NCBI GenBank assembly: GCA_003223515.1
Contig: QHVI01000046.1
Coordinates: forward strand, 1-42,740
Source of the DNA: Candidatus Angelobacter sp. Gp1-AA117
GTDB taxonomy: Bacteria; Acidobacteriota; Terriglobia; Terriglobales; Acidobacteriaceae
Length of the DNA: 42,740 nucleotides
Direction: 5' to 3'
Part shown: one piece after another, positions 1 to 42,740 of the stretch
How positions within the stretch are numbered: the first letter of the stretch is position 1
How the letters are laid out: each line of letters begins with the position of its first letter
Notes under the pieces: model-generated
Databases searched by the model: none
What the model saw: the letters and a program-made list of their open reading frames with translations, nothing else
What the model was told of the DNA's origin: nothing
Made by a program: the position numbers and the translations under genes

Positions 1-922
1 CTGCTGTTCTGAAGTCTTCTACGGTAGCTATGCCGCTGAGCACGTGCGAGAAGGCAACGTAGAGAACGGTGCAAATCACCAGCGAGCCCAGGATGCCGAT
101 GGGCATGTCCCGTTTTGGGTTCTTGGCTTCCTGCGCCGCCGTGGATACCGCGTCAAAACCGATAAAAGCGAAGAACACCACGCCCGCCGCTCCCAGGATT
201 CCCATGATGCCGCCGTAAGGATGCACCACACCCTGCGCGGTAGTGTAGGTGGTAGGTGACGGGATGTAGGGGGTGTGGTTGGCAGGATTCATAAACTGCC
301 AGCCAATCACGATGACCATCACCACAATGGTCACCTTGGTGATGACGATCAGACTGTTGACGAAGGCGGACTCCTTGGTGCCGCGGACCAGCAGTGCTGA
401 AAGTATCAGCAGAATCCCTACGGCCGGAATGTTCACGATCCCATGAACGCCACCGGGAGCCATGCTCTCAAAAGGCGAATGGCACCATTGATAAGGAACA
501 TGCAGGCCGAAATACTCAAGGACTTTGTTGAAGTATTCGCTCCAAGCAATGGCGACGGTTGCCGCGCCCACCGCGTACTCCAGCACCAGGTCCCAGCCGA
601 TGATCCATGCGACCAGTTCACCCATGGTAGTGTAAGAATAAGTGTAGGCGCTGCCGGCGATGGGGATCATTGAAGCAAATTCGGCATAGCACAATCCGGC
701 AAAGGCGCAGCCTACACCGGCAAGCAGAAATGAAAGTGTTACCGATGGACCTGAGCGCTCGGCGATAGCTGCGGCGGTGCGCACAAACAGGCCTGCGCCA
801 ATGATGGCCCCAATACCCAAGGCGACCAGCGACATGGGCCCCAGCGTTCGCTTGAGAGGCGTACTGCCGCTCTCTGCCCTAAGACGATCAATTGATTTAG
901 TCCGAAATAATGAGTCAGCCAC
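1..922 (-). CDS. APC-superfamily amino acid permease, 3' end outside window
   Basis: I translated the minus strand by eye from a GTG at 922 and found an open frame that runs off the window edge, giving about 307 residues. The start carries a GAGAGGG ribosome-binding site about 5 bases upstream. The N-terminus contains LGIGAIIGAGLFV, the TM1 glycine-rich motif of APC transporters, then a TM2 region ending in the FAGLCYAEFASMIP signature and a GSAYTYSY segment typical of the cationic amino-acid transporter (CAT/YfnA) branch. The protein should sit in the inner membrane and import or exchange amino acids; the substrate cannot be read from the sequence. It lies just downstream of a second permease on the same strand (89 bases apart). 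About 150-200 C-terminal residues are probably missing only because the window ends. Confidence 0.85.
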   Translation of the reverse strand, partial: MADSLFRTKSIDRLRAESGSTPLKRTLGPMSLVALGIGAIIGAGLFVRTAAAIAERSGPSVTLSFLLAGVGCAFAGLCYAEFASMIPIAGSAYTYSYTTMGELVAWIIGWDLVLEYAVGAATVAIAWSEYFNKVLEYFGLHVPYQWCHSPFESMAPGGVHGIVNIPAVGILLILSALLVRGTKESAFVNSLIVITKVTIVVMVIVIGWQFMNPANHTPYIPSPTTYTTAQGVVHPYGGIMGILGAAGVVFFAFIGFDAVSTAAQEAKNPKRDMPIGILGSLVICTVLYVAFSHVLSGIATVEDFRTA

Positions 923-1010
923 TATTCCCTCTCAGTGATGGATTGAATTTTCGTACAAACGAACGAATTAGCCACTCGGCAAAAAGCCCGCCGATTATAT
1001 CCTGTATTGC

Positions 1011-2537
1011 TCAGGCTTGTTGTTGTCTGGCGCTCCGGCTTGACCAGATGAAGTACACCGGAATGCCCAGCAGCACGACGATCAGGCCTGGCCATGTGTA
1101 TTGGGGCTTGTAGCGCAATAATACGACATCAATGAATAAAGCCATCAATATATAAATCGCCGGGAGTATGGGATACCCCACTGCCCGGTAAGGCCGCTCG
1201 GCATCGGGCCTTTTGTAACGCAGCACGAACAGGCCGCCGATCGTAAGAATGTAAAAGACCAGCACGGCAAAGATGATGTACTCCAGCAGTTGGTTGTAGG
1301 TACCTGAGAGGCACAGCAGGCACGTCCAGATACATTGCACCACCAGCGAGGTCGCCGGGGTCTTATAAGTAGGATTGATCTGCGCGACGCGCTTGAAGAA
1401 CAATCCATCCTTGGCCATGGCGTAATAGACGCGCGCACCCGCCAGGATCAGGCCATTGCAGCAGCCGAAGGTAGAGAGCAGGATGGCCACGGCCATCAAG
1501 GAAGCTCCAGTCCCGCCAAACATCTGCTGCATCACGGCGGTGCCCACGCGGTCTGCCGTCGCGAACTTGATGCCTTTAGCCATCAAGGTTGCGCCGTTCG
1601 GGTCGCCATCCAGCGGAAAGATGTTCAGGTAAATCACATTGGCCAGCAAATAGAGCACAATTACCACGCCGGTGCCGATGGCCAGCGATAAGGGAAGGTT
1701 GCGGCGCGGGTCTTTTACCTCTCCGGCGGTGAAGGTCACATTGTTCCAGGCGTCGGCGGAAAACAGCGTACCAACCTGGGCCACGGCCAGGATGGTCAAA
1801 ACGCCTACAAATGGCCCGGCGAGAGTCCCGGTAGCGGAATGCGGTGAGTCGAAGCGCCAGAAGTTGTGGAAGTTGGCGGCGATGGCCTGGGCATTGCGTC
1901 CTACGAAAATGCCCACCAGCACGAACCCTGCAAGCGCTGAAACTTTGGCGATCGTGAATATGTTCTGAATGGCTGCGCCGGTGCGGATGCCGAAGAGGTT
2001 AATGATGGTGAGCAGAATCACGATGATGATGCCTGAGAGGTTCTGGGTATTCAGGCCCACATCCATATTGCCCAGCACCATGGGGCCTGCATGAATGGGT
2101 GGCACGTGGCCGATATGCCAGATCCAGTTATCAGCGGCAATCGAGGGAAAGAAGTGTCCCAGGAATTTGCCAAACGCCACACCTACAGCGGCAATGGTGC
2201 CGGTCTGGATGACCAGGAACAAAGTCCAGCCGTAGAGAAATCCCCACAGCGGCCCCAGGGATTCGCGCAGGTAGACGTATTGTCCTCCGGCGCGCGGCAT
2301 CATGGCGGCCAGTTCTCCATAAGAGAGTGCGCCAACGATGGTCATGAAGCCGGTGACCAGCCATGCTCCCAGAAGCAGGGCAGGCGAGTTCACCTCACGG
2401 GAAATCTCAGCGGAAACAATAAAGATGCCGGAGCCGATCATGGAACCCATCACCAGCGTGGTAGCGCTGGTGAGGCCCAGTCCTTTTACAAACTCAGTAT
2501 TGCCGGTTTCCGGAGCAGTATGTGCGGATGTGGACAT
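1011..2537 (-). CDS. APC-superfamily amino acid permease
   Basis: 508-residue integral membrane protein with about 12 to 14 hydrophobic segments. The TM1 motif GSMIGSGIFIV near residues 31-41 and the following GALSYGELAAMMPRAGGQY segment are hallmarks of the APC superfamily, LAT/SteT-like branch (exchangers of neutral amino acids). Full length for the family. It starts 13 bases after the thiE stop, so it is probably the last gene of an accC-thiE-permease transcript; its own ribosome-binding site is poor, which suggests translational coupling. It is clearly different in sequence from the partial permease downstream, so the two are not a recent duplication. The exact substrate is unknown. Confidence 0.9.
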   Translation of the reverse strand: MSTSAHTAPETGNTEFVKGLGLTSATTLVMGSMIGSGIFIVSAEISREVNSPALLLGAWLVTGFMTIVGALSYGELAAMMPRAGGQYVYLRESLGPLWGFLYGWTLFLVIQTGTIAAVGVAFGKFLGHFFPSIAADNWIWHIGHVPPIHAGPMVLGNMDVGLNTQNLSGIIIVILLTIINLFGIRTGAAIQNIFTIAKVSALAGFVLVGIFVGRNAQAIAANFHNFWRFDSPHSATGTLAGPFVGVLTILAVAQVGTLFSADAWNNVTFTAGEVKDPRRNLPLSLAIGTGVVIVLYLLANVIYLNIFPLDGDPNGATLMAKGIKFATADRVGTAVMQQMFGGTGASLMAVAILLSTFGCCNGLILAGARVYYAMAKDGLFFKRVAQINPTYKTPATSLVVQCIWTCLLCLSGTYNQLLEYIIFAVLVFYILTIGGLFVLRYKRPDAERPYRAVGYPILPAIYILMALFIDVVLLRYKPQYTWPGLIVVLLGIPVYFIWSSRSARQQQA

Positions 2538-2550
2538 AGTTCACTATGTT

Positions 2551-3195
2551 TTACAGCAAAATCCGAAGAAATTCCTCAGTAGATTTACGGGGAGATTCAA
2601 TAAGATCACTGATAACAGCCACGGAATCAGCCCCGGCGGCCATAACTTCTAGGCAATTCCCTTTAGTAATGCCGCCTATGGCGACCAGCGGCCTGGCAGT
2701 TGCCCTGCGCGCCTGGCGCACACCCTCCAGCCCGATGACCGGGTCTGGATTGACCTTGGATGCCGTTGCAAAGACTGGCCCCACGGCTATGTAATCCACG
2801 GGAAAGCTATCTGCCTCCTGCACCTGCTGCGGATTGTGCGTGGAGAAGCCGATCCAGAGCTGTTCTTTTCTGGCAGCGCTGAATATTTGGCGTGCGGCTG
2901 CCGGAGAAAGATCGTCCTGGCCGAGATGCACCCCATCAAATCCTGCGGCAAGGCAGAGATCACTGCGGTCATTCATGATGAGTTTAGCGGAATTGTAAGT
3001 AGCCCGCCGCAGTTCGCGGGCATGGCTGAGCATCTGGCGCGCGTTGGCGGACTTGTTGCGGTACTGGATCAGCGTTGCTCCGCCGTGCAGCAGTTCCTGG
3101 GCAAAGCGGACGAGGGCGGCGGTGGGATCGCTTTGCGCGGTGAAGAAAGAGACATCGATGATGGGATAGAGACGCGGAAGCTGCAACGATGACAT
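2551..3195 (-). CDS. thiE: Thiamine-phosphate synthase ThiE
   Basis: 214 residues, normal length for ThiE, a TIM-barrel enzyme that joins hydroxymethylpyrimidine diphosphate and thiazole phosphate to make thiamine phosphate in the cytoplasm. Visible family motifs are LIQYRNK near residue 40, MNDRSDLCLAAGFDGVHLGQ near residues 74-93, IGFSTHN near 115, YIAVGPVFATASK near 135 and the phosphate-binding VAIGGITKGN near 173. The ATG overlaps the accC stop by one base (TGATG), which implies translational coupling with biotin carboxylase. No TPP riboswitch was seen upstream, as expected for an internal operon gene. A TenI-like role is possible but the motifs favour ThiE. Confidence 0.92.
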   Translation of the reverse strand: MSSLQLPRLYPIIDVSFFTAQSDPTAALVRFAQELLHGGATLIQYRNKSANARQMLSHARELRRATYNSAKLIMNDRSDLCLAAGFDGVHLGQDDLSPAAARQIFSAARKEQLWIGFSTHNPQQVQEADSFPVDYIAVGPVFATASKVNPDPVIGLEGVRQARRATARPLVAIGGITKGNCLEVMAAGADSVAVISDLIESPRKSTEEFLRILL

Positions 3196-4586
3196 CAGGG
3201 TTGCAAAACCGCTTCCTGGGCTTTGGCGCGCTCGCGCTCCTCCTGCAGCCGGGGCAGCAGCCGCTCCAGGAACTTCGTGTCGAGCTTGCCGGCAATGAAT
3301 TCTTCAGATTGCAGGATTTGCCGGTGGAGAGGAATGGTCGTGTAGATTCCTTCCACAATGAACATCTCCAGCGCGCGGCGCATGCGCATGATTGCCTCTT
3401 CACGGTCTCTACCATAGGTGATGAGCTTGGCGATCAGCGAATCGTAGTAAGGCGGAATCACGCCTTCAGCATAGGTGGCGGTATCCACCCGCACGCCCAG
3501 CCCTCCGGGAGTATGGAAGGTCTTGATCTTGCCTGCCGAGGGAGTGAATTTCTCCGGGTGCTCTGCGTTGATGCGGCACTCAATCGAGTGTCCTTTTCTT
3601 TCGACTTTGGGAATCACATCGTGCAGCCTGGCGCCGTCGGCCAGCAGGATCTGCGATTTGACCAGATCGATGCCGGTGACCATTTCAGTGACCGGGTGCT
3701 CCACCTGGATGCGGGTGTTCATCTCGATGAAATGCAGGCTGCCGTCCTCATCCATGAGGAACTCGACCGTTCCCGCATTCTGGTACCCAATTTCGGAGAG
3801 CGAATCCTGAAGCTTTCTGCCAATATCCTGCCGCAGCGCTTCTGAAACGCCGGTGGAGGGCGACTCTTCCAACAGCTTCTGGTGGCGGCGCTGGATGCTG
3901 CACTCGCGCTCGCCCAGGGTGATCACACTTCCGTGCTCGTCGCCCATCACCTGAAACTCGATGTGTCGGGGACGCTCGATGAACTTCTCCATGTAGAGAT
4001 TGCCATTGCCAAAGGCGGCCGCCGCCTCCGACTGGGCGGAATTGAAAAGCTGCTCCAACTCACCTTCACTGCGAATCACTCTCATGCCGCGGCCACCACC
4101 TCCGGCGGAGGCTTTCACGATGACCGGATAGCCGATCTGCCGCGCCCATTCGCGGGCTTCGTCGGCATTGGCAATCACGCCATCCGAGCCGGGCAGGATG
4201 GGCACATTGGCCTGCTTCATCGCCTGCCGCGCTTTTTCTTTTTCGCCCATCAGGCGAATCACCTCCGGCGGCGGGCCGATGAACTTTACCTGGCAGCTTT
4301 CGCACACCTCGGCGAAATTGGCGTTCTCGCTCAGCAGGCCGTAACCGGGATGGATGGCGTCTACGTTGGTGATCTCAGCGGCGCTGATGACCGCCGGAAT
4401 GTTCAAATAGCTCTCGCTGGAGCGCGGCGGGCCAATGCAGATGGCCTCGTCGGCAAAGCGGACGTGCAGAGAGTTACGGTCGGCATCGCTGTAGACGGCC
4501 ACAGTCTTGATTCCCAGCTCTTTGCAGGCGCAGATCACCCGCAGCGCTATTTCGCCTCGGTTTGCAATCAGGATTTTTTTGAACAT
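3195..4586 (-). CDS. accC: Acetyl-CoA carboxylase, biotin carboxylase subunit
   Basis: 463 residues, close to the usual 445-455. It carboxylates biotin on BCCP with ATP and bicarbonate, the first half-reaction of acetyl-CoA carboxylase in fatty acid synthesis. The N-terminus [17 protein letters not shown] is diagnostic; the ATP-grasp glycine loop [13 protein letters not shown] is near residues 158-170, [10 protein letters not shown] near 90, and the catalytic segment [14 protein letters not shown] is near 288-301. A Lys/Ala-rich extension of about 10 residues closes the protein. In most bacteria accB lies directly beside accC; here accB is 1.5 kb upstream, separated by a gene on the other strand, so accC must have its own promoter in the 4587-4672 gap. 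Confidence 0.96.
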
Positions 4587-4672
4587 TTGGCCGTATCAGG
4601 GTAACTCTGGATTATAAATCCCCGGCTGGCACGGCTACTAACCCGGCCACGTGAGAATCCTTTGCAGATCAG

Positions 4673-5776
4673 GTGAATTGGCATTATCTTTTACCCAGCA
4701 TGGATAACTCTCCTTCGGGTATGGGTACTCAGCAGCAAGTTCAACGTCAGTGCGTGAAATGCGGCGCAGTGCTATGGAACCTCCAGGTTTGCAACCAGTG
4801 TGGAGCCTCGCAACCACGGTTCGAAGATTCAGTGACTCCGGGTCCGTGGCCTGCGATACGAATCGGGCTCGGAATCCTGGCGGCTTTGCTGCTGGCTCGT
4901 CTTGCTTACGGGCGGATATCCGGAGAAATGATCGGGCATTGGTTTGTCAGCCTGCTATTGCCTGCCATCATAGGCAGCATCGCCCTCATCATGAAAGGGG
5001 AACGTCTTCGGAGGTTCTCTTATTGGTTCATGTGGGCGGCCATCGCTGTCGCCGTTTTTTCCGCCATGGCGCACGTTGTGAATGTTCGTGAAAAGGCCAG
5101 GGTCGCAGTAGAGGCGCAAATTCGAGAGATCGCCCAAGAAGCTGCGGGCAAAAAGCCTGTACAGGAGTCGGGAACTCCGGAAGAACGAGTAGCGTCCGAC
5201 CTGCTGCGGGATTTCATGCGCGGTATTCTGGCTGACCGCAAGCAGCATGACATGGACGCAGAAGTATATGCCCCACTTCTCTCCGTGGCTTATTCGGTCC
5301 ATTCCTTCTCCAGCAAAACGGCCATGAATAAAACCATGGTAGCGGTGGATTCAACCGCCAAACTGGATAAAGACACCTACCAGTTGCTGCAAACGAGAAT
5401 CACGGAATTTAGACGCCGGTTGGATTCTTCCAATATCAGCAGTGACTTCAAACAAACGTTTCTGGAGGAGTTCAACGGCGCTCTGGCCAATTCAGAGATT
5501 TTGAAGCAGCAGGAAGAAGTTCTCAATACCGAAAACGAGTGGGCCAGGGCCACAGATGCCTTATACACATACGCGTCACAATATTCTTCGCAACTCAACA
5601 CGGCAGGCAATCAGGTAATCGTCAAAAACGCCCAGGTAAGACAGGAATTCCATACGCGATTGTCAAAATGTCTGGATCTAAATAACAAGGTCAATGCGGG
5701 AAAGGCAGAGTTGAAAAATCTGCAGGTAAAGAAGATGCAGCAATACGGGTTGACGGCGTCAGATTTGGGGCAGTAA
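4673..5776 (+). CDS. Zinc-ribbon membrane protein of unknown function
   Basis: I do not recognise a named family. The 367-residue frame opens with GTG at 4673; an in-frame ATG at 4700 (giving MDNSPSGMG) is an equally good start since neither has a strong ribosome-binding site. Residues about 27-44 form a zinc ribbon, CVKCG-x7-CNQCG. Three hydrophobic segments follow near residues 60-80, 87-107 and 115-136, then about 230 soluble residues that are rich in charged, helical, probably coiled-coil sequence. This is the layout of many bacterial zinc-ribbon plus membrane-anchor proteins, whose functions are mostly unknown. It is the only plus-strand gene before 14.8 kb and lies between accC and accB, so it looks like an insertion into a conserved gene pair. 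Confidence 0.75.
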   Translation: MNWHYLLPSMDNSPSGMGTQQQVQRQCVKCGAVLWNLQVCNQCGASQPRFEDSVTPGPWPAIRIGLGILAALLLARLAYGRISGEMIGHWFVSLLLPAIIGSIALIMKGERLRRFSYWFMWAAIAVAVFSAMAHVVNVREKARVAVEAQIREIAQEAAGKKPVQESGTPEERVASDLLRDFMRGILADRKQHDMDAEVYAPLLSVAYSVHSFSSKTAMNKTMVAVDSTAKLDKDTYQLLQTRITEFRRRLDSSNISSDFKQTFLEEFNGALANSEILKQQEEVLNTENEWARATDALYTYASQYSSQLNTAGNQVIVKNAQVRQEFHTRLSKCLDLNNKVNAGKAELKNLQVKKMQQYGLTASDLGQ

Positions 5777-5790
5777 AACCATTTTACTGC
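5770..5790. terminator. Bidirectional hairpin between convergent genes
   Basis: A perfect 9-bp inverted repeat, GCAGTAAAA-CCA-TTTTACTGC, overlaps the stop codon at 5774-5776 and lies just before the stop of the convergent small gene. Each arm ends in A or T runs, so it can work as a terminator for both strands. Confidence 0.6.
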
Positions 5791-5799
5791 ATGCCTGGT

Positions 5800-5988
5800 T
5801 TAACGATACTTCTTCAACTCCGCAAAAGACATTTCAACCACTTTGCCACTACGCCAGATATAGACTGGCAAACCTAGACGAGAGCGTCTGGTGATCGCCT
5901 TTCTCGCTGCTGCCTGGATTGCCATTTCCGCGCGTCGTTCGATTGGAAGATTGCGAATGCGCACCGGTACTCTAGAGACTTTTTTCAT
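5800..5988 (-). CDS. Small basic protein, antitoxin-like tail, orphan
   Basis: 62 residues, very basic (about 13 Arg/Lys). The C-terminal half, LGLPVYIWRSGKVVEMSFAE, resembles a short motif (LP-V-W-RDGKVV-I-PEEL) seen in many small bacterial proteins of unknown role, some next to toxins. No toxin gene partners it here: the flanks are accB and a convergent zinc-ribbon gene. A perfect TATAAT lies at 6024-6029 on this strand, about 36 bases before the ATG, so it could have its own promoter, although no good -35 was seen. No clear ribosome-binding site precedes the start. The codon pattern and the conserved-looking motif make me think it is real. Confidence 0.6.
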   Translation of the reverse strand: MKKVSRVPVRIRNLPIERRAEMAIQAAARKAITRRSRLGLPVYIWRSGKVVEMSFAELKKYR

Positions 5989-6043
5989 ATTTGTTGATCA
6001 ATGATCTATATACCTTAGACTTTATTATAAGGAGACACTTGCA

Positions 6044-6538
6044 TCAGCGTGGCCGTATGGCAAACAAGGGCTGTCCATATTCCACGGGCTGGCTGTTGTT
6101 GACCAGCCTCTTCACGAGTTCGCCTGAAATGTCTGACTCGATCTCGTTCATCAGTTTCATGGCTTCGATGATGCACAGCACCTGTCCGGTCTCAATGGTA
6201 TCCCCGGCCTTTACAAAAGGAGGCGAGCCCGGAGAAGGCGATTCGTAAAACGTCCCCACAATCGGCGATTTCACTATGTGCAGGCCCTCCTCTGCGGCGG
6301 GCGGAGCGGGAGTCGCCGGAGGATGTGCTGGAAGCGGCGTCGAAGATACAGCGACTGGCCCTGGATGGGCCGCGGGCGCGGGATGATTGCTCACCGGAAT
6401 ATGCTGGATGATGGGAGCAACCTGCTGGTCGGCCCCGCGCTTGATTCTCACCTTTACATCTCCACGTTCGAGTTCAAATTCGGAGATGTCCTTGTCTATC
6501 AGGAACTCGATAAGCTCTTTCAGCTCTTTTTGGTTCAT
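6044..6538 (-). CDS. accB: Biotin carboxyl carrier protein of acetyl-CoA carboxylase
   Basis: 164 residues, typical for AccB. It carries the biotin that AccC carboxylates and that the carboxyltransferase uses. The N-terminal helix (MNQKELKELIEFLIDK) is conserved in BCCPs; a Pro/Ala-rich flexible linker spans about residues 40-85; the biotinyl domain follows, with PIVGTFYESPSPGSPPFVK and the biotinylation motif EAMKLMNE, whose lysine is the attachment site, near residue 128. It starts 22 bases after the stop of the aminopeptidase gene, so the two are likely co-transcribed. Confidence 0.97.
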   Translation of the reverse strand: MNQKELKELIEFLIDKDISEFELERGDVKVRIKRGADQQVAPIIQHIPVSNHPAPAAHPGPVAVSSTPLPAHPPATPAPPAAEEGLHIVKSPIVGTFYESPSPGSPPFVKAGDTIETGQVLCIIEAMKLMNEIESDISGELVKRLVNNSQPVEYGQPLFAIRPR

Positions 6539-6560
6539 GGATGTTGTCGGCTTTCTGAAA

Positions 6561-7649
6561 CTAAAGCTCGATCAGGTCCTTTGTGGTAGGTGTGAGCACC
6601 TCATATCCCGATTCAGTGACCAGCACCATGTCTTCAATGCGGACGCCGCCTTCTTCGGGTATATAGATGCCGGGTTCAACGGTAACAATCATTCCTGGTG
6701 ACAGCTTTTGGATCTGCCCTCTGGCGAGCCGGGGCGACTCATGCACTTCGATCCCCACGCCGTGCCCGGTCGAATGGGTAAAGTAAGCGCCATAACCGGC
6801 CTTTTTGAGCACCTGACGCCCTGCTTTATCCACTTCGCCGGCTTCAGCGCCCGGCCGCACAGCCTCAATCGAGGCAAGCTGCGCGTCCCGGACAGCCTCA
6901 TACATCTTCCGGTGCGTTCTGGAAGTGCGACCCACGTGCACAGTGCGGGTCATATCCGAACAATATCCGGCGAGTATAACACCGTAATCCAGGATTATAA
7001 ATCCGCTGGCCGGGATGGCAGAAGCAGAGGCGCGTCCGTGAGGCAGGGCGGAACGCAGCCCGGAGGCCACAATAGTGTCGAACGACATCTTTTCGGCCCC
7101 GGCGCGGCGCGCCTGTAGCTCCAGTTCGCCCGCAACAACATTCTCCGAGACTCCCGGCTTAATGGTTGAGAGAGCTGTTTGAAAGAGGCTGGAGCCCAGC
7201 AGCACCGCTGCGCGCAACTGCTCGATTTCATCTGCATCCTTGGAGAGGCGCAATTGCTCCACCAGGCCAGAGGACGGCTTGAGCCGGACTTTGCCTCGCA
7301 AACTCTGATTCAGGTACTTGTAACCCGCATAAGCAAGATGGTCTGCTTCGAAAGACACGGCTTTCAAGCCCAGCTTCTTCACCCGCTCGCAAGCTTCTGC
7401 CGGTGCAGGATTTTTTGTAATGATGACCTTCGCGCCTTTGACCTGCTCCCTGGCCTGCTGTGTATAGCGTCCATCGGTATGGAAATAAAGCTGCGGGCTG
7501 CGATCGCCGGCGCCAAACAGCAGCACTCCGGCAGTTCCCGTGAATCCACATAAATAGAAGATGTTGGGCAGGTGCGTGATGAGCAGGGCTTCAATGCCTT
7601 CTTCACGAAGTTTGGCCGCAAGCTTCTTTTGCCGCACGGAATAGTTCAT
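6561..7649 (-). CDS. Xaa-Pro aminopeptidase family protein (M24B)
   Basis: 362 residues, the length of short PepQ/YpdF-type M24B peptidases. An N-terminal creatinase-like domain (about residues 1-130) precedes the pita-bread catalytic domain. The five metal ligands are visible: Asp in ILDYGVILAGYCSDMTRT (two Asp), His in THSTGHGVGIEVHE, Glu in VTVEPGIYIPEEGG and Glu in GVRIEDM. It should cleave X-Pro bonds in the cytoplasm using two Mn or Co ions. It heads a transcript with accB, a pairing commonly seen in Gram-positive bacteria and Acidobacteriota. I cannot separate aminopeptidase from prolidase activity. Confidence 0.9.
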   Translation of the reverse strand: MNYSVRQKKLAAKLREEGIEALLITHLPNIFYLCGFTGTAGVLLFGAGDRSPQLYFHTDGRYTQQAREQVKGAKVIITKNPAPAEACERVKKLGLKAVSFEADHLAYAGYKYLNQSLRGKVRLKPSSGLVEQLRLSKDADEIEQLRAAVLLGSSLFQTALSTIKPGVSENVVAGELELQARRAGAEKMSFDTIVASGLRSALPHGRASASAIPASGFIILDYGVILAGYCSDMTRTVHVGRTSRTHRKMYEAVRDAQLASIEAVRPGAEAGEVDKAGRQVLKKAGYGAYFTHSTGHGVGIEVHESPRLARGQIQKLSPGMIVTVEPGIYIPEEGGVRIEDMVLVTESGYEVLTPTTKDLIEL

Positions 7650-7725
7650 ACGTGACGAATCATCGTATCGGATTCACCGTAAAGAGCGCAAAGACTAGCG
7701 CTCTGACGGAACCAGCGTCAAAAGA

Positions 7726-7757
7726 CAAAGCCCCCGGGACGCAACCGGGGGGCTTTG
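7726..7757 (-). terminator. Rho-independent terminator of the pil operon
   Basis: The arms CAAAGCCCCCGG (7726-7737) and CCGGGGGGCTTTG (7745-7757) pair with one bulged G. On the minus strand the hairpin is followed by TCTTTT. It lies 18 bases after the pilQ stop. Confidence 0.85.
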
Positions 7758-7774
7758 CTTAGAGTTGAAGTTGT

Positions 7775-10324
7775 TTATGTTTGAATGATCTTCGGAGTAA
7801 TGAAGAAGATCAGCTCCTGGTTTTGTGTGTTTACGGTGCTGCGTTTGAAGAGATTTCCGAGCAACGGAATGTTGCCGAGCACCGGAACCTGCTGTACTGC
7901 GACGCTGTTCTGCACCTGGATTACACCGCCAATCACCACGGTGCTGCCATCGCTGACCAGCACCTGCGTGGTGGTCTGCTGGGTTTGGAGCGTGGGGTTG
8001 ACCTGGTTCGCGGTAACACGGCTGAAATCAGGAACGGTGTTTTCAACGTCCACGTTCAGAAAGATGGTGTTTTCCGCAGTGATCTGCGGAGTTACGGTAA
8101 GACGAAGGAAGGCATCCACGTAGGTCACCGTTGGCGGGCCGCCTAACTGCGCCTGCGTCACAACCGGAATGCGCGTACCCTGGCGGACCAGCGCGGTGAT
8201 GTTGTTCTGGGTCACTACACGCGGACGCGACAGGATCTTCAGCAAGCCGCGGGTTTCGGCCATGGACAGGACGAAATCCAACCGGTAGATCGAGGAGAAA
8301 TTTGTAAGCGAGATGCCGCTGGTGGGCCCGGTTGCTCCCAGGTTTGTGAACAGCGGAATCGACGCGATCTGGCTGGGCGCCGTCAGGAAGAAGGGCGGCT
8401 CAGCCGGTGGAGAGTTTACCTGAATAGGACTGGGAATGCCGGTGCCTCCGCCTGCGGCTGCGCTCTTGCCGTTGCCCCAACCGAAGCCAAGCTGCGTGCC
8501 GATATCACGGGCGAAGCTGCGGGTAGCAGCCACCACCCGCGCCTCGATTTCCACCTCCGGCGTTTTGCGATCCAGCGCCGTGAGCAACGCATCGATCTTG
8601 GGCAGCGTGCTGGGAATATCTTCGATGATCAGCGCGTTGCTGCGGTCGTCTGAGACCACATCGCCGCGCGCCGAGAGGAACCTCTTCAGCAGCGCCACCA
8701 CGTCTTTCGAGTGCGCGTAGCTGAGATACCTTGTGTAAGTCTGCTTGGGAACCGCCAGGGCCTGGGCTTCCTGCTGGGCTCTGCGGGCTTCCGCCTCGGT
8801 CTTCAATGTTTCCAGGGTGGCAATGCGCAGCACGTTACCGTGCAACTGGCATTCCAGTCCGTTGTTGTTCAGCACGATGGCCAGAGCCTGGTCCCACGGC
8901 ACATCATTGAGCACGATGGTGAGCGTGCCTTTCACGCTGGGATCAAGCACCACGTTGAGACCGCTGATATCCGAAATCAGGCGGAAGAAGTCTTTGATAT
9001 CAAGATCTTTCAGGTTCAGGTTAAACGGCGCTCCGGTGTAATGACCGGTGGTGCAGCCTGTGGACATCTGGTCCATAGCGGACACTGAGGCCTGCGGCTG
9101 TGCCGGTTGTTGGACCGATGCTGCCTGCTGCTGAAGGGCAGCGTTGATGGCTGCGGGTTGCGCTGCCAGGCTGGAACTCGCCGCGAAAGCCGGTTCGTTT
9201 GTCTTGGGCGTGGTGGAAATACTGGTATCCACGAAGTGGGCAGCAGCCTGCAGGGCGCGTGCCTGCCCATCCTCTTTTTTCACTGGAGCTTCGTTACTGG
9301 CCGGCCGCTTTGCGGCCGTTGCGGTGTTCTGAGGCTCCGCTGGCTGCGTCAGGGTCATGACAGTAAGTTGGCTCTGCACTGGAGCAGATTGCGGCGCAGG
9401 GGCTGCCGCAGGTTCAGGCCCAGAGACAGCGGTAGGGGCAGAAGCAGAAGCAGAAACAATGACCGGCGCCGGCACAGGTGCCGGTGCGGATTGCTGCGCG
9501 ATGACTTCCTTCTGCCTTTCAGTGGAATGTCCCTGCGGAGCAACCGTGGCATTCTTCAGCTTCAACACCAGCTTGTTGGCAGCCGGAACAACTTCGAATT
9601 CACGCGCTGCAGCCATGTCCACCACAATGCGGGTGGTTGGAGGTGCGCTCTGATAATGAGCGGCGCGCACTGCCCTGATATTGTCACTGTTGACGGCGAT
9701 CTCGCGCGAGCTTCCGGAGAGCACGGAGTTAGGAATATCGAGCACCACGCGGTCGGGATTCGTCAGCTTCATGGTCTTCACGGTCATAGGGCTGGTGCCG
9801 CTGACTTCAACGTTCAGGCTGTCCTGGCCGCGCACCACGGTGACGTTGCTGATGTGGCTTATGCTTCCGCTGCTTCCGTTCTGTGCCGGAGTGCTCGGCT
9901 TTTCCGCAGAAATCTTCGCTGCGGGAGTTGCCGCGTTGCTCACGCGCAGCTCGACTCCGACTCCGCCATCGATGTCACTGATTTTTACATTCGCGCCATG
10001 CGCCAGGTTCAGCTCAACGCGAGTCACTTCGGCCCCGCTGGTGGCGTGATATCCGACGACACGGTAGGAGAGAATTCCCGCCGCAGAAACCGGATGAATG
10101 CCGGCATCCTGTTGCCCGACGGAGACGCCGGTGAGATCCACCAGCATCAAGTTGTCGCTCGGACGGTACTCGGTATGACTGAATGTCCCGTTCGCTCGGA
10201 TGGTTATCAGGACGGCATTGTCGCGGGTTTCAACCCGCACTCCCGCCAGTTGCGACACGGAACCTGCAGCCAGTGTGGTTACACCAGCCAGCAATATGAT
10301 TCCCAGCAGTTGCTTTAGCCTCAT
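7775..10324 (-). CDS. pilQ: Type IV pilus secretin PilQ
   Basis: I place the start at ATG 10324 (849 residues): it has GGGGAG at good spacing and opens directly into a signal peptide (MRLKQLLGIILLAGVTTLAA); a frame extension to 10378 lacks these. Order of domains: signal peptide, two AMIN peptidoglycan-binding domains (about residues 25-110 and 155-255), a long Pro/Ala/Gln-rich linker (about 275-420), an STN/N0 domain beginning near FNLNLKDLDIKDFFRLISD, N1 domain with LLKRFLSARGDVVSDDRSN, and the secretin channel ending with the typical VPVLGNIPLLGNLFK and LIFFITPKII segments. It forms the outer-membrane pore for the pilus. Last gene of the pilMNOPQ operon; the 178-base gap to pilP is the largest in the operon and may hold an internal promoter. 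Confidence 0.95.
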   Translation of the reverse strand: MRLKQLLGIILLAGVTTLAAGSVSQLAGVRVETRDNAVLITIRANGTFSHTEYRPSDNLMLVDLTGVSVGQQDAGIHPVSAAGILSYRVVGYHATSGAEVTRVELNLAHGANVKISDIDGGVGVELRVSNAATPAAKISAEKPSTPAQNGSSGSISHISNVTVVRGQDSLNVEVSGTSPMTVKTMKLTNPDRVVLDIPNSVLSGSSREIAVNSDNIRAVRAAHYQSAPPTTRIVVDMAAAREFEVVPAANKLVLKLKNATVAPQGHSTERQKEVIAQQSAPAPVPAPVIVSASASAPTAVSGPEPAAAPAPQSAPVQSQLTVMTLTQPAEPQNTATAAKRPASNEAPVKKEDGQARALQAAAHFVDTSISTTPKTNEPAFAASSSLAAQPAAINAALQQQAASVQQPAQPQASVSAMDQMSTGCTTGHYTGAPFNLNLKDLDIKDFFRLISDISGLNVVLDPSVKGTLTIVLNDVPWDQALAIVLNNNGLECQLHGNVLRIATLETLKTEAEARRAQQEAQALAVPKQTYTRYLSYAHSKDVVALLKRFLSARGDVVSDDRSNALIIEDIPSTLPKIDALLTALDRKTPEVEIEARVVAATRSFARDIGTQLGFGWGNGKSAAAGGGTGIPSPIQVNSPPAEPPFFLTAPSQIASIPLFTNLGATGPTSGISLTNFSSIYRLDFVLSMAETRGLLKILSRPRVVTQNNITALVRQGTRIPVVTQAQLGGPPTVTYVDAFLRLTVTPQITAENTIFLNVDVENTVPDFSRVTANQVNPTLQTQQTTTQVLVSDGSTVVIGGVIQVQNSVAVQQVPVLGNIPLLGNLFKRSTVNTQNQELIFFITPKIIQT

Positions 10325-10502
10325 CTCAATAGTCTCCCCACGCTTGCGGCAAATTCCACCGATGAACGTGCGCGGCATGATGGGCTACCCTTAACCCCAT
10401 TCTGCCGCTTAGAATTAGCCCGTCACATCTCTATGACGGCTATACTACTGTCCCTGGTTCGGCCCTGACTGCTACGTCTATTTACTACTTGAGTACCCCA
10501 GC

Positions 10503-11417
10503 TTATGAGGCTGAGCTGACTCTTTTCACCACCTCGTGCGCACTCTCACGCCCGATGCTGTCGGTAGCGAACTCCCGGAAAACTACGGAGTCGCCGGTGA
10601 TCTTTTCCACCAGGCCGTTGAAGACCTGGTCGTTTTCCCGCAGAAAATATGTGTGCCGTGAATGATTCACCACCACCGCCATCATCTCTCCCGTGGTGTT
10701 GTCCTTCACCGTTCCCTGCACGATGAGTTCAGGAATGTAGAGGCACTTCTTTCCGGTCGAACAGCTCGGTCCCGTCTGTCCCACAATCACATTGCGAATG
10801 GGGCTGACGAACGGATCGCGCCGCCCTGTGGCGGAAATCTTCCTGGCTGCCGGCTTGGCCGGCACCGGAGTCGCCCTGGCAGTCTTCTGCGTTATTTTCG
10901 GCTCCTGCTTTTTGGCAACTGCCGGTTTTTTCGGAGCTGTCTTGGGCGTTACCGCCACTACAGCAGGCTTCTTCTGTGCTGTAGCGGGTTTCGCAGCAAA
11001 CGGGCCGCCTTTGGACGCGCTGGTTTTCTGCTTCGATTGCGGGGCCACCGCAACCACCGGAGTCTTGCCGGCCGGAGCAGATTTCACCGAAGCAGCGCCG
11101 GTCTTGGTGGCAGAAGCCGCTGTGCCGGATTTCGGCTGGGCATTCACCACTATCGGCTGGCTCTTCTGTGTGCCCGATTTGCTCTGCGAGTTTCCGCCGG
11201 CAGCGGACTTCTGCGCGGTTGCGCCTGTCTTGGTGTCTTTGGGGGTAGTCACCTTGATGGGCGTGCCGGGTGTAGTCTTGTTGTCTTTCTTCTGCGTATC
11301 TTTCTTTTGCGCATCACTGGTTTTCGGCTGAGCAGTCGAGTTGGCAGAATTTGTGTTCTGCGCTGCGGCGCTCACCGCCAGGGCTGCTGCAATGGCCAAA
11401 ATTTGAATCAGCTTCAT
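10503..11417 (-). CDS. pilP: Type IV pilus assembly lipoprotein-like PilP
   Basis: Start chosen at ATG 11417, with AAAGGGA upstream and a signal peptide (MKLIQILAIAAALAVSAAAQ); the frame extends upstream to 11522 but would overlap pilO. 304 residues. A very long Lys/Thr/Pro/Ala-rich low-complexity spacer covers about residues 22-190. The PilP domain follows: RRDPFVSPI, then the beta-rich ELIVQGTV, MAVVVN and TYFLREND segments. PilP is the inner-membrane/periplasmic partner that links PilN-PilO to the secretin PilQ. No Cys lipobox is visible, so it may be secreted or membrane-anchored rather than a lipoprotein. The spacer is far longer than in proteobacterial PilP (about 175 residues total). 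Confidence 0.85.
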   Translation of the reverse strand: MKLIQILAIAAALAVSAAAQNTNSANSTAQPKTSDAQKKDTQKKDNKTTPGTPIKVTTPKDTKTGATAQKSAAGGNSQSKSGTQKSQPIVVNAQPKSGTAASATKTGAASVKSAPAGKTPVVAVAPQSKQKTSASKGGPFAAKPATAQKKPAVVAVTPKTAPKKPAVAKKQEPKITQKTARATPVPAKPAARKISATGRRDPFVSPIRNVIVGQTGPSCSTGKKCLYIPELIVQGTVKDNTTGEMMAVVVNHSRHTYFLRENDQVFNGLVEKITGDSVVFREFATDSIGRESAHEVVKRVSSAS

Positions 11418-11440
11418 TTCAATTCCCTTTAAAGAATTCG

Positions 11441-12076
11441 TTACTTCTTCACAGCGCCGGCCGCTGCCGGTGTGCTGTCCGGTGGAGTCATATCGTGGCT
11501 GAAGAATGTAGTTGCAGTGCAACTGGCAACCACTGACTCTCCCGCGCTATATGGATATACGGTCTTGACCTTGGCTGGGCCAGTGGTCTTGGTGTTTGCG
11601 ATCTGCAGATTGCTGATATTGATGATGCGGTCCAGTCGCCCTATCCGGCCGAAGAAATCCACCATGGCGTCATAGCGGCCATCAACATCGATCTGGAAGG
11701 GAACCTCCGTCACGTATTGCCGGCTGGCAATAGGCATCGCGGTGTAGCGGCGGATGTTGATTCCCGCCGACGATGCCTGGTCGTGCATCAGCTTCATGAA
11801 CCTGTCGGCTTCCTTCTCGTCAGGAACGATCTTCCTTTCGATGTCCAACTGCTGCTGCAAGTGAACCAACTGCGCGTTCAGTTCCGGCAGCTTGTCCTCG
11901 AAAAATTTCAGCCGCTTATTCTCGGCCTGCTTGTCTTCCACCTTGGACTGCAAGTCTTTGTTCTTCTGAATGATGTTGTTCAGAAAACCGTAGTAGAATC
12001 CCGCGCCAACCAGGAGCCCCGCCAGCAGGAGAACCCCTAACTGCGTCGCGATCGACATTTCATTGAATTTCGCCAT
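11441..12076 (-). CDS. pilO: Type IV pilus inner membrane protein PilO
   Basis: 211 residues: short cytoplasmic tail, one TM segment (about residues 12-31), a coiled coil (about 35-80, many Lys/Glu/Gln), and a C-terminal ferredoxin-like domain with the family segments ADRFMKLMHDQASSAGI and IDVDGRYDAMVDFFGRIGRL. It forms the inner-membrane alignment complex with PilN and PilP. It sits 23 bases after pilN and 23 bases before pilP. Confidence 0.93.
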   Translation of the reverse strand: MAKFNEMSIATQLGVLLLAGLLVGAGFYYGFLNNIIQKNKDLQSKVEDKQAENKRLKFFEDKLPELNAQLVHLQQQLDIERKIVPDEKEADRFMKLMHDQASSAGINIRRYTAMPIASRQYVTEVPFQIDVDGRYDAMVDFFGRIGRLDRIINISNLQIANTKTTGPAKVKTVYPYSAGESVVASCTATTFFSHDMTPPDSTPAAAGAVKK

Positions 12077-12099
12077 AACAAACGTCCCCGAATTTTTGC

Positions 12100-12717
12100 T
12101 TAAGACTTCTTCTCTGCTGCTTTGGCATCAGCTTTAGTCTGTGCCTGCTTTTCGCAGATCAGCTCGAACTTGAATGCCTGGAGTTCCTTCATCGTGTTGT
12201 CCTGCGCCGTTTCCTTGATCTCCACGGTCTTGAAGGCCCCGGTGCGCTGCAGGCTTACCATGAGATCTGCGACCGAATCGGTGCTCAGGGCCATGCCGGT
12301 GAAGTTGATGTTCTTGCCATCGTCCGTCATCGAATCCAGCCACACTGCGTCCGTGGCGCTGACCGCATCCGCAATCTGCTGCAGCAGCGTGACCGGCCCA
12401 GTCTGGTCGGCGCGGAGTTTTTCAATCAATTTCACCCGCGATTCAAACTGGTCGGCGCGCAGCCTGGTCTCTTCGTATTTCTTCTTTACATCTGCCAGGC
12501 GGATATTTTCCTTGGTGGCATCCTGCAGGCTCTTTTCCAGGCTGACCGTCTGGCGATTGAAGTAGGAGTAGCTGAACCACATGCCCGCGCCCAGCAAGGC
12601 GATGAAAATCAAGATCAGCAAGGCCGAGCTTGGACCTTCTCCCGTGGAAACCGTTGCCGTCTGACGCTTGCCCCCGCGTCTTGCTTTTGGAACTCCGAGT
12701 AAGTTAATGCGGATCAT
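12100..12717 (-). CDS. pilN: Type IV pilus inner membrane protein PilN
   Basis: 205 residues. The N-terminus MIRINLLGVPKARRG matches the conserved PilN tail INLLP that binds PilM; here the motif reads INLLG. A TM segment lies near residues 31-50, followed by a coiled coil and the PilN fimbrial-assembly domain. A Lys/Ala-rich tail closes the protein. The ATG overlaps the pilM stop by four bases (ATGA), implying translational coupling with its binding partner. Confidence 0.93.
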   Translation of the reverse strand: MIRINLLGVPKARRGGKRQTATVSTGEGPSSALLILIFIALLGAGMWFSYSYFNRQTVSLEKSLQDATKENIRLADVKKKYEETRLRADQFESRVKLIEKLRADQTGPVTLLQQIADAVSATDAVWLDSMTDDGKNINFTGMALSTDSVADLMVSLQRTGAFKTVEIKETAQDNTMKELQAFKFELICEKQAQTKADAKAAEKKS

Positions 12718-13772
12718 AGGTTTTCGAAACTCCTGAGGGCGAGTCCCACGGCCACCGCAAGTTGTCCTGGATTCTGATCGAGAATCTCGTTCTCGGTTGA
12801 ATCCGCGGGTGGCATGATGCGTTGGAACGGATTCAAGATTTCGACCGGCAATGAGAACTCCTGGCGCAGCGCTTCCACCAGGCCGGGCACGCGCGACGAT
12901 CCGCCTGCAAGGTAGATTCGCTCAATGTGCTCGCCGGAAGCGGTAGCGCGGAAGAAGTCAAAAGTTTTCTGGATTTCCAGAACGATGATCTCCGTCACCT
13001 GCTGCAGGATGGGCAGCTTCGCATCTTCGCTGACGGTGCCTACTTTCTTTCCCAGTTTGAGCGACTCCGCGTCATCAAAGCTGAGATCGAGTTCCTTCTG
13101 CAGCGAATCGGTGTACTGGTTGCCGCCTACGCTCACGTCGCGGGTGAACAACGGCGAGGCGCCCTTCACGATATTGATGTTCATCACGCTCGCGCCCAGG
13201 TTCAGCAGGGCCACGGTGGAATCCGGAGAGGGCTGATAGTTGTACTCGTAGCAGTTCTGCAGGGCGAACGCATCGATGTCCACGACCGCCGGAGCCTTGC
13301 CTGCCAGCGAAAGGACGTTGGTGTAGTTCAGAATCTTGTCTTTCTTCACCGCCACCAGCAGCACGTCCATCTGCGGGCCCTCATCCTCGGGATTGAGGAT
13401 GTCAAAGTCCACGTTCACGTCAGAGATATCGAATGGGATGTGCTGGGCCGCCTCGGTGTTGATGCTCTCCGCCAGTTCCGCCTCGCTCATGGATTGCACA
13501 CTGATCTTCTTCACAATCACTGAGTGGCCGCTCACGGAGGTGGCAACCTGCTTCGTCTTGATGCTGTGCTCGCCAAAGATCTTGCTGATCGCGCTGGAAA
13601 CGCTGCCCGAGTCGACGATCATGGAGTCCACCACGATATCGCTGGCCAGTGGTTCAACACCCAGGTGTGAAACCTGGATCTCGCCTTTCGAGCGCTTCAG
13701 TTCAATTGCCTTGATCGAGCTGGAGCCTATGTCCAAACCGACAATTGATTTTCCTGAACCTAATCCAAACAT
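12714..13772 (-). CDS. pilM: Type IV pilus actin-like ATPase PilM
   Basis: 352 residues, the usual length. Actin/FtsA fold: phosphate-1 motif SIVGLDIGSSSIKAIEL near residues 9-25, phosphate-2 region around VALLNLGASVMNINIV, and the adenosine motif IYLAGGSSRVPGL near residue 285-297. It is a cytoplasmic ATP-binding ring that holds PilN and couples the assembly machine to PilB/PilT. First pil gene after the small HTH gene (49-base gap). Confidence 0.95.
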   Translation of the reverse strand: MFGLGSGKSIVGLDIGSSSIKAIELKRSKGEIQVSHLGVEPLASDIVVDSMIVDSGSVSSAISKIFGEHSIKTKQVATSVSGHSVIVKKISVQSMSEAELAESINTEAAQHIPFDISDVNVDFDILNPEDEGPQMDVLLVAVKKDKILNYTNVLSLAGKAPAVVDIDAFALQNCYEYNYQPSPDSTVALLNLGASVMNINIVKGASPLFTRDVSVGGNQYTDSLQKELDLSFDDAESLKLGKKVGTVSEDAKLPILQQVTEIIVLEIQKTFDFFRATASGEHIERIYLAGGSSRVPGLVEALRQEFSLPVEILNPFQRIMPPADSTENEILDQNPGQLAVAVGLALRSFENL

Positions 13773-13821
13773 GCCGTCCTGCCTTCCCTAATGATTCCTG
13801 AAAATTTCCCCTCGACAAAAA

Positions 13822-14058
13822 TCAGCGTCCTGCAGCCGCCCGCGCCGCTTTGGGTTTCTTTTTGGCGCTGCTCATGTTCATCGTGCTCTTCTGTTCCATC
13901 CATTGGTCCAGGATGGTCTTCTTGAACTTCCAGCGGTTGCCGAGTTTGAACGCAGGTATCTTTTCCTCGGTTACGTACTTGTAGAGCGTGTCAGGGCTAA
14001 CCCCCAGATACTGCGAAGCCTGGCGGATGTTCATTACCTCACGCGAATCAATTGCCAT
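13822..14058 (-). CDS. Small MerR/excisionase-type HTH DNA-binding protein
   Basis: 78 residues. The body MNIRQASQYLGVSPDTLYKY followed by KIPAFKLGNRWKFKK is the HTH_17 (excisionase/BldC-like) winged-helix signature, residues about 9-55; the remaining 23 residues are a Lys/Ala-rich tail. Such proteins bind DNA as small regulators or architectural factors. It is the promoter-proximal gene of the pil operon, so it may autoregulate pilus assembly. It is not next to an integrase, which argues against an excisionase role. Confidence 0.85.
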   Translation of the reverse strand: MAIDSREVMNIRQASQYLGVSPDTLYKYVTEEKIPAFKLGNRWKFKKTILDQWMEQKSTMNMSSAKKKPKAARAAAGR

Positions 14059-14166
14059 AAACGTATTGCCTTTCCACAGTGGGTTGTCGGCCCCAACCTT
14101 GGAGCCTGTGGAGAACGTCTTAACTCTTTATGTTTTCTCGGGGGGGAAAACTTCAGGTTCGGGCGA

Positions 14167-14196
14167 GTTATAACTGGGTCAACATACGCGGGTCAA
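14167..14196 (-). promoter_or_regulatory. Sigma70-like promoter of the HTH-pilMNOPQ operon
   Basis: On the minus strand, -35 TTGACC (14191-14196) and -10 TATAAC (14167-14172) are separated by 18 bases; each matches the consensus at five of six positions. Predicted transcription start near 14160 leaves a leader of about 100 bases before the HTH gene. Confidence 0.6.
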
Positions 14197-14450
14197 GCGG
14201 GAACTTCGGGTTTCTTCCGGTATCTTCCGGAATTTACGGGGGTTCATGGTACTTTCGTGCCCGCAAGGCACCAAAATGCTGCGTTCGCTCCTCACTTCGA
14301 CCACAACTTATTGTGGTATTGCTGCACACGGAACATTATTTCGCCCCAAGTGTTACTAAGGACTCATGCCTGTCTCCGGGGTTATGCCTAAAGTAACTAA
14401 GATTGGCATCGCAGAAACCCGTAATCCTCGTCTAGCACGATGCCCAATTT

Positions 14451-14525
14451 TTGCCGCTGATAACGCTGAAAAAACCTCAACACAGATGACACAGATGACA
14501 CAGATAAAACAGATCAGCACAGATA
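14451..14525 (+). repeat. Dispersed purine-rich repeat, copy 1
   Basis: The block starts with TTGCCGCTGATAACGCTGAA and continues into repeated ACACAGATG units (14481-14525). The same GCCGCTGAT-AACGCTGA phrase followed by ACAGAT and ACACAG occurs at 31771-31832, so this is one family. The rest of the 758-base gap 14059-14816 holds the pil promoter, a G8 run near 14140, and the palindrome at 14722; no gene was seen. Confidence 0.6.
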
Positions 14526-14721
14526 GAGCGATTTTGTCTGAGCAATCCATAAAGTATGGACAAGAGCCGCATCGCCACAAGGAAGCACCCCGCTTTATTG
14601 CCAGAATTGCTACTTGCCCACAATTGAACCCGGTTCAATAACATCCAACGGGAGCCGTGGGATCGTTTTAATAATCAACAACTTACACAGAACCCATGCA
14701 ATACAAGGCTGCAAATCTCAA

Positions 14722-14737
14722 GTATTTAGCTAAATAC
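14722..14737. promoter_or_regulatory. Perfect 16-bp palindrome before the NRAMP gene
   Basis: GTATTTAGCTAAATAC reads the same on both strands. It lies 80 bases before the NRAMP start, in an AT-rich stretch that also holds TGACTAAATATTAAC. Position and symmetry suggest an operator for a metal-responsive repressor of the DtxR/MntR or Fur type; that is inference. Confidence 0.45.
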
Positions 14738-14816
14738 TAATGACTAAATATTAACTACTTGCTCCGCAACTTCCAGAGTAGCTGCTGCTTCTAACTGAAA
14801 TTAACGTGAATCGCAC

Positions 14817-16070
14817 ATGAGCGCACTTCGGTTGCGGTCGCCGGGCCAGTCCCTGCCCGCAGGAGACGACAATCCAAAACTGCCACGGGCCTTCAAGATC
14901 ATTCCGGGGATTATTGCCGGGGCCGCCGATCTCGATCCTGCAGCCGTTCTCACGGCTACCGTTGCGGGCGCGAGTTTTGGGTACTCGCTGATCTGGGTGG
15001 TGGTGCTGTGCGTCCCGGTGCTGTTCAGCGTTCTTTCCGTTTCTTCACGTCTTGGGCACCAGACTCGCAAAGGTCTGGTGGAGTTGATCCGCATTCACCA
15101 TGGCAAGAAAGTGGCTATTGCGATCGCCATCTTGATCATCATCGTAAATCTGGCCATGATCATTGGCGACCTGGTTGCCGTGGCCGACGCCTTTTCCGTC
15201 ATCACCGTCTTTCCACGCTCATACTTCCTGGCCATCATCGGATTCAGCGTGTGGTATTTGCTGATCCTCGGCAATTACCAGAAGACCACCAAAACCCTGG
15301 GCACACTCACTCTCATCCTGATTGGCTATGTGGTCGCGGCGTTCCATGTAACTGAATCGTTTACGGAATTGGGCAAAGGCATCATCTGGCCTCGGGCCCA
15401 TATGAGCACTGCTTACATGATGGGTATCATTGCTGTGTTTGGCTCGCTGCTCACACCCAACGTAGTTGTCTGGCAGACCAGTTCCAAGCGCGGACTCCCG
15501 GAAGGCCTCGCGCAGGCGCATGTAACCGAATCTCACGCGGGAACATTCGTTGCCTGCCTGGTCTCCATCTCGGCGATGATCGCCGCGTCGCATCTGCACG
15601 TTGCCGATCCTTCCAGCATGACCACCCGCATGGCCTCTGAAGCGCTGGGGATCTTCGGCGCTGCCGGCCCCGTGCTGTTCTCCGCAGGCATCATCGGCTC
15701 CGGACTGATCGCCCTGCCCATCCTGATTGCCTCCCTCTGTTTCAGTATTTCTGAGGCCCTCGGATGGAAGTCCGGGCTCGCCGTGGTGCCCTGGGAGGCG
15801 CGCCTCTTTTACGTGATGATCTCGGTGGTGGTGTTTCTGGCGGTGTTCATCGACTTCTTCAACGTGAACACCGTGAAAGTACTTTACTGGTCACAGGTGA
15901 TGGCCGGAATCGTGCTGGTACCGATCTTCGCCTACATTCTTATCTTGTCCAACAATCTGCGCGTGATGCGCACCGCCAACAGCCGTTTTGAAAACCTCTG
16001 CCTGAGCGTAGCCGCCCTGGGAATGCTGATCTCGAATATTCTTTTTTTCTGGAGTGAAATCTTCAGGTGA
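14817..16070 (+). CDS. Divergent NRAMP-family metal transporter
   Basis: 417 residues with about 11 hydrophobic segments. TM1 reads IIPGIIAGAADLDPAAVLTA, aligning with the NRAMP motif GPGxxxxxxxxDPGN. The metal-binding Asp (D40) is kept, but the Asn of DPGN is Ala. In TM6 the canonical MPH reads TPN (LLTPNVVVWQTS), so the metal-selecting Met is also lost. Loss of the Met and Asn is known in NRAMP-related Mg transporters (NRMT), so the substrate may be Mg or another hard cation rather than Mn/Fe. An inner-membrane proton- or gradient-driven importer is likely. The ATG has no clear ribosome-binding site. The gene is convergent with the ATP-grasp gene, 11 bases apart. Confidence 0.8.
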   Translation: MSALRLRSPGQSLPAGDDNPKLPRAFKIIPGIIAGAADLDPAAVLTATVAGASFGYSLIWVVVLCVPVLFSVLSVSSRLGHQTRKGLVELIRIHHGKKVAIAIAILIIIVNLAMIIGDLVAVADAFSVITVFPRSYFLAIIGFSVWYLLILGNYQKTTKTLGTLTLILIGYVVAAFHVTESFTELGKGIIWPRAHMSTAYMMGIIAVFGSLLTPNVVVWQTSSKRGLPEGLAQAHVTESHAGTFVACLVSISAMIAASHLHVADPSSMTTRMASEALGIFGAAGPVLFSAGIIGSGLIALPILIASLCFSISEALGWKSGLAVVPWEARLFYVMISVVVFLAVFIDFFNVNTVKVLYWSQVMAGIVLVPIFAYILILSNNLRVMRTANSRFENLCLSVAALGMLISNILFFWSEIFR

Positions 16071-16081
16071 GATTTCCGGAC

Positions 16082-16969
16082 TTAAGTAGTGCTTTCGCTT
16101 GTGGCCAGCTCGTGAATGATCGCGGCGCAGAGCTGTCCTCCGCTAACTTGGTCAAAACGCGCGAACATGGGTGAGGAGTTCAATTCCAGAAACAGCAATT
16201 GCCCGGTATCGGGATCTGTCTTGAAATCGGCCGCCCCGAAGTCCATCCCTGATTGCGCCATGAATTTTTTGAGGCCGCCCAACTCCTTCGGGACTGCCGG
16301 CAAGAGGATAAGTTCCGCATCCTGATTCACCCGATAATCCAGTGAGCTGCTGCGCACTTCGAAGGCAAAAGCAAATTGGCCAATCACATAGATGCGTATT
16401 TCTGGCGGAACCAGCCGCATTTGAACAATGGCTGGCGTAGCTGCCAATCCGCCACGAAGTTCCGCTTTGTTCAAGGCGTCGGCAAGAGGATAACAATAGT
16501 CGCCGCCCGATACAGGCTTGACCACCAGGGAATCCAAATTATCGGCGTCGAGCCTTTGTGCTTCATTGGTAACCAGTGTTGCAGGTATACGAAGCCCTGC
16601 CGCGCGGGCATGCACCAGGCTGGCTGGTTTATTCGTGGCGATCTGTGAGACATCGCGGTTGAAAATGCGAATGCGGGGCTCGGATAAAAGCCAGCCCATA
16701 AAGGTTTGGTACCAGGCAAGGGCTCGCGAGTTCACCGCCGGACGTGGATCTTTCATGCCGGCAAACACATCGTAACGAACAAAAGCTGCGCTGGGTTTGA
16801 GTTCCCGTCCAGAAAGGCGAGGAGCACCCTCCGCCGGATTCCAGCAGAATGCGGGACTTTCGCCGGAAGATATTCGCAATTCCAGAAGCTCAACCCCGGC
16901 TTTAGCAGCAGCATTCGCGACGGCGGCAAGGTTTGGATCATCCTTGCCGCCGGCGAGTAACAGTGCCAT
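16082..16969 (-). CDS. RimK/MvdD-like ATP-grasp ligase (candidate graspetide maturase)
   Basis: 295 residues. An N-terminal pre-ATP-grasp domain (1-110) contains an AWYQTFMGWLL segment; NKPASLVHARAAGLRIPATL (113-132) matches the NK-L...GL-IP-TL(I/V)TN block of the MvdC/MvdD ligases. K151 in VVKPVSGG is the expected ATP-binding lysine; Q183 and R192 (EIRIYVIG) line the site; D248, E262 and N264 (FLELNSSP) are the Mg-binding residues of ATP-grasp enzymes. Such enzymes form ester or amide links between acidic side chains and Ser/Thr/Lys in a ribosomal peptide, or join amino acids. The gene starts 23 bases after the stop of a 64-residue peptide gene, the standard arrangement for a graspetide precursor and its ligase. 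Alternative: a RimK-like tailing enzyme with an unrelated substrate. Confidence 0.75.
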   Translation of the reverse strand: MALLLAGGKDDPNLAAVANAAAKAGVELLELRISSGESPAFCWNPAEGAPRLSGRELKPSAAFVRYDVFAGMKDPRPAVNSRALAWYQTFMGWLLSEPRIRIFNRDVSQIATNKPASLVHARAAGLRIPATLVTNEAQRLDADNLDSLVVKPVSGGDYCYPLADALNKAELRGGLAATPAIVQMRLVPPEIRIYVIGQFAFAFEVRSSSLDYRVNQDAELILLPAVPKELGGLKKFMAQSGMDFGAADFKTDPDTGQLLFLELNSSPMFARFDQVSGGQLCAAIIHELATSESTT

Positions 16970-16992
16970 CGCTGATCTGGAACTCGCGAAAG

Positions 16993-17187
16993 TTAGTAGG
17001 CCCCGAACGGTCCAGAGGCGCTCAATTCAACAGATATGGAGGGTGGGGCTTCCGCACCGATGGCCACCGGCGTAGGATGCTCTTCGCCCAACAAGTGGGT
17101 GGTTCCGGCTGCTTCTTGACGCGACGGAACGGTCTCCTGTTCCGCAAAAGGTGTACTAGCTGGAGAATTAAACTTTTTTTCTGTCAT
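16993..17187 (-). CDS. 64-residue peptide, candidate graspetide precursor
   Basis: No family is recognised. The ATG at 17187 has a good ribosome-binding site (AAGGTGA, 5 bases upstream) and its own promoter at 17272-17301, so it is probably expressed. The peptide has no signal peptide or TM segment and no Cys or Trp. It contains eight Glu (E3, E16, E18, E25, E35, E36, E46, E54) and many Ser/Thr, notably TTHLLGEEHPTP at 29-40, and ends in GPFGAY. Hydroxyl and acidic side chains are the substrates of graspetide ligases, and an ATP-grasp gene of that type follows 23 bases downstream. It carries the motif TPFAEQ near residue 12; leaders of some graspetide precursors hold a PF-containing recognition motif. 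The precursor role is inference. Confidence 0.55.
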   Translation of the reverse strand: MTEKKFNSPASTPFAEQETVPSRQEAAGTTHLLGEEHPTPVAIGAEAPPSISVELSASGPFGAY

Positions 17188-17271
17188 GTTTCACCTTGGA
17201 ATTTGTGATGCAACAACAGTCTTATGCGGCCAGCCGTTTGAACAGCAGAATGCAGACGTAAGCCGTCAGTC

Positions 17272-17301
17272 AGTATAGTACAGTTCCAAAGCTCATGTCA
17301 G
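17272..17301 (-). promoter_or_regulatory. Sigma70-like promoter of the peptide/ATP-grasp pair
   Basis: On the minus strand, -35 CTGACA (17296-17301) and -10 TATACT (17272-17277), both five of six matches, with an 18-base spacer. Predicted start near 17265, about 78 bases before the peptide ATG. Confidence 0.55.
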
Positions 17302-18035
17302 GGTAGCGTCCAGGTCATCACATGAAAGACTTTTCACAAAACGATACTGCCTCTCTTCTGTTCATCCCACCATTCAAAAAAAGGGGTAACCGCCGTAACC
17401 CCGTAACCACCCTTGTAAATCGCGAAAATCGGTGACGGCTGGTAACCGGGTGACGCCAGTGGCATTCCGATAATTCCTGCGCCAGCGAACGAAGCTGCTG
17501 CTACGGAATGGCGTTGCCCTTTATGACCGTCAGCAATCAATCAGGCAAAAAGAAGCGGAACACGGAACAAACGGCGTTAACTCTTTTGGCTGCAATAGAT
17601 CCGGCGTTCCGGTTGCCGTTTCATGTTCCGGAACAGAAGCGGAACAGCCTTTCTGACGACCGGAATTGGGAGACACTTCCACAACCCTGCATAAAGATCA
17701 GGATTGCAGGTGAAATCAGGCCAACACCGTCACCGGCCATAAAATGTCTGTGAGCCGCATGACGGTGTGACAAGCCCACTCCACCCAAGGCACACGACTG
17801 CCGGTTTGGCAAGGGAGTCCAATCCATATTCAGTTTTCAAAGAGCAGATACAGCACGCCACCTGGGTAGCTCTGTAACAATACTACTACAGCGATTGGAA
17901 GTCAAGGGGCAGTGCTTGACAGCCACCAATTCGATCTGGCGCCTACATAATTGTTCCAATTGTTCACTGCCTGCACAGTGGCCGAATAGGATGTGGAAGT
18001 TATAGAAGCCAGTAGCTGCCCTTCGGCGCAGATGC
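17302..18035. other. Gene-poor stretch, possible degraded sequence
   Basis: No supported gene. Short open frames here have no ribosome-binding site or recognisable motif. Seen in it: closely spaced GTAACC units at 17385-17408 and a second GGTAACCGGGTGACG near 17441, and GGAACA/GGCGTTCCGG repeats around 17560-17645. It may be the remains of a mobile element, but I cannot name one. Confidence 0.4.
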
Positions 18036-18272
18036 TCAGCGTGAGTACGGTTCTGTTTTCTCTGATGAATGAACACCAGCGGCAGCGGCCTTTTTCTTTT
18101 TTGATTCAGGTTTCTTTACACCCAGCGCAATATCGGCTAATTCCAGGAAGCGGCCACTGTTGGGGATATTGCCCTCTTTCTCGCCTGCGCCACTTTTTGG
18201 GCCAATGTTGGAGCGAATCCACATATCCGCTTCTCTAAGGGGGCGCTTCTCCGAATTGGTTTTCTTCGGCAC
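18036..18272 (-). CDS. Hypothetical small basic protein, doubtful
   Basis: 78 residues from a GTG start with a weak ribosome-binding site. The sequence has a plausible globular part (WIRSNIGPKSG, GRFLELADIALGVK) and a Lys/Ala-rich tail (KKPESKKKKAAAAG) like that of the HTH protein upstream of pilM. It lies alone in a gene-poor stretch with no partner. I do not recognise a family, and it may not be real. Confidence 0.3.
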   Translation of the reverse strand: MPKKTNSEKRPLREADMWIRSNIGPKSGAGEKEGNIPNSGRFLELADIALGVKKPESKKKKAAAAGVHSSEKTEPYSR

Positions 18273-18382
18273 TGAGTGTCTTGGGTTGTGAAGGAAATTG
18301 GGATTTTAAGCATACACCCGAACACCGTAAACAACCAAATCAGTGGCGATTTTTGACTTGGTGAAGCATATTGAATGAACGC

Positions 18383-18410
18383 TTGATTTCTATAAAGGCA
18401 GAACTACAAT
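18383..18410 (+). promoter_or_regulatory. Putative promoter of the pseudo-receiver gene
   Basis: -35 TTGATT (18383-18388) and -10 TACAAT (18405-18410), 16-base spacer; the ATG is at 18454. Confidence 0.4.
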
Positions 18411-18453
18411 AGGCTTTACCCTCAATCAAGGCTGTCGCGGCCACGGAAGGCTT

Positions 18454-18801
18454 ATGGCTCTGGTTCTTTGCACGGGTGCCGACCCTGCGCTCATGGAAAC
18501 TCGCCGAATGTTGCTGGAGAAATCTGGCCATAGGGTGATTACTGCTACAGACGAAGCCGCGCTAAAGGCTGCATGTCAGCAAAATGCATTTAATGTGGCA
18601 GTCATCGGGCAAGTCCTTCCTATCTCCGTAAAAAAGCGCTTATTGGTGCTGATTCGCGCACATTGCCCGGCTGCGAAGGTTTTGGAATTGTATGCACCAT
18701 CGACGGGCAGGATTCTGAAAGATGCCGATTCCTGGCTGGAAGTGCCTGCTGATGTGCCGGAGACATTACCGCAAGAGGTCACGGCACTCGCCTCGCACTA
18801 G
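18454..18801 (+). CDS. Stand-alone pseudo-receiver domain protein
   Basis: 115 residues, the size of one CheY-like receiver domain, with GGAAGG 5-6 bases before the ATG. The alternating strand/helix pattern fits: ALVLCTGADPALMETRRMLLEKSGH for strand 1/helix 1 (written here in two parts: ALVLCTGADPAL and METRRMLLEKSGH), VAVIGQVLP for strand 3, KVLELYAP for strand 5. The phosphoacceptor Asp at the end of strand 3 is replaced by Gly or Gln, one of the two acidic pocket residues is lost, and the strand-5 Lys is absent. It should not be phosphorylated in the usual way. It has no output domain, so it may act by protein contact. No kinase is adjacent. Confidence 0.7.
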   Translation: MALVLCTGADPALMETRRMLLEKSGHRVITATDEAALKAACQQNAFNVAVIGQVLPISVKKRLLVLIRAHCPAAKVLELYAPSTGRILKDADSWLEVPADVPETLPQEVTALASH

Positions 18802-18900
18802 GGACTGCATAAAGCAACGGCGATGGTCAGGGGCTGAGTGCCGACTAACCTTTGTTTCCCGTATTCAAACGTCTGCTCTCAGAACATGCTGAAAAAGATC

Positions 18901-18923
18901 GGGCCGCGCGTTCAGCGCGGCCC
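18901..18923 (-). terminator. Rho-independent terminator of the phosphoesterase gene
   Basis: Perfect 9-bp stem GGGCCGCGC/GCGCGGCCC with a 5-base loop; on the minus strand it is followed by GATCTTTTTC. It lies 21 bases after the stop at 18945. Confidence 0.85.
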
Positions 18924-18944
18924 TTGTGCAAGTTTGAGGTTATT

Positions 18945-20522
18945 TCAGTACACATTCCATTTATCGACCCAGAGCGTGTAGGGTGTTGGCACGCCATCAC
19001 CCACAGCTCTTACCCTGAACTTCACGGAGTCCCCTGCTGTGGTTGCGATTGCGGGGAAGCTCAAGCCCGATGCCGTCCATGGGAAGTAGGTGCCGTTGAT
19101 AGTAATGCCGGTGTATACCAGGTTGTGGTTGGAATCGCGGGAGAATTGCAGGATAAAGTGGCTCCAGCCGGTGCCGAACACCGCGCACCCCCTGCCGGTA
19201 TTTACCCATGATCCGCCAGCGTTCGGGTTCCATACCCGCCACTGCTTTGATCCCTGGAAGTCGCACTGGTTCTGGAAGGCATATTCAAAGCCGCCTACGG
19301 TCTGGATCATCGAGAACTCCACCGCCTGCGCAGCCGAAGGCGTGGAAATATTCGCCCAGAAATCCAGGTCGAAGTTGCTCTTCGAACTGATGTTCGCAGC
19401 CGAAGTTGCTTCCAGCAGCAGGGCGCTGAAGGCGGCGCCGCCGGTATAGCCTGCGGCCAGCGATTGTCCGTCCAGTTGTGTGCCTGTGTCGTGGTTCGCA
19501 GTGCCCGCGCATTGGCCGGAAACGCAGACAAAGCCCAGATCATCGATGCCATTTATATAGTTGGAGAAAAAGTCCAGCATGCCGCTCACGCTGGCTGAAG
19601 CGCCAGGATAGTTGATCATTCCCAGGGCATCGAACATGGTGCGCAGCGAGTTCTCATGCTTGTAGGAGGTGGAGGAGACCGTGCCTGGTTTTACCTTGGG
19701 CCCGATCATGGCCGTGTAAACCTGCGCGCCGCAACCGGAGTTCGTGCCGCCGCCGCATTCATCGAAGGTCACCAGCAACAGGCCATCACCGCCCGCCTGG
19801 AAATAGGATTTGCCCAGCATGGGCGTGAGATTGGTATTCAGGAAGCTGTCGGCCGCCTGCAGGCAGGCTGCTGCTCCATTGGGACAATCATGCGCATCGT
19901 GCGCGCCATCCGGCACAATGATCGAATAGTGCGGCAGGGCATTGTTGGCCAGGTCGGTGGCGAACTGCGAGAAGTCCACGATGTTGGCCTGCGAATTATC
20001 CACGTTGCTCAGGATATCGCTATACCAGGTAGCCCCGTTATGCCGCCGGTAGTATGAAGTCCCGTTATGGTTGTCAGGCGTGGTGACTGTGCCACCCGCT
20101 GCTGTATAAGACTGCGCGTAGACCTTCCATGTAATGCCGTGATTGTTCATCTCGCGGAAGATATTGCCGTCGGTGATGGGCGAAGCGCAGTCGTTGCCGT
20201 TGCATCCGAAATCGTGGGTGCCGGCCGGCAAGGTGCAGTTCGCCGCGGAATGGCAGCTTCCGGAAGCCAGCCACAAATAATCAAGCAGTGACCCGCCATT
20301 ATCGGAATGGTAGTTGTTGGCAAAACCATTTGCATTGCCCTTGCCTACCAGCCAGGGCATATTCGCCTGTACTTCACTGAAACTGTGGTTCTCTTCAATC
20401 ACTACCACCACATGCCGTGACAATGGAACATTCGTTTGTGCGGAAACAGAAAGGCAGCAGACAAGCATCGCTGCCAGACAAAACGCGGCTTTCGCTGGGG
20501 AAAAAGCTCTCGAAACAAACAT
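18945..20522 (-). CDS. Secreted phosphoesterase (phospholipase C / acid phosphatase-like)
   Basis: 525 residues. The ATG at 20522 follows AAAGGACC and opens a signal peptide (about 1-29, cleavage near VSAQ). The catalytic domain is of the PF04185 phosphoesterase family: HVVVVIEENHSFSEV near residues 37-51 holds the EENHS nucleophile/metal region, followed by HYSIIVPDGAHDAHDCP, LLLVTFDECGGG and YKHENSLRTMFDALG, which carry the remaining Asp/Glu/His metal ligands. About 190 C-terminal residues form a separate beta-rich domain (LamG-like or carbohydrate-binding in look: DLDFWANIST, GSKQWRVWNPNAGGSW). It should act outside the cytoplasm on phosphate esters or phospholipids. It stands alone with its own terminator. 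Confidence 0.85.
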   Translation of the reverse strand: MFVSRAFSPAKAAFCLAAMLVCCLSVSAQTNVPLSRHVVVVIEENHSFSEVQANMPWLVGKGNANGFANNYHSDNGGSLLDYLWLASGSCHSAANCTLPAGTHDFGCNGNDCASPITDGNIFREMNNHGITWKVYAQSYTAAGGTVTTPDNHNGTSYYRRHNGATWYSDILSNVDNSQANIVDFSQFATDLANNALPHYSIIVPDGAHDAHDCPNGAAACLQAADSFLNTNLTPMLGKSYFQAGGDGLLLVTFDECGGGTNSGCGAQVYTAMIGPKVKPGTVSSTSYKHENSLRTMFDALGMINYPGASASVSGMLDFFSNYINGIDDLGFVCVSGQCAGTANHDTGTQLDGQSLAAGYTGGAAFSALLLEATSAANISSKSNFDLDFWANISTPSAAQAVEFSMIQTVGGFEYAFQNQCDFQGSKQWRVWNPNAGGSWVNTGRGCAVFGTGWSHFILQFSRDSNHNLVYTGITINGTYFPWTASGLSFPAIATTAGDSVKFRVRAVGDGVPTPYTLWVDKWNVY

Positions 20523-20945
20523 GCAGGTCCTTTCGTTGGTGAAGGTATGGATTGGGGATGGCTGGGTTTGAAATTACAACCAGGCGATTCAACGGTTGAT
20601 GTTGCGGCTGGAGCAGAATGCGTTAGCCAATCTTCACACCAGCAATTCACTATCCAGAAAGACTGCTAGTTTCTGAGAGAACATCAAGGCGGATAAAAGC
20701 ATCAATGTGAGTAGAAGACCACAAATTGATAATCAGAGAACCACATTGTGTATTCCGGTTCCCAGTAATTAAGCAGAATTAGGGGCACTCAGGCCCGACA
20801 CATTTAGCCTGTCTTGAGTGCAATGCGAGCAGATATACATGTGAACTAACCGCCAAGACGCAAAGCTCCTCAATCTTCAGCATTTAGTAGGTCAGTCCTG
20901 ACTGGCAACTAGATGAAAATGGAGGACAGATTTCGCTGCACCGAA
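20523..20945. other. Intergenic stretch with a repeat fragment
   Basis: 423 bases without a supported gene. Contains a short copy of the dispersed repeat, AACCGCCAAGACGCAAAG, at 20848-20865. Nothing else recognised. Confidence 0.5.
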
Positions 20946-23831
20946 TCAATTAGCTTGGCCTGAGGCGGTTGAGTATGTATCAATCGACTGACCGGCTGCT
21001 GGTTTCGATTCCGACTCTGAAAGTGAGATAAAGTATTCCTGCAACATGCGGTGGATGAAAATATACCCTCCACCTACCTGCCTCAGAAAAAGTAACTCTT
21101 TCGTGTAAACGAGGAACTCAGGGTATTTAAGGGGAGCGGCACCGTTTCTACGGAGAAACCAGCGCAAAACAAAATGTTTTATGGCAAACATTCCTCCAGA
21201 AGTAAGACCGCCGATTAGCCCAAGGTTTAGTCCGAAGAAAAGCACGATCTGAGATTGTCTGTTACCAGGCATCAACCCTCGCAGCAGCCAACCAACCAAT
21301 CCACCCATCGACCCGAGGATGAGCAAGAAAATGAATGCGACCTTCATAGACCGCCAGGTGCCTTCATTAACAGCAGACCGGGTTTCCCGGACTGCCTCCT
21401 TTGTAAAGAACCGAATCATTCCGCCAGCTATACCGAAGATCAAACCGGAAATGATTCCAAGAACTACGCTGGCAGCCAGGCTACCATTGAAGCTAGCAAG
21501 CCCCCCAGTGACTAAAGCACACATCAACCCGCAAGCTATACCGATGTAAAGGGCCTCTCTGCCACGGGAGGATACATCAACCCAGCGCAATTCGGATTGC
21601 GGTGTCGGTCGAATTTTAAGGAGCATACAGATCACCGCTCCAACCGCTCCGAAAAATGCAAAAATAATCAGTCTGTCATTTAGTTCCTTAACACCGCCAA
21701 AGATTATGATCAATATGTCTAAAGGCACTGCAGAGACAAAACCGATCATCAACGCCAGCGCCCAGGCTCCCTTGACTGAGCGTTGTGGTAGCTCCGCGAT
21801 CTCACAATTTTCCTTCAAGGTGGATTTATAGAGTTTCAATTGAACTATTCCACTAACCAGCCTGACGCACAGACCAAAGGTCTCGCCAGATAAGAAAGCT
21901 ATGAGAACGCCGATGGAAGGATCAGCTTTCTTGGATAACATAAAGGCCGAGCTGAAGATCAGGCCGAGGATCAGGCCGAAGATCAGGCCAGCGAGCGTGG
22001 CTTTCCGCCCCAATGAAGACACTTCGGCCAAAGAAAACCGGACTTCATCCGCGGGCTCAAGTTTAAGAATCGTTACGCTTGCCAGGCCAAAGAGCATGCA
22101 AGCAAGCCCCGCAATAAGCCCGGTGGTCATCCCAACCCGCAATACGCCCACTTGCCTCAAGGACGAGTTGGCGATCGCAAATAATCCTGCACCCACTCCA
22201 AACAGCAAACCACCGGGCACTCCGCTAGTGACCATAATTGTCAATCGCGCCAGCCACTGCTGTATCCTTGTAGGCAACCACGGGAGATCCAGGTCTTCGA
22301 GATAAACCACTGTTTGACCGGTCTTGGTCATGATCGATGCGAGTGAGGAGAGCCATCGTTTGGTTTGATCTGCGCTAAAGCGTTCGTTGATCCCTCTTCG
22401 ATTCAACATGGCGTCTACAAAGTGCGTGAATAATTGGCGGCGGCGTTCCTCCGAATTCGTATTCGGCCTGATATCAGGAGGAATATCCTGATATGCAAGC
22501 ATAGCGACCCACAGCATGAGCGGGGTCTCTAAGAGTTCCCAAAGCGTTGGGTCGTTCGCCGCAGCGGCGTACAATCCGGCAAGTTTCTTTCCTGCACTCT
22601 TCAGATACTCTTCAGCTTGGGTACGCGATAATAGTTGGATTTCGACTGCACCATGTAAACGAAGTTTTGTCCCGACCGCTTGATAGTCCGCAATGCGGCT
22701 ACAGACTGCTATGGGCAACAGGCCATATTCACGCCGGAAATTGTTGATTGCTTCTATGCAGGCCTTGCGATGTTCGGCGGCAACTTCATCGAGGCCATCC
22801 AATAAGGGAAGGATCTGCTCATTTTCCACCCACTTCCGCGCCACCTTCATGGGAACATCGCTTCGCTCATTCAACTCAGTGATCAGCCAGTCGCGGAGTG
22901 GCGCGCGGCGCACTGCCCAAGAGGATAAATTAAACACGACAGGTATCGGATGCTCGACATCTTTGTCAGCAGTGAGCAACAGGTCGCGGGCAAGCTCCAG
23001 CAGGAGTGTGGTTTTGCCGGTTCCCGGCCCCCCAAGGATAAGTAAAGCACCGTTCTGTTCATCAAAAATTTGACGGATCGGTGTCCCTGGAGAAACCACG
23101 TAGGGAGCTCGATCGGGGATCCGGACTAATTTGTTGAGGGGACATTCAATGAAATCAGACCGGTCTGCCAACCCTAATTCAATCGGAACTTCTTTGTACA
23201 ACGATTGATTCAGAACACCTTCAATCCAGTCCAGATGAACTTGTTTCAGGAGCCGTTGGCGATGCCGCCGCTCCAACCCGGAAGGAATCTGGTTCCCAGA
23301 TTGAGATGCTAACGTAGCAGGATAGCTTTTGGGAGCAATTACAGGCAAAGCCTTCCGTTCACCAAGAATAGGTATTTCGCAACGAGGCTGGTTGGTCAGG
23401 TGACGGTATAGATTTTCGTATCCTTCTGAATGATCGATTTGATAGTATGTCAATCCACGCAACGGGAGCGGAATGCAAGTTGGGTCATCACTAGCAAAGA
23501 ATACTGGAATGAACTTTTGAATTTCAGCGTCTTCCGCGTATAGGACGTTATAGATAGAGTTCACTTCCCACAGGACGCCACGTCCTTTACCAGGAACTTC
23601 CCGTCGCTCAACCCGCCGTAAATAAGTACTGGTACAGACAAGAAGTATGTAATCCGCTGTGCGTATCTGCTTCTCTGTCCACATTGGCCATCCTTGCGGT
23701 GGTGCTGGGACATATTGATCTATCGATGCGTCAACACCGTCGGAACGAAGCCGATCTGCCAGTTCGCGCACTCTATCCTGGTGCAAAGGGGAATCATGGC
23801 TATAGCTGATGAACACTTTTGGGATGGACAC
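20946..23831 (-). CDS. SEFIR-NACHT-multi-TM protein, candidate anti-phage NLR-like protein
   Basis: 961 residues. Residues 4-150 are a TIR-like SEFIR domain: KVFISYSHDS, then LADRLRSDGVDASIDQY, GWPMW and VLWEVNSIY with E89. A NACHT NTPase follows: Walker A GGPGTGKT (267-274), Walker B LPLLDGLDEV (341-350), CSRIADYQ (377-384). About ten TM segments fill residues 550-900, then a conserved tail GGGYIFIHRMLQEYF. Bacterial NACHT and SEFIR proteins are known anti-phage or cell-suicide proteins; this one should sense through the NTPase and act through the SEFIR domain (NAD cleavage or signalling) or the membrane part. The GTG start is fixed by an upstream in-frame stop; TATAAA at 23842-23847 would give an almost leaderless mRNA. 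Single gene, AT-richer and codon-shifted in look from its neighbours, consistent with transfer. Confidence 0.85.
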   Translation of the reverse strand: MSIPKVFISYSHDSPLHQDRVRELADRLRSDGVDASIDQYVPAPPQGWPMWTEKQIRTADYILLVCTSTYLRRVERREVPGKGRGVLWEVNSIYNVLYAEDAEIQKFIPVFFASDDPTCIPLPLRGLTYYQIDHSEGYENLYRHLTNQPRCEIPILGERKALPVIAPKSYPATLASQSGNQIPSGLERRHRQRLLKQVHLDWIEGVLNQSLYKEVPIELGLADRSDFIECPLNKLVRIPDRAPYVVSPGTPIRQIFDEQNGALLILGGPGTGKTTLLLELARDLLLTADKDVEHPIPVVFNLSSWAVRRAPLRDWLITELNERSDVPMKVARKWVENEQILPLLDGLDEVAAEHRKACIEAINNFRREYGLLPIAVCSRIADYQAVGTKLRLHGAVEIQLLSRTQAEEYLKSAGKKLAGLYAAAANDPTLWELLETPLMLWVAMLAYQDIPPDIRPNTNSEERRRQLFTHFVDAMLNRRGINERFSADQTKRWLSSLASIMTKTGQTVVYLEDLDLPWLPTRIQQWLARLTIMVTSGVPGGLLFGVGAGLFAIANSSLRQVGVLRVGMTTGLIAGLACMLFGLASVTILKLEPADEVRFSLAEVSSLGRKATLAGLIFGLILGLIFSSAFMLSKKADPSIGVLIAFLSGETFGLCVRLVSGIVQLKLYKSTLKENCEIAELPQRSVKGAWALALMIGFVSAVPLDILIIIFGGVKELNDRLIIFAFFGAVGAVICMLLKIRPTPQSELRWVDVSSRGREALYIGIACGLMCALVTGGLASFNGSLAASVVLGIISGLIFGIAGGMIRFFTKEAVRETRSAVNEGTWRSMKVAFIFLLILGSMGGLVGWLLRGLMPGNRQSQIVLFFGLNLGLIGGLTSGGMFAIKHFVLRWFLRRNGAAPLKYPEFLVYTKELLFLRQVGGGYIFIHRMLQEYFISLSESESKPAAGQSIDTYSTASGQAN

Positions 23832-24116
23832 GGTATTCTATTTTATATGCTTTTGACTAGACTGATGTAGTCTTATTATTTCTGTTTTGCTATCTTTGCG
23901 TTCTCCGCGTCCCTCCGGGAACTCGTTTAGTCTTATTGAAAATAATGGACTTAGGCAAGCCATTCCGATTGCGTATGTCCTAAGTTACATCCCAAAAGTT
24001 TCTTACTTTAATTCATTCCAGCATCGCCGGAACGAGCGCTTTGCGGCAAATCCGGAAACTTCATCTGCTCGAATGTAGATGAGGCAGAAGATGATGTTCA
24101 GGAGCTGAGTGCTATT
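23832..24116. other. Intergenic stretch upstream of the SEFIR-NACHT gene
   Basis: No gene supported. Holds an AGACT-GATGT-AGTCT inverted repeat just upstream of the SEFIR-NACHT gene near 23859-23873 and an inverted copy of the dispersed repeat (CTTTGCGTTCTCCGCGTCCC) near 23894-23913. Confidence 0.4.
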
Positions 24117-24149
24117 GACAAAGGCCATTCTTGCTCGAATGGCCTTGTC
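24117..24149 (-). terminator. Probable terminator hairpin
   Basis: Arms GACAAAGGCCATTC (24117-24130) and GAATGGCCTTGTC (24137-24149) pair with one bulge; loop TTGCTC. It follows the stop at 24170 by about 20 bases. The T tract is weak. Confidence 0.55.
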
Positions 24150-24169
24150 TTGAATGATCAGGTAATGAA

Positions 24170-25093
24170 CTAGAAGCACTTGAAATCTGGCGCGCCCAAT
24201 CCGTTGTTGGCCACCAACTTGTTGAACACAGCCCGATTCGCCGGAGTGCCAATGGTGGTGCCGTTGCCCCAGCCGCCGCCAGTGCTGCCGGTCCACACCC
24301 AGTGCGTCCATTGCACCAGGCCGTATGTATTGTTGTAGTCGAATTCCTCTTTGTCGTTGCAGCCTCCATGGGATTCATCCGTGTTGATCGCCGGAGTGCC
24401 ACTGGCGCAGTTGTAGCGATAGCTCACCGGAAGCATGCTGATGCTGGTGAGATTACCGCCCAGGTTCACGTTGTTTTGCAATGGAAACACGTCCACCACC
24501 ACCCAGCCTAACTGGCTGGTGGAATAGCCGGGATTGGCCGGTGGCTGCGGGTTCGGCGTGCAATCGGTGCTGGTATTGGTCAGCGTGTCGCCCTTTGCGG
24601 GATGGATCTGGAAATTGGTGCTGGTTGAACCATTGCCCGGAGGAGGCACCTGGACGTTGGACGTAACGCCATCACCCGGCTTCACACATCTGCGGACAAA
24701 AGGCAGAGTAAAGTCACTGTTGTTCCAGTTGAATTTTTTGAAGGCGTACACATCGTTCCACTCGGCTGATGTGCCGCCTCTTTCAGTGATCCACAGATAG
24801 ATATAGCTGCCATCGTAGAGGTGAATATCCCAGGGATGTCCGCTGCCCGATTTCACGTAATAGACCTTGCCGTTGGTGTTGTCTCCGGAGAGTGTTATGT
24901 AGATGGGATTGGCGTTGCCTTCCATGTGAAAGGCCCCGCGAAGCTGGTGACCCTGAGAGTCGGTTGCATCCATGGTCACCATATCCAGCATGTCAATCTG
25001 TCCGGATGGACAGGAAATGGTTGATTGCGCAAAAACCGGTAATGCCAGGCGCCACAGGATGGAGATGGCAAACAGCATCGAGTACTTCCGCAT
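24170..25093 (-). CDS. Secreted protein of unknown function
   Basis: Start set at ATG 25093, which has a perfect AAGGAG 5 bases upstream and begins a signal peptide (MRKYSMLFAISILWRLALPV); a longer frame to 25192 lacks these. 307 residues. The mature part has several Cys (a pair near the start, one in RRCVKPGDG, one in TDCTPNP, one in YNCASG, one in GGCNDK, and the penultimate residue), so disulfides are likely. Segments rich in Trp, Tyr, Gly and Asn suggest a beta-sandwich, possibly carbohydrate- or surface-related. I do not recognise a family. It is a single gene with a downstream hairpin. Confidence 0.75.
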   Translation of the reverse strand: MRKYSMLFAISILWRLALPVFAQSTISCPSGQIDMLDMVTMDATDSQGHQLRGAFHMEGNANPIYITLSGDNTNGKVYYVKSGSGHPWDIHLYDGSYIYLWITERGGTSAEWNDVYAFKKFNWNNSDFTLPFVRRCVKPGDGVTSNVQVPPPGNGSTSTNFQIHPAKGDTLTNTSTDCTPNPQPPANPGYSTSQLGWVVVDVFPLQNNVNLGGNLTSISMLPVSYRYNCASGTPAINTDESHGGCNDKEEFDYNNTYGLVQWTHWVWTGSTGGGWGNGTTIGTPANRAVFNKLVANNGLGAPDFKCF

Positions 25094-25196
25094 ACATACT
25101 CCTTGCGGGGAACTTGAATAGCAGATTGGCGGAAGTTGCGAATGGTTGCCCGTGGACACCATGCGAATTAACCACAGCGCGGCAACAACCAAAACC

Positions 25197-25280
25197 TAAC
25201 CACAGAGGACACGAAGGTTTCACAAAGGACACGGAGGAAAAGATTAAGAGAAGAGCAGGAAGCCACGAATGACGCGAATT
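25197..25280 (+). repeat. Dispersed purine-rich repeat, clearest copy
   Basis: TAACCACAGAGGACACGAAGG is followed by ACAAAGGACACGGAGG and then CCACGAATGACGCGAATT. The 360-base gap 25094-25452 otherwise holds only the pirin terminator. Confidence 0.65.
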
Positions 25281-25410
25281 AGAAATGAGAATAGGAGTGC
25301 GGCTGCTCAGAATTCTTCGTGGCTGAGAAGATTTGATTGTTAGCAGTGCAAAGGGCACGAGGGAAAGTAGGATTTAATACTTGAGAAAACCCGCAGTGCA
25401 GAACTGAAAG

Positions 25411-25443
25411 AAGAAAGGGACTGCATGATGCAGTCCCTTTCTT
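25411..25443 (-). terminator. Terminator of the pirin gene
   Basis: Perfect 15-bp stem AAGAAAGGGACTGCA / TGCAGTCCCTTTCTT with a TGA loop, ten bases after the pirin stop. The A/T-ended arms could serve both strands. Confidence 0.85.
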
Positions 25444-25452
25444 CATTTGGAA

Positions 25453-26154
25453 TTACGCCAGATCGAAGAGCAGCAGCTCGCTGTTGCCGTCAGTGCCGCT
25501 GATTTCGACCTTGGGCTCGGCAGCGATGGCCGCGCCGTCACCGGCGTGCAGTTCATTGCCGTTGACCATGACCGTGCCGCGCGCCACCTGCAGCCAGCCA
25601 TAGCGGCCCTCGCCCAGTTCATGCTGCACGGATTGTGAGCTATTGAGTGCAGTGGCATACAGCTTGGCGTCCTGGTACACGGTTACCGCTCCATCTCCGC
25701 CTTCAGGAGAGGCAATCAGCCGCAGCTTGCCCTGCTTCTCTTCTGCCGGAATCGTCTTCTGCTCGTACATCGGCTTGATTCCATCTTTCTCCGGCAGGAT
25801 CCAGATTTGCAGCAGATGCACCGGCTCCGACTTCGAGTGGTTGAACTCGCTATGGCGGACGCCCGTGCCTGCGCTCATCTTCTGAATCTCTCCCGGACGA
25901 ATCACCGATCCGGTGCCCATGCTGTCCTTGTGCTCCAGTGATCCATCAAGGACGTAGGTGATGATCTCCATGTCGCGGTGCGGATGCGTAGGAAACCCGT
26001 GACCCGGCTTTACCCAGTCTTCATTGATCACCCGCAGGCTGCGGAAACCCATGAACCGCGGATCGTAATAGTCGCTGAATGAAAATGTGTGATAGGTGTC
26101 CAGCCAGCCATGGTTGGCATGGCCGCGTTCGCCCGCTCGCCTGACCTGAATCAT
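25453..26154 (-). CDS. Pirin family protein (YhhW-like)
   Basis: 233 residues, the length of YhhW-type pirins: two cupin domains, with the metal site in the N-terminal one. H57 and H59 in THPHRDMEI and H101 and E103 in VRHSEFNH are the four metal ligands, conserved in spacing with E. coli YhhW, which cleaves quercetin in vitro. The physiological role is unclear; redox or oxidative-stress functions are proposed for the family. A single gene with its own terminator. Confidence 0.93.
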   Translation of the reverse strand: MIQVRRAGERGHANHGWLDTYHTFSFSDYYDPRFMGFRSLRVINEDWVKPGHGFPTHPHRDMEIITYVLDGSLEHKDSMGTGSVIRPGEIQKMSAGTGVRHSEFNHSKSEPVHLLQIWILPEKDGIKPMYEQKTIPAEEKQGKLRLIASPEGGDGAVTVYQDAKLYATALNSSQSVQHELGEGRYGWLQVARGTVMVNGNELHAGDGAAIAAEPKVEISGTDGNSELLLFDLA

Positions 26155-26503
26155 TTGCGCTTACCCCCAGTCAAAACATTAGATGTTTTGATGTCAAAAT
26201 AGTTTCAAAAAGCGCAACACCCGCCCGGGAGACACACAGGCACGGAGACATATAGAAAAAGGGCTTCTAAACTCGAAGTCACAGCGACCAGGTAAAACGG
26301 CAGGCGAAAAGTTATAGCCCCTGGCGGCGTTCGATACTTCGACTGTCCGAAGCAAGCGCGGCACAGGGGCCTTCGCTGTTTCATGAAAATTATTTCACCA
26401 ACAAAAAAAAAAAAAAAGCGCCAAGTTCTGCCGCCGGATTACCGCGAAAGATGCAGAGATAACAGAGTCTTTCAAAGCCGTTTGGTTGCGGCTCTGCTGC
26501 GGG
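26155..26503. other. Intergenic stretch with repeat copy and A15 run
   Basis: No gene supported. Contains a repeat fragment (GACACACAGGCACGGAGACA, 26230-26249) and 15 consecutive A at 26403-26417. On the minus strand a weak AGCCG/CGGCT hairpin near 26477-26494 and the T15 tract may help end the upstream acyl-CoA synthetase transcript. Confidence 0.4.
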
Positions 26504-29176
26504 TTACATTGCGAGTGTCGCTGTCAGCATCCCTTCCTGCGGAACGCCGAAGCGGAAGCCGGCGCGCACGAACAAATCTTTCATGTTGCCGTTTTCGGCC
26601 AGCATCGCTCCCTGCAGCTCTGAGATTCCTTCTTTGCGCGCAATCTGGATCATGCATTCCAGCAGATGGCTGCCCAGTCCACGATTCTGGAATCTGTCGG
26701 CCACGATAAAGGCCACTTCCGCGCCTTCTCCGGTGTGATTGCGGACCAGGCGGCCGATGCCGGCGATGTGCCTGGCGCCATCTTCGCCGGTATATTCAGC
26801 CACCAGCGCGATCTCGCGGTCATAATCGATGAAGCACTTGGTAATGAGCCGTTCGTGAGAGGTGCGCACGTCCAGTTTCAGCGGCAGGAAATAACGCAGG
26901 TAGACGCTTCTTTCCGAAAGCTGATGATGAAATTCCACCACCAGCGGCTCATCCTGCGGGCGAATCGGACGCAGCGTGAAAGACACGCCATCTGATGATT
27001 GCCATGACGACATGTACTGCGTGGGATAAGGACGGATCGCAGGCCGGGGCAACTGTTCATCGCGAACGCCGGCTGGATGGAGAATGACTCGGGCGTCGAG
27101 CGCCAGCAGCGTGTCCGGTCCAGCCAGCAGTGGATTGATCTCAATATCTGCGATGCGCGGATTTTCGACCACCAGTTCGCTGAAGCGCACCAGCAGTTCT
27201 TCCAGGCGTGCCAGGTCAACCGGCTTGCGCCCCCGCGCTCCCTGCAATGCCTGAAAGATGTGGGTGTTCTCCATCAGCCGTCGCGCCAGCGTGGTAGTGA
27301 GCGGCGGCAAAGCATGGGCGCGGTCCCGCATGACTTCCACAAGTTGTCCGCCGAGACCAAAGACCAGCACCGGCCCGAATTGCGGATCGCTGGAGCTGCC
27401 AAGAATCAACTCATAACCGAAATCCTGAATCATGGGCTGAAGGGTCACTCCCTGAAATGCTCCTCCCGGAGCAAAGGCCGCCTGAATCTCCGCATAAGCG
27501 GAGCGCACGCCAGCCGCGTCTTCCAGCTTGAGCTTCACCCCGCCTTGATCCGATTTGTGCGTGACCGTTCCGGAATGCAGCTTGAGCACCACGGGATAGC
27601 CGATGCTCCCGGCTGCAGCAACGGCTTCATCAGCGGTGAGAGCCAATTTCATTTCCGTGGCGGGCAAGTCGTAGGCGGCCAGCACCTGCTTCGATTCGAA
27701 TTCGCTGAGCACCGCGCGCTGCTGCGCCTGCGCCGCTGCCGTGATCTGCGCCACGCGCGCCGGACCGTTCTCGATCATCTCGCTGGAGAACACCGGCGTT
27801 TCATACAAAGCCTGCAGATCGAGGCTGTAGCGCCACATGTAGGCGAAGCTGCGGGCGGCGCTGTCAGGATATTCAAATGTGGGAATGCTGGCTTCGTTCA
27901 AAACGTTCGCGGCAAGCTGCATGCGGCTGCCGCCCATCCAGCTGGCCAGCAGCGGCTTCTTGATGGATGCAGCGGCACGGGTCAGCATTCCTGCCGCCAT
28001 TTCCGGTTCAGTCATTCCCTGGGGCGCCAGAATGGAGAGCACTGCATCGCAATTCTTGTCGCGGGCAACCAGCACCAGCGCTTTGGTGTAAACATCAGGC
28101 GTGCAGTCGCCGAGCGTATCGACAGGGTTCGCATGGCTCCACGCATCAGGGAGAAGCTGATTGAGTGCTTCTCTGGTTTCGGGCGCAAGCTGGGCAAGTT
28201 GCCCACCGTTGGCGAGCAGCGCGTCGGTGGCCAGCACGCCTGCGCCTCCGGCATTGGTCACCACTGCCAGTCGCGGCCCTTCAGGACGCGGCTGCTTTCC
28301 CAGCACCTCCGCCATGTCAAACAACTCAGAGATGCTGGCCACGCGCAGGATTCCGCAGCGCCGGAAGGCCGCTTCAAACACTTCATCTGATCCGGTCATG
28401 GCTCCGGTGTGCGAAGCTGCCGCCTTGCGCGCCGCCTCGGTTCTTCCCGGCTTGATGATGATGATGGGTTTCTTGATCGCCACCTCGCGGGCCGCCGAAA
28501 GAAAGCTGCGGGCGTTCCCGATGGATTCCATATAGATGAGAATGCTGGTCGTATACGGATCATCGCCGTAGTGATAGATCAGGTCGCCCCAGTCCACGTC
28601 GAGCATGGAACCCACGGAGACGAAGCCGCTGAAGCCCACGTTTTCACGGCGGCTCCAGTCGAGAATGGCGGTGCACAGTGCGCCGCTCTGGCTCAGGAAT
28701 GCAAGGCTTCCCGGCAGCGCATTCGATTGCGCAAAGGTGGCATTCAACCCGGTGCGCGGATTCATCACCCCCAGGCAATTGGGCCCGATCACCCGCAGAT
28801 TGCTTGCGGCCAGCACCTGCCTGACCTGCTTCTCGCGTGCCAGACCATCGGCGCCGTGTTCGGCAAAGCCCGCGGAGATGACAATCGCGCCGCCCACCCC
28901 TGCATTCACGCACTCCTGCAGCACGCCGGGAACCGTGGGAGCAGGAGTAATCACCACCGCCAAATCTACCTTCTCGCCAATCGCGGTGATGCTGGGATAA
29001 CAGCGGATGCCCAGCACGTTGGTCCGCGTGGGGTTTACTGGAAAAACAGTTGCGCCAAAAGGCTGCTCCAGCAGGTTACGCAACACCGTGCGGCCTACGC
29101 TGGCAGGTTTCTCGGTAGCGCCTATCACGGCAACGCTGGCGGGATGAAAGATAGCTGTAAGCGGACTATGGGACAA
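26504..29176 (-). CDS. ADP-forming acyl-CoA synthetase fused to GNAT acetyltransferase (Pat-like)
   Basis: 890 residues. Start is a TTG at 29176 with GAGG six bases upstream. Order: CoA-binding Rossmann domain ([15 protein letters not shown] near 14-28, [11 protein letters not shown] near 130), succinyl-CoA ligase-like flavodoxin domain with [10 protein letters not shown] near 161 and the SHTGAMTG motif whose H256 aligns with the phosphohistidine of succinyl-CoA synthetase, an ATP-grasp domain (about 490-700, [15 protein letters not shown]), and a C-terminal GNAT domain (about 735-890, [20 protein letters not shown] holding the acetyl-CoA loop). This is the architecture of the protein lysine acetyltransferases Pat/YfiQ, which regulate acetyl-CoA synthetase; the kept His means acyl-CoA synthetase activity is also possible. 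Single gene next to the stress island. Confidence 0.92.
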
Positions 29177-29241
29177 GAGGAACCTCAGATGCTAGCTTCT
29201 AGTATGTGATCTTTCTCAATACATCTTCACAATGGTTACAC

Positions 29242-29292
29242 CAGGGCTGAAGCCCTGCAATTCACACGCGCAACGCGGGCCTGAAGGCCCGC
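29242..29292. repeat. Pair of REP-like palindromes
   Basis: CAGGGCT-GA-AGCCCTG (29242-29257) and GCGGGCCT-GA-AGGCCCGC (29275-29292), both with a GA loop. Similar elements are common between acidobacterial genes. Confidence 0.65.
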
Positions 29293-29311
29293 TCTTCCAC
29301 CAACATCTTTA

Positions 29312-29411
29312 TTTTACGTTGTCGTTTGCGCAAAAAATTTACGGTTCACGGTTTGCACAAAATTTACGTTCACGGTTGGCGCACAAATTTACGTTGCCGT
29401 TGGCGCAAAAA
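29312..29411 (+). repeat. Four imperfect tandem repeats of about 25 bases
   Basis: Units of the form TTTACGTT-CACGGTT-GCGCAAAA occur four times in a row: they start near 29313, 29338, 29363 and 29388. The TTTACG opening and the GCGCAAAA or GCACAAA ending are the constant parts. Confidence 0.7.
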
Positions 29412-29443
29412 AAGAGAGGATGCGCCTGCCACCTCGCATCCTC
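29404..29443 (-). terminator. Terminator of the usp-BON/SRPBCC transcript
   Basis: Stem GAGGATGCG/CGCATCCTC (29416-29424 and 29435-29443), 10-base loop; on the minus strand followed by TCTTTTTTTGCGC. The T tract is part of the last tandem repeat unit. Confidence 0.8.
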
Positions 29444-29470
29444 CAAAAAGGAAACGACGACTTTTGCTGC

Positions 29471-30646
29471 TTATGTAGTAGCCAGCTTCACCGATTCCGC
29501 CTCATCTTCTGCGAACGCTGGTTTGCGGATGACAATCTTCCCGCTCTCGAAGAGGTGCTTCAATCTGCGGAGGTCTGCATCCAGAATGGTTTCAGCGCCG
29601 CCCCCGAACAGCTCTGCAACGAAGCGTCCGAGTATTCCCGCGGGCGGACGATAGAACATGCGTATGCGCACCCGGGTGCTGGCATCATAGTTCGGATCGA
29701 AACGCACGCTGCCGAAATTTCCGATGCCTGAACCCGGAAGGCTCTTGAATTCCACCAGGGTGTTTGGCACCGCCTTGGTGATCTTGCCTTCCCAGCCAAA
29801 GGGAATACTTGCGGGGCCCACCATGCTCCAGCGGTACAGGTTTTCTCCCAGGCGCTCAACTTTGGCGATGTGTGAAAACGCTTCAACATAGTTTTCCGGG
29901 TTCACCCAGAAATCGTAAATATCAGAGATCGGAGCATTGATCCGGATCGTCTTATCGATTTCGAATCCGGGGCTCGTTTCATCCAGCGCGACTGTGGCCC
30001 ACATACGATGCTTCATGGTGCTGTGCAGCAACATGCCTGCGCCCAGCAGCGCCGTCGCTTTCCCGGGATTATCTTTGCGCCGCCAGCCATAAAGCGCGAG
30101 TCCAGCACCGGCAGCGCCCACCAGCAATCGCCTGGTTGGACTCCAGTGCAGCCGGGTTTGTCGGCGCGCCTCATGAACCGGGTTGGCCGGCGCGGCCGTT
30201 GCTTCCTCCGGCTCCGCAATTTCCAGGTGGTCATAGATATTCTTAACGCCGGGGGTGGATTCCACCGTGCGGATCAGGTGATGGATTTCATCGATGTGCA
30301 CCCGGCCCCACAATGTGGCCGCGCCGTGGTCGCATAAAACATGGATCTTCCGCGGAGCGCTGACCACCCGGCCCATCCGCGAACGGATGCGCTCCTCCAC
30401 CACCCTGTCAGAAGCTTCATCCACCGTCACCCGTGAACGGATGCGCGCGGCCAAGCCGGCGAGATGGTTCTGGCTGTCACGCAGGGTTTTCATTCCTTCA
30501 TGCCGGGTCTTTTCCAACAAACGCCCGGCAGTCCTGGCTACGCTGGAGCGGCGGCGCTCGCCCTTTTCGGGATCAGTGAAGTACCACGCCACTGCCGCAC
30601 CTATGCCGCCCAGCAACATACACGTTCCAAGTTTCTTCGTGTTCAT
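29471..30646 (-). CDS. BON plus SRPBCC domain membrane protein
   Basis: Start set at ATG 30646, with GAGGAG upstream; the frame extends nine codons further. 391 residues. The N-terminus (MNTKKLGTCMLLGGIGAAVA then WYFTDPEKGERRR) is a YtxH/DUF-like membrane anchor. A BON domain follows (about 75-145; VEERIRSRMG, HVLCDHGAATLWGRV, IRTVESTPGVKNIYDHLEI). After a linker there is a hydrophobic pair (about 170-215), then an SRPBCC/polyketide-cyclase-like domain (about 225-355: DKTIRINAPISDIYDFWVNP, GPASIPFGWEGKI). BON domains bind phospholipid or bridge envelope parts; SRPBCC domains bind hydrophobic ligands. It is co-transcribed with the universal stress protein 23 bases upstream, behind a CRP-like site. 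Function unknown. Confidence 0.85.
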   Translation of the reverse strand: MNTKKLGTCMLLGGIGAAVAWYFTDPEKGERRRSSVARTAGRLLEKTRHEGMKTLRDSQNHLAGLAARIRSRVTVDEASDRVVEERIRSRMGRVVSAPRKIHVLCDHGAATLWGRVHIDEIHHLIRTVESTPGVKNIYDHLEIAEPEEATAAPANPVHEARRQTRLHWSPTRRLLVGAAGAGLALYGWRRKDNPGKATALLGAGMLLHSTMKHRMWATVALDETSPGFEIDKTIRINAPISDIYDFWVNPENYVEAFSHIAKVERLGENLYRWSMVGPASIPFGWEGKITKAVPNTLVEFKSLPGSGIGNFGSVRFDPNYDASTRVRIRMFYRPPAGILGRFVAELFGGGAETILDADLRRLKHLFESGKIVIRKPAFAEDEAESVKLATT

Positions 30647-30669
30647 AAAAATCTCCTCAGCAGGCCACA

Positions 30670-31554
30670 TCACGACAAATCGCGGACGGTAAGCACCGCT
30701 GCCGGAGCCGTGCTGACCACTTTGTAAGTCACGCCCGTGCGGAAATGCGTGTTGAACTGCTTGTTGTTGGGCAATCCCAGCACAATCAGGTCGGCGCCAT
30801 TCTGGCGGGCATAGTCGATGATCTGTTCGGCCGGGTCGCCTTCTTTGATCATGAATTCCGGCGTGCTGACGAAACCGGCGTTTTCGGGCACCAGTCTCCT
30901 CAGTTCATCCATTACGAATTGAATGAGGCGCGCGCGGTCCCCATATTCACGCGTTCCTTCAGGAAGGACATGTAGCAGTGTCAGCCTGGCATGGCGTTCC
31001 AGCGCCAGCGAGACCGCGTAGCTGATGGCCGCTTCAGTTGGCCGGGAAAGATCGGTAGCAAAGAGAATATTGCTGATGCTCAGCTCTCTCTTTGGCTGCG
31101 GCGGCACGGCCGGGCCTACCGTCAGCACCGGGCAGGTTGCCTGCCTGAAAATGGTCTCTGCCGTTGATCCCAGCAGTAACCGCTCAAAGCCTTTCCTGCC
31201 GTGCGTGCCGGTCACGATCAGATCGATGCCGTGCTCACGCGACCAGCGCGGTACCGCATCTTCAGGCGCTTCCTGGGTCACCAGCGCGGTGTACTCCGGG
31301 CCGGAATCCTTCACCATCCTGGCCAGTTGCTCCCCGGCCTGCACTTCAATCTGTTTCAGGATGTCCGGCATGGTCGGCACTTCCAGCTCGGTTGGCAGAT
31401 ACGGAACTACGGCGTGTGCCGGATAGATGTGCGCGTTGAACTGGCGCGCGAATGCCATGGCATAGGTAAACGCTGCGCGGGATGTTTCCTTGAAATCGGT
31501 AAGAAATAGTATGTTCTTGAATGAAATGCTTGTAGAGGCTTCTAAGACTTTCAT
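30670..31554 (-). CDS. Universal stress protein, two UspA domains
   Basis: Start at ATG 31554, preceded by GGAGGAAACATC; 294 residues. Two UspA domains: domain 1 begins FKNILFLTDFKETSRAAFTY and contains GTHGRKGFERLLLGSTAETI, the G-x2-G-x9-G(S/T) ATP-binding loop; domain 2 begins ISNILFATDLSRPTEAAISY but its ligand loop (LGLPNNKQFNTHF) is degenerate. Usp proteins bind ATP or AMP and help survive starvation, redox and oxygen stress. It leads a two-gene transcript with the BON/SRPBCC protein, downstream of a CRP-like palindrome. Confidence 0.93.
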   Translation of the reverse strand: MKVLEASTSISFKNILFLTDFKETSRAAFTYAMAFARQFNAHIYPAHAVVPYLPTELEVPTMPDILKQIEVQAGEQLARMVKDSGPEYTALVTQEAPEDAVPRWSREHGIDLIVTGTHGRKGFERLLLGSTAETIFRQATCPVLTVGPAVPPQPKRELSISNILFATDLSRPTEAAISYAVSLALERHARLTLLHVLPEGTREYGDRARLIQFVMDELRRLVPENAGFVSTPEFMIKEGDPAEQIIDYARQNGADLIVLGLPNNKQFNTHFRTGVTYKVVSTAPAAVLTVRDLS

Positions 31555-31631
31555 GATGTTTCCTCCTCTTCGATCTTGAGTCATGGCCCCTGGTTAACTC
31601 AATAGTTTGCGATGGATCACACTTCGGCTGC

Positions 31632-31647
31632 TGTGATGTGGGTCACG
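31632..31647. promoter_or_regulatory. CRP/FNR-type palindrome A (usp-BON operon)
   Basis: TGTGA-TGTGGG-TCACG; one mismatch from TGTGA-N6-TCACA. Centre 85 bases before the Usp ATG. No convincing -10 at class II spacing. Confidence 0.6.
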
Positions 31648-31660
31648 CCTGTGGAATCAA

Positions 31661-31702
31661 GTGATCGGGTGATCGGGTCATCTGGAGATCGGGTCATCGG
31701 GC
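31661..31702 (+). repeat. Short GATCGGGT tandem repeat
   Basis: GTGATCGGGTGATCGGGTCA is followed by another GATCGGGTCATCGGG; four GATCGGG/CATCGGG units in 42 bases. Confidence 0.55.
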
Positions 31703-31770
31703 TTTAGAAGTTCAATTAATCAAAGGCCAAACCCTGGCAACACAGCACAGCGGTACCGCAATCAGTTTTC

Positions 31771-31944
31771 TTGCCGCTGATGAACGCTGATGAACGCTGA
31801 AAAAGCAAATCCAACTACAGATCAACACAGAGCAGCCTAGCCGCAACCAAAGGCAAAACCTTTGAAACACAGAGGAACAGTGTAAGCGGAGGCAATAAGA
31901 ATCAAAACCTTACCACGGAGGCACGGAGAACATTGAGATACAAC
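31771..31944 (+). repeat. Dispersed purine-rich repeat, two adjoining blocks
   Basis: 31771-31832 starts with TTGCCGCTGATGAACGCTGA and repeats TGAACGCTGA; 31851-31944 holds ACACAGAGGAACAG and ACCACGGAGGCACGGAGAAC. The 426-base gap 31555-31980 otherwise holds only the CRP-like site A and the GATCGGGT repeat. Confidence 0.6.
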
Positions 31945-31980
31945 ACGAAGAAAAGCGAGAATGAGCTCAAATGTGAGTAC

Positions 31981-32583
31981 TTACTCGGAAGTGAGCGCTG
32001 CGGCAGCGGCTTTGTGCGCCTGGAGTTGCAGGCTGCGCAGACGAAATGCCAGGACCAGGATGGTAACGCCGCTGAATCCGGAGTAGAGCGCGATCCAGGA
32101 GAGCACCGCCAGTTCGGTAGCCACTTTGCTCAGCAGAAGCCCGGCGCCAAACAGGATTGAAGCGATGCTGAAGACCGCCAGGAGCCATTCGTCCTTCATG
32201 TGCCGGCGCAGGTGCAAGGCGATGACGAACTCCACGGTCCCAACAAACACGGCCCACCACGCCATCACGTAAATGAGATGGAAAAGACTGAGATCAGGCA
32301 GAACTGCCACCACGACTCCACAGATGGACGCCCCAAGTCCGTCGAGCAGCAGCAACCACCGTTCGCGCCCATGTACCGGGCCGCGCATTCCCGCACCCAG
32401 GGTGAAAAGACCGGCAGTGAACGCAAAAAGGCCAAAGAGAACTACCACGGAGGCGGAGGCGATGGCTCCCAGCAGCCATGAGAAAGCCGCTTCCCGCAAG
32501 GAAAAAGCGAGCAGGGCAAACAGCAGGGCGAAAACTCCACGCAAGGCCAGAAGCCACCAGTTGTGAATCAACGTGCGTAGCAC
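31981..32583 (-). CDS. HdeD/DUF308 family membrane protein
   Basis: 200 residues, start GTG at 32583 with GGAGG five to six bases upstream (an ATG four bases earlier is out of frame). Six hydrophobic segments, the repeat architecture of HdeD/DUF308: residues LLALRGVFALLFALLAFSL near 12-30, LVLFGLFAFTAGLF-like segment near 45-60, WWAVFVGTVEFVIALHLR near 108-125. HdeD-family proteins are linked to acid resistance in enteric bacteria; the mechanism is unknown. It is expressed divergently from a Usp gene across two CRP-like sites. Confidence 0.88.
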   Translation of the reverse strand: MLRTLIHNWWLLALRGVFALLFALLAFSLREAAFSWLLGAIASASVVVLFGLFAFTAGLFTLGAGMRGPVHGRERWLLLLDGLGASICGVVVAVLPDLSLFHLIYVMAWWAVFVGTVEFVIALHLRRHMKDEWLLAVFSIASILFGAGLLLSKVATELAVLSWIALYSGFSGVTILVLAFRLRSLQLQAHKAAAAALTSE

Positions 32584-32632
32584 ATATGCCTCCAGGAAAC
32601 CTGAATTATGACTCTGCCGCCAGCGCAGATTC

Positions 32633-32648
32633 AGTGATGCCCGTCACA
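32633..32648. promoter_or_regulatory. CRP/FNR-type palindrome B (HdeD-like gene)
   Basis: AGTGA-TGCCCG-TCACA. On the minus strand CATAAT (32605-32610, five of six) would be a -10 with the start near 32598, placing the palindrome centre at about -42. Confidence 0.65.
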
Positions 32649-32673
32649 TCCCCGCCGGAAACAATCATATCGT

Positions 32674-32689
32674 TGTGATTGCAGTCACA
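32674..32689. promoter_or_regulatory. CRP/FNR-type palindrome C (usp gene)
   Basis: TGTGA-TTGCAG-TCACA, a perfect consensus. A -10-like CATGAT at 32711-32716 predicts a start at 32723, placing the centre at -41.5, the exact class II position. It lies within a GTG extension of the usp frame, an argument against that longer start. Confidence 0.7.
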
Positions 32690-32737
32690 GATTATAGAAA
32701 GAGTGAGGTGCATGATGCATGCAGGGAGGAATTCTAT

Positions 32738-33643
32738 ATGAACGCCCGAGCTGCGGTAGTTCCAATTCTCCCCGCGATTCAACTGAAGAGAATTCTTTAT
32801 GCAACGGATTTCTCAGAAGCTTCGCGGAAAGCTTTACCCATGGTTGCAGCGGTGGCGCGTAAATACCATGCACGGGTATTCCTGGCGCATATCTGGCAGC
32901 CCATACCTTATCCCATGGCTACTCCTGAAGCCTTGACTGCATTGGAGCAGTTGCAGGAACGTGAAGTGAGAAAAGACGCCGAAGAGCTCTCGCCCCTGCC
33001 CCAACTCTCCGGACTGGAAGTCGAGATCGTCACCGCCTCCGGTGATCCCAGGGAAGAACTGCAGCACATTGTGCATGACCGCAATATTGATCTGGCCATC
33101 CTCAGCACTCACGGCCGCACCGGCTTCAGACATCTGATGATGGGATCGGTAGCGGAAGAATTGTTCCGCAATCTGCCCTGCCCGGTGCTCACCATTGGGC
33201 CACACATTGCTGATCGCTTCACGGAAAACACTCCGATCCGGGAAATCCTGTTTGCAACCGATCTTTCTCCGGAGTCGCGTGCTGTGTTTCCATTCCTGGC
33301 GGCGCTGGCCGATGAGTATGATGCCCGCATCACCGTGTTGCATGTGCTTCCGGAAGAAACCGGGACCAATCCCGATGTGCGCCGGCTCTCCGCTCCCTTG
33401 CGCGATCACATGGAGCAGATGTTCCGCGATGAAGTTGCGCCCATGTGCAAAGTGGATTTCGTGATTGACAGCGGCGACGCGGCAGAAAAGATCCTGGCTT
33501 ATGCCAGGTACCTGAATGCGGAACTGATTGGCTTCGGCGTGCGCCACACGTCAGACATTGTGACTCATCTGCAGAAGACAATCGCTTACTGCGTGGTAAT
33601 GCAGGCAGAATGCCCGGTGCTCACCTCCCGCGGCCAGGTGTAA
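32738..33643 (+). CDS. Universal stress protein, two UspA domains
   Basis: Start at ATG 32738 with AGGGAGGA upstream rather than the GTG at 32675, which would put the operator inside the gene. 301 residues. Domain 1 starts LKRILYATDFSEASRKALPM and holds STHGRTGFRHLMMGSVAEEL, an intact ATP-binding loop with PCPVLTIGP at the end; domain 2 starts IREILFATDLSPESRAVFPF and lacks the glycine loop (FGVRHTSDIVTHL). One of three double-domain Usp proteins in the island; they are clearly paralogous but not recent copies. Confidence 0.93.
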   Translation: MNARAAVVPILPAIQLKRILYATDFSEASRKALPMVAAVARKYHARVFLAHIWQPIPYPMATPEALTALEQLQEREVRKDAEELSPLPQLSGLEVEIVTASGDPREELQHIVHDRNIDLAILSTHGRTGFRHLMMGSVAEELFRNLPCPVLTIGPHIADRFTENTPIREILFATDLSPESRAVFPFLAALADEYDARITVLHVLPEETGTNPDVRRLSAPLRDHMEQMFRDEVAPMCKVDFVIDSGDAAEKILAYARYLNAELIGFGVRHTSDIVTHLQKTIAYCVVMQAECPVLTSRGQV

Positions 33644-33649
33644 AGGCCT

Positions 33650-33685
33650 TAACCGCAGAGAACGCAGAGCGCGCAGAGGTAGAAG
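33650..33685 (+). repeat. Dispersed purine-rich repeat, short copy
   Basis: TTAACCGCAGAGAACGCAGA then GCGCGCAGAGGTAGAAG, between the Usp gene and the convergent ATPase gene. Confidence 0.55.
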
Positions 33686-33719
33686 ATTAGTGGTAAGGTC
33701 TGGGGTTGCTGACTGCCAA

Positions 33720-35624
33720 CTAAAAGTCCGCCAGGTTGAACCTGACCATGCCCACACGCAAGGCGTTCAAAACCGCAAACAGGTCGATGAACTCCTGCGC
33801 GATGGCGCCGGTCAGCGGTGGAAGATGTCCGGTGGCTGCCGCGATCATGCCGGCTGCGCTGAGCAGCATGCCACCCACGGCGCTTTGCAGCGAGATCTTT
33901 TTCATACGGCGGCCAATGTGAATCAGCTCATCGATTTTGCGCAATGACGAATCGAGCACCACCGCGTCGGCTGATTCCGAGATCGCTCCGCTGCTTCCAC
34001 CCAGCGCCACGCCCACCGTGGCTGCCAGCATCGCAGGCGCATCGTTGATGCCATCGCCGGCAAACAGGGTTTTGGTTTTTCGGGTCTCGGCCCGTACAAA
34101 TTCCAGCTTCTCCTCCGGGCTCCTGCCGGAATAGATCTCGCTGATTCCCACCAGGCCGCCCATGCGCTGCACTTCTGCCTCTTTGTCTCCGGAGAGCAGT
34201 ACCAGCCGCTCTGCGTGGTGCTTTGGACGAAGATGGCTGATAAACGGCCGGCTGTCACTCTTCACCTCATCCTGAAATGTAAAGAGCGCCGCGAATGCGC
34301 CATCCACAAACAGCAGGCATTCCAGTCCTGTAGTGCTGGGCGGCAACCCGGTGATCTCGCCGTATTCACGGGCCGTATTCCGCCTTCCGGTAATCTGAAT
34401 CTTGTGCCCTTCAATGGTGCCTCGGAGCCCGTCTCCGGGCTGTTCGGTCACATTTTCCGGCGGAGAGATAATCACGTGTCTTTCGTGTGCGGTCTCCAGT
34501 ATGCCTTTGGCCAGAGGATGGCGTGAATAGGTTTCCAGACTGGCGGCCAGCGCCAGCGCTTCATCTTCCTCATAGGGTGGAGAGCAAAAGATTCCTGCCA
34601 GCACAGGTTGTCCATAGGTAAGTGTTCCTGTCTTGTCGAAGATGAAGGTGCGGCATGCATCAATCTGCTCCAGCACCGCCGCGTTTCTTACCACGATGCC
34701 GCGCCGCGCTGCCAGCGACACACCCCCGAGAATGCCCACCGGAATCGCGAGCAGCAGGGGACATGGTGTTGCAATCACCGCCACGGCCAGAAAACGCTCC
34801 GGGGTTCCACCGATGATCCACCCGGCAATGGCAATAACAATCGCCAGCGGCGTGTACCATGTGCCCAGCCGGTCGGCAATGCGCCGTATCCTGGGCTGGT
34901 TTTGCTCAGTAGCTTCGATGACCCGGAGAATGCGGGCATAACGCGAATCTTCGGCGACCCGCGTGGCCCGAATCTTCAAAACAGCCTCGCCATTCACCGC
35001 GCCGGAGAGCACCAGAGATCCCGGTGCCTTCGCCAGTTGGAATGGCTCGCCTGTCAGGAACGATTCATCCATTCGGCCGTGGCCTTCCATCACCTCTCCA
35101 TCCACCGGGCAGATTTCATGGGGAAAGATCAACAGCCTGTCTCCCGGCCTTATTTGCACGGCAGGGACATTGACGAAGCTGGCGCCTTCGCCGAGATGGG
35201 CCTCGGTAGGCATGCGCCGGGCCAGTGCCGCGAGGACTGATGAAGCTCTGCGGGTGGCGTAGTTCTCCAGCGCCTGGCCACCTGAAAGCATCAGAATAAC
35301 CACTGCTGCGACCAGGTATTCCCCCATCAGCACTGCGCTTACGATCGAGACACCGGCAATCAGGTCTGAGCCAAATTGCCCATGAATAAGTTTTTTCGCA
35401 AGATCCAGCAGAAGCGTGAAGCCTCCGGCCAGCGCTGCATACAACGGCCAGTTGGCCTGCTGTGGCTCCCAGTTGAAGGCATAGCGCATAAGCAAATGCG
35501 CCACAATGCAGAGCAGTACGAACAGGGCGATCCAGGTTTCGCGTGAGTAATTCGGCTGCGAAGCGGCCTTGTACAGCGGGCCGCTCATCGGCGAGGAGGT
35601 TTGAACCTGTTCCGCTGTAGACAT
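33720..35624 (-). CDS. P1B-type metal ATPase with TPC motif
   Basis: 634 residues without an N-terminal metal-binding HMA domain. Actuator motif TGEP at 191-194, TM motif TPCPLLLAIP (TPC at 286-288), phosphorylation motif DKTGTLTYG from 330, SRHPLAKGI (the HP motif of P1B ATPases) near 365-375, and GDGINDAPAM in the P domain. A TPC motif is described for P1B-5 ATPases such as Nia, which export Fe and Ni; Cu or Zn pumps carry CPC. Iron(II) or nickel export is therefore my best guess, not shown. It has its own promoter behind CRP-like site D: TATACT at 35642-35647, start near 35635, giving a leader of only about ten bases. Confidence 0.88.
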   Translation of the reverse strand: MSTAEQVQTSSPMSGPLYKAASQPNYSRETWIALFVLLCIVAHLLMRYAFNWEPQQANWPLYAALAGGFTLLLDLAKKLIHGQFGSDLIAGVSIVSAVLMGEYLVAAVVILMLSGGQALENYATRRASSVLAALARRMPTEAHLGEGASFVNVPAVQIRPGDRLLIFPHEICPVDGEVMEGHGRMDESFLTGEPFQLAKAPGSLVLSGAVNGEAVLKIRATRVAEDSRYARILRVIEATEQNQPRIRRIADRLGTWYTPLAIVIAIAGWIIGGTPERFLAVAVIATPCPLLLAIPVGILGGVSLAARRGIVVRNAAVLEQIDACRTFIFDKTGTLTYGQPVLAGIFCSPPYEEDEALALAASLETYSRHPLAKGILETAHERHVIISPPENVTEQPGDGLRGTIEGHKIQITGRRNTAREYGEITGLPPSTTGLECLLFVDGAFAALFTFQDEVKSDSRPFISHLRPKHHAERLVLLSGDKEAEVQRMGGLVGISEIYSGRSPEEKLEFVRAETRKTKTLFAGDGINDAPAMLAATVGVALGGSSGAISESADAVVLDSSLRKIDELIHIGRRMKKISLQSAVGGMLLSAAGMIAAATGHLPPLTGAIAQEFIDLFAVLNALRVGMVRFNLADF

Positions 35625-35667
35625 GAGACACCGCTGATTTCAGTATAGAGAAATAGACAGTAGCCGG

Positions 35668-35683
35668 AGTGATGGCAGTCACA
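35668..35683. promoter_or_regulatory. CRP/FNR-type palindrome D (P1B-ATPase)
   Basis: AGTGA-TGGCAG-TCACA, centre about 40-41 bases before the start predicted from TATACT (35642-35647, minus strand, five of six). A weaker palindrome, ACTGA-TCCACG-TCAGA, lies at 35702-35717. Confidence 0.7.
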
Positions 35684-35718
35684 CTCGAAAATCTGTACCA
35701 GACTGATCCACGTCAGAG

Positions 35719-36189
35719 TTAGATTTTATCGTGCGACTGAATGCCTTTCTGGCGGCAATGCTGGCTCAATACCTCCCGCAAGGTCCATTGAATCCTGCTG
35801 GAAGCCTCATGCATGAGCACGTCTTCTGAGGGCGGCAATTCCAGCAGGTGAAGCGTCTGCAAGGCATTGCGGATGTGGTGATTGACCAGGGCAACGGTTT
35901 CACACTTCCTGATGACCTCATTCCTGAAGGTAACGTAGTAGTAGATGCTGAGCCCCAGGGTAATGGCCGCGCCGGAAGCCGACGCAATGAGGATCTGCAC
36001 GAGAATGGGCCCATCCCAGGCAAACAGTGCAATCACCATGGCCAGGAAAGCCCCCACTCCAATCCACAGAGGCGCAAGCCGGTGAAAGAATTCTGTCCTG
36101 CTCATTACTGATTGGAGGCACGCGGATCGCGCCGGTTGCGGCAGGCTCGCAACGCTCGCCGTGAGAACTATGCTGTTAGATTTTGACAT
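35719..36189 (-). CDS. Two-TM protein with isolated histidine-kinase-like H-box
   Basis: 156 residues; the ATG at 36189 is kept because a GGGGG tract lies upstream, while the internal ATG (36105) has no ribosome-binding site. Two TM segments (about 37-56 and 62-82) are followed by a cytoplasmic helix with NHHIRNALQTLHLL near residues 103-116, which resembles the H-box of HisKA/DHp domains (H-x-IRN-L). No ATP-binding domain follows; the protein ends about 40 residues later. It could be a phosphotransfer or dimerisation stub, or a decayed kinase. It sits behind CRP-like site E. I do not recognise a named family. Confidence 0.7.
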   Translation of the reverse strand: MSKSNSIVLTASVASLPQPARSACLQSVMSRTEFFHRLAPLWIGVGAFLAMVIALFAWDGPILVQILIASASGAAITLGLSIYYYVTFRNEVIRKCETVALVNHHIRNALQTLHLLELPPSEDVLMHEASSRIQWTLREVLSQHCRQKGIQSHDKI

Positions 36190-36256
36190 GAATCTGGCAG
36201 GCCCCCATCATCCCTGAGATGCAGGACTAATGTACTGAATCGGTTAGGGGGCTGGA

Positions 36257-36272
36257 TGTGATAGCCGTCACA
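36257..36272. promoter_or_regulatory. CRP/FNR-type palindrome E (H-box membrane protein)
   Basis: TGTGA-TAGCCG-TCACA, perfect consensus. On the minus strand TACATT (36229-36234) would be a -10 with the start near 36222, centre about -42. Confidence 0.7.
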
Positions 36273-36327
36273 CTGCCGACGCGCCATGCGAACCAATCCT
36301 CGTTTTTTGCTGCTGCTAAGGATGGTG

Positions 36328-36768
36328 CTATGCACGGCCCATGATGAGGTCATGTGTCTGCAGGTAAGCCAGGGCTTCTTCAAATGCCAGCCGGTGGACA
36401 GCTTCATCATGGCGGATCTGGGAGAACTGCCCGGCTACTTCCAGATCACCGTCTTCCAGGGCTTCGCGGGCGAATACCATGTAAAGCTGATCAATCTCAA
36501 ACGATTCCTCTTGAATGGCATGACTCAGATTCTGCTCGTCTGTGCCGGTCAGGCCGGCAAGGCTGGCCACTTTGGCGAAATGTTCAAGATATTCATGATC
36601 GGCGGTCCGATCAAAGAGTTCAGCCAACTCGGTATGACCATGGCGGCGCGCAGCTTTGGCAAAGAGCTTGAGCTTTACGTAAGTGAAGGCTTCATCCTTC
36701 ATGGCGGTCATCAGGTTCCTGCGGCTGCGGGCAGAGATGCTTTGGGGGATAGACGGTTTGATTCCCAT
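36328..36768 (-). CDS. Rubrerythrin-like diiron protein
   Basis: Start at ATG 36768, preceded by GGGAGAATT; a longer frame to 36954 would overlap the divergent gene and holds no family sequence. 146 residues, one four-helix bundle, without a rubredoxin domain. Likely iron ligands: E26 (MKDEAFTYVK), E59/E62/H63 (DHEYLEHFAK), E88 (QEESFEIDQLY) and E122-x2-H125 (RHDEAVHR). Rubrerythrins reduce hydrogen peroxide in low-oxygen cells. The first ExxH spacing is not quite canonical (E59-x3-H63), so the ferritin-like family is sure but the exact subfamily is not. Shares the divergent intergenic CRP-like site F. Confidence 0.8.
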   Translation of the reverse strand: MGIKPSIPQSISARSRRNLMTAMKDEAFTYVKLKLFAKAARRHGHTELAELFDRTADHEYLEHFAKVASLAGLTGTDEQNLSHAIQEESFEIDQLYMVFAREALEDGDLEVAGQFSQIRHDEAVHRLAFEEALAYLQTHDLIMGRA

Positions 36769-36837
36769 ATAGAATTCTCCCAGTCCCATTCTCCCGCTAT
36801 GGGGCAGGTTCGTACCGTGCCCTAGATCACAGCAGCC

Positions 36838-36853
36838 AGTGATCTCCGTCACA
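36838..36853. promoter_or_regulatory. CRP/FNR-type palindrome F (divergent rubrerythrin / DUF883)
   Basis: AGTGA-TCTCCG-TCACA, between two divergent genes. -10 matches on either side are weak (CATTCT at 36875-36880 plus strand at class II spacing), so I cannot tell which promoter it serves, perhaps both. Confidence 0.6.
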
Positions 36854-36901
36854 TCTGTCCTTCTGCGCGCGTCGCATTCTTGAAGCAGGAAGGAGAACCC
36901 C

Positions 36902-37171
36902 ATGACAAACATTGCAGCAGTTGAAGAACAGTTGAAAGCCCATTTTGACGACACTCTCGATAAAGCCAGGGAAATTTCGGAGAAAACCTATCGCAACCTC
37001 GGCCGTGGCATTCAGCGCGTCAAGGTAGCCGGAGAAGAAGCCGTTGAGGATATGCGTGATGGAATCAAAAAGCGTCCTTTGGCCACCGTGGCTGCCGTAG
37101 GCGCGGGAACGTTTGCTCTTGGTCTGCTGACTGGATGGCTGCTGAGCCGGAAGATGTCTTCCCGGTACTAA
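36902..37171 (+). CDS. ElaB/YqjD-like DUF883 membrane-anchored protein
   Basis: 89 residues with AGGAAGGAG upstream. An amphipathic, charged helical region (about 1-60) is followed by KKRPLATVAAVGAGTFALGL and a short tail after one TM segment. This is the ElaB/YqjD/DUF883 layout: a C-terminal inner-membrane anchor with a helical part that in E. coli YqjD binds stationary-phase ribosomes. It is divergent from the rubrerythrin-like gene across CRP-like site F and fits a stress or stationary-phase role. Confidence 0.8.
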   Translation: MTNIAAVEEQLKAHFDDTLDKAREISEKTYRNLGRGIQRVKVAGEEAVEDMRDGIKKRPLATVAAVGAGTFALGLLTGWLLSRKMSSRY

Positions 37172-37177
37172 CTGGCC

Positions 37178-37981
37178 TTATTCATACTCTGCGAGCAGTT
37201 TTCTTACCGCCTGCGCATAGGTGATGTCAGGAGGCGCGGGCGCAAACCTGGAGGAGCTTTCTTTGCGCATGATGCTGAACGTACGCAACAGGAGCATGCG
37301 TCCATGGAAATTCAGATTCATGGTGGTAATCCGCCATACTCCAGGACTGGCTTCGGCCTGGGCCAGTTCGTAATGGCCGCCTTTGGATAAGCGTCCCAGA
37401 ATTCCCCAGCCGAAGTTCACGTCTTTGAACAGGTCGCCTTGTACCCGGACGATCCTCTCGCTGGCCGGATCGATCCACAGCATCCCGCGCATGCCTTTGT
37501 AGACCTGCGCTTCCCGCGTAGGGGGATCGAATCTGGGATTGGGAGAAAAACTGAATCGCAGTTGCCCATTCTCCTCTTTTCCTGAAAACTGAAGTAAGAC
37601 GGCGTCCGGCAGTACCCGGGCCATGTTGATACGCCGCACGATTTCTTCCCGCTGGTCATTGAGCTCATCTTTTTTCGCATCGCTGTCGCGCAGGAATTTC
37701 TCCAGGCGATGCTGTTGTTTGCGCTGCTCCTCCGGGCCCAGCAGCAGGTCGTTATAAGCAACAATACGGTCCGCGCGTCCTTCATCGGTTTCGATGACCA
37801 CGCGGGTTTCTGATCCCCAGCTCTGCTCCGTACGCTCCATGAATTGAAAATGCTGGCCGGCGGACAGGCTGCTGGTTTCATGCTGGGCACAACGGCGCAG
37901 CAGGTCGGCATAATCATCTTCCGGCGCTGTCACCTGGCTCAAAGCGGGAAGACACACCAGCAGCAGAATCAGTTGTCTCAT
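37178..37981 (-). CDS. Secreted protein, LolA-like in layout, unknown function
   Basis: 267 residues with a short signal peptide (MRQLILLLVCLPALSQ). The mature part alternates beta strands and a charged helical insert (about 90-130, many Lys/Glu/Gln); segments FQFMERTEQSW, YKGMRGMLWIDPASERIVRV and WRITTMNLNFHGRMLLL resemble the outer-membrane lipoprotein-sorting fold used by many acidobacterial secreted proteins. No ribosome-binding site was found; a TATATT at 37994-37999 would leave a six-base leader. It is convergent with the DUF883 gene (6 bases) and divergent from the usp-ldh pair. Confidence 0.7.
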   Translation of the reverse strand: MRQLILLLVCLPALSQVTAPEDDYADLLRRCAQHETSSLSAGQHFQFMERTEQSWGSETRVVIETDEGRADRIVAYNDLLLGPEEQRKQQHRLEKFLRDSDAKKDELNDQREEIVRRINMARVLPDAVLLQFSGKEENGQLRFSFSPNPRFDPPTREAQVYKGMRGMLWIDPASERIVRVQGDLFKDVNFGWGILGRLSKGGHYELAQAEASPGVWRITTMNLNFHGRMLLLRTFSIMRKESSSRFAPAPPDITYAQAVRKLLAEYE

Positions 37982-38015
37982 AAGGTCAGGATAAATATAG
38001 AGGATCGGCCCATCA

Positions 38016-38053
38016 GGTGATAGAAATCACTCTACACTGTGATTTCTATCACT
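38016..38053. promoter_or_regulatory. Two CRP/FNR-type palindromes, G and H
   Basis: G is GGTGA-TAGAAA-TCACT (38016-38031), H is TGTGA-TTTCTA-TCACT (38038-38053). Their centres are 22 bases apart, two helical turns. They are also exact reverse complements: GTGATAGAAATCAC (38017-38030) and GTGATTTCTATCAC (38039-38052) form a 14-bp inverted repeat with an 8-base loop. Site H centre is 60 bases before the Usp ATG. Confidence 0.7.
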
Positions 38054-38105
38054 GCCGCCGGAGACCACCCACGCGTAGGCTGAGATGTAAGTAGGAGAGT
38101 CCGCC

Positions 38106-38984
38106 ATGTCAGCCCCGATACAAGTTCCGGTCGAATCCACTTTACAGCTAAAAAATATCCTCTATGCCACTGACTTTTCCGGCTATGCCCGCCAGGCCCT
38201 GCCATATGCGGAAGCATTGGCGCGCAAGTTTGGAGCCTGCATCCATCTGTGCCACGTGGTCACGCCTTCGGCGCTGGCGGTCAGTGCTCCGGAAGTAGCT
38301 CCCTACCTCTACACCGCGGAACATGAAAGCAGCGCCATCGAATTGCAGGACATGGCCGCTGTGATCCGGAAAAAAGGAATGCAAGTCCAGGTGCAGATGC
38401 CTTCAGGCCCGCTGAGCGATGTATTACCTGCCGTGATCCATGAAAATGCAATCGATCTGGTAATTGCCGGCACGCACGGCCATACGGGGATGAAACGCTT
38501 CCTGCTTGGCTCCGCTGTAGAGGAGATAGGCCGCGTTGCTTCCTGCCCGGTACTGACTGTGGGGCCGTTACTGTCACTGCGCCATGAGATCAGGTTCCGG
38601 AACATTTTGTATGCCACCGATCTTTCCGGGGAAAGCCGCAAGGCTCTGCCTTATGTCGCGGCAATTGCCGAGGAGTATGGAAGCATAGTCACCGTGCTCC
38701 ATGTGCTTCCCCCCGGCCATGAAACTCCCGTGGAGAAAAGAGCCCAGGCCCGGTGGAAATCACAGGAAATGCAGTCAGCCTTTGGCGCCGCCCTCGATCA
38801 GGTGCGGCATGAATTCATTGTTGATTTTGGCGGCGCCCCAGACACCATCTTGCGGGTTGCGGCGGAAAAACGCGCAGCACTGATTGCTCTTGGTCTGGGT
38901 AATCCAGGGGCCATTCATCTGCGCTCCAGCACCCCTTACAAGATTATGGCGCAGGCCCATTGTCCAGTGTTGACCGTACGTTAG
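38106..38984 (+). CDS. Universal stress protein, two UspA domains
   Basis: 292 residues, AGGAG eight to nine bases before the ATG. Domain 1 starts LKNILYATDFSGYARQALPY and holds the intact loop GTHGHTGMKRFLLGSAVEEI; domain 2 starts FRNILYATDLSGESRKALPY and has a degenerate loop (LGLGNPGAIHLRSSTPYKI). The same pattern (first domain ATP-binding, second not) holds in all three Usp proteins of the island. The dehydrogenase gene begins 21 bases later, so they form an operon. Confidence 0.93.
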   Translation: MSAPIQVPVESTLQLKNILYATDFSGYARQALPYAEALARKFGACIHLCHVVTPSALAVSAPEVAPYLYTAEHESSAIELQDMAAVIRKKGMQVQVQMPSGPLSDVLPAVIHENAIDLVIAGTHGHTGMKRFLLGSAVEEIGRVASCPVLTVGPLLSLRHEIRFRNILYATDLSGESRKALPYVAAIAEEYGSIVTVLHVLPPGHETPVEKRAQARWKSQEMQSAFGAALDQVRHEFIVDFGGAPDTILRVAAEKRAALIALGLGNPGAIHLRSSTPYKIMAQAHCPVLTVR

Positions 38985-39005
38985 GCCGGCACACGGGAGG
39001 TTTTT

Positions 39006-39818
39006 ATGAATTCCATTCATCCGGTAAAGATTGCTGTTGTTGGAGCTGGAAACGTGGGCGCCAGCTTTGCTTACACCTTGCTGCTGAGCGGACTGGCCAC
39101 CGAGATTATCTTGATTGATAAGAACCGGGCTCGCGCCGCCGGTGAAGTTATGGATCTTCACTACGCTGTTCCCTTCGCTCACCAGACTGAAATCCGCGCT
39201 GGTGATTTGCGCGATACCGCGGGCGCCGCCATCACGGTAATCTGCGCGGGATTACGGCAAAAACCCGGGCAGAGCGAAATGGATCTGCTGACTGTTACTG
39301 ACAGTGCCCGCTTCTGCTATCTCCTGGGCAACCACTTCCATGTTGATCCTGCCAGCGTGCAGGCCTATGTGATGGGTGCGCACGGCGAGACAGAATTCCC
39401 GGCCTGGTCTTCCGCCAATATTGCCGGAGTGCCGATTCGCGAGATGTGCAGCGCGCACGGCTGCAATCCTGCGGTGCTGGATGAACTCTTTCACCAGACC
39501 CGTGAGGCCAACAATGGAATGATCGACTACAAAGGATCGAGTTGCTACGCGATAGCAGCAGCACTGACCCGGATTGCCGCCTCCATCCTCAGAAACGAGA
39601 AGCGCATTTTTACCGTGTCTACGGTCCTGCAAAGAGAATACGGCGTATCAGAAGTGGCCTTGAGTGTGCCCACGGTCATGGGCGGCAGTGGCGTCGAGCG
39701 CATCCTGCATGTGGGCCTGAGCGATCAAGAGGTAGGCCAATTCCTGGCCTGCGGCCGCGAGGTCCAGCACGGCATCGAAGAGGCAGAATTTGTAGTGCAG
39801 GCAGGGATGAGGAGTTAG
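39006..39818 (+). CDS. Lactate/malate dehydrogenase with an internal deletion, probably inactive
   Basis: 270 residues; GGGAGG precedes the ATG. The NAD-binding start IAVVGAGNVGASFAYTLLLS and the C-terminal half (AYVMGAHGETEFPAW with the catalytic H126) are of the L-lactate/malate dehydrogenase family, normally about 310-320 residues. At residues 95-97 the sequence jumps from GQSEMDLL to TVTDSARFCYLLG. In family members about 50 residues lie between these points, including the mobile substrate loop end, the TNPVD motif with the active-site Asn, and the strand to VIGSGT. D99 and R102 survive. The frame is intact, so this is an in-frame loss, not a frameshift. Likely a decaying gene or an assembly collapse; a retained non-enzymatic role cannot be excluded. 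Confidence 0.8.
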   Translation: MNSIHPVKIAVVGAGNVGASFAYTLLLSGLATEIILIDKNRARAAGEVMDLHYAVPFAHQTEIRAGDLRDTAGAAITVICAGLRQKPGQSEMDLLTVTDSARFCYLLGNHFHVDPASVQAYVMGAHGETEFPAWSSANIAGVPIREMCSAHGCNPAVLDELFHQTREANNGMIDYKGSSCYAIAAALTRIAASILRNEKRIFTVSTVLQREYGVSEVALSVPTVMGGSGVERILHVGLSDQEVGQFLACGREVQHGIEEAEFVVQAGMRS

Positions 39819-39865
39819 CTCTTGGCTCTTAGCTAGTGCTCTGACCGTGTGATTTTTGGGACATA

Positions 39866-39951
39866 GCCAGCGAAGCTGGCGGCATTCTTCTAGCCCACAG
39901 CGCAAGCTGTGGGTATAGAAATAAACAAGGAACAGAGCTGGCGAAGCCAGC
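39866..39951. repeat. Cluster of three REP-like palindromes
   Basis: GCCAGC-GAA-GCTGGC (39866-39880), CCCACAGC-GCAA-GCTGTGGG (39894-39913) and GCTGGC-GAA-GCCAGC (39937-39951). The outer two are arm-swapped versions of each other. They fill the gap between the convergent ldh-like gene and rho and could also terminate transcription. Confidence 0.7.
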
Positions 39952-40028
39952 GCCATAGCTGGAATGCACCCTCATTCCATCGTCCCAATCGCAAAAATGC
40001 CAGCACTACGAGACAAAGCTAGCAGCTA

Positions 40029-41279
40029 TTAAAGGGAACTCATATTCGACAAAAATTCCCCATTCGACCGTGTCTTGCTCAGCTTGTCGATCAGCAGTTC
40101 CATGGCTTCCACCGGTGATAGCGGGTTCAGCACCTTGCGCAGCACCCAGATGCGGGCCAGGTCTTCCCTGGGAATGAGCAGCTCTTCTTTTCTGGTGCCG
40201 GAGCGCTGAATATCGATGGCCGGGAACACGCGCTTGTCAACTAACTTGCGGTCAAGAATGATTTCCATGTTGCCGGTGCCTTTGAATTCTTCAAAGATCA
40301 CGTCATCCATGCGGGAGCCGGTTTCCACCAGGGCCGTCGCAGCGATGGTAAGCGAGCCGCCTTCTTCAATATTGCGGGCCGCACCGAAGAAGCGCTTCGG
40401 CCGCTGCAACGCATTGGAATCCACGCCGCCGGAGAGCACCTTGCCGGAGGGCGGTACGATGGTGTTATAGGCGCGGGCCAGACGGGTGATGGAGTCAAGC
40501 AGGATCACGACGTCGCGCTTGTGCTCGACCAGGCGCTTGGCTTTTTCGATCACCATCTCGGCGACTTGTACGTGGCGGGCGGCAGGCTCGTCAAAGGTCG
40601 AGGAGATGACCTCGCCTTTCACCGAACGCTGCATGTCTGTAACTTCTTCAGGGCGCTCATCGATCAGCAGCACAATCAGCACTACTTCAGGATGATTGGT
40701 GGTGATGGAGTTCGCCAGGTTCTGCAACAGCATGGTCTTGCCGGTGCGCGGAGGCGCCACGATCAGGCCGCGCTGTCCTTTGCCCACCGGGGTGAGCAGG
40801 TCCATCACGCGCGCGCTCACGTTGTCACGCACGGTTTCCAGCTTGATGCGGTTCTGTGGGTAGAGCGGCGTGAGATTGTCAAAGAGAATCTTGTTGCGCG
40901 CTTCTTCCGGCGATTCGAAATTGACCGCCTCGATCTTGACCAGCGCAAAATATTTTTCGCCTTCGTGCGGCGGCCTCACCTGGCCGCTGATGGTGTCTCC
41001 GGTTTTCAAATCGAATTTGCGGATCTGTGAGGGAGAAACGTAAATATCGTCAGGGCCGGGGAGATAGTTGTAATCGGGCGAGCGCAGGAAGCCATAGCCA
41101 TCAGGCAGGATTTCCAGCACTCCTTCAGCGAAGATGTGCCCTTCTTTTTCACTCTGAGCCTGCAGGATTTTGAAGATGAGATCCTGCTTGCGCAGGCCGC
41201 TGGCGCCGGGGAGGTCCAGGGTACGCGCGATCTTTGTAAGCTCAGTGATGTTCTTTTCTTTAAGTTCCGCAATTGTCAT
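40029..41279 (-). CDS. rho: Transcription termination factor Rho
   Basis: 416 residues, standard length. N-terminal Rho_N helix bundle (1-45), cold-shock-like RNA-binding domain ([20 protein letters not shown] near 53-72), then the RecA-like ATPase: Walker [13 protein letters not shown] near 176-187, [16 protein letters not shown] near 206-221, Walker [18 protein letters not shown] near 260-276, Q-loop and R-loop in [19 protein letters not shown]. An RNA-dependent hexameric helicase that ends transcripts. The gene follows the omega-like gene, with two hairpins between. Confidence 0.97.
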
Positions 41280-41343
41280 TTATTTCACCTACGGGAGTTT
41301 TTTGATTTGGATAGGGAGGATCTTGGGCGAGAATTTCAAAATA

Positions 41344-41383
41344 CCTCGGTTAATCCCGAGGACCCGCCGGGCGAAAGCCCGGC
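41344..41383 (-). terminator. Two hairpins between the omega-like gene and rho
   Basis: CCTCGG-TTAATC-CCGAGG (41344-41361) and GCCGGGC-GAAA-GCCCGGC (41366-41383). On the minus strand the second-read hairpin is followed by TATTTTG. They may terminate or attenuate before rho, whose leader is often autoregulated. Confidence 0.5.
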
Positions 41384-41402
41384 AGGATTTCAGGAAAGTC
41401 TA

Positions 41403-41624
41403 TTATGCAGCCCGACGCTGCGGTTCTGCAACTCGCTCATTTGAGACGTGGATCACAGCTTCCTGTTCGTCGGCCTGCCCCACACGAACCAGTACATCGT
41501 TCATGGTGTCCTGGATGCGAGTGTTGGGCTTGTGAAACTTACGGGTCGCCTTGGAAATGAGCTGGCAGAGCAGGTACCGGTTCCGTACCGGACGAAGTGA
41601 GTTATAAATAAGATCAGAACGCAT
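41403..41624 (-). CDS. rpoZ: RNA polymerase omega subunit-like protein
   Basis: 73 residues with AGGAGAGG upstream. NRYLLCQLISKATRKFHKPN matches the conserved omega core (NRFELV-ASKRARQL) in position and spacing, with a TRIQDTMNDVLVRV continuation. Omega helps fold the beta-prime subunit and is also a ppGpp-binding partner in Proteobacteria. The length suits omega. Sequence divergence from the textbook family keeps this at moderate confidence. Confidence 0.6.
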   Translation of the reverse strand: MRSDLIYNSLRPVRNRYLLCQLISKATRKFHKPNTRIQDTMNDVLVRVGQADEQEAVIHVSNERVAEPQRRAA

Positions 41625-41740
41625 AAGTCCTCTCCTTGTTCTTCTGAATAAAGGGTTTAGTTTTTCAAATCCGGGTTGAAACAGAAAGTCACCGCAACTA
41701 CCAAACTGCCCGTTTCAGGAACTTAAGTCTGCTTTGTGGG

Positions 41741-41769
41741 ATTACCTGAGACCCTTAGACCCTTGTCAA
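41741..41769 (-). promoter_or_regulatory. Putative promoter of the omega-like gene
   Basis: Perfect -35 TTGACA (41764-41769) and -10 GGTAAT (41741-41746), 17-base spacer, leader about 110 bases. Confidence 0.5.
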
Positions 41770-42010
41770 GCTTTAGACGCAAATGGCAGCTTCTAAGTTG
41801 CTCAAAAATTTCAACTTTTTCAGGGTGATTCGTCTTTTCGCCGGGATTAGACCGTCCGCCCTGTATTGGACGCTATACGGTAAACGCAGATGCCATCGCC
41901 GTCAAGAGTTTTTATGGCCGGTAACTTATTCATAAATATGGCTGTTTCTGTTACTTTAGTTTTTCTGCTCATTCGACCCGATTATCCACAGAGTAAGAAG
42001 GAGGTTACTT
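41770..42010. other. Intergenic stretch
   Basis: No gene seen. AT-rich sequence before the DinB-like gene; its strong ribosome-binding site AAGAAGGAGG is at 41996-42005. Confidence 0.5.
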
Positions 42011-42537
42011 ATGCCTGACTTGCGCTATCCTATTGGGCCCTTTGTTCCTGATTCTACCCCCACGCCCCAAAGCCGGGGCCTGCACATCGCCCAGATCGAG
42101 GGCATGCCTGTACGCATGCGCCGCCTCGTAACCGATCTCTCCCCGGAACAGTTGGATACCCCTACCGGGATGGCGGCTGGACCGTACGCCAGCTTATCCA
42201 TCACGTCCCGGACAGCCACATGAACGCTTATATCCGCTGCAAGCTGGCGCTCACCGAAAATACCCCGACCATCAAGCCCTACAACGAAGACGCCTGGGCG
42301 CGGCTGAAAGATTCCGACCTCACTCCCATAGAGGTCTCACTCAGCCTGCTGGAAGCCGTGCATGTCCGCTGGGTCACCCTGCTTAAATCGTTGAAACCTC
42401 AGGACTTCGACCGCAAATTCAATCACCCCGAACGCGGCACTCAAACGATTGATGAGCTGATCGCCCTCTACGACTGGCACGGCAGCCACCACCTGGCCCA
42501 CATCACCGGGCTAAGGGACAGGATGAAATGGTGGTAG
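42011..42537 (+). pseudogene. DinB/YfiT-like metal-binding protein broken by a frameshift
   Basis: The gene begins with a strong ribosome-binding site and MPDLRYPIGPF, the start of YfiT/BstA-type DinB proteins (putative metal-dependent hydrolases or bacillithiol transferases). The frame is lost after LDTP near 42158: in the original frame the next residues are nonsense to a stop at 42221-42223, while the +1-shifted frame continues the family exactly ([19 protein letters not shown], then [13 protein letters not shown]) to 42537. Restoring one C in the CCCC run at 42159-42162 repairs it. The metal ligands (HH in LIHHVPDSH, and H-x3-H in [10 protein letters not shown]) all survive downstream. 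A recent mutation or a sequencing error. Confidence 0.88.
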
Positions 42538-42566
42538 GAAGGCGGCTCTTGGCTTTTAGCTCTTAG

Positions 42567-42598
42567 TTACCTCTGCGTCCTCTGCGCCCTCTGCCCTG
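42567..42598 (-). repeat. Dispersed purine-rich repeat, inverted copy
   Basis: On the minus strand it reads CAGGGCAGAGGGCGCAGAGG then ACGCAGAGGTAAC, similar to the copy at 33650-33685. Confidence 0.55.
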
Positions 42599-42605
42599 AA
42601 AATCC

Positions 42606-42740
42606 CTATGCCGCCATGGGTGTCGTGAGTACCTTCAGACCGAGTTCCTCTAAGCGCTTCGTATGAAAACGTATCAGATGCTGGGAGCGGATTTGATCCA
42701 AGAATTTTGCACCCAAGTCCACGTAGTCTCTATTTTCCTT
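42606..42740 (-). CDS. C-terminal end of a probable transposase
   Basis: The minus strand is open from the window edge to TAG at 42606-42608. The last 44 residues include DYVDLGAKFLDQIRS and TKRLEELGLKVLTTP, like the tail LGADYFD-...-RLVKRLE-LGYEV seen at the C-terminus of many insertion-sequence transposases. The family cannot be fixed from so little sequence. Confidence 0.5.
   Translation of the reverse strand, partial: KENRDYVDLGAKFLDQIRSQHLIRFHTKRLEELGLKVLTTPMAA

Follow-up and report, generated by a model that had tools for sequence, protein, structure and literature searches.

What raises a question at this locus is that nearly every promoter of an island of stress genes carries the same palindrome: is it an operator, and which protein reads it? 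The locus was analysed as a window of 42,740 bases, in which the first-pass annotation had reported eight palindromes of the form TGTGA-N6-TCACA. All eight were found where it had placed them (31632, 32633, 32674, 35668, 36257, 36838, 38016 and 38038). The form itself is exact at 32674 and 36257, with one mismatch at 31632, 32633, 35668, 36838 and 38038 and two at 38016, while the exact core GTGATNNNNRTCAC is present in all eight sites. The palindrome core can be written as GTGAYNNNNRTCAC, to which an outer T and A are often added, and the eight exact GTGAYNNNNRTCAC cores of the window all lie within the island. With up to two mismatches, TGTGA-N6-TCACA is weakly enriched (26 matches in the window against 16.9 expected, a number reached in 2 of 100 shuffles); the signal is the exact core. 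Copies outside the island had not been noticed, which is right for the exact core across the window but not for the loose form, as a one-mismatch copy (TGAGACGTGGATCACA) lies at 41442. Every intergenic region had been said to hold the motif. Each of the six promoter-bearing gaps contains at least one exact core, but the convergent gaps at 33644-33719 and 37172-37177 and the 21-bp gap between a Usp and a lactate dehydrogenase-like gene contain none. FNR-type TTGATNNNNATCAA operators had no exact match in the window and were rejected on this count, though the loose pattern TTGATN4ATCAA with one to two mismatches was above chance (29 matches against 17.5 expected, reached in 0 of 100 shuffles); the palindromes described here make up two of these 29, of which none is exact.

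The sites, which are given without strand, fall in front of genes on both strands. Site 1 (TGTGATGTGGGTCACG, 31632..31647) lies upstream of a double-domain universal stress protein (Usp) gene (30670..31584, minus), next to a gene for a BON and SRPBCC (Polyketide_cyc2) protein (29471..30673, minus) with a BON match slightly below the Pfam cut-off. A class II position relative to the promoter had been claimed for four sites, and at each of them a -10-like hexamer indeed begins 22-24 bases past the core (32634 minus, 32675 plus, 35669 minus and 36258 minus). Site 2 (AGTGATGCCCGTCACA, 32633..32648) is so spaced from CATAAT (32605..32610, minus) before a DUF308 (HdeD-like) gene (31981..32583, minus), and site 3 (TGTGATTGCAGTCACA, 32674..32689, exact) from CATGAT (32711..32716, plus) before the second double-domain Usp gene (32738..33643, plus). 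Site 4 (AGTGATGGCAGTCACA, 35668..35683) pairs with TATACT (35642..35647, minus) before a P1B-type heavy-metal ATPase gene (33720..35624, minus; above the Cd-family cut-off), and site 5 (TGTGATAGCCGTCACA, 36257..36272, exact) with TACATT (36229..36234, minus) before a 156-aa ORF (35719..36189, minus). At the remaining island promoters, the best hexamer within that range was weaker or equal. Site 6 (AGTGATCTCCGTCACA, 36838..36853) is on the near side for an 89-aa protein gene (36902..37171, plus) without Pfam or NCBIfam match at E ≤ 0.001; exactly 22 bp away, a weak partner site (CGTGCCCTAGATCACA, 36816..36831) is on the near side for a rubrerythrin-like gene (36328..36768, minus). Site 7 (GGTGATAGAAATCACT, 38016..38031) faces a gene for a 267-aa protein without family match (37178..37981, minus), and site 8 (TGTGATTTCTATCACT, 38038..38053), 22 bp from site 7, faces the third double-domain Usp gene (38106..38984, plus). 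In line with the latter follows a lactate/malate dehydrogenase-like ORF (39006..39818, plus), the match of which lacks the N-domain profile positions 94-141. Second sites at a spacing of exactly 22 bp are a further feature of the system. Family matches bear out the earlier naming of the three Usp, HdeD-like, P1B-ATPase, rubrerythrin-like and BON/SRPBCC proteins, the BON domain just below cut-off; the name DUF883 found no Pfam or NCBIfam match, and the supposed H-box protein, the 156-aa ORF, shows an H-box-like stretch by eye but no family match.

Across the genome, the motif does not occur at the background frequency that would have spoken against the first-pass reading, as 61 distinct GTGATN4RTCAC sites, mostly intergenic, compare with 20 for a control with N5 spacing. 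This control replaced a backwards motif (6 rows), which contains a stop codon and was too lenient. Altogether 64 of 85 cores and 30 of 31 full TGTGAYNNNNRTCACA sites are intergenic against an intergenic background of 21.9%, as classed by our own codon-bias gene calling, which misses some starts (the Usp gene at 32738 was called at 32966) and the Usp on contig C51. The arms of the cores are conserved and the centre is variable. The genome has six Usp genes, each of them with a site, against none of 78 control genes. Among the 39 of 52 target proteins that were scanned, site-bearing genes include those for PFOR, Rieske and c-type cytochromes, isocitrate dehydrogenase, OsmC and HSP20, and few targets resemble sugar catabolism. 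TANNNT occurs at offset 23 from the core in 12 of 68 oriented sites and 24 times at offsets 22-25 together, compared with zero to two times at any other offset. This peak puts the predicted operator centre at -41.5, which is the position of class II activation by CRP/FNR proteins. Sites, their excess and their geometry, like the regulator genes, invariant residues and co-occurrence described below, are read directly from the sequence, and by these measures the palindrome is a real DNA switch marking dozens of putative promoters. Genes for stress and low-oxygen respiration would most likely be turned on together by an unstudied oxygen-sensing protein that reads the sites.

Where is this protein encoded? 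No CRP/FNR regulator had been seen in the window, and the profile matches agree: nine places in one search and seven in another, none of them on contig C13. The best candidate, RegA (241 aa), is encoded outside the window on contig C64. Its cNMP_binding beta-roll and HTH_Crp_2 domains (68.6 and 71.9 bits, both above cut-off) identify it as a member of the CRP/FNR superfamily by profile. The gene order of its cluster is regA, cNMP protein, Usp, regB, with five cores and at least one per gap. Together with the genome-wide excess, the intergenic placement and the -10 spacing, this cluster upholds the initial reading of a CRP/FNR-family regulon. An HTH-less partner gene is another feature of the system. 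RegA has a CxxCx8C motif and one further cysteine, and Cys13, Cys16, Cys25 and Cys64 are invariant in 43 of 43 alignment rows; this count used L128-L135 only out of 67 loci, the other 59 (25-32% identity) serving at most for the model's alignment. The columns of FNR C20 and C23 hold an aligned cysteine in all 43 rows. Those of C29 and C122 hold none in the RegA alignment, the invariant cysteines being three residues past C29 and at position 64. In the AlphaFold2 model of the RegA homologue L129, residues 1-20, the region of the cysteines, have a pLDDT of about 34-38. Equivalents of CRP R180, E181 and R185 are present in 42 of 42 rows, and FNR has V at the place of R180. RegA scored far below the NCBIfam cut-offs for Fnr (PRK11161, 47.9 bits against 228) and for FnrL of the R. 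sphaeroides type (TransRegFnrLRhodb, 57.2 against 300).

Relatives also link RegA to the sites. Among 119 other genomes of the family, the median site density was 2.44 per Mb with a close RegA (n = 56), 0.74 with a distant one (n = 47) and 0.17 with none (n = 16), in a comparison that is uncorrected for shared ancestry and in which the cut between close and distant was set after the table had been seen. Of 30 loci, 18 have a core no more than 400 bp upstream of regA and 24 have one at any place in the locus. Among seven loci of relatives that include longer flanks (L201, L202, L128-L132), regA has a Usp neighbour in six, a CoA ligase in three and a BON/SRPBCC protein in two. The CoA ligase is a homologue (74-75%) of the window's CoA-ligase/ATP-grasp protein with GNAT domain (26504..29176, minus) and stands beside regA in addition to a Usp in all three; the BON/SRPBCC protein is a homologue of the one next to the first island Usp. 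Exceptions were also found: G133 has a RegA and no full site, and 7-11 full sites occur in G130, G145, G167 and G223, where RegA is absent at E ≤ 1e-50. Of 30 loci from this comparison, 16 were looked at. In six genus relatives with the island-type ATPase, a core lies upstream of it or its apparent operon in only three.

The main alternative is that another CRP/FNR protein, namely RegB or the proteins on contigs C58 and C11, is the main reader, or that several share the sites in a mixed regulon answering NO or redox besides oxygen. All three have the same R-E-x-x-x-R recognition helix as RegA, so the E-R helix by which the regulator was to be recognised exists but in at least four proteins of this genome; a single regulon read by one regulator is thus likely but unproven, and the reader of any single site is not fixed. 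RegB has a CxxCx8C motif as well, and its probable start is preceded by a core at a distance of about 50 bp. The C11 gene stands beside NnrS-like and RIC/YtfE-like genes (named by eye), and a core at C11:10537 has the RIC-like gene on one side and an MFS transporter gene on the other. In relatives, however, it is RegA that has sites in its cluster and at its own promoter, the RegA homologue tracks site density, and contig C58 has no exact core. We therefore consider a different or shared reader unlikely, but to be reckoned with.

Ordinary CRP sites under a true cAMP-dependent catabolite system are far less probable. The palindrome agrees with E. coli CRP sites in consensus and half-site spacing, RegA has the recognition residues of CRP, and a model of a 77% identical RegA homologue matches CRP structures, with cAMP-CRPs as the nearest solved folds. 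Yet R82 and S83, which are cAMP contacts of CRP, are replaced in RegA by Y (42 of 42 rows) and by E (40 of 42) or Q (2 of 42), the E72 column is gapped, the NCBIfam CRP score (PRK11753) is 61.8 bits against a cut-off of 266, and few of the targets point to sugar catabolism; this reading was rejected on the contact residues. A chance or REP-like intergenic repeat, to which the weak enrichment of the loose pattern and the mutually reverse-complementary cores of sites 7 and 8 (38017 and 38039) might point, is scarcely credible in view of the genome count and N5 control, the conserved arms around a variable centre, the -10 phasing, the fixed 22-bp pairs, the link to one gene family across genomes and the site-free control genes.

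The palindromes thus probably serve as operators in a regulon that spans the genome and is mainly of class II, with RegA as the most likely reader and oxygen-responsive activator. Both the gene content and the cysteines fit low oxygen or redox best. We infer RegA binding, the presence of a cluster and oxygen as the signal as follows. In air, a [4Fe-4S] cluster held by C13, C16, C25 and C64 would be lost and RegA would be idle. When oxygen falls, the cluster would form, and the RegA dimer would bind TGTGAYNNNNRTCACA through its R-E-x-x-x-R helices and contact RNA polymerase from -41.5, with a second dimer 22 bp further up at some promoters. The regulon would comprise Usp proteins, metal pumps, genes for electron transfer and fermentation, and also the regA cluster. 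Cys64 may have another role, since the C58 paralogue keeps it without the N-terminal cysteines. Oxygen sensing by RegA is given a little better than an even chance; this estimate and that for the operator reading are slightly lowered by the 41% of transcribed genes that rise at 0.1 µM O2 in the A. capsulatum transcriptome.

Published A. capsulatum transcriptomes describe a broad nanoxia response (PMC11636273, PMC8407424), with rising usp, sensor kinase, pta and adhP transcripts in strain 161 (PMC11636273) and induction of cydA at low O2 (PMC8407424). Neither Fnr nor Crp occurs as a word in the main texts of the two papers. A. capsulatum belongs to the same family according to PMC11636273, and its presumed genome, G047, has sites before cydAB, Usp, phosphotransacetylase (pta) and alcohol dehydrogenase (adh) genes, so that site-bearing and induced gene kinds match; the agreement is weak in view of the share of rising genes. 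An exact core precedes only four of its seven Usp genes, and among its nine full sites several are next to genes whose link is unclear.

A bolder and rather doubtful proposal is that RegA is the founding member of a distinct class of Fe-S oxygen sensors in Acidobacteriota, combining an FNR-type cluster, a fourth ligand moved to the beta-hairpin (C64), a CRP-type DNA reader and 22-bp tandem operators. The co-encoded partner, in which sensor barrel and dimer helix are retained and the N-terminal cysteines and HTH are lost, would restrain RegA through heterodimers unable to bind DNA properly; made from a promoter with the same operator, it would be the bacterial equivalent of an Id-type inhibitor. 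To our knowledge, neither the moved ligand nor an HTH-less partner forming idle heterodimers has a precedent in the CRP/FNR family, and both would be new to it if true. Acidobacteriota, which are common in soil, experience changes between air and near anoxia. For them the analysis offers a defined operator, a candidate regulator and a list of targets, all testable in cultured A. capsulatum.

Among known systems, the DosR dormancy regulon of mycobacteria likewise answers hypoxia with many Usp genes, but its regulator is a response regulator of the LuxR type and uses a different operator. The lxa locus of Burkholderia cenocepacia, tied to an Anr-like CRP/FNR-type regulator, also groups several Usp genes with genes of electron transfer and metabolism (PMC6127331); it belongs to a different phylum with a different gene set, and the passages considered from that paper mention neither a 22-bp tandem operator nor an HTH-less partner. 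E. coli CRP and actinobacterial CRP/GlxR share the TGTGA-N6-TCACA operator and the recognition residues and are the best sequence and fold matches of RegA, which differs in its cAMP-contact positions, its added cysteine-bearing N-terminus and its kinds of targets. FNR, ANR and FnrL regulons are oxygen-sensing systems in their general features. FNR differs from RegA in C122 as the place of the fourth ligand, in the third cysteine lying three residues earlier, in the V of its recognition helix and in TTGAT instead of TGTGA arms. RegA nevertheless resembles E. coli FNR and P. aeruginosa Anr in the CRP fold, the N-terminal cysteines at FNR C20 and C23, the class II sites at -41.5 and the Usp and respiratory targets, and E. 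coli fnr, too, adjoins a Usp gene, uspE.

The first-pass annotation had placed eight CRP/FNR-type palindromes (TGTGA-N6-TCACA) in the promoters of the island, the Usp-rich stress gene group of the window (31632-38053), and all eight were found there, at 31632, 32633, 32674, 35668, 36257, 36838, 38016 and 38038. They share the exact 14-base core GTGATNNNNRTCAC. The accompanying remark that no further copies had been noticed in the window holds for the exact core, of which the window contains no ninth example, but not for close variants, as a one-mismatch copy, TGAGACGTGGATCACA, lies at 41442-41457, approx. 160 bp upstream of rho. Likewise, a site was said to occupy every intergenic region of the island; this is correct for all six gaps capable of holding a promoter, but not for two convergent gaps nor for the gap between the Usp gene at 38106-38984 and the following lactate/malate dehydrogenase-like ORF. 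With two mismatches allowed, the 16-mer occurred 26 times in the window against 16.9 expected, and 2 of 100 shuffles reached 26. Given this weak enrichment of the loose pattern, the exact core is the signal. A loose FNR-type pattern (TTGATN4ATCAA, at most two mismatches) was present 29 times against 17.5 by chance, mostly outside the island.

Two other genes of the window were noted by their domain matches. The dehydrogenase-like ORF (39006-39818, plus strand, 270 aa) follows its profile up to position 93, in an N domain of 141 positions, and then passes directly to the C domain, as if an inner part were missing. On the minus strand, 20946-23831 encodes a protein of 961 aa that matches TIR/SEFIR and NACHT and is, by this make-up, a candidate NLR-like protein of anti-phage defence or signalling.

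The 6.48 Mb genome contains 85 distinct cores when T/C and A/G are allowed at the inner positions, and 61 of them have at least one GTGAT arm. A spacing control with one extra spacer base yielded 28 strand rows, corresponding to 20 distinct sites. According to a home-made gene caller, 64 of the 85 cores are intergenic, compared to 21.9% of positions in a background of five 20-kb control stretches (binomial p ~2e-25). On both counts (61 vs 20 sites; 64/85 vs 21.9%) the motif exceeds background frequency, in keeping with the single regulon proposed in the first-pass annotation. Full TGTGAYNNNNRTCACA sites were intergenic in 30 of 31 cases. Sites lacking both the outer T and the outer A were intergenic in 12 of 28, so that this subset is mostly background. 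The palindromes almost certainly mark a real regulon. Dense groups of cores were also seen on two other contigs, with eight cores in 8 kb at C51:1136-9175 (CBS, P-type ATPase, ADH, Usp) and three in 8 kb at C60:226-8087 (Rieske, cytochrome c).

A site with no more than one mismatch was present within 350 bp of five of the six Usp genes of the genome, but near no control gene (0 of 78); the remaining Usp gene, on C51, is immediately preceded by a core (9175). Pfam scans covered 40 proteins, namely 39 of the 52 listed targets (one with a longer start) and a SecA-like protein, which was dropped as a target since it sits on the far side of its site. Families matched by the 39 included a Rieske protein, multihaem and c-type cytochromes, a protein of cytochrome c assembly, a multicopper oxidase, pyruvate:ferredoxin oxidoreductase, isocitrate dehydrogenase, alanine dehydrogenase/PNT, zinc alcohol dehydrogenase, radical SAM, OsmC, HSP20, MFS transporters, a PAS histidine kinase, a P-type ATPase and a CBS protein. 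Some matches were of unrelated kind (porin, lysyl oxidase, GntR, HlyD, DUF3224), and six of the 39 had no Pfam match.

For promoter geometry, the core served as reference point in an alignment of 68 site-to-gene orientations, a site between divergent genes being entered twice. TANNNT peaked at offset 23 with 12 occurrences, and offsets 22-25 together had 24, compared to 0-2 at each remaining offset from 1 to 67. This peak puts the operator centre at -41.5, which is the class II position; the class II spacing proposed earlier for four window promoters is clear in all four. A set of 167 intergenic cores, taken from this genome, its relatives and Acidiferrales loci, was scanned for second sites nearby (at most three mismatches). 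Of these, 27 lay at a distance of exactly 22 bp and seven at 23 bp, with 0-5 at any other spacing between 14 and 69. The 27 rows represent 23 distinct pairs, which include the window's 36816/36838 and 38016/38038 and others in L134 and L095, and two further pairs were found in additional loci (L261, L271). The better class II -10 belonged to the near site in 17 of 27 pair-to-gene orientations and to the far site in four, with six ties. From their spacing, we read these pairs as operators on which two dimers would occupy the same helix face. Cooperative activation is possible, as is autorepression.

Six CRP/FNR genes of the genome exceed the HTH_Crp_2 cut-off. RegA (241 aa) is encoded on contig C64, outside the window, together with a second CRP/FNR protein (RegB), a Usp and a short protein with a cNMP domain; every gap of the cluster contains at least one core, five in all. 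RegA is probably the main reader of the sites. In 119 family genomes, own genome excluded, the median density of full sites per Mb was 2.44 with a close RegA (56 genomes), 0.74 with a distant one (47) and 0.17 with none (16), and site density correlated by rank with the RegA E-value at 0.63, kinship ignored. Among 148 other genomes of the phylum, kinship again ignored, at least one site was present in 17 of 18 with RegA vs 54 of 130 without. Exceptions were G133, which has RegA but no site, and four genomes without RegA that have 7-11 sites. In a first set of 30 regA loci, 18 have a core in the 400 bp upstream of the gene and 24 have one anywhere in the locus (up to ~3.7 kb). Longer flanks were available for seven relatives' loci (L201, L202, L128-L132). 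Six of these have a Usp gene close to regA; L201, L128 and L129 carry a homologue of the window's CoA ligase there, and L201 and L128 one of its BON/SRPBCC protein, cores being placed between the Usp, BON/SRPBCC and regA genes. In the window's genome, the Usp/CoA ligase/BON-SRPBCC group and regA are on separate contigs. Elsewhere in this genome, a core at C11:10537 (L217 2038) lies near a CRP/FNR gene with RIC/YtfE-like and NnrS-like neighbours, named by eye, a hint of NO stress within the same network.

Cysteines C13, C16, C25 and C64 are kept in 43 of 43 rows of RegA and homologues (40 distinct genes, three entered twice, all chosen by likeness to RegA). Of 16 further loci, part of a second set of 30 and including some from genomes sampled before, 15 have the CxxCx8C motif and all have the C64 and recognition patterns. 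We lean slightly towards oxygen being sensed through an Fe-S cluster.

In eight of the first 30 loci, regA adjoins a gene for a short protein of 142-164 aa (e.g. L056 2509-3003) that keeps the RegA-like beta-roll and dimer helix and stops where the HTH would start, and a core separates the two genes in all eight. The N-terminal CxxC..C triad is absent from all eight partners as called, the start in L109 perhaps being called late; two (L100, L109) retain a Cys at the C64 place. Pfam gave cNMP_binding as the sole match for both of the partners scanned. Similar short neighbours occurred in four of the 16 further loci, two of them from another family of the phylum (f24), with a core in between in two of the four. 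Judging by the partner's shape, our guess is that it would form idle heterodimers with RegA.

In G047, presumably Acidobacterium capsulatum ATCC 51196, two Usp genes and cydAB lie close to the gene of the RegA homologue (CxxCx8C present), and a PAS/GAF protein is encoded after regA. A full site lies 34 bp upstream of cydA, exact sites precede another Usp gene and a multihaem cytochrome, and one-mismatch sites precede a phosphotransacetylase and an alcohol dehydrogenase. No site with at most one mismatch was found in the 500 bp preceding regA. Of the nine full sites, six are next to genes without an evident oxygen link, one of them upstream of a by-eye homologue of an NMO-like gene that carries a site in the window's genome as well. 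For A. capsulatum 161 at 0.1 µM O2, the published account (PMC11636273) gives usp transcripts increased 7- and 56-fold and a sensor histidine kinase 84-fold, together with higher pta and an adhP increase of as much as 14.9-fold; cydA is high throughout and climbs as oxygen drops, according to a second paper (PMC8407424; BioProject PRJNA635786). The genes with sites agree with this induction by gene kind alone and, as 41% of transcribed genes went up in the 0.1 µM O2 experiment, the agreement counts as weak.

RegA reached no cut-off of the NCBIfam equivalog models. The mix of targets resembles the gene content of FNR/Anr-type low-oxygen regulons. In E. coli K-12 (L254), uspE adjoins fnr, the same neighbourhood of oxygen regulator and Usp. 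C20 and C23 of FNR align with C13 and C16 of RegA; the FNR C29 and C122 columns have no Cys in the RegA rows. The DNA-contact residues R180/E181/R185 of CRP are kept in 42 of 42 rows, whereas its cAMP contacts R82/S83 are replaced by Y and E/Q. Since it departs from FNR proper and from cAMP-CRP alike in features that were tested, RegA is a variant and not a member of either; the closest known kind of regulator is the FNR/CRP family.
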